Below, one piece after another: positions 1 to 64,000 of a stretch of DNA of 64,000 bases (positions are counted from its first letter, which is position 1; every line of letters starts with the position of its first letter). Origin of the DNA: Patiria pectinifera (Eukaryota; Echinodermata; Asteroidea; Valvatida; Asterinidae); contig CM057135.1 in the NCBI GenBank assembly GCA_029964075.1, forward strand, positions 729,001-793,000, in the 5' to 3' direction. Both the position numbers and the translations under genes were made by a program. The notes under the pieces are model-generated. The model saw nothing but the letters and a program-made list of their open reading frames with translations. It was not told the origin of the DNA and ran no database searches.

Positions 1-1543
1 CTTTAACTTGGCGGGAAAATACCTGAACGCTATGAGGGCCGGGTTCAGATAACAGGAATCTTTGATCGGTCGCTTTAAGACGGGAAAATACCTCAACGCC
101 ATGAGGGCCGAGTTCAGATAACAGGAATCTTTGATCGGTCGCTTTAAGACGGGAAAATACCTCAACGCCATGAGGGCCGAGTTCAGATAACAGGAATCTT
201 TGATCGGTCGCTTTAAGACGGGAAAATACCTGAACGCTATGAGAGCCGAGTTCAGATAGCAGGAATCTTTGATCGGTCGCTTTAAGACGGGAAAATACCC
301 GAACGCTATGAGGGCCGAGTTCAGATAGCAGGAATCTTTGATCGGTCGCTTTAGGCCTACATGTAAGTCGGGAAAATACCCGAACGCTACCGGTATGTGG
401 GGGCCCGATTCAGATAACAGGAATCTTTGATCGGTCGCTTTAAGACGGGGAAAACACATGAACGCTATGGGGGCCGAGTTCAGATAGCAGGAATCTTTGA
501 TCGGTCGCTTTCAGACGGGAAAATACCTTAACGCTAAGGGCCCGATTCAGATGACAGGAATCTTTGATCGGTCGCTTTAAGACGGGAAAATACCTGAACG
601 CTATGACGGCTGAGTTCAGACAGCAGGTATCTCTGGTCGGTCGCTTTAAGACGGGAAATACCTGAACCCGCTATCAGGGCCCGATTCAGATAACACGAAT
701 CTTTGATCGGTCGCTTTAAGACGGGGAAAATACCTCAACGCCATGAGGGCCGGGTTCAGAGAACAGGAATCTTTCATCGGTTGCTTTAAGACGGGAAAAT
801 ACCTAAACGCTATGAGGGCCCGATTCAGATAACAGGAATCTTTCATCGGTTGCTTTAAGACGGGAAAATACCCGAACGCTATGAGGGCCGAGTTCAGATA
901 GCAGGAATCTATGAGGGCCCCATTCAGATAACAGGAATCTATGAGGGCCCCATTCAGTTAACAGGAATCTTTGATCGGTCGCTTTAAGACGGGAAAACAC
1001 ATGAACGCTATGGGGGCTGAGTTCAGATAGCAGGAATCTTTGATCGGTCGCTTTAAGACGGGAAAATACCTTAACGCCATGAGGGCAAGGTTCAGATAGC
1101 AGGAATCTTTGATCGGTCGCTTTAAGATGGGAAAATACCCGAACACTACGAGGGCCCCATTCAGATAACAGGAATCTTTGATAGGTCGCTTTAAGACGGG
1201 AAAATACCCGAACGCTACGAGGGCCCCATTCAGATAACAGGAATCTTTGATCGGTCGCTTTAAGACGGGAAAAAACCTGAACGCTATCAGGGCCCACTCA
1301 GATAACAGGAATATTTGATCGGTCGCTTTAAGACGGGAAAATACCCGAACGCCATGAGGGCCGGATTTAGATAACAGGAATCTTTGATCGGTCGCTTTAA
1401 GACGGGAAAATACCTCAACGCCATGAGGGCCGAGTTCAGATAACAGGAATCTTTGATCGGTCGCTTTAAGACGGGAAAATATCCGAACGCTATGAGGGCC
1501 GAGTTCAGATAGCAGGAATCTTTGATCGGTCGCTTTAAGACGG
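1..1543. repeat. 69-bp satellite array (about 22 units, continues off the left edge)
   Basis: The anchor GGAATCTTTGATCGGTCG recurs at 55, 124, 193, 262 and 331, exactly 69 bp apart, and then throughout. Units diverge by point changes, including CTATGAGGG versus CCATGAGGG and GATAACAGG versus GATAGCAGG. A few are shortened, for example the 33-bp partial units around 905-960. Because 69 is 23 codons, several minus-strand frames stay open for up to 210 codons. I read that as arithmetic, not coding, since the frames lack any non-repeat sequence. The array stops abruptly at 1543 after CTTTAAGACGGG. A lone monomer of the same family lies at 52828-52887. Confidence 0.96.
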
Positions 1544-1568
1544 GTACACGTTTTTGTATCGTAGACCC

Positions 1569-1614
1569 TATTGTCCTCTGTTGTAGACACTCGTCCGAGG
1601 TCCTCGATTTGAAT
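1569..1614 (+). repeat. Dispersed repeat fragment shared with 43143-43188
   Basis: The stretch containing TTGTAGACACTCGTCCGAGG and then TCCTCGATTTGAAT matches 43143-43188, which has TTGTAGACACTCCTCTACTG and then TCCTCGATTTGAAT. It lies immediately right of the 69-bp satellite. It is probably a fragment of an interspersed repeat, but its full extent is not resolved. Confidence 0.6.
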
Positions 1615-2652
1615 GCGTACCTACAACCATGTCTCCTGTGAACATTCCTTTGAATTCGTCCACTTTTTTCGACGTACGTGTAGAATAGGGTTTTGAGCTG
1701 AAATTTGGAATATGATCCTTGAAGTCATTCTCTATATTTTACAACAGATGACCCCAACCTGATTTTCCCCCCTTCACCCTTTTCCAGAAACTGCTAAATG
1801 CTCTGTGGACGTGTGCAAGTCCACAAAGCATTCACACATCCTGTGGACCTCTATTGTTCTCGGGTCCACAGGGCGTAAGGAACATCTACTCACTCGCATC
1901 TACTCTCTGGTTTTTAATGCTGCCAAATCGAAGGGCAAAGATAACACTGAGGAGTCATATTTGTTTTCTTTTCTACATTTCAAATATGCATTTAAAAAGG
2001 GGTTTCTAAAAAGTACTCAGTTCTTACTTTGCCCTGGATCTGAAGGTCCCAAGCCCTTATAAAGAAAAAGCAGAGGGAAAACAATATATAATATTTAAAT
2101 ATGTAAAAACCTGAAAATGATAATACACATGGAGTGCTACTTTGTGGTGTCGGTGACGATTTGTTAAACAAATGACAATTTCTACTTGAATGAGTGATAT
2201 GAAATACGGTGCCCTGTGGAGTCACACTCTGAATGGGGAACAATAAATTGTATACGACTCCACAGGGCAATTTCTATAGATGAATGTGTCTCCACAAGGA
2301 TTTCACGAAATAGATATTTGGAGTTTTCTCATAAACTAGGTATTTTCAGGGCATGTTGATCTGTCGCAAATTGAAGAGTTTTATGAAAAGGGATATTTAG
2401 TCCAAATTTCAGCTCTGGAAAATCATTTGGGTTGAAATAAGAGCATTTTGAAGTTAGCCCAAACTTTTACTACACGAGAACAAAGGAATGTCTCCACAAG
2501 GATACAAATTCCGGTATGTGTGAACTTATAGGAAAATGCAGGGATTCACAAAAACTTGTTCACTAGGTACTGCAAAGCTTTGATTTAAAGTTGAACTGTC
2601 GGGTGTAGACACAAGTTTATCCAGCGGCTTCACAGCTGTTATCTTAAAAACA
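1615..2652. other. No gene recognised; AT-rich spacer with a small hairpin
   Basis: No coding segment or known element is recognisable. The phrase GTCTCCACAAGGAT occurs twice (about 2288 and 2490). The 13-mer GCCCTGTGGAGTC at 2211-2223 is repeated in inverted orientation at 2256-2268. Several other CCACAGGG words occur between 1800 and 2270. This may be an old repeat whose boundaries I cannot define. Confidence 0.4.
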
Positions 2653-2714
2653 CAATTTACCATATAATGAAGTTGTAGCCAATATATTTCTCAGGAAATA
2701 TATTTCCCACTTAG

Positions 2715-3215
2715 TTCAATTACTGGTCATCTACTTGTACCCATAAGGGCCTTGGGAATATTCATAAACTTATTAATTTCTCAATTCTGTAATCCCCCAA
2801 TGGTCATGATGCAATTTAGTTTGAATTTACCCAGGAATAGAAAGTTTTAGCTGAAGGGTCCAGTCTTTCCAAAAAACCCTGTGTACTTTGTTTTTATCTT
2901 ATACATCTGCAGGTAAAGTGAAAGTGATCATGGAGTTTATTCGAAATACCCCCACGTTCTTCGCAAAAGTCGAAAGTTCAAGCAAAAAAGTCGTCCTTAT
3001 CAAAACAAAAGTATTTAATGAGAGGGGAAAGTACAGGAAACGTGTCGCAGAACGTCTGCCTGTATGTTATTAAACTGTAACATAAGTGATAATGTATCAT
3101 GTGGAAAACCATGTCTTTAAATTTTTGGCAGGATCTGATGCATGTAGTATACTGTAGAAGCCTATCACAGCATCAACTTTGTACATTGTACAGGGCCAAT
3201 GATTTTCCGTTTTAG
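2715..3215 (+). repeat. Left arm of a ~500-bp inverted duplication
   Basis: This segment is repeated in inverted orientation at 4141-4645 with only scattered substitutions and small indels. The pair begins TTCAATTACTGGTCATCTAC and ends TGATTTTCCGTTTTAG on the plus strand. The right copy lacks the 62-bp terminal repeats that flank the left copy, so it is either a truncated second copy or a copy made by local inverted duplication. Confidence 0.9.
2888..3073 (+). pseudogene. Short open frame preserved in both arms of the inverted duplication
   Basis: This 61-codon frame is lysine/arginine-rich (SAGKVKVI, FIRNTPTFFAK, KKVVLIKTKVFNERGKYRKR) and has a 65-codon partner at 4283-4480 on the opposite strand. 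A splice-acceptor-like TTATACATCTGCAG precedes the shared part. Relative to its partner it has an in-frame 3-bp insertion (VIMEF versus VIEF) and a pair of 1-bp indels that cancel, changing about eight residues to VESSS while the C-terminal part stays in frame. I do not recognise the family. It may be a fragment of a transposon protein or a chance frame. Confidence 0.25.
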
Positions 3216-3312
3216 TGGCAAAACAGATGGAGTTCGCGTAATCCACTGCTCTAAGTGGAAAATATATTTCCTGAGAAATATATTGGCTACAACTTCATTA
3301 TATGGTAAATTG

Positions 3313-3829
3313 AGCCGCAAGATACATGTAAGCCTCTCAATCAATATTCTTTAAAAAATAAAAGCAAAAAATTTGGACCTGTGTTGTCAGACCTGATATA
3401 CATCTACATCAAGCACTCGGCTTATTCTGGTGTGCACAGTGCACCATTGTTCAGCAATCCAGCTCAAGAAAAGATACCAATACGAATGGCTCGTACGTTG
3501 TATGGGGGAAAAAAAGAGAATTTTAGCCTGAATCTGTACAAAATGATCTCGACCTACATGTACCTTAATTTTTTGTCAATGTTATTTACATTCGATAATC
3601 TCCCTAAAAAAAGGGAAAATTCAGATCGTGTGCACAATTCCAGTCAGGATGGCATCGATTGGCTCATTACTAATTGGAATTTTGAAATGTTGGCAGCTAT
3701 GCGAAAGTTTAATGAGACGTTGTCAACTAAATGAATAAAATCTGTAAGGCTAGAAGGGTCATTTTAGCCGGTGTTATCTCCAGTCTCTATAGCATGAATG
3801 GGAATATTTATATTCACCTGGATAGTGTG
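3313..3829. other. Loop of the inverted duplication; no gene recognised
   Basis: This is AT-rich sequence between the two arms. A 117-codon plus-strand open frame (3381-3734) has no recognisable domain, and I do not call it a gene. Confidence 0.35.
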
Positions 3830-3972
3830 CTCAGTAGTCCAATGCAGTTATTCCCCCCACAACTCCTGGGTGGAAAGAGGCATGTGGGGATGAAGTACCT
3901 TGCCCAAGGATACAACATAGTCAACAGCAGGATTTGAACCCAGGACCCTCTGATCTTAACCACCAGGCTACA
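3830..3972 (-). mobile_element. tRNA-derived SINE, 5' part
   Basis: Read on the minus strand it has a Pol III A box near 3970-3960 (TAGCCTGGTGG) and a B box at 3940-3930 (GGTTCAAATCC). These are followed by a tail containing TTGTATCCTTGGGCAAGG, a phrase often seen in metazoan tRNA-SINEs. The spacing of the boxes fits a tRNA-derived head. The 3' boundary is not clear. It sits in the loop of the inverted duplication. Confidence 0.7.
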
Positions 3973-4140
3973 CACACACATACCCCATTGTTGATTTAGT
4001 CTTAGTTGTCAACCAAGGAAAAAATTAACACGTTTAGCATCCATACCTGCTTCCTTTTTGAGGACGCCACCTTTTTTTAGGGTGGGGGAGTAAACAATCC
4101 AAGAAAAAAAATCTTTTTCCAAACCTAGGGCCAATGATGT

Positions 4141-4645
4141 CTAAAACGGAAAATCATTGGCCCTGTACAATGTACAAAGTTGATGCTGTGATAGGCTTCT
4201 ACAGTATACTACATGCATCAGATCCTGCCAAAAATTTAAAGACATGGTTTTCCACATGATACATTATCACTTATGTTACAGTTTAATAACATACAGGCAG
4301 GCGTTCTGCGACACGTTTCCTGTACTTTCCCCTCTCATTAAATACTTTTGTTTTGATGAGGACGACTTTTTTTGCTTGAACTTTCGACTTGGCGAAGAAC
4401 GTGGGGGTATTTCGAATAAACTCAATCACTTTCACTTTACCTGCAGATGTACATGTATATAAGATAAAAACAAAGTACACAGGGTTTTTTGGAAAGACTG
4501 GACCCTTCAGCTAAAACTTTCTATTCCTGGGTAAATTCAAACTAATTGCATCATGACCATTGGGGGATTACAGAATTGAGAGATTAATAAGTTTATGAAT
4601 ATTCCCAAGGCCTTTATGGGTACAAGTAGATGACCAGTAATTGAA
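4141..4645 (-). repeat. Right arm of the ~500-bp inverted duplication
   Basis: This is the reverse complement of 2715-3215. Differences include TTATATACATGTACATCTGC versus TTATACATCTGC and a 3-bp indel in the short open frame. Confidence 0.9.
4283..4480 (-). pseudogene. Partner of the short frame at 2888-3073
   Basis: This 65-codon frame shares SAGKVKVI, EFIRNTPTFFAK and KKVVLIKTKVFNERGKYRKR with the plus-strand copy, and ends at the same stop after RLPVCY. It may be the less damaged copy, because it reads through the region where the other has two cancelling 1-bp indels. No function can be assigned. Confidence 0.25.
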
Positions 4646-4812
4646 CCAGTATTACGTGCCAGTCCATATGTTTTTTTTTCATTTCCAAAAGATGTGGGGA
4701 AATTTTCTTCAGGTGAAATACATTATAAGAAGGTTGTTCATCTGTCATTAACCAGTTCGTACCTGGTTTGTTCACATTTTACGGGACCCAGATGCAGCTG
4801 GGCAATTCCATG

Positions 4813-6119
4813 AAGGAGTGGACAAGACCCTAAAATTTAATATTGCTTTTTAGCAGAAAAGTCTGACTTTATATGATAGCCTACACATCAAAGTGTCTGA
4901 AAAAGTATTTAGAGCGCAATGTTTCCCCATCAAATCTACCAAAAACACATATTTGGGCAACTGACTTTTTGTCAAGAAATGAAGTGTAAAAATGGTCCTT
5001 AGTAAAAATGTATCATTTGAGGAGCAAAACACCCTATAGCTATTTATAAAATAGCATCAATCAACTGATTTAACATGAAAATCAACTACAAATGCAGTGA
5101 AATGTGCAGAACTAGATGTATTAAAACCTCGAAATTGGAATTTTCTGCTCTTTTGTAACCAGTGTAACGTAACTAACCAAAAAGTCAACAAAGTTTTTCT
5201 GAAACAGAAAACTTTTGAGTAGCAGCTTCATGTCTCAAATTTTCCTCCTCTGTGCAATTATGAGCTAAAATAAGGACATAAATATCAGCAATGTTTTTCC
5301 ACTTGGTCTATACATGCTGTCAAAATGTGTAACGTAACTAACTATGTAACGTAACTAACCAAGCAGTAACGTAACTTACCACAGTGAATGTGTATATAAT
5401 ATGCACATACATGAACATATGTTGTTGTGATCACCTTAAACCTGCCTAAACAGATTTGTTAACTTAACTTAGGCAGAAGTTAACAGTCACTTTACCCATT
5501 ATGCCTCTGTAACCACATTAAACCCCCTCCCCCAACCTTAAGCCCCTCCCCTCCCATGCCAAATTGTGATAAACCAACAAAGACAAAAATAGTGTACCGG
5601 TCATTAAAAAGTAACATCATTGCCTTTCTCGTTGGCACACAAAGTTATCCAGAATGCATCAAATGGCACGAAAAGGTGTTTTATTCCAAATTTTTAGGGG
5701 GGGGGGTGGGAATGTAGCACATGACACCTTTGGGTATGTGCATGTATGGATAGACACACCCTAAGCCTGTTAAAAAGCTTGATTCTCCCCAGAATGAGAG
5801 CAATCAGCAAGTGGTTCATTGGGGTTGGAGATACAGTCCAGTATGAAGGCAACTAATTTCCAGGAGAAGTGCAATATGCTGTATGGTGTAGGGAGGACCA
5901 GGTTTCAAATGGAACCTGCTGTAAAATACTGAAAACAGCCTTCTCCCAAGGACTGTATCTTATGAAAGGCAACATACAGTGCAGGTAGATTACAGGTTAC
6001 TGGTACCGTAGATCAACCAGAGATTGTAATCAATAGGGATCACTTCAGATTTTCAGTTGAAATCTACCCTATTAGAAAGTCATCTTACCGTACATGTGCC
6101 AGTATGGTATTTTAGTATT
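4813..6119. other. Left interior of the TIR element; no gene recognised
   Basis: This is AT-rich sequence holding four GTAACGTAACT motifs (next entry) and a 12-G run near 5697. I see no protein-coding domain on either strand. Confidence 0.4.
5164..5380 (+). repeat. Left cluster of GTAACGTAACTAACC motifs
   Basis: Copies start at 5164, 5329, 5346 and 5366 (the last reads GTAACGTAACTTACC). All are in the same orientation as the right-hand cluster at 10056-10450. These are candidate protein-binding subterminal repeats of the surrounding TIR element. Confidence 0.8.
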
Positions 6120-9100
6120 ACAAATCGCGTGGGGTGTGTGCGCCTTCGCCGGCAGACCTCCCTTTGGTCTCTGTAAAGTCTGATTTTTTGCCGTGTCAGG
6201 GATCGCAAGGAGACAAATAATATCAACCAACATCTTGGATTGCGGATATAGAACAATCTGGTCTATTTTGACGCTCTAAAATGACCAGCCATTGCCAGGT
6301 TTTGAAGGGATCCTTTTTTTCTCTCATGCTGTGAGTGTGCGACTATGACACCATGATGCATACACCGGTACAGTACATTGACCTGCTTTTGTTGTTGTTG
6401 TTGATTGTCTCCATGACACTGCATTCTACACAATGGCCACCCAAGCGTGAACCAGACAATATGTTGCAATACAGCAACAATGAACTGAGGGAACTCAGTC
6501 CCAACATGTCACTACACCATCCGAGACTGCCGTGTGCCGTTTATCAACGAATCGTCAATCTTGGTATTGCAAAATGTAAACGTGTACATAGAGGCTGCAG
6601 AGGTCAACAAAGAAGAAAGAAAGGTACCAAAGAAAAGAACTGTCGAATCATACAAACTATGACTTGTGTCGATACCATGACTAATCTTGCTTTGATCAAT
6701 TGCCAATCAGCGGATGTCCTCAAAGATCATCTAATAGAACATGACATTGATATAATGGCTTTAACAGAGACATGGTTTAAATCTCAGCATGACCAAAGAT
6801 CTTCAGATATTATTCCATCTGGTTACAAACTAGTTCATACTCCTCGTATCGGTCGCAGAGGTGGCGGTGTTGCTCTGTTGTATAATCCGCGTTTATGTTG
6901 ACTGTCTCTAAACTCACTGATATGAACCCATGTTCTTTTGAATATATCATGACTGATTTCATCCATAATTCACGCCATATTCACATCATAGTGTTGTATC
7001 GTCCACCTCCCTCTAACAAACGGCGGGTTGCTTTTGGCCACTTTACTGAAGAATTATCTGCCCTGCTCGATCAGCAATTAGCTTTCACCGGGAACCTCAT
7101 CATTGTCAGCGACTTCAATATTCACTGGGGTGACAGCAAGTCTCATGAAGTAAAACTGTTTGCCGATCTGCTGTTGAGATACAATCTAATCCAGCTTGTT
7201 AGCTCAGAGACACATGCTGCAGGTCATATCATAGATCTGGTCATAATCCCCAGATCAGACCATCTCATTGCATCCGTTACTACGTCTGATTGGGTGTCTG
7301 ATCATTGTGCAGTCCACTGCAAATTGGATTTACAAAAACCTAAGTTTGAGAGGATCAAGATTGTTTTTCGTAAGATTAAATCACTTGATCCTCATACATT
7401 CCAACAGGATATTATGAGCTCTCCACTAGTAACCAACCCCGCGACCTCCTTGACATCAATGGTTGATCAATATAATGGCACGCTCCAAAAACTACTGGAT
7501 CAGCGGGCTCCTTTAAGAACCTGCCACATAGTTGACAGACCAGCCGTCCCGTGGTATACTGATGACATCGCTGAAGCAAAGTGAAAGCGTCGAGTACTTG
7601 AGCGACAATGGCGCAGATCAGGTCTCCATGTGCATAAAGAGATGTTCCATGCCCAACGCAACCTAGTCAAACTCATGTTTCGTCGCAGCAAGTTTCGCTA
7701 TTACAGTGAATGCATCCGGAATCACAGAGGTGACCAAAAGGCTCTGTTTCAGATCGTTAATGAGCTCACTCATAGAAGAAATTCACCAATTTTGCCTCCA
7801 CATTCATCTGATCAACTCCTTGCGTGTGAATTCTCTAATCACTTTGTGCGCAAAATCCAGAAAATCCCTGAGTCCTTGATGAATGATCATCCACCATTAT
7901 TCGGTACCGTGTTTACTCCCAATGAGATAATGAGTCCAAGTTCGTGTGAATCTCTCTTAGAAGACTTCTTGCCAGTCTCAGTCAACGAGGTCACCACTAT
8001 CATAAAACAGTCAGCATCCAAGTCTTGCTCTCTGGACCCCATCCCTACGTCATTGGTAAAGGACAATCTTGAAACCATCGTCGTTCCCATCACCCAAATT
8101 ATCAACGTGTCGCTTGCAAACGGGGAGTTTTCCGACTACTTCAAACAGGCTCTAATTACCCCACTCATTAAGAAGGTGTCACTGGACTGTACCGATTTTA
8201 AGAACTACCGGCCTGTTTCCAACGTACCGTTCTTGTCAAAAATTGTAGAGAAGGTGGTGGCAAACCGCCTAAAGACTCACCTACTCGGCCATAATTTACT
8301 ACCATCTGAACAGTCGGCGTATCGTAAGCATCACAGTGTCGAGACAGCACTTCTGAAAGTTCATGATGATATCATTCGTGCAGTTGACAACAATCATGCG
8401 ACCTTCTTAATTCTTCTCGATCTTTCGGCTGCTTTCGACACAATCGACCACCAAATGCTCCTGCACAGACTTCATGACGATTTCGGTATTGGAGGAGTAG
8501 TCCTCAGGTGGTTCCAGTCGTATCTGCATGGCCGACGCCAAACTGTTACCATTCGAGGAACCTCATCACATATGGTAGATCTTAAGTTTGGCATTCCTCA
8601 GGGATCAGTTCTTGGCCCTGTGTTATTCACACTCTATACCACTCCGATCAGTCGAATGGTTCACCACCACGGTCTGAAGGTTCATCTCTATGCAGACGAT
8701 ACACAGCTATACATATCATTCAATCCCAATTCTCCCGGTAGTGAAGAAACAGCTGTCAACCGACTGATGTCGTGCCTAAATGACATCAAGTGCTGGATGT
8801 CCGAAAATTTACTGAGACTCAATGAGGACAAAACAGAATTCTTAATCATATGCCCCCCTCGTCTTAGGAGCAGAATCAATACACAGTCAATACAGATTGG
8901 TGATGCTCTCATGGCTCCATCGGAAGGTGCCAGGAACCTTGGTGTATTTTTCGACCAGGATTTGACCATGAATAGACAAATCTCAAACATATGCAAATCA
9001 TCTTTCTTTCATCTACGGAATATTGCAGCTATCAGAGGTGTACTTACCAACCAAGCTGCAGAGTGTCTCATCCATTCCCTCATCTCATCACGATTGGATT

Positions 9101-9640
9101 TCTGCAATAGTTTGCTGTCCGGCCTCCCCCAGCACTCCATACATAAACTACAACTGGTTCAGAACGCAGCCGCTCGCCTGATAACTGGAACCAAGAAATA
9201 CCACCACATCACACCCATACTCCATCGACTTCACTGGCTGCCAGTTCACTTCAGAATTCAATACAAAATCCTCATTCTCACCTTCAATGCACTTCATCAA
9301 CTCGCTCCAACCTACATTTAGGACATGATACACCTTCGTGATGTTAGGCCTGGTCTTCGGTTCTCAGCCCGCTCACTGCATGTGCCAATACCCCGCCTCG
9401 CCAGCTGTGGAGACCGAGCATTCTCCTACATCGCACCTTGTCTTTGGAACTCACTACCACCCGACCTCAGAACACAGAATGACCCATCAAGCTTCAAACG
9501 ACAACTCAAAACCTATCTATTCAACCGAGCATCTTAATCTTGACTTTATAGAGACCGGCGCCTTTGAATGACATCTTTTTGTCAGATACTGTGCGCCTTA
9601 TAAATGCTGTATATTATTATTATTATTATTATTATTACAG
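6120..9640 (+). mobile_element. Decayed CR1/L2-type LINE retrotransposon
   Basis: The element runs from a GC-richer 5' leader at about 6120 (left edge approximate) to a 3' end reading GCCTTATAAATGCTGTAT followed by an (ATT)n tail at about 9614-9640. A short A/T microsatellite tail of this type is usual for the CR1/L2/Rex1 group. It encodes endonuclease and reverse transcriptase in one reading frame that is now broken in three places. It lies inside the TIR element 4800-10462, so it inserted later. Confidence 0.9.
6335..9537 (+). pseudogene. LINE ORF2-like polyprotein: AP endonuclease plus reverse transcriptase (disrupted)
   Basis: The protein would nick target DNA and reverse-transcribe the element RNA. 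The N-terminal part has a hydrophobic LLLLLLLIV run and a basic stretch. The endonuclease follows, with LTETWF near 6760, SDFNIHWG near 7110 (the family usually has GDFN) and VSDHCAVHC near 7295. The reverse transcriptase shows LLDLSAAFDTIDH (about 8415-8450), GIPQGSVLGPVLF (about 8590) and the catalytic YADD at 8689-8700. The conserved C-terminal region has LHWLPVHFRI. Three lesions break it: a frameshift near 6898 within the endonuclease, a TGA at 7582-7584 (likely from CGA), and a TAG at 9319-9321 (likely from CAG). The frame then resumes to 9537. This is a dead copy. The domain order and sequence flavour match the CR1/L2/Rex1 group. Confidence 0.92.
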
Positions 9641-10449
9641 TACTTTCCACAGTATGCATGAGTGAGGTTCGAGCTGTGATCCATTTATTTGATTTTAAAA
9701 AATTAAGTTAAGTTAATCTTTGAATGTTTGCAATGCCAAAGTAGCACAAGTCACCCAACATCAAAACTTGTTGATTGCAGTGTAACTGTTATGTAGTAAT
9801 GGACTACACATGTGTACTGCACAAGTGTTTACGTTCACTTGATAATGCACAGAACATTTTCTTCTGGATGTACCGCTACATGGCTGCATTGATATCCTTT
9901 GAGTATTATCCCTGTTGTCCTTACACACTAATTAAAGTTTCTAAATTCATCTGCCACTGTTATTGCTGTGCTGAAAGCCAAACAGAAACAATATTACTCT
10001 TAAAACTGTGAGTAAAAGTACAATATGTCGGCAATTCAATGGGTGTGGACAAAGTGTAACGTAACTAACTGTAACGTAACTACCCATGATTTTTGGGAAA
10101 TGCTGGAAATTGGAAATGACAATCTGCCAACAGTTTGCTTCAAAATAATTACCATTCAGCAGGAAGTGACAGAACAAATAAAATTTGGTTTAGCTGTTTT
10201 TGCAAATAAGCAAACTTTTGACAAATAGCTGCGCATTTTTTTTCGGTGTCCATTTTTTGTAACGTAACTAACCGAAAATAAAACCCCTGCCACATCTTAC
10301 ATAGAAAGCCCATTCTGTTTTCCTATTGAGGTGTTGCAGGTCTGGGTACCATGCACCTGTGGTACCTTATTCAGATATAATAGGCAAGCTATATTGTAAT
10401 AGAGTAGCTCCCAACATGCTGAGGAGCCAAAAAATGTAACGAAACTAAC
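9641..10449. other. Right interior of the TIR element; no gene recognised
   Basis: This AT-rich sequence holds the right-hand cluster of four GTAACGTAACT motifs. No protein domain is recognised on either strand. Confidence 0.4.
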
Positions 10450-10450
10450 C
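10056..10450 (+). repeat. Right cluster of GTAACGTAACTAACC motifs
   Basis: Copies start at 10056, 10071 (GTAACGTAACTACCC), 10259 and 10436 (GTAACGAAACTAACC). The last one abuts the right terminal inverted repeat directly. The same motif forms a cluster of four at 5164-5380. Confidence 0.8.
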
Positions 10451-10660
10451 GTGGAATTGCCCAGCTTTAGTTTCCATAATGCAAATACATGCATTACAAA
10501 ATGGCAACACTATTTATTACCACCATGTTGTACATTAGTTTCTGCAATCTGCAGACAAAACATGAAATCAAGTCATCTCCTAACAGCCGTAATATCTGAT
10601 GCATAATAATGTTCGCCGTGAAACTACCCACACGGGCAGGCCAACTGCAGTAAAACCCTA

Positions 10661-11202
10661 CAGGGTGTTTAAAAAAAGTACCCATTTAGAAAACTTTATA
10701 GGTTTCCAGAATTTTTTTCTGGGTCTTGTTAGACCTTGACCCTCAGCTTTGTTTGCCACCTCACCGATCATTTTCGGTTCTGCTTGAGTGGGTACAGGCA
10801 ATGTACTTGTTCAGAATTTCAATTCATTTGTGCACGGATGTTTAAGGGTTAAAACGGATGTAAACACCGTGGTTGTCAAGTCCAGATATCTGGTTTGCTT
10901 CCCGCAATTGCCTGAAGAAAGGCCATTAACCCTTTTCCCTCCACAAGCACTCAAAGGCTGTGCATTGGATTTAAGCTAATGATCAAATTGACAACATGGT
11001 GCTTTAAAGAGGCATGGCAATGCTTATTTGGCTCACTGAACACCACACTGAAATGTACCAACCCCAATGTGCATAGTTGCATTAACCATCGCCTTTTTAA
11101 AGCACGCTCCTTAAAGCATGCTGTGGTCCAAAATTCTGGAAACCTATGAAGCTACTATTTGGAGACAGTTTTCTAAATGGGTACTTTTTTTGAAACACCC
11201 TG
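10661..11202. mobile_element. Tc1/mariner-type MITE, 542 bp
   Basis: The left end CAGGGTGTTTAAAAAAAGTA, continuing CCCATTTAGAAAAC, is the inverted match of the right end, which reads GTTTTCTAAATGGGTACTTT and then TTTTGAAACACCCTG. A second matching block (GGTTTCCAGAATTTT against AAAATTCTGGAAACC) extends the arms, with about 25 extra bases in the right arm. The element is flanked by TA on both sides (10659-10660 and 11203-11204). TA duplications and a CAGGGTG start are typical of Tc1/mariner elements. No transposase is present. Confidence 0.88.
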
Positions 11203-11204
11203 TA

Positions 11205-12214
11205 TATCTGCATTTTCTTAGCTTACTGGATGCAGCAGATAAATCTCTGCTGCATGCAGCTTTTTGAGAAGGCCTACACAATGTGTGCCAGTAATGTCGG
11301 AATATCAACACCACAACAATCAAGGAAATTTTCATGGTGTGTACATACAGTGCCTGGCAGATAAACACATCATCCGTGGACAGGAAATGATTTTTACAGC
11401 CTTGTGATGTGTTTATCAGTCCGTCACTGTGAATTTCAGAAAAATCTTGCTTGTACACATCTTCCAGTACGAGTTAAATAAAAGAATAAATAAAACTGGG
11501 AGCCGACGCAACTTTTTTAAATGAATATTTCATGCAGTGCAAGCAGATCTCCATTTTATTTTTTAATCTTACCTGGCAGGCTTTCCCTCTTAACAAGGGA
11601 ATGGTGTTTTGATGTCCATTTGGTATAACCTTGAGGAACAAACAAAGAAAAATACTTTGAGTATGAGTCATCTCAGTACGTAAAAATATTTCGCAGGGGT
11701 GTTAATCCCTTTGGAATGGGGGGAATTTTGATGACGTGCCACCTTCACAGTAATAAGCACCAGGCTACTCACGTAAGTTCACTCTGGACTTCAATATACA
11801 TGTACACACAATACGTATACAGAGAATACACGTTTGTGAGCAGAGCCGCACTTAAACATTCTCTGAATAGCGTCGAAGAAAGACCATAGTTAGTCAATAA
11901 CCGCCCGTAGCGGGGGTCTGTGGCTCACGAGGTCAGAAGGCTTCTACAACTTTGCCCTGCTTTCCAAACCCACCTCTTGCTATGACTAGCCCAGAAAAAT
12001 GGGATTCTTGTGACCATGAGTTATCATGGCTACAATGTATATTTTAGCGCATGATTCAGATGCAGTGATTCTTAGGGCCAGGTCATTTCACAGACACATC
12101 AGGACAGGTACAGTAGTTTTATCTGCATGCGCTACAGGCACGCATTTTATGTGGACAGTTTGTACGAGGAATGTGGCAGTGTTCCAAACTCCAGTCTGGT
12201 TTTGTTTATGCAGT
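11205..12214. other. No gene recognised
   Basis: This is mixed-composition sequence with no protein domain, RNA gene or clear repeat that I can identify. Short open frames on either strand have no recognisable features. Confidence 0.35.
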
Positions 12215-12379
12215 TTAGTTTGGTTTAACTCGAGCTTTAATTTCTGAGTCGATGCTGCCGTCTGAAGCGATGGAACTCCCAAGGTACGGTAGACAAGCTG
12301 TCAACCGAGACCAGTGGAGTACTGTTGCACAGAACCGGTGGTATATTCCTGAGTGACGGAGCGGGGGTGAAGACCACCT
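12215..12379 (-). pseudogene. C-terminal continuation of the split LINE protein
   Basis: Reading leftward from 12379, the frames give KTQVVFTPAPSL and then, after a frame change, PYLGSSIASDGSIDSEIKARV. This is the usual region following the RT thumb in this LINE type (YLGS...DGSID.EI..R). It joins the RT segment that ends INAKKT at 15121, across the inserted transposon and its 9-bp duplication. The frame changes between the two blocks and ends in a stop at 12215, so the copy is dead. Confidence 0.75.
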
Positions 12380-12685
12380 GTGTCTTTTGGGTTGTTCTAA
12401 AACCCCCACGACCCCCTCGACCCACGACCCCCTCGACCCACGACCCCCTCGACCCACGACCCCCTCGACCCACGACCCCCTCGACCCCCTCGACTCTCGG
12501 TAAAGTCCCTCTTTTTCAAAGCACAGATCCCCGAACAAAATGTAGTCAATCAATGCACATGTTTTCGTAATACACTCGCCTTTAGCCCGACTCGATCTTG
12601 ATCGACATGCAATATTTCGGACCTTGAAGCTGAAGTCTAAATTCTGCAAAAGATCGAGACGCCATTTTTATCGCAAACCCGGACG

Positions 12686-12752
12686 TCAATTGGGCGAAGT
12701 GACAAATGGGCGAAGTGGCAAATGGACGAAGTGGTAAATGGACGAAGTGACT
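12686..12752 (+). repeat. Short 16-bp tandem repeat inside the 2.7-kb transposon
   Basis: There are four imperfect copies of a GGGCGAAGTGGCAAAT-type unit, with GGGCGAAGTGACAAAT and GGACGAAGTGGTAAAT variants. Confidence 0.75.
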
Positions 12753-12759
12753 GTATTCT

Positions 12760-15030
12760 CGTGTGTATGGGTCGTGGCGCAGTACGGGATGTGGCGCACC
12801 TCTCGGTTCTCTAGTTTCAGCGCGATTTCCAGGTTTTATTTTGCAAGGAACACCAAGAACATAAAAGCCCAACTTGTTTCACGACGATATAAAATCGGAG
12901 CAAAAACCCACAGTTCATGGCCACACGGGCACTCCGAGGTTGACGCGTTAATTTAGAAAATGGCGTCTCCAGCGAAACAGGAGGGAAAAAAGACAAGAGG
13001 CTGATGGAAAGGATTGTTTTTACGAACGATTTCTAACCTAGCTTTACAACTAAATATGTATTGCACAGCCACACATTGTTTTTCGGGGCTAAGAATCGGA
13101 AATATTGCCCAGTAGAGGATCTCTTCGCTACTGCGCCACAACCCATGCAGAAAGAGAAGCTTTTTGTCGGAAGTTCGGAATGCTCAACTGACATTTTATG
13201 GCAAGAGTTCAGGCAGTAATACATCGAGAAACCGGTTGGTCTAGCTTGTGAATAATGCTGATGCATTCTAGTTGCCGTGCTGACCCTTTTATTTAATTTT
13301 TGGTTGCTATTTTTTTCTCTTGCGACGGCGAAAGAAGGACTCTCCGTGAAGTGCGCCACGACACCAGCACCTTACCATAATGTCGCGTTTTGTCCAGCAT
13401 ACAAGACACGCGTGTCACGTCGACGTCAGCGAGAGTACTGTACGTCGAATCAGGCCTTCCTTGCTGTATGGTAACGTCGAATCATGGGATTTTCAGGGCA
13501 AGTTGCAATTCCTGATGGAACCACAAAGCGAAAGAACGGAAAAACAAAACGTGCAAAACCAAGGGGGACATATTCCGTGTGAATGATTGCTGGCCGAGTA
13601 AAAACAAAATTGGTTCATTCGTCCCCGCCCGCTTCCTTTTTTGAGGCAACCTGGATTTTGTTCTTTGAATTGGAAAAAGTGGTGAAAATGTAATCAATGC
13701 GCTCGGGAACTTAGCAGCATCAACGCTAATCGTGGAATGTAAAAATACTGCTACCAGAGAGATTCCATTGAAAATGAACCCTCCTAAAGTCGGTAATCTC
13801 AAGTAAAAAGAGCTCCCTCCTTTTCCTGACAATTACCCGGACGGACGAGAAACTTAATCTGATTTTTTTATCGGCCTTAACAGTCAGGTAATAAAGTACA
13901 GGGTTGCAGTACAGCGCCAAACTTTGAAAGGGGGGGGGGGGAGTGCAAAGAGGCAGTTGAAGTCATTCCTGGGTGCCGAGTTCCTGCAAGGAAAAATGTG
14001 AGATTTTTGTGTTTTTTTGGTGGGGGGGGGGGTAGAGAAAATCCTGGAGGAGACCCCAACCCCACCACCACTGGATAGTTTGCTTTCAAACACGATAAAC
14101 ATGACAAAGAATTTATTTCACACGGGAACTTGCACATTTTTTATGGGGGAGGGGCACACTGTAGTTGCAACCATAGTTTCCTATAATTTGTCGGGGGCGG
14201 TGGGCGTGGCGGGAAGGGGAATGGTATTACCTACCTTTTCCAGCTGTTAAGGACTCTTTCCAAAATGTACAAAACAATCAGCTGGTTTTAATACCCGCGG
14301 GAATATAATATCATGGCAGCAGATTATAAAATGCTGGATAAAAATATAAAAAGGTCTATTCTGCGAAACTGGCTACAAACAATAAAATATATGCTTTAAA
14401 TATCCTTCACTTCACATAATAATTTACTCTATGACTGAACGGTTGCCTTTGTGGCAGTAAGGCACAACATAAAATGAAGTACAAACCATTTTACAAAAAT
14501 AAAGCTGAACGTACGAACAGAGAAGTCTCCATAAATATAACGTTATAAAAGCCCCCCCCCCCCACCCGCCCCCCCCCCAAAAATATGATTTTTTATTTGG
14601 TTTAATCTAAGTATTGTGCCATCACATTTGAACTGTATGAGTTTGAAATAATATCCATCGGAGGCTTTCGGCAACACGTGTTTCGCTGTCTGGAGCTATG
14701 CCAATGTCAGTCAGAGCGTGCGAATACTGTACATGTCATTGCGGCACCGGTGGTATGAGAGCGTTCGTTTAGCATGGTCCCATTAGCAATAGCATGGTCC
14801 ACGAGTCACTCGAGTTTAACCTTGTCCCCATCGTCTCGCTTGCTTGACGTACAACGCACGACCATCCCGGGGTCAGGCTGCCATGTGCATCACGCTAATC
14901 GAACGCACCATCTGGTTCCCGTCTACATGGTCTGCGTTGTATCAGCCGAAAGCTGTCGTCGAACCTGGCCACATGGCACAGGTCCTGGCCCAATTAAGGA
15001 CAGTACTGGTCTCGCGGTTTGCCCGGCCCT
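12760..15030. other. Interior of the 2.7-kb transposon; no transposase recognised
   Basis: Frames longer than 60 codons occur on both strands, but none shows a transposase or zinc-finger signature. Homopolymer G/C tracts lie at about 13929, 14023 and 14552-14578. The interior may be captured host DNA, which is common in Mutator-like elements, but nothing here identifies a source. Confidence 0.4.
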
Positions 15031-15120
15031 GGCCGGCCGCGCTCTTTGCCGAGAGTCGAGGGTGTGGGGGTCGAGGGGGTCGAGGGGGTCGTGGGGGTTT
15101 TAGAACAACCCGTGTCTTTT

Positions 15121-15815
15121 TGGCATTTATGGAGAGACCAAGATCACAGGCAACACGTTTAAAAATGTCGAGGATCTTCTGCAGGTCACTGTGGCTGTTG
15201 GCAACAAAGGCCGTGTCGTCAGCGTACAGGAGCTCACAAACTAGGAGAGTGCGGACTTTGGATTTAGCTTTTAGACGGGCTAGGTTGAAAACTTTTCCCA
15301 ATCTAGTGTGGATGTAAATGCCTTCTGCTAGTTGTTGATTGGATAACTCGAGCACTGCTGATAGGTAAATTGTGAAAAGTGTGGGTGCGAGTGGACACCC
15401 CTGTTTTACTCCATGAGAGACTGGGAATGGTTCCGAAACCTTGCTACCTGAACGAACCTGGGCAAACATGCCATCATGAAATTGCCGTACTAGAGAGATG
15501 AATTTTGGAGGAATCCCGTATCTAGCCAGGAGACGCCATAGGCCTTCTCTTGCGACAGTGTCAAATGCTTTTGCAAAATCAACAAAGAGCATGAGGAGTG
15601 GTTGTTGTTGCTCGAGTTGCCGTAAGGTGAATATCATGTCGATGGTGCTGCGCTTGGGTCTGAAACCACACTGTGATTCAGGCAAGATGGCCTCTGCAAT
15701 TGGCTTGAGCCGATGTAATAGCAGCTTTCCAAAGATTTTACCTGGGATGGACAAAAGCGAAATGCCACGGTAGTTCCCACAATCGCGGCGATCCCCCTTG
15801 CGCTTGAAGATTGTT
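15121..15815 (-). pseudogene. LINE reverse transcriptase segment (interrupted)
   Basis: On the minus strand it begins VTIFKRKGDRRDCGNYRGIS and continues with GKIFGKLLLHRL, ESQCGFRPKRSTIDMIF, LFVDFAKAFDT, HGVKQGCPLAPTLFTIY and the catalytic YADD (minus strand, about 15228-15217). It ends at LGLSINAKKT, where the 2.7-kb transposon is inserted. The RT core motifs are intact, but the frame is separated from the upstream linker by a frameshift near 15820 and from its C-terminus by the insertion. Confidence 0.9.
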
Positions 15816-15816
15816 A

Positions 15817-16368
15817 CTATGGCTGCGTCGCGAAACTATTGTGGAAGCTTGCTGGACATCCAGCAGTGGCTGAAAACTCGAGGAGGGCATCGACTAGCCT
15901 CTCACCGCCAGCTTTGATCACTTCCATTTGGATGCCATCTGCCCCTGCAGCTTTGCCATTAGCAGAACGAGTAATAGCAGTCACAACTTCATCACGACTC
16001 GGTAGATCGTCTAGATCATGCTCAACTGGTCGTTGTGGAATGGAGTCGATAAGATCCAACTTGACTGGCTTGGCATTATTCAGAAGACTGTAAAAATGCT
16101 CTTTCCAACGACGAAGGATTGATAGGCGATCGCTATAGAGTGTTGAGCCGTCAGCGCTTAGCAGGGGTACTGCAGCAGAGCTGGTTGGGCCAAAAACACC
16201 TCTGAGGGATTGGAAGAGGCCGCCTTGGTCGCCGCTATCAACACAGGCCTGAATGTCCTCAGCAATTCGGGACCACCAGTTGTCATGTATGCGGCGAAGT
16301 TCTCTTTGGGCCACTGCACTCGCTCTGTTGTAATGCTGTCGATCAATCTCTGAACCGGCCACTAGCAC
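15817..16368 (-). pseudogene. LINE linker between endonuclease and reverse transcriptase
   Basis: The segment carries WKEHFYSLLNN and SANGKAAGADGIQMEVIKAG, the conserved pre-RT region in which the element's RT fingers begin. It is out of frame with the endonuclease segment upstream (stop near 16396) and with the RT core downstream (shift near 15820). Confidence 0.85.
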
Positions 16369-16398
16369 GATAGGCCAGGAGGGACTTTTGCTTTGTAT

Positions 16399-17490
16399 TT
16401 AGCAGAGCTTCAATGTTTGCATCATTCTCGTTGAACCAGTCTCTGTTTTTTTTGGGTTTTTTTGAGGGCCAAGGATTCTCTGAGAAGGCTCACGAATGGC
16501 ATTGGCAAGATGAGCCCAATAAGAGTCTACGGACTCAAGATGAGGAGTAAATCTGGTGAGTTCGTAATTGATAGCCGAGTTCAACTCAGTGAACACTTCT
16601 GGTAAGTGAAGCTTGCCGACCGCTAGAGCTGGCTTTGGTCTAGGGGCAATTCTCGGTTGGTGAGTGCGGAGCTTCAGCTTAAGCTTAATTTTTGAACGTA
16701 TCAACATGTGGTCTGTCGGTAAATAAGCACCACGCATTGCGCGTGTGATGCAAACATCAGAGAGATGTTCTCTTCTTGTGATAACAAAATTCAGCAGATG
16801 CCACTGCTTGGATCTAGGGTGTTGCCAAGAGTTGTAGTGGTGACTTGGTAGATTGAAAAATGTATTGGTAATAGCCAACTGAAAATCAGTGCAGAGGGCC
16901 AGAAGCCGTTCGCCGTTTGAGTTACTTTTACCTCGGCCGAAGTGCCCAATTGCCGAAGACCAGAGCTTGTAGTTAGACCCCACACGGGCTGAACGAAGCA
17001 GACTAGACAAGGCTTCATAAAACTCATCTTTGGCTTCCTCAGGACTGGGCAAGGTAGGAGCATAGGCTGCAAAAACAAAAAGATGCTTGTCATGATGTAT
17101 TTGAATGCGAAGAGTTATCAACCGGTCTGAGTGTGTCTTTGGTAGCTCAGACAGCCTACAAGCCAGAGAGTTCTCGATAGCGAGGCCTACCTCTGCTTGA
17201 CCCTGACGTTCACCACCAGACCAGAAGAAGGTGTAGTGCTGTTCCTTCCTTTCACCAGCACCAGCTAGGCGAACTTCAGACAGTGCAGCGATGGAGATGT
17301 TGTAGCGATGGAGCTCTGTACTAAGTAGGGCAGAGTGTCTGCCCGGGTGTGAACTATCAAGTAATGCACGGATATTCCAAGTGGCGACTACTAACTTCCT
17401 TAATAGGCTACCTCTGTGACTTCGTGGCATGAGGCCGTCGGACACTACCCTCCTTGATTGGTTTAAGGCAGTGGCATCATCATCAGGCAC
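16399..17490 (-). pseudogene. LINE AP-type endonuclease (internally deleted)
   Basis: Visible motifs in order are VATWNIRALLD, a SEVRLAGAG region with YTFFWSGG, VFAAYAPT, SNGERLLALCTDFQLAITNT, HPRSKQWHLLNFV and LPTDHMLIRSK. The block that should carry the catalytic GDFN is missing: SSLLRSA runs directly into RVGSNYKLWS, so roughly ten residues have been deleted. HLLNFV replaces the usual HL(I/L)DYV, losing another conserved aspartate. The endonuclease would therefore be inactive even before the downstream frameshifts. TFFWSGG-type endonucleases of this kind are widespread in invertebrate LINEs. Confidence 0.88.
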
Positions 17491-17803
17491 GCAACTTGGT
17501 CGAGAGGCAGTCTCTTCTCCAGCTCATGATAGACAGCATGCCCAGAGGAATTACATGCTGCCCCACGGTTAACACTCGTAGAACTTGTCAAATGTTGTCA
17601 TTGATGAGGAAGGCTTGCGCGGGGTTTAAGGTGCCAATATGCCTTGCGCAGGAGCACTGACACCCTTCGGTGAGGGAATCCATTGGAAAGCAACCGCGAT
17701 ACGACTGGTTCGTTGACAACTGGGAGTCGCGGATGACATGTGACTAAGATTTAACATGTTGGCCGGTGACTAGCTGGAATTCAGCAAGAAAGCACCCTGT
17801 CGT

Positions 17804-17945
17804 GGTTTGGAATCAGAGTTTCCCTTCTCTTAGGCAGACAGCCGACCAAGGCTAACGAGTTCTGCCTACCCGGGTTTGTGATCAGAGTCATGTCCTTCTC
17901 CTAGGTGGACTGACGATCAAGTCTAACGAGCCCCACCTACCCGGG
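17804..17945 (-). repeat. ~70-bp tandem duplication in the LINE 5' leader
   Basis: Two adjacent copies each contain ATCAGAGT, CTTCTC, TAGG, CTAACGAG and end in CCTACCCGGG. Tandem promoter or 5'UTR repeats are common in LINEs, so this is a candidate promoter module of the minus-strand element. Confidence 0.7.
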
Positions 17946-18540
17946 GCACCTGGTTATAGCACCAGGGACACGCTGTCACCCTCTGTCATTCAGTAAAAAC
18001 AGGGTTGGCACGAGAAGCTAGACAGAAGGATTAGTTGGTCAGGAGATGCTATATGAGACGCTGTGCTATGCAATGGGATATTTCAGTGGGAGATCTAGGA
18101 GGTGCCCACTTCTCCAATCCACCCCAGCACGTCCTACCCCACTCCACACTACCTATTTGTACAATACCCTACACCGAATTGTCCAAGTTATTGTGAGGTC
18201 AGACACGTCACAATGTCCAACATTAATGGGGTTGCCCACTCCACACTACCTATTTGTACAATACCCTACACTGAATTGTCCAAGTTATTGTGAGGTCAGA
18301 CACTTAATGTCCAACATTAATGGGGTTGCCCACTCAAAATTGGTTACTTCTACAATACCCTACACTGAATTGTCCAAGTTATTGTGAGGTCAGACACAAG
18401 TCACAATGTCCAACATTAATGGGGTTGCCCACTCCACATTGGTTACTTCTACAATACCCTACACTGAATTGTCCAAGTTATTGTGAGGTCAGACACGTCA
18501 CAATGTCCAACATTAATGGGGTTGCCCACTCCACACTACC

Positions 18541-19391
18541 CTTATAAAAATCCACCATAATTTTACTATAATAAAACTGTAGTTTTACTGCAGTACAAAA
18601 GTAAAAGTAAAGTTTCCTGTAAAGTACATTTCCTGTAGTTTTACTACAGTAAAAGCAGAAAGTAAAGCCTATAGTGAATCTACAGTACTTTGGAAGTAAT
18701 ACTATAGTATTTCTTTTCAAAGTTTAATGCAAGGAAAACTGTAGTATTACTGCAGTGTCACTGTAGTAACACAATGCGCTCATTAGTATGCGTCCCAGAA
18801 TGCACCACTGTAAGACCAAACAAAATTCATGTTCAATTGTATGATTTTCACAGGAATTCATACTTTCTTGATGGAATTTGGTTGTTTTTGTAACGAATCC
18901 ATGACACATATTCCAATTTTAGCAAACATAAGATGGAAATTGCATTCAATCTGTTTATATATTAATATTCCATGCTAACTGTGACTTCACTGTTACCGGA
19001 AAAAGCTGCATATAAAGCTAATTCATGACTAGTAGAATGTATATGTAGTAAGATATGTACATTGTAAATACAGTAAATGTAATGTAGTAGTATAGTTACA
19101 CATAGGAGTTTGGTGCCCTAATGTCCTATGAAATGTGCGGAGACTTCAGGGAACATACCATTAGCCAGAATTGTTGTGAACTTTTACCGTGTAATGATGT
19201 GTTAATTTGAGGTAAATATATGGAAAAACAACAGTAACCGTACAGTTTTACTGCAGTAAGCACTGAAATTATGATACACTAAAAATGTAGTAAAAATGAA
19301 GTAATGATAGGGTTAAATGAATGATAAGTGTCCCACCCCCCTTTTTCTGAAAAGGGGGGGGGGGGGGGTCGTGCGTATTTTGAAAGATAAT
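18541..19391. mobile_element. Unclassified ~850-bp insertion near the left edge of the satellite
   Basis: A monomer is split between CACACTACC and CTATTTGTAC. TACC occurs at both junctions and may be a short target duplication. The insert is AT-rich with many CTGTAGTTTTACTGCAGTA-like palindromic words, and ends with a 16-G run (19357) followed by GTCGTGCGTATTTTG. No terminal inverted repeat or protein is recognised. Confidence 0.6.
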
Positions 19392-22300
19392 TACCTATTT
19401 GTACAATACCCTACACTGAATTGTCCATGTTATTGTGAGGTCAGACACTTAATGTCCAACATTAATGGGATTGCCCACTCCACATTGGTTACTTCTACAA
19501 TACCCTACACTTAATTGTCCAAGTTATTGTGAGGTCAGACAAAAGTCACAATGTCCAACATTAATGGGATTGCCCACTCCACATTGGTTACTTCTACAAT
19601 AGCCTACACTTAATTGTCCAAGTTATTGTGAGGTCAGACAAAAGTCACAATGTCCAACATTAATGGGATTGCCCACTCCACATTGGTTACTTCTACAATA
19701 CCCTACACTGAATTGTCCAAGTTATTGTGAGGTCAGACACAAGTCACAATGTCCAACATTAATGGGATTGCCCACTCCACATTGGTTACTTCTACAATAC
19801 CCTACACTTAATTGTCCAAGTTATTGTGAGGTCAGACAAAAGTCACAATGTCCAACATGAATGGGATTGCCCACTCCACATTGGTTACTTCTACAATAGC
19901 CTACACTTAATTGTCCAAGTTATTGTGAGGTCAGACAAAAGTCACAATGTCCAACATTAATGGGATTGCCCACTCCACATTGGTTACTTCTACAATACCC
20001 TACACTGAATTGTCCAAGTTATTGTGAGGTCAGACACAAGTCACAATGTCCAACATTAATGGGATTGCCCACTCCACATTGGTTACTTCTACAATAGCCT
20101 ACACTTAATTGTCCAAGTTAGTGTGAGGTCAGACACAAGTCACAATGTCCAACATTAATGGGATTGCCCACTCCACATTGGTTACTTCTACAATACCCTA
20201 CACTTAATTGTCCAAGTTATTGTGAGGTCAGACACAAGTCACAATGTCCAACATTAATGGGATTGCCCACTCCACATTGGTTACTTCTACAATACCCTAC
20301 ACTGAATTGTCCAAGTTATTGTGAGGTCAAGTCACAATGTCCAACATCAATGGGGTTGCCCACTCCACATTGGTTACTTCTACAATACCCTACACTGAAT
20401 TGTCCAAGTTAGTGTGAGGTCAGACACAAGTCACAATGTCCAACATTAATGGGATTGCCCACTCCACATTGGTTACTTCTACAATACCCTACACTGAATT
20501 GTCCAAGTTATTGTGAGGTCAGACACAAGTCACAATGTCCAACATTAATGGGGTTGCCCACTCCACATTGGTTACTTCTACAATACCCTACACTTAATTG
20601 TCCAAGTTATTGTGAGGTCAGACACAAGTCACAATGTCCAACATTAATGGGGTTGCCCACTCCACATTGGTTACTTCTACAATACCCTACACTGAATTGT
20701 CCAAGTTATTGTGAGGTCAGACACAAGTCACAATGTCCAACATTAATGGGGTTGCCCACTCCACATTGGTTACTTCTACAATACCCTACACTGAATTGTC
20801 CAAGTTATTGTGAGGTCAGACACAAGTCACAATGTCCAACATTAATGGGATTGCCCACTCCACATTGGTTACTTCTACAATACCCTATACTGAATTGTCC
20901 AAGTTATTGTGAGGTCAGACACAAGTCACAATGTCCAACATTAATGGGGTTGCCCACTCCACATTGGTTACTTCTACAATACCCTACACTGAATTGTCCA
21001 AGTTATTGTGAGGTCAGACACAAGTCACAATGTCCAACATTAATGGGATTGCCCACTCCACATTGGTTACTTCTACAATACCCTACACTGAATTGTCCAA
21101 GTTATTGTGAGGTCAGACACAAGTCACAATGTCCAACATTAATGGGATTGCCCACTCCACATTGGTTACTTCTACAATACCCTACACTGAATTGTCCAAG
21201 TTATTGTGAGGTCAGACACAAGTCACAATGTCCAACATTAATGGGATTGCCCACTCCACATTGGTTACTTCTACAATACCCTACACTGAATTGTCCAAGT
21301 TATTGTGAGGTCAGACACAAGTCACAATGTCCAACATTAATGGGGTTGCCCACTCCACATTGGTTACTTCTACAATACCCTACACTTAATTGTCCAAGTT
21401 ATTGTGAGGTCAGACACAAGTCACAATGTCCAACATTAATGGGATTGCCCACTCCACATTGGTTACTTCTACAATACCCTACACTGAATTGTCCAAGTTA
21501 TTGTGAGGTCAGACACAAGTCACAATGTCCAACATTAATGGGAATGCCCACTCCACATTGGTTACTTCTACAATACCCTACACTGAATTGTCCAAGTTAT
21601 TGTGAGGTCAGACACAAGTCACAATGTCCAACATTAATGGGGTTGCCCACTCCACATTGGTTACTTCTACAATACCCTACACTGAATTGTTCAAGTTATT
21701 GTGAGGTCAGACACAAGTCACAATGTCCAACATTAATGGGTTGCCCACTCCACATTGGTTACTTCTACAATACCCTACACTGAATTGTCCAAGTTATTGT
21801 GAGGTCAGACACAAGTCACAATGTCCAACATTAATGGGATTGCCCACTCCACATTGGTTACTTCTACAATACCCTACACTGAATTGTCCAAGTTATTGTG
21901 AGGTCAGACACAAGTCACAATGTCCAACATTAATGGGATTGCCAACTCCACATTGGTTACTTCTACAATACCCTACACTGAATTGTCCAAGTTATTGTGA
22001 GGTCAGACACAAGTCACAATGTCCAACATTAATGGGATTGCCCACTCCACATTGGTTACTTCTACAATACCCTACACTGAATTGTCCAAGTTATTGTGAG
22101 GTCAGACACAAGTCACAATGTCCAACATTAATGGGGTTGCCTACTCCACATTGGTTACTTCTACAATACCCTACACTGAATTGTCCAAGTTATTGTGAGG
22201 TAAGACACAAGTCACAATGTCCAACATTAATGGGATTGCCCACTCCACATTGGTTACTTCTACAATACCCTACACTGAATTGTCCAAGTTATTGTGAGGT

Positions 22301-23066
22301 CAGACACAAGTCACAATGTCCAACATTAATGGGATTGCCCACTCCACATTGGTTACTTCTACAATACCCTACACTGAATTGTCCCAGTCATTGTGAGGTC
22401 AGACACAAGTCACAATGTCCAACATTAATGGGATTGCCCACTCCACATTGGTTACTTCTACAATACCCTACACTTAATTGTCCAAGTTATTGTGAGGTCA
22501 GACAAAAGTCACAATGTCCAACATTAATGGGATTGCCCACTCCACATTGGTTACTTCTACAATACCCTACACTGAATTGTCCAAGTTATTGTGAGGTCAG
22601 ACACAAGTCACAATGTCCAACATTAATGGGGTTGCCCACTCCACATTGGTTACTTCTACAATACCCTACACTGAATTGTCCAAGTTATTGTGAGGTCAGA
22701 CACAAGTCACAATGTCCAACATTAATGGGATTGCCCACTCCACATTGGTTACTTCTACAATACCCTACACTGAATTGTCCAAGTTATTTTGAGGTCAGAC
22801 ACAAGTTACAATGTCCAACATTAATGGGGTTACCCACTCCACATTGGTTACTTCTACAATACCCTACACTGAATTGTCCAAGTTATTGTGAGGTCAAGTC
22901 ACAATGTCCAACATTAATGGGGTTGCCCACTCCACATTGGTTACTTCTACAATACCCTACACTGAATTGTCCAAGTTATTGTGAGGTCAGACACAAGTCA
23001 CAATGTCCAACATTAATGGGGTTGCCCACTCCACATTGGTTACTTCTACAATACCCTACACTGAAT

Positions 23067-23216
23067 AAGCCAGTTCGGTATTCCAACAGCGCATGCTCAG
23101 AAAGAGGTCATTCGGTACAAAAGTTCGAGCACGCGATGGCTCTTCCAATGAGCGCGCTCGTTCGCTAGCGCGTGCGCGTATCTGGTTTGCTCCCGAAACG
23201 AATACCGAACTGGCTT
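23067..23216. mobile_element. Satellite-embedded hairpin element, copy 1 (150 bp)
   Basis: The termini AAGCCAGTTCGGTATTC and GAATACCGAACTGGCTT are perfect inverted repeats. The interior begins CAACAGCGCATGCTCAG and has a second palindromic core (GAGCGCGCTCGTTCGCTAGC, then GCGTGCGCG). It interrupts the satellite word CTGAATTGTCC as CTGAAT-element-ATTGTCC, so removing the element and one AT restores the monomer. Alternatively the element begins TAAGCC and has no duplication. The next monomer carries diagnostic changes (AAGCTATTG, AACAATAATGGG, CCACTTTGG). Confidence 0.93.
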
Positions 23217-24596
23217 ATTGTCCAAGCTATTGTGAGGTCAGACACAAGTCACAATGTCCAACAATAATGGGATTGCCCACTCCACTTTGGTTACTTCTAC
23301 AATACCCTACACTGAATTGTCCAAGTTATTGTGAGGTCAGACACAAGTCACAATGTCCAACATTAATGGGGTTGCCCACTCCACATTGGTTACTTCTACA
23401 ATACCCTACACTGAATTGTCCAAGTTATTGTGAGGTCAGACACAAGTCACAATGTCCAACATTAATGGGATTGCCCACTCCACATTGGTTACTTCTACAA
23501 TACCCTACACTGAATTGTCCAAGTTATTGTGAGGTCAGACACAAGTCACAATGTCCAACATTAATGGGATTGCCCACTCCACATTGGTTACTTCTACAAT
23601 ACCCTACACTGAATTGTCCAAGTTATTGTGAGGTCAGACACAAGTCACAATGTCCAACATTAATGGGATTGCCCACTCCACATTGGTTACTTCTACAATA
23701 CCCTACACTGAATTGTCCAAGTTATTGTGAGGTCAGACACAAGTCACAATGTCCAACATTAATGGGATTGCCCACTCCACATTGGTTACTTCTACAATAC
23801 CCTACACTGAATTGTCCAAGTTATTGTGAGGTCAGACACAAGTCACAATGTCCAACATTAATGGGATTGCCCACTCCACATTGGTTACTTCTACAATACC
23901 CTACACTGAATTGTCCAAGTTATTGTGAGGTCAGACACGTCACAATGTCCAACATTAATGGGATTGCCCACTCCACATTGGTTACTTCTACAATACCCTA
24001 CACTGAATTGTCCCAGTCATTGTGAGGTCAGACACAAGTCACAATGTCCAACATTAATGGGATTGCCCACTCCACATTGGTTACTTCTACAATACCCTAC
24101 ACTTAATTGTCCAAGTTATTGTGAGGTCAGACAAAAGTCACAATGTCCAACATTAATGGGGTTGCCCACTCCACATTGGTTACTTCTACAATACCCTACA
24201 CTGAATTGTCCAAGTTATTGTGAGGTCAGACACAAGTCACAATGTCCAACATTAATGGGATTGCCCACTCCACATTGGTTACTTCTACAATACCCTACAC
24301 TGAATTGTCCAAGTTATTTTGAGGTCAGACACAAGTTACAATGTCCAACATTAATGGGGTTACCCACTCCACATTGGTTACTTCTACAATACCCTACACT
24401 GAATTGTCCAAGTTATTGTGAGGTCAAGTCACAATGTCCAACATTAATGGGGTTGCCCACTCCACATTGGTTACTTCTACAATACCCTACACTGAATTGT
24501 CCAAGTTATTGTGAGGTCAGACACAAGTCACAATGTCCAACATTAATGGGGTTGCCCACTCCACATTGGTTACTTCTACAATACCCTACACTGAAT

Positions 24597-24744
24597 AAGC
24601 CAGTTCGGTATTCCAACAGCGCATGCTCAGAAAGAGGTCATTCGGTACAAAAGTTCGAGCACGCGATGGCTCTTCCAATGAGCGTGCTCGTTCGCTAGCG
24701 TGCGCGTATCTGGTTTGCTCCCGAAACGAATACCGAACTGGCTT
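24597..24744. mobile_element. Satellite-embedded hairpin element, copy 2 (148 bp)
   Basis: The termini and flanking monomer variants are the same as copy 1. The central loop reads GAGCGTGCTCGTTCGCTAGC and then GTGCGCG. Confidence 0.92.
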
Positions 24745-27700
24745 ATTGTCCAAGCTATTGTGAGGTCAGACACAAGTCACAATGTCCAACAATAATGGGA
24801 TTGCCCACTCCACTTTGGTTACTTCTACAATACCCTACACTGAATTGTCCAAGTTATTGTGAGGTCAGACACAAGTCACAATGTCCAACATTAATGGGGT
24901 TGCCCACTCCACATTGGTTACTTCTACAATACCCTACACTGAATTGTCCAAGTTATTGTGAGGTCAGACACAAGTCACAATGTCCAACATTAATGGGATT
25001 GCCCACTCCACATTGGTTACTTCTACAATACCCTACACTGAATTGTCCAAGTTATTGTGAGGTCAGACACAAGTCACAATGTCCAACATTAATGGGATTG
25101 CCCACTCCACATTGGTTACTTCTACAATACCCTACACTGAATTGTCCAAGTTATTGTGAGGTCAGACACAAGTCACAATGTCCAACATTAATGGGGTTGC
25201 CCACTCCACATTGGTTACTTCTACAATACCCTACACTTAATTGTCCAAGTTATTGTGAGGTCAGACACAAGTCACAATGTCCAACATTAATGGGATTGCC
25301 CACTCCACATTGGTTACTTCTACAATACCCTACACTGAATTGTCCAAGTTATTGTGAGGTCAGACACAAGTCACAATGTCCAACATTAATGGGAATGCCC
25401 ACTCCACATTGGTTACTTCTACAATACCCTACACTGAATTGTCCAAGTTATTGTGAGGTCAGACACAAGTCACAATGTCCAACATTAATGGGGTTGCCCA
25501 CTCCACATTGGTTACTTCTACAATACCCTACACTGAATTGTTCAAGTTATTGTGAGGTCAGACACAAGTCACAATGTCCAACATTAATGGGTTGCCCACT
25601 CCACATTGGTTACTTCTACAATACCCTACACTGAATTGTCCAAGTTATTGTGAGGTCAGACACAAGTCACAATGTCCAACATTAATGGGATTGCCCACTC
25701 CACATTGGTTACTTCTACAATACCCTACACTGAATTGTCCAAGTTATTGTGAGGTCAGACACAAGTCACAATGTCCAACATTAATGGGATTGCCAACTCC
25801 ACATTGGTTACTTCTACAATACCCTACACTGAATTGTCCAAGTTATTGTGAGGTCAGACACAAGTCACAATGTCCAACATTAATGGGATTGCCCACTCCA
25901 CATTGGTTACTTCTACAATACCCTACACTGAATTGTCCAAGTTATTGTGAGGTCAGACACAAGTCACAATGTCCAACATTAATGGGGTTGCCTACTCCAC
26001 ATTGGTTACTTCTACAATACCCTACACTGAATTGTCCAAGTTATTGTGAGGTAAGACACAAGTCACAATGTCCAACATTAATGGGGTTGCCCACTCCACA
26101 TTGGTTTCTTCTACAATTCCCTACACTGAATTGTCCAAGTTATTGTGAGGTCAGACACAAGTCACAATGTCCAACATTAATGGGATTGCCCACTCCACAT
26201 TGGTTACTTCTACAATACCCTACACTGAATTGTCCAAGTTATTGTGAGGTCAGACACGTCACAATGTCCACCATTAATGGGATTGCCCACTCCACATTGG
26301 TTACTTCTACAATACCCTACACTGAATTGTCCCAGTCATTGTGAGGTCAGACACAAGTCACAATGTCCAACATTAATGGGATTGCCCACTCCACATTGGT
26401 TACTTCTACAATACCCTACACTTAATTGTCCAAGTTATTGTGAGGTCAGACAAAAGTCACAATGTCCAACATTAATGGGATTGCCCACTCCACATTGGTT
26501 ACTTCTACAATACCCTACACTGAATTGTCCAAGTTATTGTGAGGTCAGACACAAGTCACAATGTCCAACATTAATGGGGTTGCCCACTCCACATTGGTTA
26601 CTTCTACAATACCCTACACTGAATTGTCCAAGTTATTGTGAGGTCAGACACAAGTCACAATGTCCAACATTAATGGGATTGCCCACTCCACATTGGTTAC
26701 TTCTACAATACCCTACACTGAATTGTCCAAGTTATTGTGAGGTCAGACACAAGTCACAATGTCCAACATTAATGGGGTTGCCCACTCCACATTGGTTACT
26801 TCTACAATACCCTACACTGAATTGTCCAAGTTATTGTGAGGTCAGACACAAGTCACAATGTCCAACATTAATGGGGTTGCCCACTCCACATTGGTTACTT
26901 CTACAATACCCTACACTGAATTGTCCAAGTTATTGTGAGGTCAGACACAAGTCACAATGTCCAACATTAATGGGGTTGCCCACTCCACATTGGTTACTTC
27001 TACAATACCCTACACTGAATTGTCCAAGTTATTGTGAGGTCAGACACAAGTCACAATGTCCAACATTAATGGGATTGCCCACTCCACATTGGTTACTTCT
27101 ACAATACCCTACACTGAATTGTCCAAGTTATTGTGAGGTCAGACACAAGTCACAATGTCCAACATTAATGGGATTGCCCACTCCACATTGGTTACTTCTA
27201 CAATACCCTACACTGAATTGTCCAAGTTATTGTGAGGTCAGACACAAGTCACAATGTCCAACATTAATGGGATTGCCCACTCCACATTGGTTACTTCTAC
27301 AATACCCTACACTGAATTGTCCAAGTTATTGTGAGGTCAGACACAAGTCACAATGTCCAACATTAATGGGATTGCCCACTCCACATTGGTTACTTCTACA
27401 ATACCCTACACTGAATTGTCCAAGTTATTGTGAGGTCAGACACAAGTCACAATGTCCAACATTAATGGGATTGCCCACTCCACATTGGTTACTTCTACAA
27501 TACCCTACACTGAATTGTCCAAGTTATTGTGAGGTCAGACACAAGTCACAATGTCCAACATTAATGGGATTGCCCACTCCACATTGGTTACTTCTACAAT
27601 ACCCTACACTGAATTGTCCAAGTTATTGTGAGGTCAGACACAAGTCACAATGTCCAACATTAATGGGATTGCCCACTCCACATTGGTTACTTCTACAATA

Positions 27701-28106
27701 CCCTACACTGAATTGTCCAAGTTATTGTGAGGTCAGACACAAGTCACAATGTCCAACATTAATGGGATTGCCCACTCCACATTGGTTACTTCTACAATAC
27801 CCTACACTGAATTGTCCAAGTTATTGTGAGGTCAGACACAAGTCACAATGTCCAACATTAATGGGATTGCCCACTCCACATTGGTTACTTCTACAATACC
27901 CTACACTGAATTGTCCAAGTTATTGTGAGGTCAGACACAAGTCACAATGTCCAACATTAATGGGATTGCCCACTCCACATTGGTTACTTCTACAATACCC
28001 TACACTGAATTGTCCAAGTTATTGTGAGGTCAGACACAAGTCACAATGTCCAACATTAATGGGATTGCCCACTCCACATTGGTTACTTCTACAATACCCT
28101 ACACTG

Positions 28107-28140
28107 AATAAACCAGTTATTGTGCTCAGAAAGAGGTCAG
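28107..28140. mobile_element. Collapsed remnant of the hairpin element
   Basis: After CACTGAATA come AACCAGTTATTG and TGCTCAGAAAGAGGTCAG. These match the left terminus and an internal stretch of the hairpin element with everything else deleted. The TGCTCAGAAAGAGGTCA block then runs into satellite at the shared word GAGGTCA. Confidence 0.7.
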
Positions 28141-29008
28141 ACAAAAGTCACAATGTCCAACATTAATGGGTTTGCCCACTCCACATTGGTTACTTCTACA
28201 ATACCCTACACTGAATTGTCCAAGTTATTGTGAGGTCAGACACAAGTCACAATGTCCAACATTAATGGGATTGCCCACTCCACATTGGTTACTTCTACAA
28301 TACCCTACACTGAATTGTCCAAGTTATTGTGAGGTCAGACACAAGTCACAATGTCCAACATTAATGGGATTGCCCACTCCACATTGGTTACTTCTACAAT
28401 ACCCTACACTGAATTGTCCCAGTCATTGTGAGGTCAGACACAAGTCACAATGTCCAACATTAATGGGATTGCCCACTCCACATTGGTTACTTCTACAATA
28501 CCCTACACTGAATTGTCCAAGTTATTGTGAGGTCAGACACAAGTCACAATGTCCAACATTAATGGGATTGCCCACTCCACATTGGTTACTTCTACAATAC
28601 CCTACACTGAATTGTCCAAGTTATTGTGAGGTCAGACACAAGTCACAATGTCCAACATTAATGGGATTGCCCACTCCACATTGGTTACTTCTACAATACC
28701 CTACACTGAATTGTCCAAGTTATTTTGAGGTCAGACACAAGTTACAATGTCCAACATTAATGGGGTTACCCACTCCACATTGGTTACTTCTACAATACCC
28801 TACACTGAATTGTCCAAGTTATTGTGAGGTCAGACACAAGTCACAATGTCCAACATTAATGGGGTTGCCCACTCCACATTGGTTACTTCTACAATACCCT
28901 ACACTGAATTGTCCAAGTTATTGTGAGGTCAGACACAAGTCACAATGTCCAACATTAATGGGGTTGCCCACTCCACATTGGTTACTTCTACAATACCCTA
29001 CACTGAAT

Positions 29009-29158
29009 AAGCCAGTTCGGTATTCCAACAGCGCATGCTCAGAAAGAGGTCATTCGGTACAAAAGTTCGAGCACGCGATGGCTCTTCCAATGATCGTTCT
29101 CGTTCGCTAGCGCGTGCGCGTATCTGGTTTGCTCCCGAAACGAATACCGAACTGGCTT
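29009..29158. mobile_element. Satellite-embedded hairpin element, copy 3 (150 bp)
   Basis: The termini are the same. The loop reads GATCGTTCTCGTTCGCTAGC, which breaks the left half of the central palindrome. Confidence 0.92.
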
Positions 29159-30447
29159 ATTGTCCAAGCTATTGTGAGGTCAGACACAAGTCACAATGTC
29201 CAACAATAATGGGATTGCCCACTCCACTTTGGTTACTTCTACAATACCCTACACTGAATTGTCCAAGTTATTGTGAGGTCAGACACAAGTCACAATGTCC
29301 AACATTAATGGGGTTGCCCACTCCACATTGGTTACTTCTACAATACCCTACACTGAATTGTCCAAGTTATTGTGAGGTCAGACACAAGTCACAATGTCCA
29401 ACATTAATGGGATTGCCCACTCCACATTGGTTACTTCTACAATACCCTACACTGAATTGTCCAAGTTATTGTGAGGTCAGACACAAGTCACAATGTCCAA
29501 CATTAATGGGATTGCCCACTCCACATTGGTTACTTCTACAATACCCTACACTGAATTGTCCAAGTTATTGTGAGGTCAGACACAAGTCACAATGTCCAAC
29601 ATTAATGGGGTTGCCCACTCCACATTGGTTACTTCTACAATACCCTACACTGAATTGTCCAAGTTATTGTGAGGTCAGACACAAGTCACAATGTCCAACA
29701 TTAATGGGATTGCCCACTCCACATTGGTTACTTCTACAATACCCTACACTGAATTGTCCAAGTTATTGTGAGGTCAGACACAAGTCACAATGTCCAACAT
29801 TAATGGGATTGCCCACTCCACATTGGTTACTTCTACAATACCCTACACTGAATTGTCCAAGTTATTGTGAGGTCAGACACAAGTCACAATGTCCAACATT
29901 AATGGGATTGCCCACTCCACATTGGTTACTTCTACAATACCCTACACTGAATTGTCCAAGTTATTGTGAGGTCAGACACAAGTCACAATGTCCAACATTA
30001 ATGGGATTGCCCACTCCACATTGGTTACTTCTACAATACCCTACACTGAATTGTCCAAGTTATTGTGAGGTCAGACACAAGTCACAATGTCCAACATTAA
30101 TGGGATTGCCCACTCCACATTGGTTACTTCTACAATACCCTACACTGAATTGTCCAAGTTATTGTGAGGTCAGACACAAGTCACAATGTCCAACATTAAT
30201 GGGGTTGCCCACTCCACATTGGTTACTTCTACAATACCCTACACTGAATTGTCCAAGTTATTGTGAGGTCAGACACAAGTCACAATGTCCAACATTAATG
30301 GGGTTGCCCACTCCACATTGGTTACTTCTACAATACCCTACACTGAATTGTCCAAGTTATTGTGAGGTCAGACACAAGTCACAATGTCCAACATTAATGG
30401 GGTTGCCCACTCCACATTGGTTACTTCTACAATACCCTACACTGAAT

Positions 30448-30597
30448 AAGCCAGTTCGGTATTCCAACAGCGCATGCTCAGAAAGAGGTCATTCGGTACA
30501 AAAGTTCGAGCACGCGATGGCTCTTCCAATGAGGTCGTTCGCTTAGCGCTGTCCAACATTAATGGGTTTGCTCCCGAAACGAATACCGAACTGGCTT
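30448..30597. mobile_element. Satellite-embedded hairpin element, copy 4 (loop replaced by satellite sequence)
   Basis: The termini are intact, but the loop reads GAGGTCGTTCGCTTAGCGCT followed by GTCCAACATTAATGGGTTTG, which is satellite sequence, before rejoining the element at CTCCCGAAACG. Confidence 0.92.
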
Positions 30598-32177
30598 ATT
30601 GTCCAAGCTATTGTGAGGTCAGACACAAGTCACAATGTCCAACATTAATGGGATTGCCCACTCCACATTGGTTACTTCTACAATACCCTACACTGAATTG
30701 TCCAAGTTATTGTGAGGTCAGACACAAGTCACAATGTCCAACATTAATGGGATTGCCCACTCCACATTGGTTACTTCTACAATACCCTACACTGAATTGT
30801 CCAAGTTATTGTGAGGTCAGACACAAGTCACAATGTCCAACATTAATGGGATTGCCCACTCCACATTGGTTACTTCTACAATACCCTACACTGAATTGTC
30901 CAAGTTATTGTGAGGTCAGACACAAGTCACAATGTCCAACATTAATGGGATTGCCCACTCCACATTGGTTACTTCTACAATACCCTACACTGAATTGTCC
31001 AAGTTATTGTGAGGTCAGACACAAGTCACAATGTCCAACATTAATGGGATTGCCCACTCCACATTGGTTACTTCTACAATACCCTACACTGAATTGTCCA
31101 AGTTATTGTGAGGTCAGACACAAGTCACAATGTCCAACATTAATGGGATTGCCCACTCCACATTGGTTACTTCTACAATACCCTACACTGAATTGTCCAA
31201 GTTATTGTGAGGTCAGACACAAGTCACAATGTCCAACATTAATGGGATTGCCCACTCCACATTGGTTACTTCTACAATACCCTACACTGAATTGTCCAAG
31301 TTATTGTGAGGTCAGACACAAGTCACAATGTCCAACATTAATGGGATTGCCCACTCCACATTGGTTACTTCTACAATACCCTACACTGAATTGTCCAAGT
31401 TATTGTGAGGTCAGACACAAGTCACAATGTCCAACATTAATGGGATTGCCCACTCCACATTGGTTACTTCTACAATACCCTACACTGAATTGTCCAAGTT
31501 ATTGTGAGGTCAGACACAAGTCACAATGTCCAACATTAATGGGATTGCCCACTCCACATTGGTTACTTCTACAATACCCTACACTGAATTGTCCAAGTTA
31601 TTGTGAGGTCAGACACAAGTCACAATGTCCAACATTAATGGGATTGCCCACTCCACATTGGTTACTTCTACAATACCCTACACTGAATTGTCCAAGTTAT
31701 TGTGAGGTCAGACACAAGTCACAATGTCCAACATTAATGGGGTTGCCCACTCCACATTGGTTACTTCTACAATACCCTACACTGAATTGTCCAAGTTATT
31801 GTGAGGTCAGACACAAGTCACAATGTCCAACATTAATGGGATTGCCCACTCCACATTGGTTACTTCTACAATACCCTACACTGAATTGTCCAAGTTATTT
31901 TGAGGTCAGACACAAGTTACAATGTCCAACATTAATGGGGTTACCCACTCCACATTGGTTACTTCTACAATACCCTACACTGAATTGTCCAAGTTATTGT
32001 GAGGTCAAGTCACAATGTCCAACATTAATGGGGTTGCCCACTCCACATTGGTTACTTCTACAATACCCTACACTGAATTGTCCAAGTTATTGTGAGGTCA
32101 GACACAAGTCACAATGTCCAACATTAATGGGGTTGCCCACTCCACATTGGTTACTTCTACAATACCCTACACTGAAT

Positions 32178-32323
32178 AAGCCAGTTCGGTATTCCAACAG
32201 CGCATGCTCAGAAAGAGGTCATTCGGTACAAAAGTTCGAGCACGCGATGGCTCTTCCAATGAGCGCGCTCGTTGCTAGCGCGGCGCGTATCTGGTTTGCT
32301 CGAAACGAATACCGAACTGGCTT
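32178..32323. mobile_element. Satellite-embedded hairpin element, copy 5
   Basis: The termini are the same. The loop reads GAGCGCGCTCGTTGCTAGCG, then CGGCGCG, and CCC is missing before GAAACGAATACC. Confidence 0.92.
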
Positions 32324-34594
32324 ATTGTCCAAGCTATTGTGAGGTCAGACACAAGTCACAATGTCCAACAATAATGGGATTGCCCACTCCACTTTGGTTA
32401 CTTCTACAATACCCTACACTGAATTGTCCAAGTTATTGTGAGGTCAGACACAAGTCACAATGTCCAACATTAATGGGGTTGCCCACTCCACATTGGTTAC
32501 TTCTACAATACCCTACACTGAATTGTCCAAGTTATTGTGAGGTCAGACACAAGTCACAATGTCCAACATTAATGGGATTGCCCACTCCACATTGGTTACT
32601 TCTACAATACCCTACACTGAATTGTCCAAGTTATTGTGAGGTCAGACACAAGTCACAATGTCCAACATTAATGGGATTGCCCACTCCACATTGGTTACTT
32701 CTACAATACCCTACACTGAATTGTCCAAGTTATTGTGAGGTCAGACACAAGTCACAATGTCCAACATTAATGGGATTGCCCACTCCACATTGGTTACTTC
32801 TACAATACCCTACACTGAATTGTCCAAGTTATTGTGAGGTCAGACACAAGTCACAATGTCCAACATTAATGGGATTGCCCACTCCACATTGGTTACTTCT
32901 ACAATACCCTACACTGAATTGTCCAAGTTATTGTGAGGTCAGACACAAGTCACAATGTCCAACATTAATGGGGTTGCCCACTCCACATTGGTTACTTCTA
33001 CAATACCCTACACTGAATTGTCCAAGTTATTGTGAGGTCAGACACAAGTCACAATGTCCAACATTAATGGGGTTGCCCACTCCACATTGGTTACTTCTAC
33101 AATACCCTACACTGAATTGTCCAGTTATTGTGAGGTCAGACACAAGTCACAATGTCCAACATTAATGGGATTGCCAACTCCACATTGGTTACTTCTACAA
33201 TACCCTACACTGAATTGTCCAAGTTATTGTGAGGTCAGACACAAGTCACAATGTCCAACATTAATGGGATTGCCCACTCCACATTGGTTACTTCTACAAT
33301 ACCCTACACTGAATTGTCCAAGTTATTGTGAGGTCAGACACAAGTCACAATGTCCAACATTAATGGGATTGCCCACTCCACATTGGTTACTTCTACAATA
33401 CCCTACACTGAATTGTCCAAGTTATTGTGAGGTCAGACACAAGTCACAATGTCCAACATTAATGGGATTGCCCACTCCACATTGGTTACTTCTACAATAC
33501 CCTACACTGAATTGTCCAAGTTATTGTGAGGTCAGACACAAGTCACAATGTCCAACATTAATGGGATTGCCCACTCCACATTGGTTACTTCTACAATACC
33601 CTACACTGAATTGTCCAAGTTATTGTGAGGTCAGACACAAGTCACAATGTCCAACATTAATGGGATTGCCCACTCCACATTGGTTACTTCTACAATACCC
33701 TACACTGAATTGTCCAAGTTATTGTGAGGTCAGACACAAGTCACAATGTCCAACATTAATGGGATTGCCCACTCCACATTGGTTACTTCTACAATACCCT
33801 ACACTGAATTGTCCAAGTTATTGTGAGGTCAGACACAAGTCACAATGTCCAACATTAATGGGATTGCCCACTCCACATTGGTTACTTCTACAATACCCTA
33901 CACTGAATTGTCCAAGTTATTGTGAGGTCAGACACAAGTCACAATGTCCAACATTAATGGGATTGCCCACTCCACATTGGTTACTTCTACAATACCCTAC
34001 ACTGAATTGTCCAAGTTATTGTGAGGTCAGACACAAGTCACAATGTCCAACATTAATGGGATTGCCCACTCCACATTGGTTACTTCTACAATACCCTACA
34101 CTGAATTGTCCAAGTTATTGTGAGGTCAGACACAAGTCACAATGTCCAACATTAATGGGGTTGCCCACTCCACATTGGTTACTTCTACAATACCCTACAC
34201 TGAATTGTCCAAGTTATTGTGAGGTCAGACACAAGTCACAATGTCCAACATTAATGGGATTGCCCACTCCACATTGGTTACTTCTACAATACCCTACACT
34301 GAATTGTCCAAGTTATTGTGAGGTCAGACACAAGTCACAATGTCCAACATTAATGGGTTGCCCACTCCACATTGGTTACTTCTACAATACCCTACACTGA
34401 ATTGTCCAAGTTATTGTGAGGTCAAGTCACAATGTCCAACATTAATGGGGTTGCCCACTCCACATTGGTTACTTCTACAATACCCTACACTGAATTGTCC
34501 AAGTTATTGTGAGGTCAGACACAAGTCACAATGTCCAACATTAATGGGGTTGCCCACTCCACATTGGTTACTTCTACAATACCCTACACTGAAT

Positions 34595-34737
34595 AAGCCA
34601 GTTCGGTATTCCAACAGCGCATGCTCAGAAAGAGGTCATTCGGTACAAAAGTTCGAGCACGCGATGGCTCTTCCAATGAGCGCGTTCGCTAGCGCGTCGC
34701 GTATCTGGTTTGCTCGAAACGAATACCGAACTGGCTT
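34595..34737. mobile_element. Satellite-embedded hairpin element, copy 6
   Basis: The termini are the same. The loop is shortened to GAGCGCGTTCGCTAGCGCGT and then CGCG. Confidence 0.92.
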
Positions 34738-35530
34738 ATTGTCCAAGCTATTGTGAGGTCAGACACAAGTCACAATGTCCAACAATAATGGGATTGCCCA
34801 CTCCACTTTGGTTACTTCTACAATACCCTACACTGAATTGTCCAAGTTATTGTGAGGTCAGACACAAGTTACAATGTCCAACATTAATGGGGTTGCCCAC
34901 TCCACATTGGTTACTTCTACAATACCCTACACTGAATTGTCCAAGTTATTGTGAGGTCAGACACAAGTCACAATGTCCAACATTAATGGGATTGCCCACT
35001 CCACATTGGTTACTTCTACAATACCCTACACTGAATTGTCCAAGTTATTGTGAGGTCAGACACAAGTCACAATGTCCAACATTAATGGGATTGCCCACTC
35101 CACATTGGTTACTTCTACAATACCCTACACTGAATTGTCCAAGTTATTGTGAGGTCAGACACAAGTCACAATGTCCAACATTAATGGGATTGCCCACTCC
35201 ACATTGGTTACTTCTACAATACCCTACACTGAATTGTCCAAGTTATTGTGAGGTCAGACACAAGTCACAATGTCCAACATTAATGGAATGCCCACTCCAT
35301 ATTGGTTACTTCTACAATACCCTACACTGAATTGTCCAAGTTATTGTGAGGTCAGACACAAGTCACAATGTCCAACATTAATGGGGTTGCCCACTCCACA
35401 TTGGTTACTTCTACAATACCCTACACTGAATTGTCCAAGTTATTGTGAGGTCAGACACAAGTCACAATGTCCAACATTAATGGGGTTGCCCACTCCACAT
35501 TGGTTACTTCTACAATACCCTACACTGAAT

Positions 35531-35670
35531 AAGCCAGTTCGGTATTCCAACAGCGCATGCTCAGAAAGAGGTCATTCGGTACAAAAGTTCGAGCACGCGA
35601 TGGCTCTTCCAATGAGCGCTGTTCGCTGCGCGTATCTGGTTTGCGGCCGAAACGAATACCGAACTGGCTT
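35531..35670. mobile_element. Satellite-embedded hairpin element, copy 7
   Basis: The termini are the same. The loop is shortened to GAGCGCTGTTCGCTGCGCG, with GCGGCC in place of GCTCCC. Confidence 0.92.
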
Positions 35671-36357
35671 ATTGTCCAAGCTATTGTGAGGTCAGACACA
35701 AGTCACAATGTCCAACAATAATGGGATTGCCCACTCCACTTTGGTTACTTCTACAATACCCTACACTGAATTGTCCAAGTTATTGTGAGGTCAGACACAA
35801 GTCACAATGTCCAACATTAATGGGATTGCCCACTCCACATTGGTTACTTCTACAATACCCTACACTGAATTGTCCAAGTTATTGTGAGGTCAGACACAAG
35901 TCACAATGTCCAACATTAATGGGATTGCCCACTCCACATTGGTTACTTCTACAATACCCTACACTGAATTGTCCAAGTTATTGTGAGGTCAGACACAAGT
36001 CACAATGTCCAACATTAATGGATTGCCCACTCCACATTGGTTACTTCTACAATACCCTACACTGAATTGTCCAAGTTATTGTGAGGTCAGACACAAGTCA
36101 CAATGTCCAACATTAATGGAATGCCCACTCCATATTGGTTACTTCTACAATACCCTACACTGAATTGTCCAAGTTATTGTGAGGTCAAGTCACAATGTCC
36201 AACATTAATGGGGTTGCCCACTCCACATTGGTTACTTCTACAATACCCTACACTGAATTGTCCAAGTTATTGTGAGGTCAGACACAAGTCACAATGTCCA
36301 ACATTAATGGGGTTGCCCACTCCACATTGGTTACTTCTACAATACCCTACACTGAAT

Positions 36358-36507
36358 AAGCCAGTTTGGTATTCCAACAGCGCATGCTCAGAAAGAGGTC
36401 ATTCGGTACAAAAGTTCGAGCACGCGATGGCTCTTCCAATGAGCGCGCTCGTTCGCTAGCGCGTGCGCGTATCTGGTTTGCTCCCGAAACGAATACCGAA
36501 CTGGCTT
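36358..36507. mobile_element. Satellite-embedded hairpin element, copy 8
   Basis: The loop matches copy 1. The left terminus has one change (AGTTTGG for AGTTCGG), shared with copy 12. Confidence 0.92.
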
Positions 36508-37294
36508 ATTGTCCAAGCTATTGTGAGGTCAGACACAAGTCACAATGTCCAACAATAATGGGATTGCCCACTCCACTTTGGTTACTTCTACAATACCCTA
36601 CACTGAATTGTCCAAGTTATTGTGAGGTCAGACACAAGTTACAATGTCCAACAATAATGGGGTTGCCCACTCCACATTGGTTACTTCTACAATACCCTAC
36701 ACTGAATTGTCCAAGTTATTGTGAGGTCAGACACAAGTCACAATGTCCAACATTAATGGGATTGCCCACTCCACATTGGTTACTTCTACAATACCCTACA
36801 CTGAATTGTCCAAGTTATTGTGAGGTCAGACACAAGTCACAATGTCCAACATTAATGGGATTGCCCACTCCACATTGGTTACTTCTACAATACCCTACAC
36901 TGAATTGTCCAAGTTATTGTGAGGTCAGACACAAGTCACAATGTCCAACATTAATGGGATTGCCCACTCCACATTGGTTACTTCTACAATACCCTACACT
37001 GAATTGTCCAAGTTATTGTGAGGTCAGACACAAGTCACAATGTCCAACATTAATGGAATGCCCACTCCATATTGGTTACTTCTACAATACCCTACACTGA
37101 ATTGTCCAAGTTATTGTGAGGTCAAGTCACAATGTCCAACATTAATGGGGTTGCCCACTCCACATTGGTTACTTCTACAATACCCTACACTGAATTGTCC
37201 AAGTTATTGTGAGGTCAGACACAAGTCACAATGTCCAACATTAATGGGGTTGCCCACTCCACATTGGTTACTTCTACAATACCCTACACTGAAT

Positions 37295-37441
37295 AAGCCA
37301 GTTCGGTATTCCAACAGCGCATGCTCAGAAAGAGGTCATTCGGTACAAAAGTTCGAGCACGCGATGGCTCTTCCAATGAGCGCTCGTTCGCTTAGCGTGC
37401 GCGTATCTGGTTTGCTCCCGAAACGAATACCGAACTGGCTT
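37295..37441. mobile_element. Satellite-embedded hairpin element, copy 9
   Basis: The termini are the same. The loop reads GAGCGCTCGTTCGCTTAGCG and then TGCGCG. Confidence 0.92.
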
Positions 37442-38232
37442 ATTGTCCAAGCTATTGTGAGGTCAGACACAAGTCACAATGTCCAACAATAATGGGATTG
37501 CCCACTCCACTTTGGTTACTTCTACAATACCCTACACTGAATTGTCCAAGTTATTGTGAGGTCAGACACAAGTTACAATGTCCAACAATAATGGGGTTGC
37601 CCACTCCACATTGGTTACTTCTACAATACCCTACACTGAATTGTCCAAGTTATTGTGAGGTCAGACACAAGTCACAATGTCCAACATTAATGGGATTGCC
37701 CACTCCACATTGGTTACTTCTACAATACCCTACACTGAATTGTCCAAGTTATTGTGAGGTCAGACACAAGTCACAATGTCCAACATTAATGGGATTGCCC
37801 ACTCCACATTGGTTACTTCTACAATACCCTACACTGAATTGTCCAAGTTATTGTGAGGTCAGACACAAGTCACAATGTCCAACATTAATGGGATTGCCCA
37901 CTCCACATTGGTTACTTCTACAATACCCTACACTGAATTGTCCCAGTCATTGTGAGGTCAGACACAAGTCACAATGTCCAACATTAATGGGATTGCCCAC
38001 TCCACATTGGTTACTTCTACAATACCCTACACTTAATTGTCCAAGTTATTGTGAGGTCAGACAAAAGTCACAATGTCCAACATTAATGGGATTGCCCACT
38101 CCACATTGGTTACTTCTACAATACCCTACACTGAATTGTCCAAGTTATTGTGAGGTCAGACACAAGTGACAATGTCCAACATTAATGGGATTGCCCACTC
38201 CACATTGGTTACTTCTACAATACCCTACACTG

Positions 38233-38379
38233 TATGGACCCATGTACTAATGACGTCATGCTTTGTTTACACGTGCGCTTTCCTATGGAGCAAGAGGGGG
38301 CCCACGGTCCACTGAGCACCATAGGAAAGCACACGTGTAAACAAAGTGTAACATCATTAGTACATGTACATTGGTCCAT
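38233..38379. mobile_element. Second hairpin element family inside the satellite (147 bp)
   Basis: The left arm (TATGGACCCATGTACTAATG, then ACGTCATGCTTTGTTTACAC) is the inverted match of the right arm (GTGTAAACAAAGTGTAACAT, then CATTAGTACATGTACATTGG and TCCAT) over about 55 bp with a few changes. The loop contains GCAAGAGGGGGCCCACGGTC. It interrupts the monomer at CACTG(A)A / TTGTCC, the same junction used by the AAGCCAGTTCGG family. Only one copy is present, so it postdates the spread of the local block. Confidence 0.88.
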
Positions 38380-38866
38380 TGTCCAAGTTATTGTGAGGTC
38401 AAACACAAGTTACAATGTCCAACATTAATGGGGTTGCCCACTCCACATTGGTTACTTCTACAATACCCTACACTGAATTGTCCAAGTTATTGTGAGGTCA
38501 GACACAAGTCACAATGTCCAACATTAATGGGTTGCCCACTCCACATTGGTTACTTCTACAATACGCTATACTGAATTGTTCAAGTTATTGTGAGGTCAGA
38601 CAGAAGTCACAATGTCCAACATTAATGGGTTGCCCACTCCACATTGGTTACTTCTACAATACCCTACACTGAATTGTCCAAGTTATTGTGAGGTCAAGTC
38701 ACAATGTCCAACATTAATGGGGTTGCCCACTCCACATTGGTTACTTCTACAATACCCTACACTGAATTGTCCAAGTTATTGTGAGGTCAGACACAAGTCA
38801 CAATGTCCAACATTAATGGGGTTGCCCACTCCACATTGGTTACTTCTACAATACCCTACACTGAAT

Positions 38867-39016
38867 AAGCCAGTTCGGTATTCCAACAGCGCATGCTCAG
38901 AAAGAGGTCATTCGGTACAAAAGTTCGAGCACGCGATGGCTCTTCCAATGAGCGCGCTCGTTCGCTAGCGCGTGCGCGTATCTGGTTTGCTCCCGAAACG
39001 AATACCGAACTGGCTT
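38867..39016. mobile_element. Satellite-embedded hairpin element, copy 10
   Basis: The termini and loop match copy 1. Confidence 0.92.
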
Positions 39017-39803
39017 ATTGTCCAAGCTATTGTGAGGTCAGACACAAGTCACAATGTCCAACAATAATGGGATTGCCCACTCCACTTTGGTTACTTCTAC
39101 AATACCCTACACTGAATTGTCCAAGTTATTGTGAGGTCAGACACAAGTTACAATGTCCAACAATAATGGGGTTGCCCACTCCACATTGGTTACTTCTACA
39201 ATACCCTACACTGAATTGTCCAAGTTATTGTGAGGTCAGACACAAGTCACAATGTCCAACATTAATGGGATTGCCCACTCCACATTGGTTACTTCTACAA
39301 TACCCTACACTGAATTGTCCAAGTTATTGTGAGGTCAGACACAAGTCACAATGTCCAACATTAATGGGATTGCCCACTCCACATTGGTTACTTCTACAAT
39401 ACCCTACACTGAATTGTCCAAGTTATTGTGAGGTCAGACACAAGTCACAATGTCCAACATTAATGGGATTGCCCACTCCACATTGGTTACTTCTACAATA
39501 CCCTACACTGAATTGTCCAAGTTATTGTGAGGTCAGACACAAGTCACAATGTCCAACATTAATGGAATGCCCACTCCATATTGGTTACTTCTACAATACC
39601 CTACACTGAATTGTCCAAGTTATTGTGAGGTCAAGTCACAATGTCCAACATTAATGGGGTTGCCCACTCCACATTGGTTACTTCTACAATACCCTACACT
39701 GAATTGTCCAAGTTATTGTGAGGTCAGACACAAGTCACAATGTCCAACATTAATGGGGTTGCCCACTCCACATTGGTTACTTCTACAATACCCTACACTG
39801 AAT

Positions 39804-39953
39804 AAGCCAGTTCGGTATTCCAACAGCGCATGCTCAGAAAGAGGTCATTCGGTACAAAAGTTCGAGCACGCGATGGCTCTTCCAATGAGCGCGCTCGTTC
39901 GCTAGCGCGTGCGCGTATCTGGTTTGCTCCCGAAACGAATACCGAACTGGCTT
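39804..39953. mobile_element. Satellite-embedded hairpin element, copy 11
   Basis: The termini and loop match copies 1 and 10. It lies 937 bp after copy 10, the same spacing as between copies 8 and 9. Confidence 0.92.
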
Positions 39954-40548
39954 ATTGTCCAAGCTATTGTGAGGTCAGACACAAGTCACAATGTCCAACA
40001 ATAATGGGATTGCCCACTCCACTTTGGTTACTTCTACAATACCCTACACTGAATTGTCCAAGTTATTGTGAGGTCAGACACAAGTCACAATGTCCAACAT
40101 TAATGGGATTGCCCACTCCACATTGGTTACTTCTACAATACCCTACACTGAATTGTCCAAGTTATTGTGAGGTCAGACACAAGTCACAATGTCCAACATT
40201 AATGGGATTGCCCACTCCACATTGGTTACTTCTACAATACCCTACACTGAATTGTCCAAGTTATTGTGAGGTCAGACACAAGTCACAATGTCCAACATTA
40301 ATGGATTGCCCACTCCACATTGGTTACTTCTACAATACCCTACACTGAATTGTCCAAGTTATTGTGAGGTCAGACACAAGTCACAATGTCCAACATTAAT
40401 GGGGTTGCCCACTCCACATTGGTTACTTCTACAATACCCTACACTGAATTGTCCAAGTTATTGTGAGGTCAGACACAAGTCACAATGTCCAACATTAATG
40501 GGGTTGCCCACTCCACATTGGTTACTTCTACAATACCCTACACTGAAT

Positions 40549-40693
40549 AAGCCAGTTTGGTATTCCAACAGCGCATGCTCAGAAAGAGGTCATTCGGTAC
40601 AAAAGTTCGAGCACGCGATGGCTCTTCCAATGGCGCGCTTAATCGCTAGCGCGTCCACATCTGGTTTGCTCGAAACGAATACCGAACTGGCTT
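40549..40693. mobile_element. Satellite-embedded hairpin element, copy 12
   Basis: The left terminus has AGTTTGG as in copy 8. The loop is rearranged (GGCGCGCTTAATCGCTAGCG, then CGTCCACATCTGG) and CCC is missing before GAAACG. The following monomer lacks the usual AAGCTATTG marker. Confidence 0.92.
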
Positions 40694-41382
40694 ATTGTCC
40701 AAGTTATTGTGAGGTCAGACACAAGTCACAATGTCCAACAATAATGGGATTGCCCACTCCACATTGGTTACTTCTACAATACCCTACACTGAATTGTCCA
40801 AGTTATTGTGAGGTCAGACACAAGTCACAATGTCCAACATTAATGGGATTGCCCACTCCACATTGGTTACTTCTACAATACCCTACACTGAATTGTCCAA
40901 GTTATTGTGAGGTCAGACACAAGTCACAATGTCCAACATTAATGGGATTGCCCACTCCACATTGGTTACTTCTACAATACCCTACACTGAATTGTCCAAG
41001 TTATTGTGAGGTCAGACACAAGTCACAATGTCCAACATTAATGGGATTGCCCACTCCACATTGGTTACTTCTACAATACCCTACACTGAATTGTCCAAGT
41101 TATTGTGAGGTCAGACACAAGTCACAATGTCCAACATTAATGGGATTGCCCACTCCACATTGGTTACTTCTACAATACCCTACACTGAATTGTCCAAGTT
41201 ATTGTGAGGTCAAGTCACAATGTCCAACATTAATGGGGTTGCCCACTCCACATTGGTTACTTCTACAATACCCTACACTGAATTGTCCAAGTTATTGTGA
41301 GGTCAGACACAAGTCACAATGTCCAACATTAATGGGGTTGCCCACTCCACATTGGTTACTTCTACAATACCCTACACTGAAT

Positions 41383-41521
41383 AAGCCAGTTCGGTATTCC
41401 AACAGCGAATGCTCAGAAAGAGGTCATTCGTACAAAAGTTCGAGCACGATGGCTCTTCCAATGGCGCGCTCGTTAGCTGCGCGTATCTGGTTTGCTCCCG
41501 AAACGAATACCGAACTGGCTT
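41383..41521. mobile_element. Satellite-embedded hairpin element, copy 13
   Basis: This is the most diverged copy: CAGCGAATGCTC for CAGCGCATGCTC, single-base losses in the stem, and a short loop GGCGCGCTCGTTAGCTGCGC. Confidence 0.92.
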
Positions 41522-42576
41522 ATTGTCCAAGCTATTGTGAGGTCAGACACAAGTCACAATGTCCAACATTAATGGGATTGCCCACTCCACATTGGTTACT
41601 TCTACAATACCCTACACTGAATTGTCCAAGTTATTGTGAGGTCAGACACAAGTCACAATGTCCAACATTAATGGGATTGCCCACTCCACATTGGTTACTT
41701 CTACAATACCCTACACTGAATTGTCCAAGTTATTGTGAGGTCAGACACAAGTCACAATGTCCAACATTAATGGGATTGCCCACTCCACATTGGTTACTTC
41801 TACAATACCCTACACTGAATTGTCCAAGTTATTGTGAGGTCAGACACAAGTCACAATGTCCAACATTAATGGGATTGCCCACTCCACATTGGTTACTTCT
41901 ACAATACCCTACACTGAATTGTCCAAGTTATTGTGAGGTCAGACACAAGTCACAATGTCCAACATTAATGGGATTGCCCACTCCACATTGGTTACTTCTA
42001 CAATACCCTACACTGAATTGTCCAAGTTATTGTGAGGTCAGACACAAGTCACAATGTCCAACATTAATGGGTTGCCCACTCCACATTGGTTACTTCTACA
42101 ATACCCTACACTGAATTGTCCAAGTTATTGTGAGGTCAGACACAATGTCCAACATTAATGGGGTTGCCCACTCCACATTGGTTACTTCTACAATACCCTA
42201 CACTGAATTGTCCAAGTTATTGTGAGGTCAGACACAAGTCACAATGTCCAACATTAATGGGTTGCCCACTCCACATTGGTTACTTCTACAATACCCTACA
42301 CTGAATTGTCCAAGTTATTGTGAGGTCAGACACAAGTCACAATGTCCAACATTAATGGGTTGCCCACTCCACATTGCATGGTTACTAATAACTACATTTC
42401 CATACACTGTATTGGCCAAGTTATTGTGAGGTCAGAAACACGTCAGAATGGGTTTCCCACTCCACATTGGTTACTTCCACATAATTGGGAGGCGAGCTGA
42501 GACACGTAAAGTAATATTTTGAGAACAGTTATGTGCAGATTGAAAAATACCCAACAAAATGATCATAAATAATTAC

Positions 42577-42687
42577 CTGTTTATATCATGCAGCTCCCCA
42601 TCAAGGGCAATTAGAATTCCCATAAGTATTATGAGAAGAGCTAAAATCACAAGCAGTGCCATTAGAAGAATCTTCCAATTTTCCATC
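42577..42687 (-). CDS. Candidate internal exon encoding a membrane helix
   Basis: On the minus strand an acceptor (ATTTCATTTCAG) precedes a 111-bp segment that ends at a donor (AACAG/GTAATT). The ATG frame reads MENWKILLMALLVILALLII and then LMGILIALDGELHDIN, a strongly hydrophobic stretch of about 25 residues, so a single membrane-spanning helix is likely. The exon begins and ends in phase 2 in this frame. The next candidate exon upstream (43927-44043, minus strand) ends in phase 0, so the two cannot be joined directly. Either another exon lies between them or they belong to different genes. I do not recognise the protein. Confidence 0.4.
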
Positions 42688-42689
42688 CT

Positions 42690-43142
42690 GAAATGAAATA
42701 TGCAATTAGGAGTATGTGTTGCTATAGCACGAGATGCACTTGATAAATATTGCAATCAAAAGTAAAATTTTGTTTTGTTTTTGAATTAGCTTGAATTGTT
42801 TTTTTAAAGAATATCTGTCAAATGAGGAAACCTTGCAAACTTAGGTAAAGACCCGGTCCACTGTTTTTGCCATGAAATACTTAAATTCTGATAAATCATA
42901 ATTTGTTAAAATCACCAATCAATTAGGCCTTAGTATCTCAAATAAAATTGTTACAGAAAGCCACCTAACCCCATAACACCCCCCCACACGCACACACACA
43001 GACAAACACACCCACAGTCATGTAAATGGTGTAAATCGAGGACAACCCATTGTTCCTCTTTTGTTCGTACTTTTTTGCGAAAATCTCCATAGGTTTTGTA
43101 CACGACCTACAAATCGAGGAGGTATTGACAAATCGAGGACGT
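42690..43142. other. No gene recognised; intron-like AT-rich sequence
   Basis: There is a CA-rich simple stretch at about 42977-43018. If the exons at 42577 and 43927 belong to one gene, this would be intronic. Confidence 0.35.
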
Positions 43143-43188
43143 ATTGTCCCTCTATTGTAGACACTCCTCTACTGTCCTCGATTTGAAT
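43143..43188 (+). repeat. Dispersed repeat fragment shared with 1569-1614
   Basis: It contains TTGTAGACACTCCTCTACTG and TCCTCGATTTGAAT, matching the segment next to the 69-bp satellite. Nearby words CAAATCGAGGA (twice, about 43110-43140) suggest it is part of a small inverted structure. Confidence 0.6.
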
Positions 43189-43255
43189 CATATACACACA
43201 AAGGGCTAGGCGTATTAAGTGGATACCCATTTGTTATTACAGTATTTTTTTTATA

Positions 43256-43412
43256 ATAAGCCTATTCGCAATCTCAACTGCGCATAATCGTGATGGAAGA
43301 TAAACAAATAGATTTATGCACAAGTAATGGGGGGCGGGGAACTATTTATCTTCCGTAACCTTGGCGATCTGGCTAGTGCACCAGACTATTTTGAGATTGC
43401 GAATAGGCTTAT
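43256..43412. mobile_element. 157-bp MITE-like element
   Basis: The left end ATAAGCCTATTCGCAATCTC, then AA, is the perfect inverted match of the right end TTGAGATTGCGAATAGGCTTAT. TA dinucleotides abut the ends, but a duplication cannot be fixed because the termini are themselves AT-rich. The interior is non-coding. Confidence 0.8.
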
Positions 43413-43890
43413 ATGGCCCATGTAAAAAATTATTTTCAGTACTTATTTCACAGAGATGATGTTTTAATTTGACATAGGCCTACATGTTTGAACTGTAGGT
43501 CTAGTAGTAGTACTAGGCCTACTACTGGTATATTATCAGCACCCAGAAACAAACATGTCCAAGGGAAAAAATATTGAACATTTCTAATCCACGTTTGATT
43601 TCCGACCAGCTTTCTATTATGAAAAACATTAGCCGGTATAATACGCCTATTTTTTTGTAATGTTGGCTGAAATTATAATGTTAGGCTAGGCCTAAACATC
43701 ACATGCATTAGCCTAGGCCTAAGCCTAGCTAGAGAAACTCTAGCGTTGAAATGTTCGCCGAGTCTTTCATTTAACGCTAGAGGTTGATGTATACAAAAAT
43801 TATTGGTTATACACGTAAGCCTATGGAGAGTCCCCAAATTTTAGGACTCCCCGGCCTGCCCGGTAACCGCCTCGAAAACGATCCCGAATT
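43413..43890. other. No gene recognised; GGCCTA-rich spacer
   Basis: Several TAGGCCTA words occur (about 43474, 43511, 43683, 43710). No coding or RNA feature is seen. It would be intronic if the flanking minus-strand exons are linked. Confidence 0.35.
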
Positions 43891-43926
43891 CGCCCTTTTT
43901 CCTGATCAGGATGACATAAAACATAC

Positions 43927-44043
43927 CTCACTTTGTCTTGTGCGGTAGTCATTCACAAAGAAGGTGATCGATATAAAAATCACCAACAGAGACTGGAATG
44001 TGAAAAATATTGACGATTTCGTGAGCTGATCTGTCGGTTCCAT
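43927..44043 (-). CDS. Candidate first exon of a small membrane protein
   Basis: An ATG at 44043 opens a 39-codon exon reading MEPTDQLTKSSIFFTFQSLL, then VIFISITFFVNDYRTRQSE, followed at once by a consensus donor (GAG/GTATGT) in phase 0. It has a polar N-terminus and one predicted membrane helix (about residues 12-31). The SIFFTFQSLLVI stretch loosely resembles the start of the Kish/TMEM167 family (IFNFQSLLTVI), but the similarity is too short to name the gene. A second copy lies in inverted orientation 68 bp away. This copy keeps the frame and donor, so it is the likelier functional one. Confidence 0.5.
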
Positions 44044-44127
44044 TGCAAACGTTTACAAATTCAAATCCAAAGGTCAAATTCTTCCGTTTTAATATGTTAA
44101 TCCAGCATTACCGCATTACCGTTTGCG

Positions 44128-44226
44128 ATGGAACCGACAGATCAGCTCACGAAATCGCCAATATTTTTCACATTCCAGTCTCTGTTGGTGATTTTGATAT
44201 TGATCACCTTCTTCGTGAATGACTAA
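44128..44226 (+). pseudogene. Inverted second copy of the first exon, truncated
   Basis: It reads MEPTDQLTKSPIFFTFQSLL, then VILILITFFVND, and stops at TAA because 13 bp that encode the YRTR region in the other copy are missing. The donor-like GAGGTATG is retained. Relative to 43927-44043 the substitutions are few and mostly conservative (SS to SP, FIS to LIL). Confidence 0.7.
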
Positions 44227-44261
44227 GTGAGGTATGTTTTATGTCATCAGGAAAAAGGGCG

Positions 44262-44309
44262 ACAGGATTGGACAGCATTGGACAGCATTGGACAGCATTG
44301 GACAGGACT
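44262..44309 (+). repeat. 10-bp tandem repeat
   Basis: About four to five copies of GGACAGCATT or GGACAGGATT begin right at the edge of the inverted duplication. Confidence 0.85.
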
Positions 44310-44854
44310 CTATCACACTATGTGAGCTTTTTGGTTTGAAAATGCGGGGAAGGGCCTTAATTTCCGCTACCCGGTTCTAGCCTATGCAAGTTGCTTTGAC
44401 TCTACTGAGCCAGCTCATGACCGAATGTTAAAACAGGCGAAAGTAGGCCTAGCGTCAAAGTTACTTACTTGGACCAGCTAAACTAGGCCTAGGCCTAGGG
44501 GGGCCTAGGCCTATTTTATTTCAGCCATCGTTAGCATTAGGCCAATGGAATTGGAATAATAGAATACCGTCCTGGACAATTTCAAATCCCATGAGGCTTT
44601 TTTCCATTATTCATTATTCATTATTTTGAAAAAAAGGGAAAATGAGGCGATATTATTAATATTGTGTACATGTATCTATTTATTTATTCTATGTAAAATA
44701 CTGTGACCAGGGTGACGCACATTTCTAAAGTGGCAAAAGAACATCCCATGAGAACACTTCTTGAATTTTTTTATACATTTTCAGCACATGTACCTCACAA
44801 GGCCACACTTGCATGGATTGTAAAAAAAAAATGAAGTTCCCTGTCAGATAAACA
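44310..44854. other. No gene recognised
   Basis: It contains a GGCCTAGGCC cluster at about 44485-44512 and AT-rich sequence. No coding or RNA signal is recognised. Confidence 0.35.
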
Positions 44855-45106
44855 GGGCCCAATTTCATGGCGCTGCTTACCGCAGAATTCGGCGCTTGCT
44901 TTCTCCATTCTGTGCTTACCGGGCTAGCACAAAAATTCTGCGCTAACCTTTTTAGCATAGAATCGCTAGCAACGGGATGAACGCATGCGCACGCATGCAC
45001 AAAAGTACAAATTCTCTGCTAAACCCGTGAAATAGGTTTTCGGTAAGCACAGAATTTTCTGCTTCCGTAAGCGCCGAATTTTAAGCAGCGCCATGAAATT
45101 GGGCCC
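44855..45106. mobile_element. 252-bp MITE with GGGCCCAATTTCATGG termini
   Basis: The left end GGGCCCAATTTCATGGCGCT, continuing GCTTA, is the inverted match of TAAGCAGCGCCATGAAATTG followed by GGCCC. Further matching blocks (GAATTCGGCGCTT against AAGCGCCGAATT; TTCTGTGCTTACCG against CGGTAAGCACAGAA) extend the arms to about 80 bp. The interior includes GAACGCATGCGCACGCATGC. It is non-coding. Confidence 0.88.
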
Positions 45107-45169
45107 AGGACACCTACACATGGCCATTCCTTAGAAACTAGCGAACACGTTCGGAAACGTGTACAGGGC

Positions 45170-45243
45170 CGGGCTGCACGTTTATGCACTGTACACGTAT
45201 GGAGGGCTGCACATTTATGCACTGTACACGTACGGAGGGCTGC
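45170..45243 (+). repeat. 37-bp tandem duplication
   Basis: Two copies of a unit with GGGCTGCACGTTTATGCACT and GTACACGTATGGA lie in direct order, followed by a partial third GGGCTGC. Confidence 0.85.
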
Positions 45244-45977
45244 TGGTGAGCGCGTACTGTTTAACATCTTAGGAACGATGTTGGTACAACCTTCGACCTC
45301 TTACTGGTTCGATGGTTGCCGTTCTCATGCTATCACTGACAATGGTATTATGGATGGATGCAATGCCGCTGGGAACCGCTGAATAATCTCGCATCAAAAT
45401 GGCGACGTATTTTTCACGTGCTGTGTGAACGTATGAACGATCGATCATGTGCGAAGTTTTCATTGACAACGGACAGCGTGTTGGATTAAACATCGCCCGC
45501 ACCCGCACTAGGACATGATTATATTGCGTCCAATAACACTATAAAACCGTAAATATAAGAAAAACGAAGTTGAACTTGTACACAGCCTTTATTTTTTTGC
45601 AAATAATGAAATTTTTTTAAATAATGAAAATTTTCGGCGGTAGCCATGGTAGCTTTTGGGGCATGCGGGCGGTGGACGGTAGGCCTATTCTATCACTTTC
45701 ATTCCCTTGGCCTTAGGCCTACCATGCCTACCAGATTACATGGATTAGGCCTAGGCCTACCTGATTAAAAAAAAAGAAATTCATCCCTGCGGACCTCAAA
45801 TACAAAATCAAAATCTGTGTTAAAATTGGCATAAAAATAGGCCTGTAGGCCTAGTACACCTATCTAAAACGTTTAACTTTACACAGGGCCTACCTGTTGC
45901 TTCTCAATTTTACCAAGCTGCCACTGTGCTGCACGTATGTCAGTGTATGTGCTATGACATGTACATGTATGTATGAT
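45244..45977. other. No gene recognised
   Basis: A 79-codon minus-strand frame (45508-45269) has no recognisable domain. GGCCTAGGCCTA-type runs occur at about 45713-45760. Confidence 0.35.
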
Positions 45978-46015
45978 CCACTGATCTCTATTATATTTAT
46001 AATAGAGATCAGTGG
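45978..46015. repeat. Near-perfect short hairpin
   Basis: CCACTGATCTCTATTATA and TATAATAGAGATCAGTGG flank a 2-bp loop. It may be a tiny foldback element or a structured site. It lies 34 bp left of another, longer hairpin element. Confidence 0.8.
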
Positions 46016-46048
46016 TATGATCATGCAATTTAAATGCCATGTTCTTTG

Positions 46049-46165
46049 TAGACTGGTTCCCGTCTTTGGTCTCCACTCCGCCGCCGACGCGCCAACTCCG
46101 TTCCGACACGGAACGGAGTTGGCGCGGCGGCGGCGGAGTGGAGACCAAAGACGGGAACCAGTCTA
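46049..46165. mobile_element. 117-bp hairpin element with 9-bp target-site duplication
   Basis: The arm TAGACTGGTTCCCGTCTTTG, continuing GTCTCCACTCCGCCGCCG, is mirrored almost perfectly by the right arm ending CGTCCAAAG-type sequence and GGGAACCAGTCTA, with a 5-bp loop GACAC. TGTTCTTTG is duplicated at 46040-46048 and 46166-46174. The whole element is one stem-loop with no room for a gene. The 9-bp duplication suggests mobilisation by a Mutator-like transposase. Confidence 0.9.
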
Positions 46166-46481
46166 TGTTCTTTGCACATCATCCCCAGTGCTTATTTCAC
46201 GCTATCATGACAGTTGTGGTAAGTGCGTACTGCACTTCACTACGAGAACGAGGTTGTGCTGTGCATTGCATTATAGTTGGTAGCCGTAGGTGGCTGTAAT
46301 GCTATATAACAGGTGGTATACCAGAGATCGGGAAGTAGAGAATGTGCAATCAAAGAACTAGAGGGCGCTCTCGAAAAGACATCGGTTGTTCGATCGACCG
46401 GCTGCACGCAATTACATGAATTAAGTACAGTACATGTACACTCACGAAGGCCTAGGTCTGAACGAGAGCGGGGCTCAAAAG

Positions 46482-46552
46482 ATACCTGAAAGCTGTGCAG
46501 CTTTCGGCTGCACAAACCGCCGGGAGAAAGGAAATGGTGTTTCTTTTCATAA
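46482..46552 (+). CDS. THAP zinc-finger first exon (start codon apparently lost)
   Basis: The frame reads IPESCAAFGCTNRREKGNGV, then SFH, and meets a strong donor at AA/GTAAGT (46553). This is the N-terminal quarter of a THAP DNA-binding domain: the first two zinc-ligand cysteines (SCAAFGC), the N-R pair, and V-S-F-H before the family's usual intron. Most THAP proteins begin MPxxC; here ATA stands where the ATG is expected, and no in-frame upstream Met is visible nearby. I do not find the second exon (FP..., C-x2-H) within the next few kilobases. It could be the start of a host THAP gene with a long intron, a sequence change at the start codon, or a relic of a P-element/THAP9-like transposon. 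Confidence 0.6.
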
Positions 46553-47770
46553 GTAAGTACTACTAGTACTAGGCCTATGACTAAAATCCATGCTGGAACT
46601 AGGCCTATCAGCCTATAGTATAACATTAGCGTAATTTTTAGACCGGGTGTCCGAAAACTGGGCAGAGACTAGAGTTAATTACTCAATTTAACAGTAGGCC
46701 TAGGACGTTTAAAGTCGGAGGAATAAGATAAGAATTCGGGGCATGGTAGGTCTCGACCATAGAGCTGTAATATACAGCTCTATGTTACAGACATAACTTC
46801 AAAGGACATGTAGGCCTAATGTTCCATGTCCATAAATTTGTGCACAGGATTTGGGACAAAAAAGTGGGGTTCAAAAAAAAAAACGGAGTGGCTATCGTTA
46901 CGGCATCCGTAACGCGTTTCCCATTTTCTATCGTTAGGCCACACTTTTTTTATTTTTCGGATTACGGACCCGCCGACATTTTTTTTGGCAAAATGGAAAA
47001 AAAAAAAAAATTTGGTTTTTGCCCAATTTTTTTTTTATTTCACCGCCGAACTGGAAAAAAATGGCGGTGAAATGTCGGAAAATAAAAAATATGAAAATTT
47101 GCCGTGAAGTTCCACAGAAAGCACCACAACTCACAAGATCACAGCGTGTTTTGCGCGCAGCAGCCTCTCCAATGACATAAACTGAATGGTTCATGTACAC
47201 GTACGTAGGTACTCGCCGGCTGATCGATGCCACGATTTAGTCTGGCTGCAATGCAATGGTGACTGGTTCCCGGCACGCGTACACGCACCGTGCGATGGAA
47301 ATGTGGTTACCAGTACGTGCACGGCAAGGCGCGCGGTGCGCTATATATAGGCCATGGCGCGATGCATGCCGCCGCTGTATGTGTAGCTAGCTCTGTGTGT
47401 TGGGATGATCGTAAACACATCGCACGTGCAAGAAACAACATCGTAAACACTAAAACACGTACAAAACATCGATGGAGAAAGAACATTTCTGCAGGTGAAC
47501 TCACAGGACTTTATTTCTCTTGTCTGTATGTGTTGAAGAGTTCATTTTGCGATCGCACTTCTCGTATGTGGAGTGCTGCTATAGCCAGCGCGTTTCCCCA
47601 AATGAACTGCCGTTATTATATTACATGCAGGACGAGGTTTGTTACCCGCTGACACAGTGCATGAATCGCGCCTGGAGTTTCGGCGAGTTTTCCTTCTTGA
47701 CTAGACCAGTTTTCAACTGATTATTCCATTTTTTCACTTTTATCATCGAACGTAGATACACTGGGGGAAA
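46553..47770. other. No gene recognised; includes dispersed repeat and A/T homopolymers
   Basis: If the THAP exon is real this would be its first intron. I see no THAP second exon. Poly-A/T tracts lie at about 46874-46882, 46980-47060. A 120-codon plus-strand frame (47290-47652) has no domain I know. Confidence 0.35.
46886..46936 (-). repeat. Dispersed repeat copy (inverted relative to 51132-51187)
   Basis: GTGGCTATCGTTACGGCATC, then CGTAACGCGTTTCC and ATTTTCTATCGTTA, is the reverse complement, with a few changes, of the segment at 51132-51187. The core is itself palindromic (TACGGCATCCGTA). Confidence 0.8.
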
Positions 47771-47956
47771 GATTTCCATATACGACCGGCACTTTACGCC
47801 CTGTGCACAAACCATATGGGACTCATCTGAAAGTGTTTCCTCAGGGAATGCTTCGAAATTTTTACTGCGAAATTTGACTTTTAGGGCATGAAAATTAGTT
47901 TTGGGTGTTTTTTAGGTCACTACAAGGGAAATGAGTGCCGGTCGTGTATGGAAATC
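47771..47956. mobile_element. 186-bp MITE, family member 1
   Basis: The termini GATTTCCATATACGACCGGC and GCCGGTCGTGTATGGAAATC are inverted repeats. The interior shares CCTGTGCACAAACC, TATGGGACTC, TTTGACTTTTAGGG and TAGGTCACTACAAGG with 54349-54555. Confidence 0.85.
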
Positions 47957-49139
47957 ATACCCCAACGTCAATGGCAGCCGGCCTCTATCACTCTGTGTCC
48001 TTTTCTTCAAATTGCCCCTGGCCTTGATGCCCCTAAAAAAAAATTTACCATCCAAGGCAAAATGGCCTTGCTCTAAAAATGCTGAAATCTGAGGCCTGAA
48101 ATGTACTGTAGAGTCATGTATTGAAGGCGACAATCTCAATGCATGGAGCCTTGAAAATCCTTTTTCCAAATTTTGTCCAAGCATTGAATGGAGAAAATTA
48201 GAAAAATGTTTATACAAAAATCATCACCTGTGGGCATTTCAGATGATCCAAAATCAAGCCAAATATCGCACCAAATTACATCTAAGCATGTTTAAATTGC
48301 AAAAATTTTCCAAAAGGGTGGGGGACACCCCCTCCTGTTAGACCCCTCCCCAGCTTCGCGGTGACAGGATAATTAAATTAGCTGGCACTCAGAATGGCCT
48401 AGCCGGCGACCCTGTCTAGGAACCGAACCAGACCAGCCACGATTGAAAGCGCTTCAACGGCGAGCCAATCCGTATACATGTAGCCAAGTTCGAATTCAGT
48501 GGCCCCGCCTAGAAATAGGCACATTGTTCACATGGCAGCCTATAGCCACCCGCAAACTTCGCGTGCTCTGCGCGGCTGCGTAGCGCAAGTACTCGAAGTT
48601 GCTATTATTCTTGGCTCAAGACGACAGTGATCGATGATGGATAGTGCACTGCGCAACATCCTCGCGTCACGGCGCGCAATTGTTATGCCCGGCTAGGCAG
48701 ATGTACGAATGACATTTCTGAAGCCATGTTTATTTCCAAAAATGCGGAAAATAAAGACTGCATGATGCTTACTCCTGCTTGTGTACTTCTACACTTCTAC
48801 AACTATTTTACCTTCCAGAACCTTCTTTTAAGGGGGGGGGGGGGGGTTACCAAAACATGTTGAAAGCCTGTATTTCAAGTGGTTTCTGCCAACTTCTGGA
48901 AGTTAATGAAATACATTTTTGCTTTCATTTATGATGGGCTGCTTATCCTCCCACTCCAAAGACACAGTTTGAGACTTGCAGCTAAATGAAGATATAACTG
49001 CCCCCTTCCATTAGCTGTCACTATGGGCTAACACAGCGAGCATGCATCCGAAGATACCGGTACACACAATTTTACTGTTGACTGTTTTTTTTTTTTTTTA
49101 TTCCATCCTCCGACTTTACATCATGAAAAACAAAATCCG
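47957..49139. other. No gene recognised
   Basis: This is mixed-composition sequence with a G run at 48833-48847 and a T run at 49086-49098. A 101-codon minus-strand frame (48217-47912) overlaps the MITE and is not credible as a gene. Confidence 0.35.
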
Positions 49140-49246
49140 TAATCCCAAAAATAAAACAAGTGTGGCCTTACGGCACCGAACTGCGCAAGCGCGATGACGT
49201 AGCTCATCAATACGAAGGGTATATTTTAAAATTCCTAGGGCTTTCG

Positions 49247-49335
49247 ACCGCCACTGTGGCCGAGTGGTAAAAGCGATGTGCGGGGGAACCCACAGTGCGC
49301 GAGTTCGAACCATGCCGATTGCTGCTTTTTTTTTC
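49247..49335 (+). pseudogene. tRNA-like Pol III unit or SINE head
   Basis: The A box TGGCCGAGTGG (49257-49267) and B box GAGTTCGAACC (49301-49311) are correctly spaced for a Leu/Ser-type tRNA, and a nine-T run follows at 49326, as a Pol III terminator. I cannot close a proper acceptor stem, so a functional tRNA is unlikely. A tRNA-derived SINE head or tRNA pseudogene is more probable. Confidence 0.6.
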
Positions 49336-49630
49336 TTTTCTTTTTTCACTCAAATTTCAAGTTTTATACATGAATTGTGTTTTTTTTAATTCAAAACTAA
49401 TTTTATAAGCAGGAATTTCTTTTTCTTTTCCCATCTGAGGCTTTGGAGGATTTTTTTTTAAAGGGAAATAAAGTCCGAAATCCGCACTTTGGGGTTTTTT
49501 TTAGTTGAATACTAGGCCTACTGTATAAGGAGGAAACATTTTTTTTTTCTTTCATCTGAGGCTTTGGAGGATTTTTGGCGAGCTGCGAAGCAGATGCGAG
49601 CCTATGTAATACCGATTCCGTCCCGCTGTA

Positions 49631-49690
49631 CGTCTTTCCGTCCGTCTGTCCGTCCGTCTGTCCGTCCGTTGTCCGTCCGTCCAGCCGTCC
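49631..49690 (+). repeat. GTCCGTCT/GTCC microsatellite
   Basis: It reads TTTCCGTCCGTCTGTCCGTC and continues with CGTC/TGTC steps. It directly precedes the T-rich minisatellite. Confidence 0.9.
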
Positions 49691-49697
49691 GCTTATT

Positions 49698-50173
49698 CTT
49701 TAAAGTTTTTCTTTTGAGTTTTTCTTTTAAGTTTCTCTTTTAAGTTTCTCTTTTGAGTTTTCCTTTCGAGTTTTCCTTTCGAGTTTTTCCTTTCGAGTTT
49801 TTCCTTTCGAGTTTTTCCTTTCGAGTTTTTCGTTCGTTTTTCCTTTAGAGATTTTTCCTTTTGAGATTTTTCCTTTCGAGTTTTTCTTTTAAAATTTTTT
49901 CTTTCAATTTTTTCTTTCAAAATTTGTCAAATTTTTTTGTCAATTTTTTGTTAAAATTTTTCTGTCCAAATTTTTTTCTGTCAAAATTCTGTCAAAAATT
50001 TTTCTGTCAAAATTTTTTGTCAAAAATTTTTTCTGTCAAAAGGTTTCTGTCAAAATGTTTCTGTCAAAATGTTTCTGTCAAAATTTTTCTTTCAAAATTT
50101 TTCTTTCAAAATTTTTCTTTCAATTTTTTTCTTTCAAAATTTTTCTTTCAATTTTTTTCTTTCAATTTTTTTT
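49698..50173. repeat. T-rich minisatellite with two unit types
   Basis: The left half (49698-49885) repeats a 15-17-bp TTTTTCCTTTCGAG unit. The right half (49885-50173) repeats TTTCTTTCAAAATT or TTCTGTCAAAATTT. The plus strand is almost free of G in the right half. Reading it as protein gives meaningless K/E-rich or F/S-rich repeats. Confidence 0.92.
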
Positions 50174-50530
50174 TTCATGTTTGGGGTTATGGTTAGGTGG
50201 GCATATTTGTATGGGTGGGGATGGTGTGGGGGTGGTGTTGGAGGGCGTGGGGTGTGGGTTGGTTAGGGTGCGGGCTAGGGAGTGGAGTGGGATGGTTAAC
50301 TTTGGGGATGGGTAGGGATTGGGTGACATGGGGGGGGGAGATGTTGGAGTGATGGGATGGGCAGGGACACTGCAATTGGGTTGTGTTGGGGAATGCCAAT
50401 TGGGATTGGTTGGGATATTAGGTGGGAGGGGGATACCGGTACCTAAGGGTAAGGTGGATTGGATGCATGGAGATGTGTAGGGCAGGGGGTTGGGAAAGAG
50501 CAGGGATATGGGATAGGGTGGGGTAAGGAT
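50174..50530. repeat. G-rich, C-poor low-complexity tract
   Basis: The plus strand is dominated by GGG, GGTG and GGAT words (GGGGATGGTGTGGGGGTGGT and similar) with very few C. It directly follows the T-rich tract, giving a 0.8-kb block with strong strand asymmetry. G-quadruplex formation on the plus strand is plausible. Confidence 0.85.
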
Positions 50531-51074
50531 TGGGTTAGAGCATTTATTAAATTTTTATGTTAACATTTCAAATACTGGATCCCTACACCTTTGCTATCCT
50601 GAATTCTGATCTTCCTGACTCCCTTCCACCATGTCCACTGCCACCAATCCCACCTTATGTACAATTGCCTTTTGTTCAGCACTGCAGAGTGTAAATGTGA
50701 TTACACAGGCATTAAGTAATGGGTATACTTGTGTATGGGCTTTTCAGTTAATGGAATTGCACAGCCTTTTCAGTCAATGGAATTGAACAGACTTTTCAAT
50801 GGGATTACATAAGTATTGTGTACTGTGCACATGTACATGCACATTGGAGTAGGCCAAATACATGATGTACATGCATGGAGGATGTAACTAGATCCTATAC
50901 AACAGTGTAAGCTACGTGACCAGCACTTTTGATGCGCTGTGTCGCCTGCTGGTGCTTAATGCAGTAGTACATTGTCACAAATCGCCACGTCATCAAACAA
51001 GTCAGCTGGCCTTAAGGGGTTAAGGCGATCTGCCCCCAGCAGCGAGCCATGACAGCATCGCTGTTCTAGTTTTA
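50531..51074. other. No gene recognised
   Basis: ACATGTACATGCACAT-type words occur at about 50828-50870. No coding or RNA feature is recognised. Confidence 0.35.
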
Positions 51075-51190
51075 AAAGGGAAATCAAGTCCGAAATCCGC
51101 GGTTAAGTTGGCACGCTTGCGCAGTTGCAGTGCCGTAACGATAGAAAATCGGAAACGTATTACGGCTGCCGTAACGATAGCCACGGCCAA
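51075..51190 (+). repeat. Dispersed repeat copy
   Basis: AAAAGGGAAATCAAGTCCGA, then AATCCGCGG, matches 49461-49490. The following CGCTTGCGCAGTTGCAGTGC, then CGTAACG, matches 49168-49195 in inverted orientation. The last part (TAACGATAGAAAATCGGAAA, CGTATTACGGCTGCCGTAAC) matches 46886-46936 inverted. It is the most complete of three copies of one family. Confidence 0.75.
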
Positions 51191-51242
51191 AAAATTTTTT
51201 TTTGACCCCACAAAGTAAAAAAAAAAATTTTTTAGACAGACA

Positions 51243-52338
51243 ATGTGGGGGTTCATGAAGAGCAGGTTATTCATGGGGGAGTGGGTTATTCATGGGGGAG
51301 CGGGTTATTCATGGGGGAGTGGGTTATTCATGGGGGAGCGGGTTATTCATGGGGGAGCGGGTTATTTATGGGGGAGCGGGTTATTCGTGGGGAGCGGGTT
51401 ATTCGTGGGGGAGCGGGTTATTCGTGGGGGAGCGGGTTATTCGTGGGGGAGCGGGTTATTCGTGGGGGAGCGGGTTATTCGTGGGGGAGCGGGTTATTCG
51501 TGGGGGAGCGGGTTATTCGTGGGGGAGCGGGTTATTCGTGGGAGAGCGGGTTATTCGTGGGGGAGCGGGTTATTCGTGGGGGAGCGGGTTATTCGTGGGG
51601 GAGCGGGTTATTCGTGGGAGAGCGGGCTATTCGTGGGAGAGCGGGTTATTCGTGGGGAGCGGGTTATTCGTGGGGAGCGTGTTATTCGTGTGGACGCGGG
51701 TTATTCGTGGGGGAGCTGGTTATTCGTGGGGGAGCGGGTTATTCGTGGGGAGCGGGTTATTCGTGGGGAGCGGGTTATTCGTGGGGAGGGGGTTATTCGT
51801 GGGGGAGCGGGTTATTCATGGGGGAGCTGGTTATTCGTGGGAGAGCGGGTTATTCGTGGGGGAGCGGGTTATTCGTGGGGGAGCTGGTTATTCGTGGGGG
51901 AGCTGGTTATTCGTGGGGGAGCGGGTTATTCGTGGGGGAGCTGGTTATTCGTGGGGGAGCGGGTTATTCGTGGGGGAGCGGGTTATTCGTGGGAGAGCGG
52001 GTTATTCGTGGGGGAGCGGGTTATTCGTGGGGGAGCTGGTTATTCGTGGGGGAGCGGGTTATTCGTGGGGGAGCGGGTTATTCGTGGGGGAGCGGGTTAT
52101 TCGTGGGGGAGCGGGTTATTCGTGGGGGAGCGGGTTATTCATGGGGGAGCGGGTTATTCATGGGGGAGCGGGTTATTCATGGGGGAGCGGGTTATTCGTG
52201 GGGGAGCGGGTTATTCGTGGGGGAGCGGGTTATTCATGGGGGAGCGGGTTATTCATGGGGGAGCTGGTTATTCGTGGGGGAGCGGGTTATTCATGGGGGA
52301 GCGGGTTATTCATGAGGGAGCGGGTTATTCATGAAGGA
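51243..52338. repeat. 19-bp minisatellite, about 57 copies
   Basis: The unit is GGGGGAGCGGGTTATTCGT. CATGG-type units sit at both ends and CGTGG-type in the middle. A few units are 18 bp (GGGGAGCGGG) or carry GAGAGC or GAGCTG changes. All three forward frames stay open for 356-371 codons, because 19 is not a multiple of 3 and the repeat contains no stop in any register. Each frame encodes the same 19-residue repeat. I do not regard these as genes. The first and last units (ATGAAGAGCAGGTT, ATGAAGGAGCAGGTT) match the boundary of the adjoining SINE. Confidence 0.96.
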
Positions 52339-52339
52339 G

Positions 52340-52811
52340 CAGGTTGGTGTAGTGGTTTCTTTCCTCGCCGTGCACCAATGAGGTCCCGGTTTCGAGTCCC
52401 GGCTTGACCCAGGGCTTTAAGTGCATTTGGTTTCCAGTCCATACTCGCCATATGTGGCAAGATATGAGACGGAGAGGACCCCCCCCCCCCCCCTCTTTTG
52501 TGTTGGCCATTGTTTGATAGGAATCACTGGAATTCTTTTCAGACATCTAGGGGGGTGTTACGTAACAATGGTTTAGAGTGTGGAGAGGGGATTGGGCAAG
52601 TAGGGGGGGTACCCCTCGGTCTCATATCTTGCCAGTATCATACTCGCTCTCGCAGATTTTCCCCGGGTACTCCGGTTTCCTCCTGCCTCTAAAACTGGAC
52701 ATTCTTCCATATCATCTCACCACAGGGTTCTTGGTTAGTTATAGTACAGTTATTAAGTTCGCTCTCAAGAGTCCTTGGTTCACAGCCAGAATAAAATAAT
52801 AATAATAATAA
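52340..52811 (+). mobile_element. tRNA-derived SINE with (ATA)n tail
   Basis: The head has an A box TGGTGTAGTGG (52345-52355) and a B box GTTTCGAGTCC (52389-52399). The body includes CATTTGGTTTCCAGTCC and CCCCGGGTACTCCGGTTTCC, then TCC, a phrase found in many metazoan SINEs. It ends in AATAAAATAATAATAATAAT. The body is interrupted by a small transposon at 52449-52638; without it the SINE is about 280 bp. Confidence 0.88.
52449..52638. mobile_element. ~190-bp MITE inside the SINE, with a 9-bp duplication
   Basis: GGCAAGATATGAGAC (52456-52470) and GTCTCATATCTTGCC (52619-52633) are inverted repeats. The match continues inward with GGAGAGGACCCCC against GGGGTACCCCTC. CATACTCGC is duplicated at 52440-52448 and 52639-52647 and fits a 9-bp target-site duplication. 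It contains a 15-C run. Confidence 0.78.
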
Positions 52812-52827
52812 GACCCAACATACTTGT

Positions 52828-52887
52828 GAAATACCTGAGCCATTATGCGGGGCCGGTTCATATAACAGGAATCTTTGATCGGTCGCT
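52828..52887 (+). repeat. Isolated monomer of the 69-bp satellite
   Basis: GAAATACCTGAG, then GGGGCCGGTTCATATAACAG and GAATCTTTGATCGGTCGCT, matches the 1-1543 satellite over almost a whole unit. It is about 51 kb from the array and in the same orientation. Confidence 0.88.
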
Positions 52888-52907
52888 GTAGTCGAGGTAC
52901 TCTATTC

Positions 52908-53160
52908 CCACCCCTGGCTTGACTCGCAAGTCAAGGGACGGCAATTCCCACCCATCGCTTGACTCGCAAGTCAAGGCGCGGCAATTCCCACCCCTGGCTT
53001 GACTCGCAAAGCCAAGGGACGGCAATTCCCACCCATCGCTTGACTCGCAAGTACGGTCAAGGAGCGGCAATTCTCACTCATCGTTTGCCTTCAAGCCAAG
53101 GGACGGCAATTCCCACGCATCGCTTGACTCGCAAGTCAAGGGACGGCAATTCCCACCCAA
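52908..53160. repeat. ~42-bp tandem repeat, six units, with an internal palindrome
   Basis: The unit contains GGCAATTCCCACCCATCGCT and TGACTCGCAAGTCAAGGGAC. CTTGACTCGCAAGTCAAG is itself a hairpin in each unit. It starts 20 bp after the lone satellite monomer. Confidence 0.9.
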
Positions 53161-53225
53161 CCCAACTTTACTCCAAAACTCACGGGCCTGATATTCCCAA
53201 AGTCACGGGGTAGACTTGCAACAAT

Positions 53226-53262
53226 GTTGATAATTGTTGCGTGTTGATAATTGTTGCGTGTC
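53226..53262 (+). repeat. 17-18-bp direct duplication
   Basis: GTTGATAATTGTTGCGT occurs twice in direct succession. Confidence 0.8.
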
Positions 53263-53427
53263 ATTATAATTGTGCCGATTATTTTACGGGCGGGATGCGG
53301 ATTTGATCCTTTCAAAGGTGATGATGTCAAAGTCGTTAGAGCAGCATGGAAGATTTGATAATACAGGGAATTACAGGTGCATGTGTATACAAGAACAGCC
53401 CTAACGATTTTTGTTTCTTTCTCCATC

Positions 53428-53672
53428 TATAGACGAATCCGAGGAACACTGTTTTGGACGCCGCCATTAGTGGGGGCCATCCAGTATGAGAACAAGACGC
53501 GGACGCGCTGTACACGTTCCATTGAGGACGCGCGCGCATTTTGGTAACCCTACTGGTCAAAAAAATGTGCGCGCGTCCTCTAATGGAACGTGTACAGCGC
53601 GTTCGCGTCCTCATACTGGATGGCCCCCACTAATGGCGGCGTCCAGAAGAGTGTTCCTCGGATTCGTCTATA
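53428..53672. mobile_element. 245-bp hairpin element with ~110-bp arms
   Basis: The left arm TATAGACGAATCCGAGGAAC, continuing through GCCGCCATTAGTGGGGGCCA and GCGCTGTACACGTTCCATT, is mirrored by the right arm ending GTTCCTCGGATTCGTCTATA. The spacer is short (TTTTGGTAACCCTACTGGTC, AAAAAAAT). The termini may be TAGACGAATCC with TA duplications, or TATAGACG without. It is non-coding. Confidence 0.9.
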
Positions 53673-54348
53673 ACATTAATTTGATGTCACTTTCAGTAGG
53701 ACCCCACTCTTCCCACAACTGCAGGCAATGTTCAACAGGGGTGTGTAAAACAACGATTTCATCGTCGTGGTATGGTGTATGGATGAGAGGAGGATTGCAT
53801 TGATGTACTTTCGGGAAGAAAGACAACAGAGTTGTCGTACCAGAAGAGGAATTCCGAAGATTTCGGTGGCCTGTCCGACACTGTCCTTTCTCAACTGTTC
53901 CGGAACCTACTGTCCAATGTCCTCACCTGGTCTCTACTCTTTGGGACTGGACAAAGTTATCGGTCGATTTTCTTCCGACTCAGGATGTTAATTGTTTTTG
54001 GAACCATCATTTTCGGTAGTGAAAATGTGGGTATTCCCCCACCTAGGGTTAATAATCACAAGCACTTCCGATAATTACGTTTATTCCTTGTTTATTAAAG
54101 TAAAAAATCAATGTAAAAATTCCCTGTCAACAGGGTGCAGCAGACAGCAATTATGGATGTGCATTACCGCCAGTCATCGTAATCGCCACTAAACCGTTTG
54201 TCATGATTTTGTGTGAACCAAAAAATCCTAAATTTACGCTTATTTTTTTTGTGAAATGATGAAATGGTGAACTTTTACATTAAAATTGGATGGATGTACA
54301 TATTCTACAATCGTTGATATTTGAAACCACTATTATGTTTTTTGAAAT
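53673..54348. other. No gene recognised
   Basis: Overlapping plus-strand frames of 66-105 codons between 53486 and 54192 have no recognisable domain. TGTTTTACATTAAAATTGG-like AT-rich sequence follows. Confidence 0.35.
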
Positions 54349-54555
54349 AGATTCCCATGTACGACGGTCTCCTGACACCCTGTGCACAAACCCTATGGGA
54401 CTCGTCTGAAAATTTCTAAGTCAAACTAGTGTTTTCGTAACAAAATGCTTCGAATTTTTCACTGCTAAATTTGACTTTTAGGGTACGAAAAATGAGTTTT
54501 TGACGTATTATAGGTCACTACAAGGAAAATTAGTGACCGTAGCATATGGGAATCT
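54349..54555. mobile_element. 207-bp MITE, family member 2
   Basis: It is related to 47771-47956 in the same orientation: CACCCTGTGCACAAACCCTA, TGGGACTCGTCTGAAAA, TTTGACTTTTAGGGTACGAA and ATAGGTCACTACAAGG are shared. The termini AGATTCCCATGTACG and CATATGGGAATCT are imperfect inverted repeats, more eroded than in member 1. Confidence 0.82.
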
Positions 54556-56350
54556 TTCCATGTTTTTTGTTCGGACAGACACTTTCCAACATGCAAGACG
54601 CAGGACCAGACCATGCATACAGGTTTATTGAAAAAGTCAAATGACAATTTATTTAAGTCGGTATTAAGTTGAGAATGTTTGAAATTTAGATTAATACTGC
54701 ATGTAATGTGGGCTAAATGGTTTGTGTTCCATCCCTCATATCCCTCGACTTTGTAAAAAAGTTTAACTTGTCTTTTGTGAGGTAGTCTTGTGTTCAATGG
54801 CGAAAATTATTATTATTTCTATTATAATACATAATAACTAATTTAATAGGGTGACACTTTAGTAAATTTGCCACAATAGGGCGACACCACCACAATATAT
54901 TTTATTCGGCATTCGTCACATATATTGGACGTACACACATACAAAAAAAATAAACAAACATACAGGATACACAAGGCCAGCAGCAAATGCCAGGAAATTA
55001 AATTAATGTTAATTGGACCATTTTCGGGGCTTTCTCATTCTTAAGATTGTGGTTATAATTAAGTTAACTAAAGACTAAGTTTTACCATTAAAACAGTGCT
55101 TGTGTTTTCAATAATAGGCCCTATAGGTAAAAGTACATTACGTGGTACTTTTTTTGGGGGGGGGGTCCCCTTCCCCAAATAGGGGACATCTTGTTTTACG
55201 TCCCATTTCCGTCAACAATCTCACTGCATGCCACTATTAAAACGTTTGTGTGTTTGTTTTGCTCAGCATTCTACTTAAAAGTATCAGGACTCTTGGACTA
55301 TACCCTAATACATGGTCATGCATGAACATACAATGTGTACAGAGTGAGCAATTTCCTCTCATTCAACTTACAGTTTATAATGATGCCTACACCATGTGTT
55401 ATAATTGGCCGCAGGCTAGCGTATAATACTTACGAGTTGTTTCGTTTTCAGTGCGGTGCATAGGCTGCAGCTATGCTTCGCCCATCATAGAAAAGCCTCA
55501 AATATACTGAAGAATGTCAGAAAAAGATTCCATATAAACAAAACCAAAACGGCAGCCGCAAGGTAACGCAACTCCGTGTGCAAACGACCGAGTCTGGTAT
55601 AAACGCTCTCGGGTTCCATGTTTACGTTATGACTTACAAATTACATGCATCCAACCATAAAGGAACACAACTGACGTACTGCGCAAGTCTCGCGCACTAA
55701 AGTTACGATTGAACCATCTATCCCAGAAGCCTGTGGACTTTTATACGAGTGGTTGATTTTGTTTTCTATAAAACTTTGTTTTCACGGAAATCTGAACCAT
55801 GAAACGGCAGATTGATGATAAATTAAATACAATATATAAAACATGCATGACTGTCTCAATTATTTAATAAAGTGGGACAAAGTGTTCACTTGAGTGTACT
55901 GCAGGTTGAACGTGATTGGTTCATTGTCAGAAAGAGAAAGTCGGGTCCCAAAATCCCTGTACTGCATGCTCGCGCTCTGGCACAACGCATTGCGGACGTG
56001 GTAATTAACAAATACGATCCTCGAGGGTATGGGACCCGTATGATATTATGCAAGATTTCTGCACAGTGGGTGTGCAGCTGGCCGTGTTGCAGTGGCACTT
56101 GAGGCCATCTCACGTATTCCGTGTGCCAGCTTTCCCAGAAGGATTGTTCGGTTAATATGCATGTATGACCGACTCGAGAAGTGTGAACAATTAAGTTTTA
56201 TTAATCAGTGAGATCGCCATATCCGGTCGCCGTAAGACGCAGATTCGTACTATTGGTCGAGATAAGAACAGGAGTAGTAGTGAATCGCGTAAGGCATACA
56301 CATACTTGTAAGGGTATGGAACCATTGTATGCAAAATTTCTGCACAGCAA
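54556..56350. other. No gene recognised
   Basis: This is AT-rich sequence with a G run at 55154-55166. A 76-codon plus-strand frame (55872-56102) is unrecognised. The word TATGGGACCCGTATGA, then TTATGCAAGATTTCTGCACA, at 56028-56062 resembles GGGTATGGAACCATTGTATG and CAAAATTTCTGCACAG at 56312-56346, a diverged local duplication just before the 1.7-kb array. Confidence 0.35.
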
Positions 56351-56851
56351 GGAGACAAAGTACACGTGCACGATGAATGACCAAAGATCCAGACAATTTC
56401 TGATGAATACCTATTACCTAATAATATTTATCGGAGATGGTTTGGATCTGTGGTCCGGGAACCAGACGATTACCGACTAAGTTGGGGTTTCACGGCCCTA
56501 TTGATTATTAATGTTCACAGCGGTGAGGTTTGCAGACCAGTAAATAAACTCCCATAGTCCCCCAATCAGGAAGACAAAAATATTATGTTCTTTTTTTTTG
56601 GGGGGGGGGGGTGTGTTCTCGATGATTTGGGGGAGAAATCCATAATGAACACCTCAAGAGTCGTGAGGCCCCCACCGTAATCGCCATCTTGAAAAACGAT
56701 GCATCAGTTCCACAGCCAAAATAGGGCCTTTTTAGAGCTTTAAGTTCACCCCAATTTTACACAAACACGTTGACAGTCCAGGGCATGGCTTCCAAATGGT
56801 GATTTGGTGAAACTGAGTCTTCGTGTGATTTCAAAGTGTCCAATTATCTAG

Positions 56852-58015
56852 GGCTTCGCTGATTTTGCCCTTGGTCTACATAAGACCTCATTTTACTCAG
56901 TTGGTCAGCGTAAAAACAGCTTTTCCCTCATTGGTCGTCTTAAGGGTGCCGAATACCATGAAGCCTACTGACCCCCACTGTCAAACAGTAAATCTAAGAA
57001 GGGGTGTTATTCTAAAGGAACATTTTGGGTGGAGTGTTTTCGCGTTTTCCAGTGGAAAATTGAGCTTTAATGTGGTATCGAAATGACTAATAATGGTGTA
57101 TAACTATTAGTATCATTGATTTTCCTTTTGGTCAACGGACGTCCGCGTTTTACTCATGATGTGCACAAGAATAGCTTTTTTACTCATTGGTCGTGCCCAA
57201 AACCACTGCATCAGGCCTACTCACCCCACTGGCAGTGGCAGTAGGCCTAAAGCAATCAGTTGCTTTTGGTCAACGTAAGGCCGGTGTTTACTCAGTTGGT
57301 CAGCTCAAAACCAGCTTTTCACTCACTGGTCGTCTTAAGGGGCCCAATATAATTAAATCTGGTTATATATAACAGTTCTTTGAAATTGTGGTTTTAGAAT
57401 TCCCCTTTTCACGTTCCCCATTCAAGTGCAGTAAAGATGCATGGATGCAGTCATGTTGAGCAGTAAATAATTGTTCAGTGAAGTTTTCTTGGTAGCCGTG
57501 AAGCCGCCGAACATAAAGATTCAATTCTTTGGGGACTGATTTTCAGACAGCTTGAGATGATTACGTTTCAGTTGTGTTAAACTGCTGTTTCTCGAATTTC
57601 TGCTTGTTGTATTCCCGGCACGTCGCAGACTCGATCACAAGGATTTGACAAATCTCTTTTGCACACCAACTCACAACTGAACGGGGCGACCAAAATGGGG
57701 CCGAAAAAGAAAAACAATGGGGACCAGAAAAGGGAGAGGGGAAAGGGAAAACATAAATTAAGGGGGGGGGAATGAAATTCGGCAAAAATTACCGGAAAAG
57801 TGTTATTTCAAGTGCAGTTCAGGGGGTGGGCTTTATGAAGGTGGTTAAATTTCCCACAAAAATGCCTGATGACTCAAGGAGAAAAGGGTCCATAGATTTC
57901 ACATGCAGTGACCCATAAGTTTCGCTGATTCTGCCCTTGGTCAACATAAATCCGCATTTTACTCAGTTGGTCAGCACAAGAACAGCTTTTCCCTTATTGG
58001 TCGTCTTAAGGGCGT
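56852..58015 (+). repeat. ~80-bp subrepeats within the 1.7-kb unit
   Basis: A module with TTGGTCAACRTAAG, TTTACTCAGTTGGTCAGC, AACAGCTTTTCCCTCATTGG and TCGTCTTAAGGG appears four times per unit in diverged form (about 56865, 57128, 57268 and 57935). It repeats in the next unit (about 58625 onward). The 1.7-kb unit therefore has an internal repeat structure older than its own duplication. Confidence 0.85.
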
Positions 58016-59440
58016 CCTCCATGTGTTCCAACCACACACGGCGAAATGCATGCTCGCAACGGCAACGGAGACAAAGTACACGTGCACGATGAATGGGGGA
58101 AAAACCTGGGCCACAGACGACTAGTCTGGTTCCCTGACCAAAGATCCAGGCAATTTCCAATGAATACCTAAGATTATAGTTTGGATCTTTGGTCCGGGAA
58201 CCAGAATATTACCGACTTTTTGGGGTTTCGCAGCCCTATTGATTATTAATGTTCACAGCGGTGAGGTTTGCAGACCAGTAAAATACTCCCATCCCCCAAT
58301 CAGAAAGACAAACACAACTCCGGCATCTTTCGTTTGCTATTCATTTTTTTTTGGGGGGGGGGGCGGGGGGGGGTGTTATCGATGATTTGGGGGAGAAATC
58401 CATCATGAACACCTCAAGAGTCGTGAGGCCGTCACCGTCATCGCCATCTTGAAAAACGATGCATCAGTTCCACAGCCAAAATAGGACCTTTTTAGAGCTT
58501 TAAGTTCACCCAAATTTTACACAAACACTACGTTGACAGTCCAGGACATGGCTTCCAAATGGTGATTTGGTGAAACTGAGTCTTCGTGTGATTTCAAAGT
58601 GTCCAATTATCTAGGGCTTTGCTGATTTTGCCCTTGGTCTACGTAAGACCTCATTTTACTCAGTTGGTCAGCGTAAGAACAGCTTTTCCCTCATTGGTCG
58701 TCTTAAGGGTGCCGAATACCATGAAGCCTACTGACCCCACTGTCAAACAGTAAATCTAAGAAGGAGTGTTATTCTAAAGGAACATTTTGGGTGGAGTGTT
58801 TTCGCGTTTTCCAGTGGAAAACTGAGCTTTAATGTGGTATCGAAATGACTAATAATGGTGTATAACTATTAGTATCATTGATTTTCCTTTTGGTCAACGG
58901 ACGTCCGCGTTTTACTCATGATGTGCACAAGAATAGCTTTTTACTCATTGGTCGTGCCCAAAACCACTGCATCAGGCCTACTCACCCCACTGGCAGTGGC
59001 AGTTGGCCTAAAGCAATCAGTTGCTTTTGGTCAACGTAAGTCCGGTGTTTACTCAGTTGGTCAAAGGTCGCGGTCGCGGGAACACCTATTTTCGTATTTC
59101 TCCTCACTGAGCTTGTGTTTTTTCACCATTTTTGTTTCGGGAGGCTGTCTCCCTTTGTCATTTTCCTCATTATACTCCCTCCTACTCCCCTGGATCACCA
59201 TTGTACCTGCTTTTTGCCTCATTGAATCCCCATACTCCAGCAATTCTTGAGTTCTTCTGTGACTGTGCATTCGCGGGGTCACACTCCAGTGCAGCCATCT
59301 TGGATCTCATTGTACATCAGTACAGTGTATGGTGATGTACACATCCATCGTTTGTCCACCAATGCTGTTTGCAGCTTTGTCGTGACTGGTTTGATGCCCC
59401 ATATTACCCCCGCTACTGGAACTAAGGTCAGCTATCAGTC

Positions 59441-62400
59441 ATGTTTGACCCACAGATTTTTGCAGCGCTACTTTTTATGCCATTATTGGCTACCAACTTT
59501 GTAATGAATGTACAGCATGTTTCACCTTTTGTTGTGTCTCACCCACCATCAATGAACCTGAACTCTTTCATGTGGTATCCTGCAGCTAGCTTTACCAACA
59601 TGAACCACTACACCAGCCAAAAGCTTCGGCAAGCCTCCTGGTTATCTTCATGTTCAGTTATAGAAAATAACCTGGTTAAAGTTAAACCAAGCAAGAACTC
59701 AGTGTCGATGTATCTAGCCATCCTTCTGATTACTCAAGCCCATGACACAGAATTAAACCCAGGTCCTTACTCTCCCAAGTATCCATGTGGGGTCTGTAAG
59801 AAAGCCGTCCGCTGGTCGAAAACGAGAACAGCTGTAGCTTGTGATACGTGTGATACCTGGTATCATACAGACTGCATGGGAATGACACAGGAAGTATATG
59901 AAAGTATCAACAGATCAGATGTTAGCTGGATTTGCATGATTTGCGATACCCCAAATCATTCTTCGTCCATTCTCGATTCTTACTTGTGCGAGTCCGAGAA
60001 TAATTTCCAAGTGTTATCAGTCATTGACAACTCATCTGATGTGTTTAGTTCAATGAATACTGGTAATCATGACCCAAGTCTGACAACCACCACCAGACGT
60101 GACTCATCAAACCAGAGTCGTTCATCAATTGACTCTGAGCCTAACCCTGGCTCTCCCCTCCAGCAGTCTTCTCCTATAAATAAGTCCTCTAAAAGAAGGA
60201 AAAATAATCCCAGGCCCTTAAAGGTCCTCTCGATCAACCTACAAAGCATGAACGCTAAAAAGGAAGCGTTCTGGGAAGCAGTTGACAGTTGTCAGCCTGA
60301 CGTAATCATCGCTAATGAAACCTGGCTGAAGCCATCTATGTTGAGCTCAGAAATGATGCCTCATGGATATAATCCTCCCATTAGGAAAGACCGTACTGAT
60401 GGTTATGGAGGTGTCTTGCTTGTTACAAAAAATGACATCATCGATGGTGAAATCAAAGTGAATAGCGATAGCGAACTAGTGGTAACTAAGATCCACCTCT
60501 ATGGACATCAACCCCTCATTGTTATGTCGGCGTATCGACCACCAAATCGTGACCTTGCTTACGCTCAGACCTTGTGCCAGTCCATCCAGCGCATCATCAC
60601 TAGTAACCCTTCGGCTGTAGTCTGGCTCAGTGGAGACTTCAACCTCCCTGATATAAATTGGGCTACAGCGGCTATTGTTGGTCACCAGTTCAGTCATGCA
60701 ATCAACAATTGCTTCATTTCTACCTTCAACGACTTGGGGTTAACCCAAATTGTAGACACCCCAACTAGAGATAAGAACATCTTAGACCTGTTCCTTACAA
60801 ATAGACCAACCCTTGTCAGTAAATGTATGCCCGTGCCTGGAGTGAGCGACCACGAGATGGTTCTTACTGTATCTGACATTCGTGCCAAAAGACAAAAGCC
60901 AGTCCGACGAAGAATCTTCTTGTGGAAGAAAGCTGATATGGGCAGCATCAAGTCGGAAATTAACACCTTTGGCAGTCACTTCGTCTCATCCAATTCTGTT
61001 GACACTAATGTCAATGATCTCTGGAGCCAGTTAACAACCTTCCTTAACAAACTCTTGGATACGATGGTCCCCTCCAAGCTATCCTCCACAAGATTCAGTC
61101 AACCGTGGATCAATCGCCATATCAAAGTCCTATCTAGAAGAAAGAAGAGAGCCTACAAAAGAGCTTGTAGGTCGAAGAAATCGAGTGACTGGACCCGATA
61201 CAAGAACCTCAAGAAACAGATGCAAAGAGACTGCAGAACAGCTTACCACACTCACATCAGTGACATGCTGTGCGAAGAAGGTAGTAACCCGAAAAGGTTC
61301 TGGTCTTACATTAAGAGTAAACGATGTGAGAACTCCGGTGTTGCGCCACTGATGAGAGAAGGCATTCTGCAAAGTGACAGCACAACGAAGTCCAACATGC
61401 TGAATGACCAGTTTGTTTCTGTCTTCACTGATGAGAACACATCAGAGCTACCAGATCTTGGCACCAGCCCGCACCCAACAGTTCCATCTTTCTCCATCGT
61501 TAGTGAAGGTGTAAGGAAACTCCTCGCCAACATCAAGCCCCACACAGCCTGTGGTCCTGACAATCTGCCTGCCTATCTTCTCAAAGAGGCAGCTGAAGAA
61601 CTTGCGCCTATTTTCTGCCAACTTTTCAATGCTACCCTCCACCAAGGAAAAATCCCACATGCGTGGAAATCGGCGGATGTTACTCCAATCTTCAAAAAAG
61701 GTGACAAACACAGACCTGAAAACTACCGCCCCATATCTCTCACATCTATCGTTTGCAAAACAGCTGAGCATATCATCCACAGCCAGATCATTCAACACCT
61801 TGATACCCACAACCTGTTAACAGAATGCCAGTTTGGATTTAGAAAGAAGCGATCCTGCGAATCCCAGCTCTTGTTAACAGTAGACGACCTGGCCAGAGGT
61901 CTACGAGACAAGCAGCAGATCGATGCAATCCTGTTAGATTTCTCGAAGGCCTTTGACCGAGTACCTCATGAACGTCTCCTCCTGAAGCTCCATCACTATG
62001 GGGTCAGAGGTCAGCTACTGTCTTGGATCCGAGATTTCCTATCAGGACGTACCCAGCAAGTTATTCTAGAGGGAAAAAAGAGCAGCGTTGCCAGTGTAAC
62101 ATCAGGGGTACCCCAAGGCACCGTACTGGGGCCCCTGTTGTTTTTGGTCTTTATCAACGACCTGCCTGAGTGCGTTTCGTCAAACCTACGCCTCTTCGCT
62201 GATGATGCTCTCCTGTATAGACCCATCCAATATCAAGACGACACTGCCATTCTTCAAAAGGATCTTGCAAACCTTCAGGAGTGGGAGAAAAAGTGGTTAA
62301 TGTCATTCAACGCCGATAAATGTGAAGTTCTTAGAATCTCAAACAAGCGAAACAACATCCATGGAGCAACCCCTTATTCAATCCATGGGACTGCACTCCG

Positions 62401-63010
62401 TACCGTAGATGAGGCAAAGTACCTAGGTGTCACCATCCATCGAAATCTCAGCTGGAAGCCCCATGTCCAAAACATCTGTAAGAAAAGCAACAGCACCCTC
62501 GGCTTTCTTCGCCGCAACCTGAGAAGATGCCCCCCAAAGATCAAGGAACAGGCCTACAAGACCTATGTCCGCCCCACCCTTGAATACTCATCCTCGGTGT
62601 GGGATCCACATACACAGGACCTGATTTCCCAGGTTGATATGGTGCAACGGCGTGCCGCTAGATTTGTAACGGCTGACTACAACCAATGGAATAGTGTCAC
62701 CCAGATGCTACAAAATCTCCAATGGCAGACTCTCTACGAACGTCGAGCCCACAACAAAGTCATCATGCTGTACAGGATAATGCACGGTCTCGTTGCCATC
62801 CCTCCTACCCCACCCTACTTGTACTCTTCATCAAACCAGAATAGGGGCCACCAACAGCAGTTCACACAACAGCACTGCAGAATTCTATCATACCAGCACA
62901 GCTTCTTTCCAAGTGTCATCTGCATCTGGAATGCCCTACCAGCCACCGTGGTTTCAGCTCAGTCACTGGAGATTTTCCGGACTAGCTTGAAACCTCTCAC
63001 CCTCCGCTAG
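59441..63010 (+). CDS. LINE polyprotein: 2A-type motif, PHD finger, AP endonuclease, reverse transcriptase
   Basis: This 1189-residue protein would carry out target-primed retrotransposition. The N-terminus (1-27) is hydrophobic and signal-like. Residues 102-109 are DTELNPGP, matching the 2A ribosome-skipping consensus DxExNPGP. A PHD-type Cys4-His-Cys3 finger follows with C116, C119, C134, C137, H142, C145, C165 and C168, correctly spaced. The endonuclease spans about 260-485, with N266 (SINLQS), E293 (NETWL), GDFN at 398-401 and D470-H471 (VSDHEM). The reverse transcriptase spans about 690-960, with D833 in LLDFSKAFD, SGVPQGTVLGPLLF, and catalytic FADD at 919-922. All core residues are present and no stop or frameshift interrupts the frame. 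I chose the first in-frame ATG, at 59441. The domain set fits the CR1/Jockey superfamily; the exact clade is not settled. Confidence 0.95.
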   Translation: MFDPQIFAALLFMPLLATNFVMNVQHVSPFVVSHPPSMNLNSFMWYPAASFTNMNHYTSQKLRQASWLSSCSVIENNLVKVKPSKNSVSMYLAILLITQAHDTELNPGPYSPKYPCGVCKKAVRWSKTRTAVACDTCDTWYHTDCMGMTQEVYESINRSDVSWICMICDTPNHSSSILDSYLCESENNFQVLSVIDNSSDVFSSMNTGNHDPSLTTTTRRDSSNQSRSSIDSEPNPGSPLQQSSPINKSSKRRKNNPRPLKVLSINLQSMNAKKEAFWEAVDSCQPDVIIANETWLKPSMLSSEMMPHGYNPPIRKDRTDGYGGVLLVTKNDIIDGEIKVNSDSELVVTKIHLYGHQPLIVMSAYRPPNRDLAYAQTLCQSIQRIITSNPSAVVWLSGDFNLPDINWATAAIVGHQFSHAINNCFISTFNDLGLTQIVDTPTRDKNILDLFLTNRPTLVSKCMPVPGVSDHEMVLTVSDIRAKRQKPVRRRIFLWKKADMGSIKSEINTFGSHFVSSNSVDTNVNDLWSQLTTFLNKLLDTMVPSKLSSTRFSQPWINRHIKVLSRRKKRAYKRACRSKKSSDWTRYKNLKKQMQRDCRTAYHTHISDMLCEEGSNPKRFWSYIKSKRCENSGVAPLMREGILQSDSTTKSNMLNDQFVSVFTDENTSELPDLGTSPHPTVPSFSIVSEGVRKLLANIKPHTACGPDNLPAYLLKEAAEELAPIFCQLFNATLHQGKIPHAWKSADVTPIFKKGDKHRPENYRPISLTSIVCKTAEHIIHSQIIQHLDTHNLLTECQFGFRKKRSCESQLLLTVDDLARGLRDKQQIDAILLDFSKAFDRVPHERLLLKLHHYGVRGQLLSWIRDFLSGRTQQVILEGKKSSVASVTSGVPQGTVLGPLLFLVFINDLPECVSSNLRLFADDALLYRPIQYQDDTAILQKDLANLQEWEKKWLMSFNADKCEVLRISNKRNNIHGATPYSIHGTALRTVDEAKYLGVTIHRNLSWKPHVQNICKKSNSTLGFLRRNLRRCPPKIKEQAYKTYVRPTLEYSSSVWDPHTQDLISQVDMVQRRAARFVTADYNQWNSVTQMLQNLQWQTLYERRAHNKVIMLYRIMHGLVAIPPTPPYLYSSSNQNRGHQQQFTQQHCRILSYQHSFFPSVICIWNALPATVVSAQSLEIFRTSLKPLTLR
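59744..59767 (+). other. 2A-type ribosome-skipping motif (DTELNPGP)
   Basis: It encodes Asp-Thr-Glu-Leu-Asn-Pro-Gly-Pro, preceded by the hydrophobic run MYLAILLITQAH. 2A-like motifs near the N-terminus of echinoderm and other invertebrate non-LTR retrotransposons are established. Skipping between G108 and P109 would release a 108-residue leader from the enzyme part. Confidence 0.75.
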
Positions 63011-64000
63011 TTATGCCCAGGGGCATCGTTTTTACTCGCACCAAGTTCTAAATTACTGCACTCTTCGTTAATATTTGTTCCCGTGACCGAGCACTTTTGC
63101 ACCCAAGTACGACAATACTCCACTATGGAGGGATGTACTTTACTGGAGGAAGAAGAAGAAGAAGAAGCTCAAAACCAGCTTTTCACTCACTGGTCGTCTT
63201 AAGGGGCCCAATATAATTAAATCTGGTTATATATAACAGTTCTTTGAAATTGTGGTTTTAGAATTCCCCTTTTCACGTTCCCCATTCAAGTGCAGTAAAG
63301 ATGCATGGATGCAGTCATGTTGAGCAGTAAATAATTGTTCAGTGAAGTTTTCTTGGTAGCCTTGAAGCCGCCCCACATCACGATTCAATTCTTTGGGGAC
63401 TGATTTTCAGACAGCTTGAGATGATTACGTTTCAGTTTTGTTAAACTGCTGTTTCTCGAATTTCTGCTTGTTGTATTCCCGGCACGTCGCAGATTCGATC
63501 ACAAGGATTTGACAAATCTCTTTTGCACACCAACTCACAACTGAACGGGGCGACCAAAATGGGGCCGAAAAAGAAAAACAATGGGGACCAGAAAAGGGAG
63601 AGGGGAAAGGGAAAACATAAATTAAGGGGGGGGGGAATGAAATTCGGCAAAAATGACCGGAAAAGTGTTATTTCAAGTGCAGTTCAGGGGGTGGGCTTTA
63701 TGAAGGTGGTTAAATTTCCCACAAAAATGCCTGATGACTCAAGGAGAAAAGGGTCCATAGATTTCACATGCAGTGACCCATAAGTTTCGCTGATTCTGCC
63801 CTTGGTCAACATAAATCCGCATTTTACTCAGTTGGTCAGCACAAGAACAGCTTTTCCCTTATTGGCCGTCTTAAGGGCGTCCTCCATGTGTCCAACCACA
63901 CACGGCGAAATGCATGCTCGCAACGGCAACGGAGACAAAGTACACGTGCACGATGAATGGGGGAAAAACCTGGGCCACAGACGACTAGTCTGGTTCCCTG

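Follow-up and report, generated by a model that had tools for sequence, protein, structure and literature searches.

Apparent hypervariability in the core of an inverted-repeat element repeated within a 99-bp satellite array

The 64,000-nucleotide stretch of DNA analysed here (the window) contains a tandem satellite array that is interrupted repeatedly by one short inverted-repeat element, whose copies agree closely at both ends and differ in their cores. Does the core of this hairpin really change faster than its surroundings, or was its diversity introduced when the consensus sequence was built or assembled? We favour, with modest confidence, the second answer: the apparent hypervariability of the core would be mainly a consensus or assembly artefact, and the loop described as hypervariable is probably no real feature of this DNA.

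The satellite array and its inserted element

The array spans ~18.2–42.5 kb of the window (TRF), and unit parsing scored 215 satellite units, 93 of which are identical to the consensus. The window itself looks like animal DNA: its GC content is 43%, a tRNA search of it in the bacterial setting found none, and of five reading frames run through Pfam, four yielded domains known from non-LTR retrotransposons (endonuclease, reverse transcriptase and PHD). It also holds abundant TAGGCCTA motifs, which we take to be reminiscent of echinoderm or hemichordate genomes.

Thirteen copies of the element, 141–152 bp long (144–155 bases when both ATs and one leading A are included), interrupt the array in constant phase and at irregular distances of about 0.75 to 4.4 kb; they represent 11 distinct sequences (Table 1). 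All 13 lie in the context CACTGA-AT-element-AT-TGTCC, while the plain satellite units read CACTGAATTGTCC and contain the empty site CACTGA-AT-TGTCC. The terminal repeats, AAGCCAGTTCGGTATTC, form inverted matches of 19–20 bp in every copy, with one mismatch in copies 36355 and 40546. Because the copies are flanked by AT and the empty site is present in plain units, the element can be described as MITE-like with an AT duplication. It thereby resembles MITEs of the ISL2EU type, which belong to a group of transposons described as duplicating a 5'-AT-3' target (PMC4482050): both are short and have terminal inverted repeats and the 5'-AT-3' duplication, the empty site being found here in plain units. 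This likeness is one of length, duplication and the presence of inverted ends; a PHIS-type transposase domain was not among the Pfam matches of the five window reading frames. Neither the element nor the array is in doubt, and both belong to known kinds; the element itself is ordinary.

One MITE-like insertion has been copied together with the array. All 13 copies have an identical satellite unit on their left, and on the right 10 of the 13 are followed by a unit with the rare markers T11C, T48A and A70T; since the left and the marked right neighbours are shared, the copies go back to a single insertion that was amplified along with the units around it. The element would have entered a single satellite unit once, at AT, duplicating the AT, and together with adjoining units was then multiplied within the array, as the shared neighbours show, presumably by unequal exchange. 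Satellite higher-order repeats that carry a transposon insertion are known, and here likewise the insertion was copied with flanking marked units; unlike them, the present array has irregular copy spacing and has partly lost its unit markers. Separate insertions of already different elements, at the same site of different units, would also have produced copies with different cores, and the AT site was usable in this way, because a second, different element inserted there (Table 1). However, independent events would not share an identical left unit in 13 of 13 cases and a right unit with all three markers in 10 of the 13; for most copies the shared neighbours thus argue against this explanation, which we regard as extremely improbable.

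Just outside the array lies an AT-flanked stretch, 43258–43410, that to judge from its sequence is probably a diverged relative of the element with similar ends. Its BLAST match within the window is weak (E 0.32), and its local alignment, which reaches the termini, scores 27, where the best of 1000 single-base shuffles scored 25. A dispersed family is plausible because of this probable relative, and the cores could then have been altered by gene conversion with other family members carrying different cores. Such donors would need arms nearly identical to these on both sides and differences confined to the core, however, and the 15 satellite letters in copy 30445 (see below) would be left unexplained; we consider gene conversion very unlikely as the source of the cores. 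In searches of collections from which records of the window's own genome may be absent, two element/satellite patterns found no match in viral contigs, a phage search with window 23000–23400 and Rfam at gathering thresholds gave no match, and four sequence strings looked for in papers were not found there. A 19-base end pattern picked up four stretches among genome contigs, in bacterial records, which were dropped, since by our estimate about two chance matches would turn up in the 257 billion bases when both strands are counted.

Table 1. Positions of the element copies and of related features in the window
Feature	Positions	Strand	Description	Basis
Satellite array	18178..42470 (ends approximate)	.	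99-bp units	TRF and unit parsing
Copy 1 (copy 23064)	23065..23218	+	Canonical core; AT duplications 23065–23066 and 23217–23218	
Variable core	23148..23183	+	As in canonical copy 1	
Copy 2 (copy 24594)	24595..24746	+	Core with one 2-base deletion and C92T	
Blended unit	28108..28214	+	107-bp unit, readable as a mix of element and satellite letters	Multiple alignment; jumping alignment with shuffle control
Copy 3	29007..29160	+	Core with 3 substitutions; neighbour marker d23-28 missing	
Copy 4 (copy 30445)	30446..30599	+	15 satellite letters TGTCCAACATTAATG in core; neighbour markers missing	
Copy 5 (copy 32175)	32176..32325	+	Two single-base core deletions; CC lost at 129–130	
Copy 6 (copy 34592)	34593..34739	+	Deletions of 4 and 1 in core; CC lost at 129–130	
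Copy 7 (copy 35528)	35529..35672	+	Core shorter by 10; neighbour marker d23-28 missing	
Copy 8 (copy 36355)	36356..36509	+	Canonical core; C13T in terminal repeat	
Copy 9 (copy 37292)	37293..37443	+	Core deletions of 2 and 2; one T inserted	
Second inverted-repeat element	38234..38379	+	Different (GGACC..GGTCC), at same AT of satellite unit	Unit parsing, alignment
Copy 10 (copy 38864)	38865..39018	+	Canonical core	
Copy 11 (copy 39801)	39802..39955	+	Canonical core	
Copy 12 (copy 40546)	40547..40695	+	Core heavily altered; C13T; neighbour markers missing	
Copy 13 (copy 41380)	41381..41523	+	Core heavily altered; 3 left-interior changes; neighbour markers missing	
Putative relative	43258..43410	+	Putative diverged relative of element, outside array, AT-flanked	Weak BLAST, alignment

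Position and kind of the differences among copies

When the 13 copies were scored against copy 23064 over 155 columns, 40 columns differed in one copy or more, with 32 of these inside a single span of 34 columns, a clustering equalled in none of 20000 permutations of the column positions. The mean pairwise edit distance per base (78 pairs) is 0.218 in the core, as against 0.016 in the left arm (a value raised by the fixed-length cut applied to copy 41380), 0.029 in the right arm, 0 in the left satellite unit and 0.008 in the right one. Four copies (23064, 36355, 38864 and 39801) have one canonical core in common, and they include all three types of second right-hand neighbour. The remaining nine have altered cores, no two of them alike, with 2 to 12 differing core columns each. 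Outside the core, copy 41380 has three changes in the left interior, C13T occurs in two copies, and TCCC at columns 128–130 differs in four.

Over the whole element, and leaving aside copy 30445 with its ambiguous alignment, we counted 34 events, comprising 21 deletions (seven of 1 base, ten of 2 and four of 3–7), 11 substitutions and 2 insertions. Some changes recur: a T is inserted at 102 in two copies, GC at 105–106 is lost in two, 89–90 is lost in two, C92T is found in two, and CC at 129–130 is missing from three copies that have three different right-hand flank types. Recurrence of this kind would allow inheritance, slippage or systematic error alike. The position of the variation cannot be put down to GC richness alone, because the GC-rich arm stretch GAGCACGCGATGGCT (67% GC) is unchanged in 12 of the 13 copies.

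The sequence-only reading had described a central loop, itself a palindrome, that differs in most copies between almost invariant termini and left interior. Much of this description holds: the five loop strings that it quoted are all present in the window, the first of them four times (23150, 36441, 38950, 39887) and the rest once each, and the concentration of variable columns agrees with a variable loop beside near-invariant termini and left interior. That the loop differs in most copies is true of the core, altered in nine of 13 and differently in all nine, with the qualification that the other four share one form. On position the description was mistaken, the variable columns (88–120) lying to the right of the midpoint at 78, and so the change is not centred on the hairpin tip as would be expected of a mutation hotspot there. 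Short palindromes, GAGCGCGCTC and CGCTAGCG, are contained in the variable part, but the whole of it is not a palindrome.

The predicted DNA fold of copy 1 has an energy of -40.2 kcal/mol, and its minimum structure has a frequency of just 0.008, being one of many near-equal folds, with the apical stem kept in the centroid. In this prediction the variable columns include the apical stem's 3' strand (columns 106–112) together with most of the preceding sequence inside the stem. The 5' strand, GCACGCG (66–72), is unchanged in 12 of the 13 copies. For several altered copies a different internal fold is predicted, and eight of the nine are predicted to fold more weakly than the canonical copy, a comparison that has no random control.

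Blended letters, lost neighbour markers and their explanation

Letters of the element and of the satellite occur together in two places. Read as a mosaic of the two, unit 28108 needs three switches, which cut 15 edits to 3, and none of 500 shuffled elements did as well. In a MAFFT alignment with both of its flanks, element and satellite letters follow the order of both parents, and the fifth base matches neither; with a different context MAFFT gave other letter pairings, so the letter-by-letter pattern is alignment-dependent. A reading with seven switches was rejected, since many-switch solutions suit shuffled elements nearly equally well. The three switches and three edits of this unit could also have come from repair or template switching. 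The core of copy 30445, in turn, contains 15 exact satellite letters (none of 2000 shuffles was as good), and these directly precede GGGTTTGC / GGGATTGC, a stretch nearly common to element and satellite. Satellite-like letters suspected in copy 40546 were dismissed, their longest exact match of 7 being at chance level (188 of 2000 shuffles). Blended letters, as co-aligned repeats would leave them, are thus seen beyond shuffle level in unit 28108 and copy 30445, and not in copy 40546.

Changes in the core also go together with changes next to it. We tallied by hand the markers T11C, T48A and A70T in the right-hand unit and d23-28 two units to the left, and found that core differences rise with the number of lost markers across the 13 copies (Spearman 0.78, permutation p 0.002), a p value that is exploratory because the tally was made after seeing the data. 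The right-hand units with lost markers (30598, 40694 and 41522) belong to copies that are among the four with most core differences, and the markers are lost in favour of the majority letter. Loss affects none of the four canonical and five of the nine altered copies, which as a 2x2 table is suggestive only; the altered copies without it are 24594, 32175, 34592 and 37292. The second half of the block 39512–41621, set against its apparent homologue at 35233–37541, shows marker losses, lacks two units and contains no satellite variant private to it. Markers could also have been lost through gene conversion, or because the copies are older, with core and flanks both altered.

Under the artefact reading, correction or assembly may have mixed element-bearing and plain satellite reads, or the core may have been poorly supported, which would have left deletions and satellite letters in the core while drawing the arms and the common satellite positions towards the majority. 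Repeat mixing or over-correction could produce unit 28108, copy 30445, the marker losses and the loss-free canonical copies alike, and the balance leans the same way in that all nine altered cores are different while canonical cores span all three second right-hand neighbour types. Against it stand the four altered copies without marker loss, the recurrent single changes, and the arms, which stay intact in nearly all copies, the GC-rich GAGCACGCGATGGCT among them. Over-correction as described for long-read polishing (PMC12016036) would likewise turn rare repeat markers to the majority, a likeness drawn from the marker pattern. Nanopore reads of much larger inverted duplications are reported to be of low quality from the junction onwards for about one arm length (PMC7229812); there about the whole arm suffers, whereas here the outer right arm is intact.

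Real local hypermutation, in which the hairpin stalls replication or is nicked and the cores diverge after expansion of the array through small deletions and occasional template switches into satellite, is possible but in our judgement rather unlikely. It would draw on the strong predicted fold (z -6.66), on a core divergence far above that of arms and flanks, and on the fact that the nine altered cores are all different, because of which the core changes would be late. Slippage in CG-rich repeats could yield the deletions of 1–7 bases, ten of them of 2, that make up 21 of the 34 events counted without copy 30445; copy 30445 itself fits a two-switch event into satellite (14 edits reduced to 7), and in copies 24594 (through C92T) and 35528 a new stretch arises that is complementary to the left interior. 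Inverted repeats are described as mutation-prone in other systems, with template-switch mutation at quasi-palindromes (PMC3820800), and here likewise the changes cluster in an imperfect inverted repeat and two copies gain a complementary stretch. One known mechanism lengthens the pairing between imperfect arms, however, whereas most altered copies here fold more weakly, and the gain in copy 35528 amounts to chance: a within-hairpin template switch cuts its 12 edits to 5, but random deletions of the same sizes equalled this in 108 of 400 simulations, and it was rejected. Copies 34592, 41380 and others show smaller apparent gains. The change is moreover one-sided and off the tip, the satellite letters of copy 30445 are not expected from tip cleavage, though a polymerase switch could place them, and the link between altered cores and lost markers would require an additional assumption.

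Both origins put forward by the sequence-only reading are affected by these results: cleavage or slippage at the tip is weakened, and error is the better supported, in the wider form of consensus or assembly error instead of sequencing error at a hairpin. If the core were nevertheless a true mutation hotspot, for which we see a minority chance, it would be limited to the apical stem's 3' strand and adjoining sequence, outpacing the satellite and sometimes gaining satellite letters by polymerase switching.

Implications for hairpins in satellite arrays

Should the variation be an artefact, as we favour, hairpins in satellite arrays can carry invented sequence although their flanks look perfect, and blended units and reverted markers serve as usable signs of it. 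Should it be real, the 13 copies with near-identical flanks would form a built-in control for measuring hairpin mutation, and with a true hotspot in its cores the array would serve, within an animal genome, as a natural reporter of mutation induced by hairpins.

Apparent duplication and left edge of the satellite array

Across a stretch of ten units of the 99-bp satellite, two runs of rare markers (letters departing from the unit consensus) are near-identical, the second offset from the first by 3851 bp, which we take as evidence for a duplication. Inside the array's left edge lies ~0.9 kb of non-satellite DNA, with a long G run close to its right end.

Inverted repeats in and beside the array

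Besides the 13 embedded MITE-like hairpins, the array holds a different inverted-repeat element, which shares their AT insertion site in the satellite unit and is adjoined by units with private variants (38135, 38378, 38477 and 38575). Right of the array, an element flanked by AT at both ends is probably a diverged relative of the embedded hairpins, and two other inverted repeats were also found there.

Features in the window
Positions	Feature	Details
18516-19402	non-satellite DNA	
21290-22278, 25141-26129	shared marker runs	
38234-38379	inverted-repeat element	arms 51 nt, 88% complementary
43258-43410	AT-flanked element	terminal repeat AAGCCTATTCGCAATCTCA
43946-44225	long inverted repeat	arms 106 nt, 95% complementary, spacing 68 nt
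44855-45106	inverted-repeat element	ends GGGCCCAATTTCAT
51260-52345	minisatellite	57 copies of 19-bp unit GAGCGGGTTATTCGTGGGG
59426-63010	open frame	1194 aa

Minisatellite and retrotransposon frame

All three forward frames of the minisatellite are open. The long open frame, which carries PHD, endonuclease and reverse transcriptase domains, is a non-LTR retrotransposon frame that may be complete.
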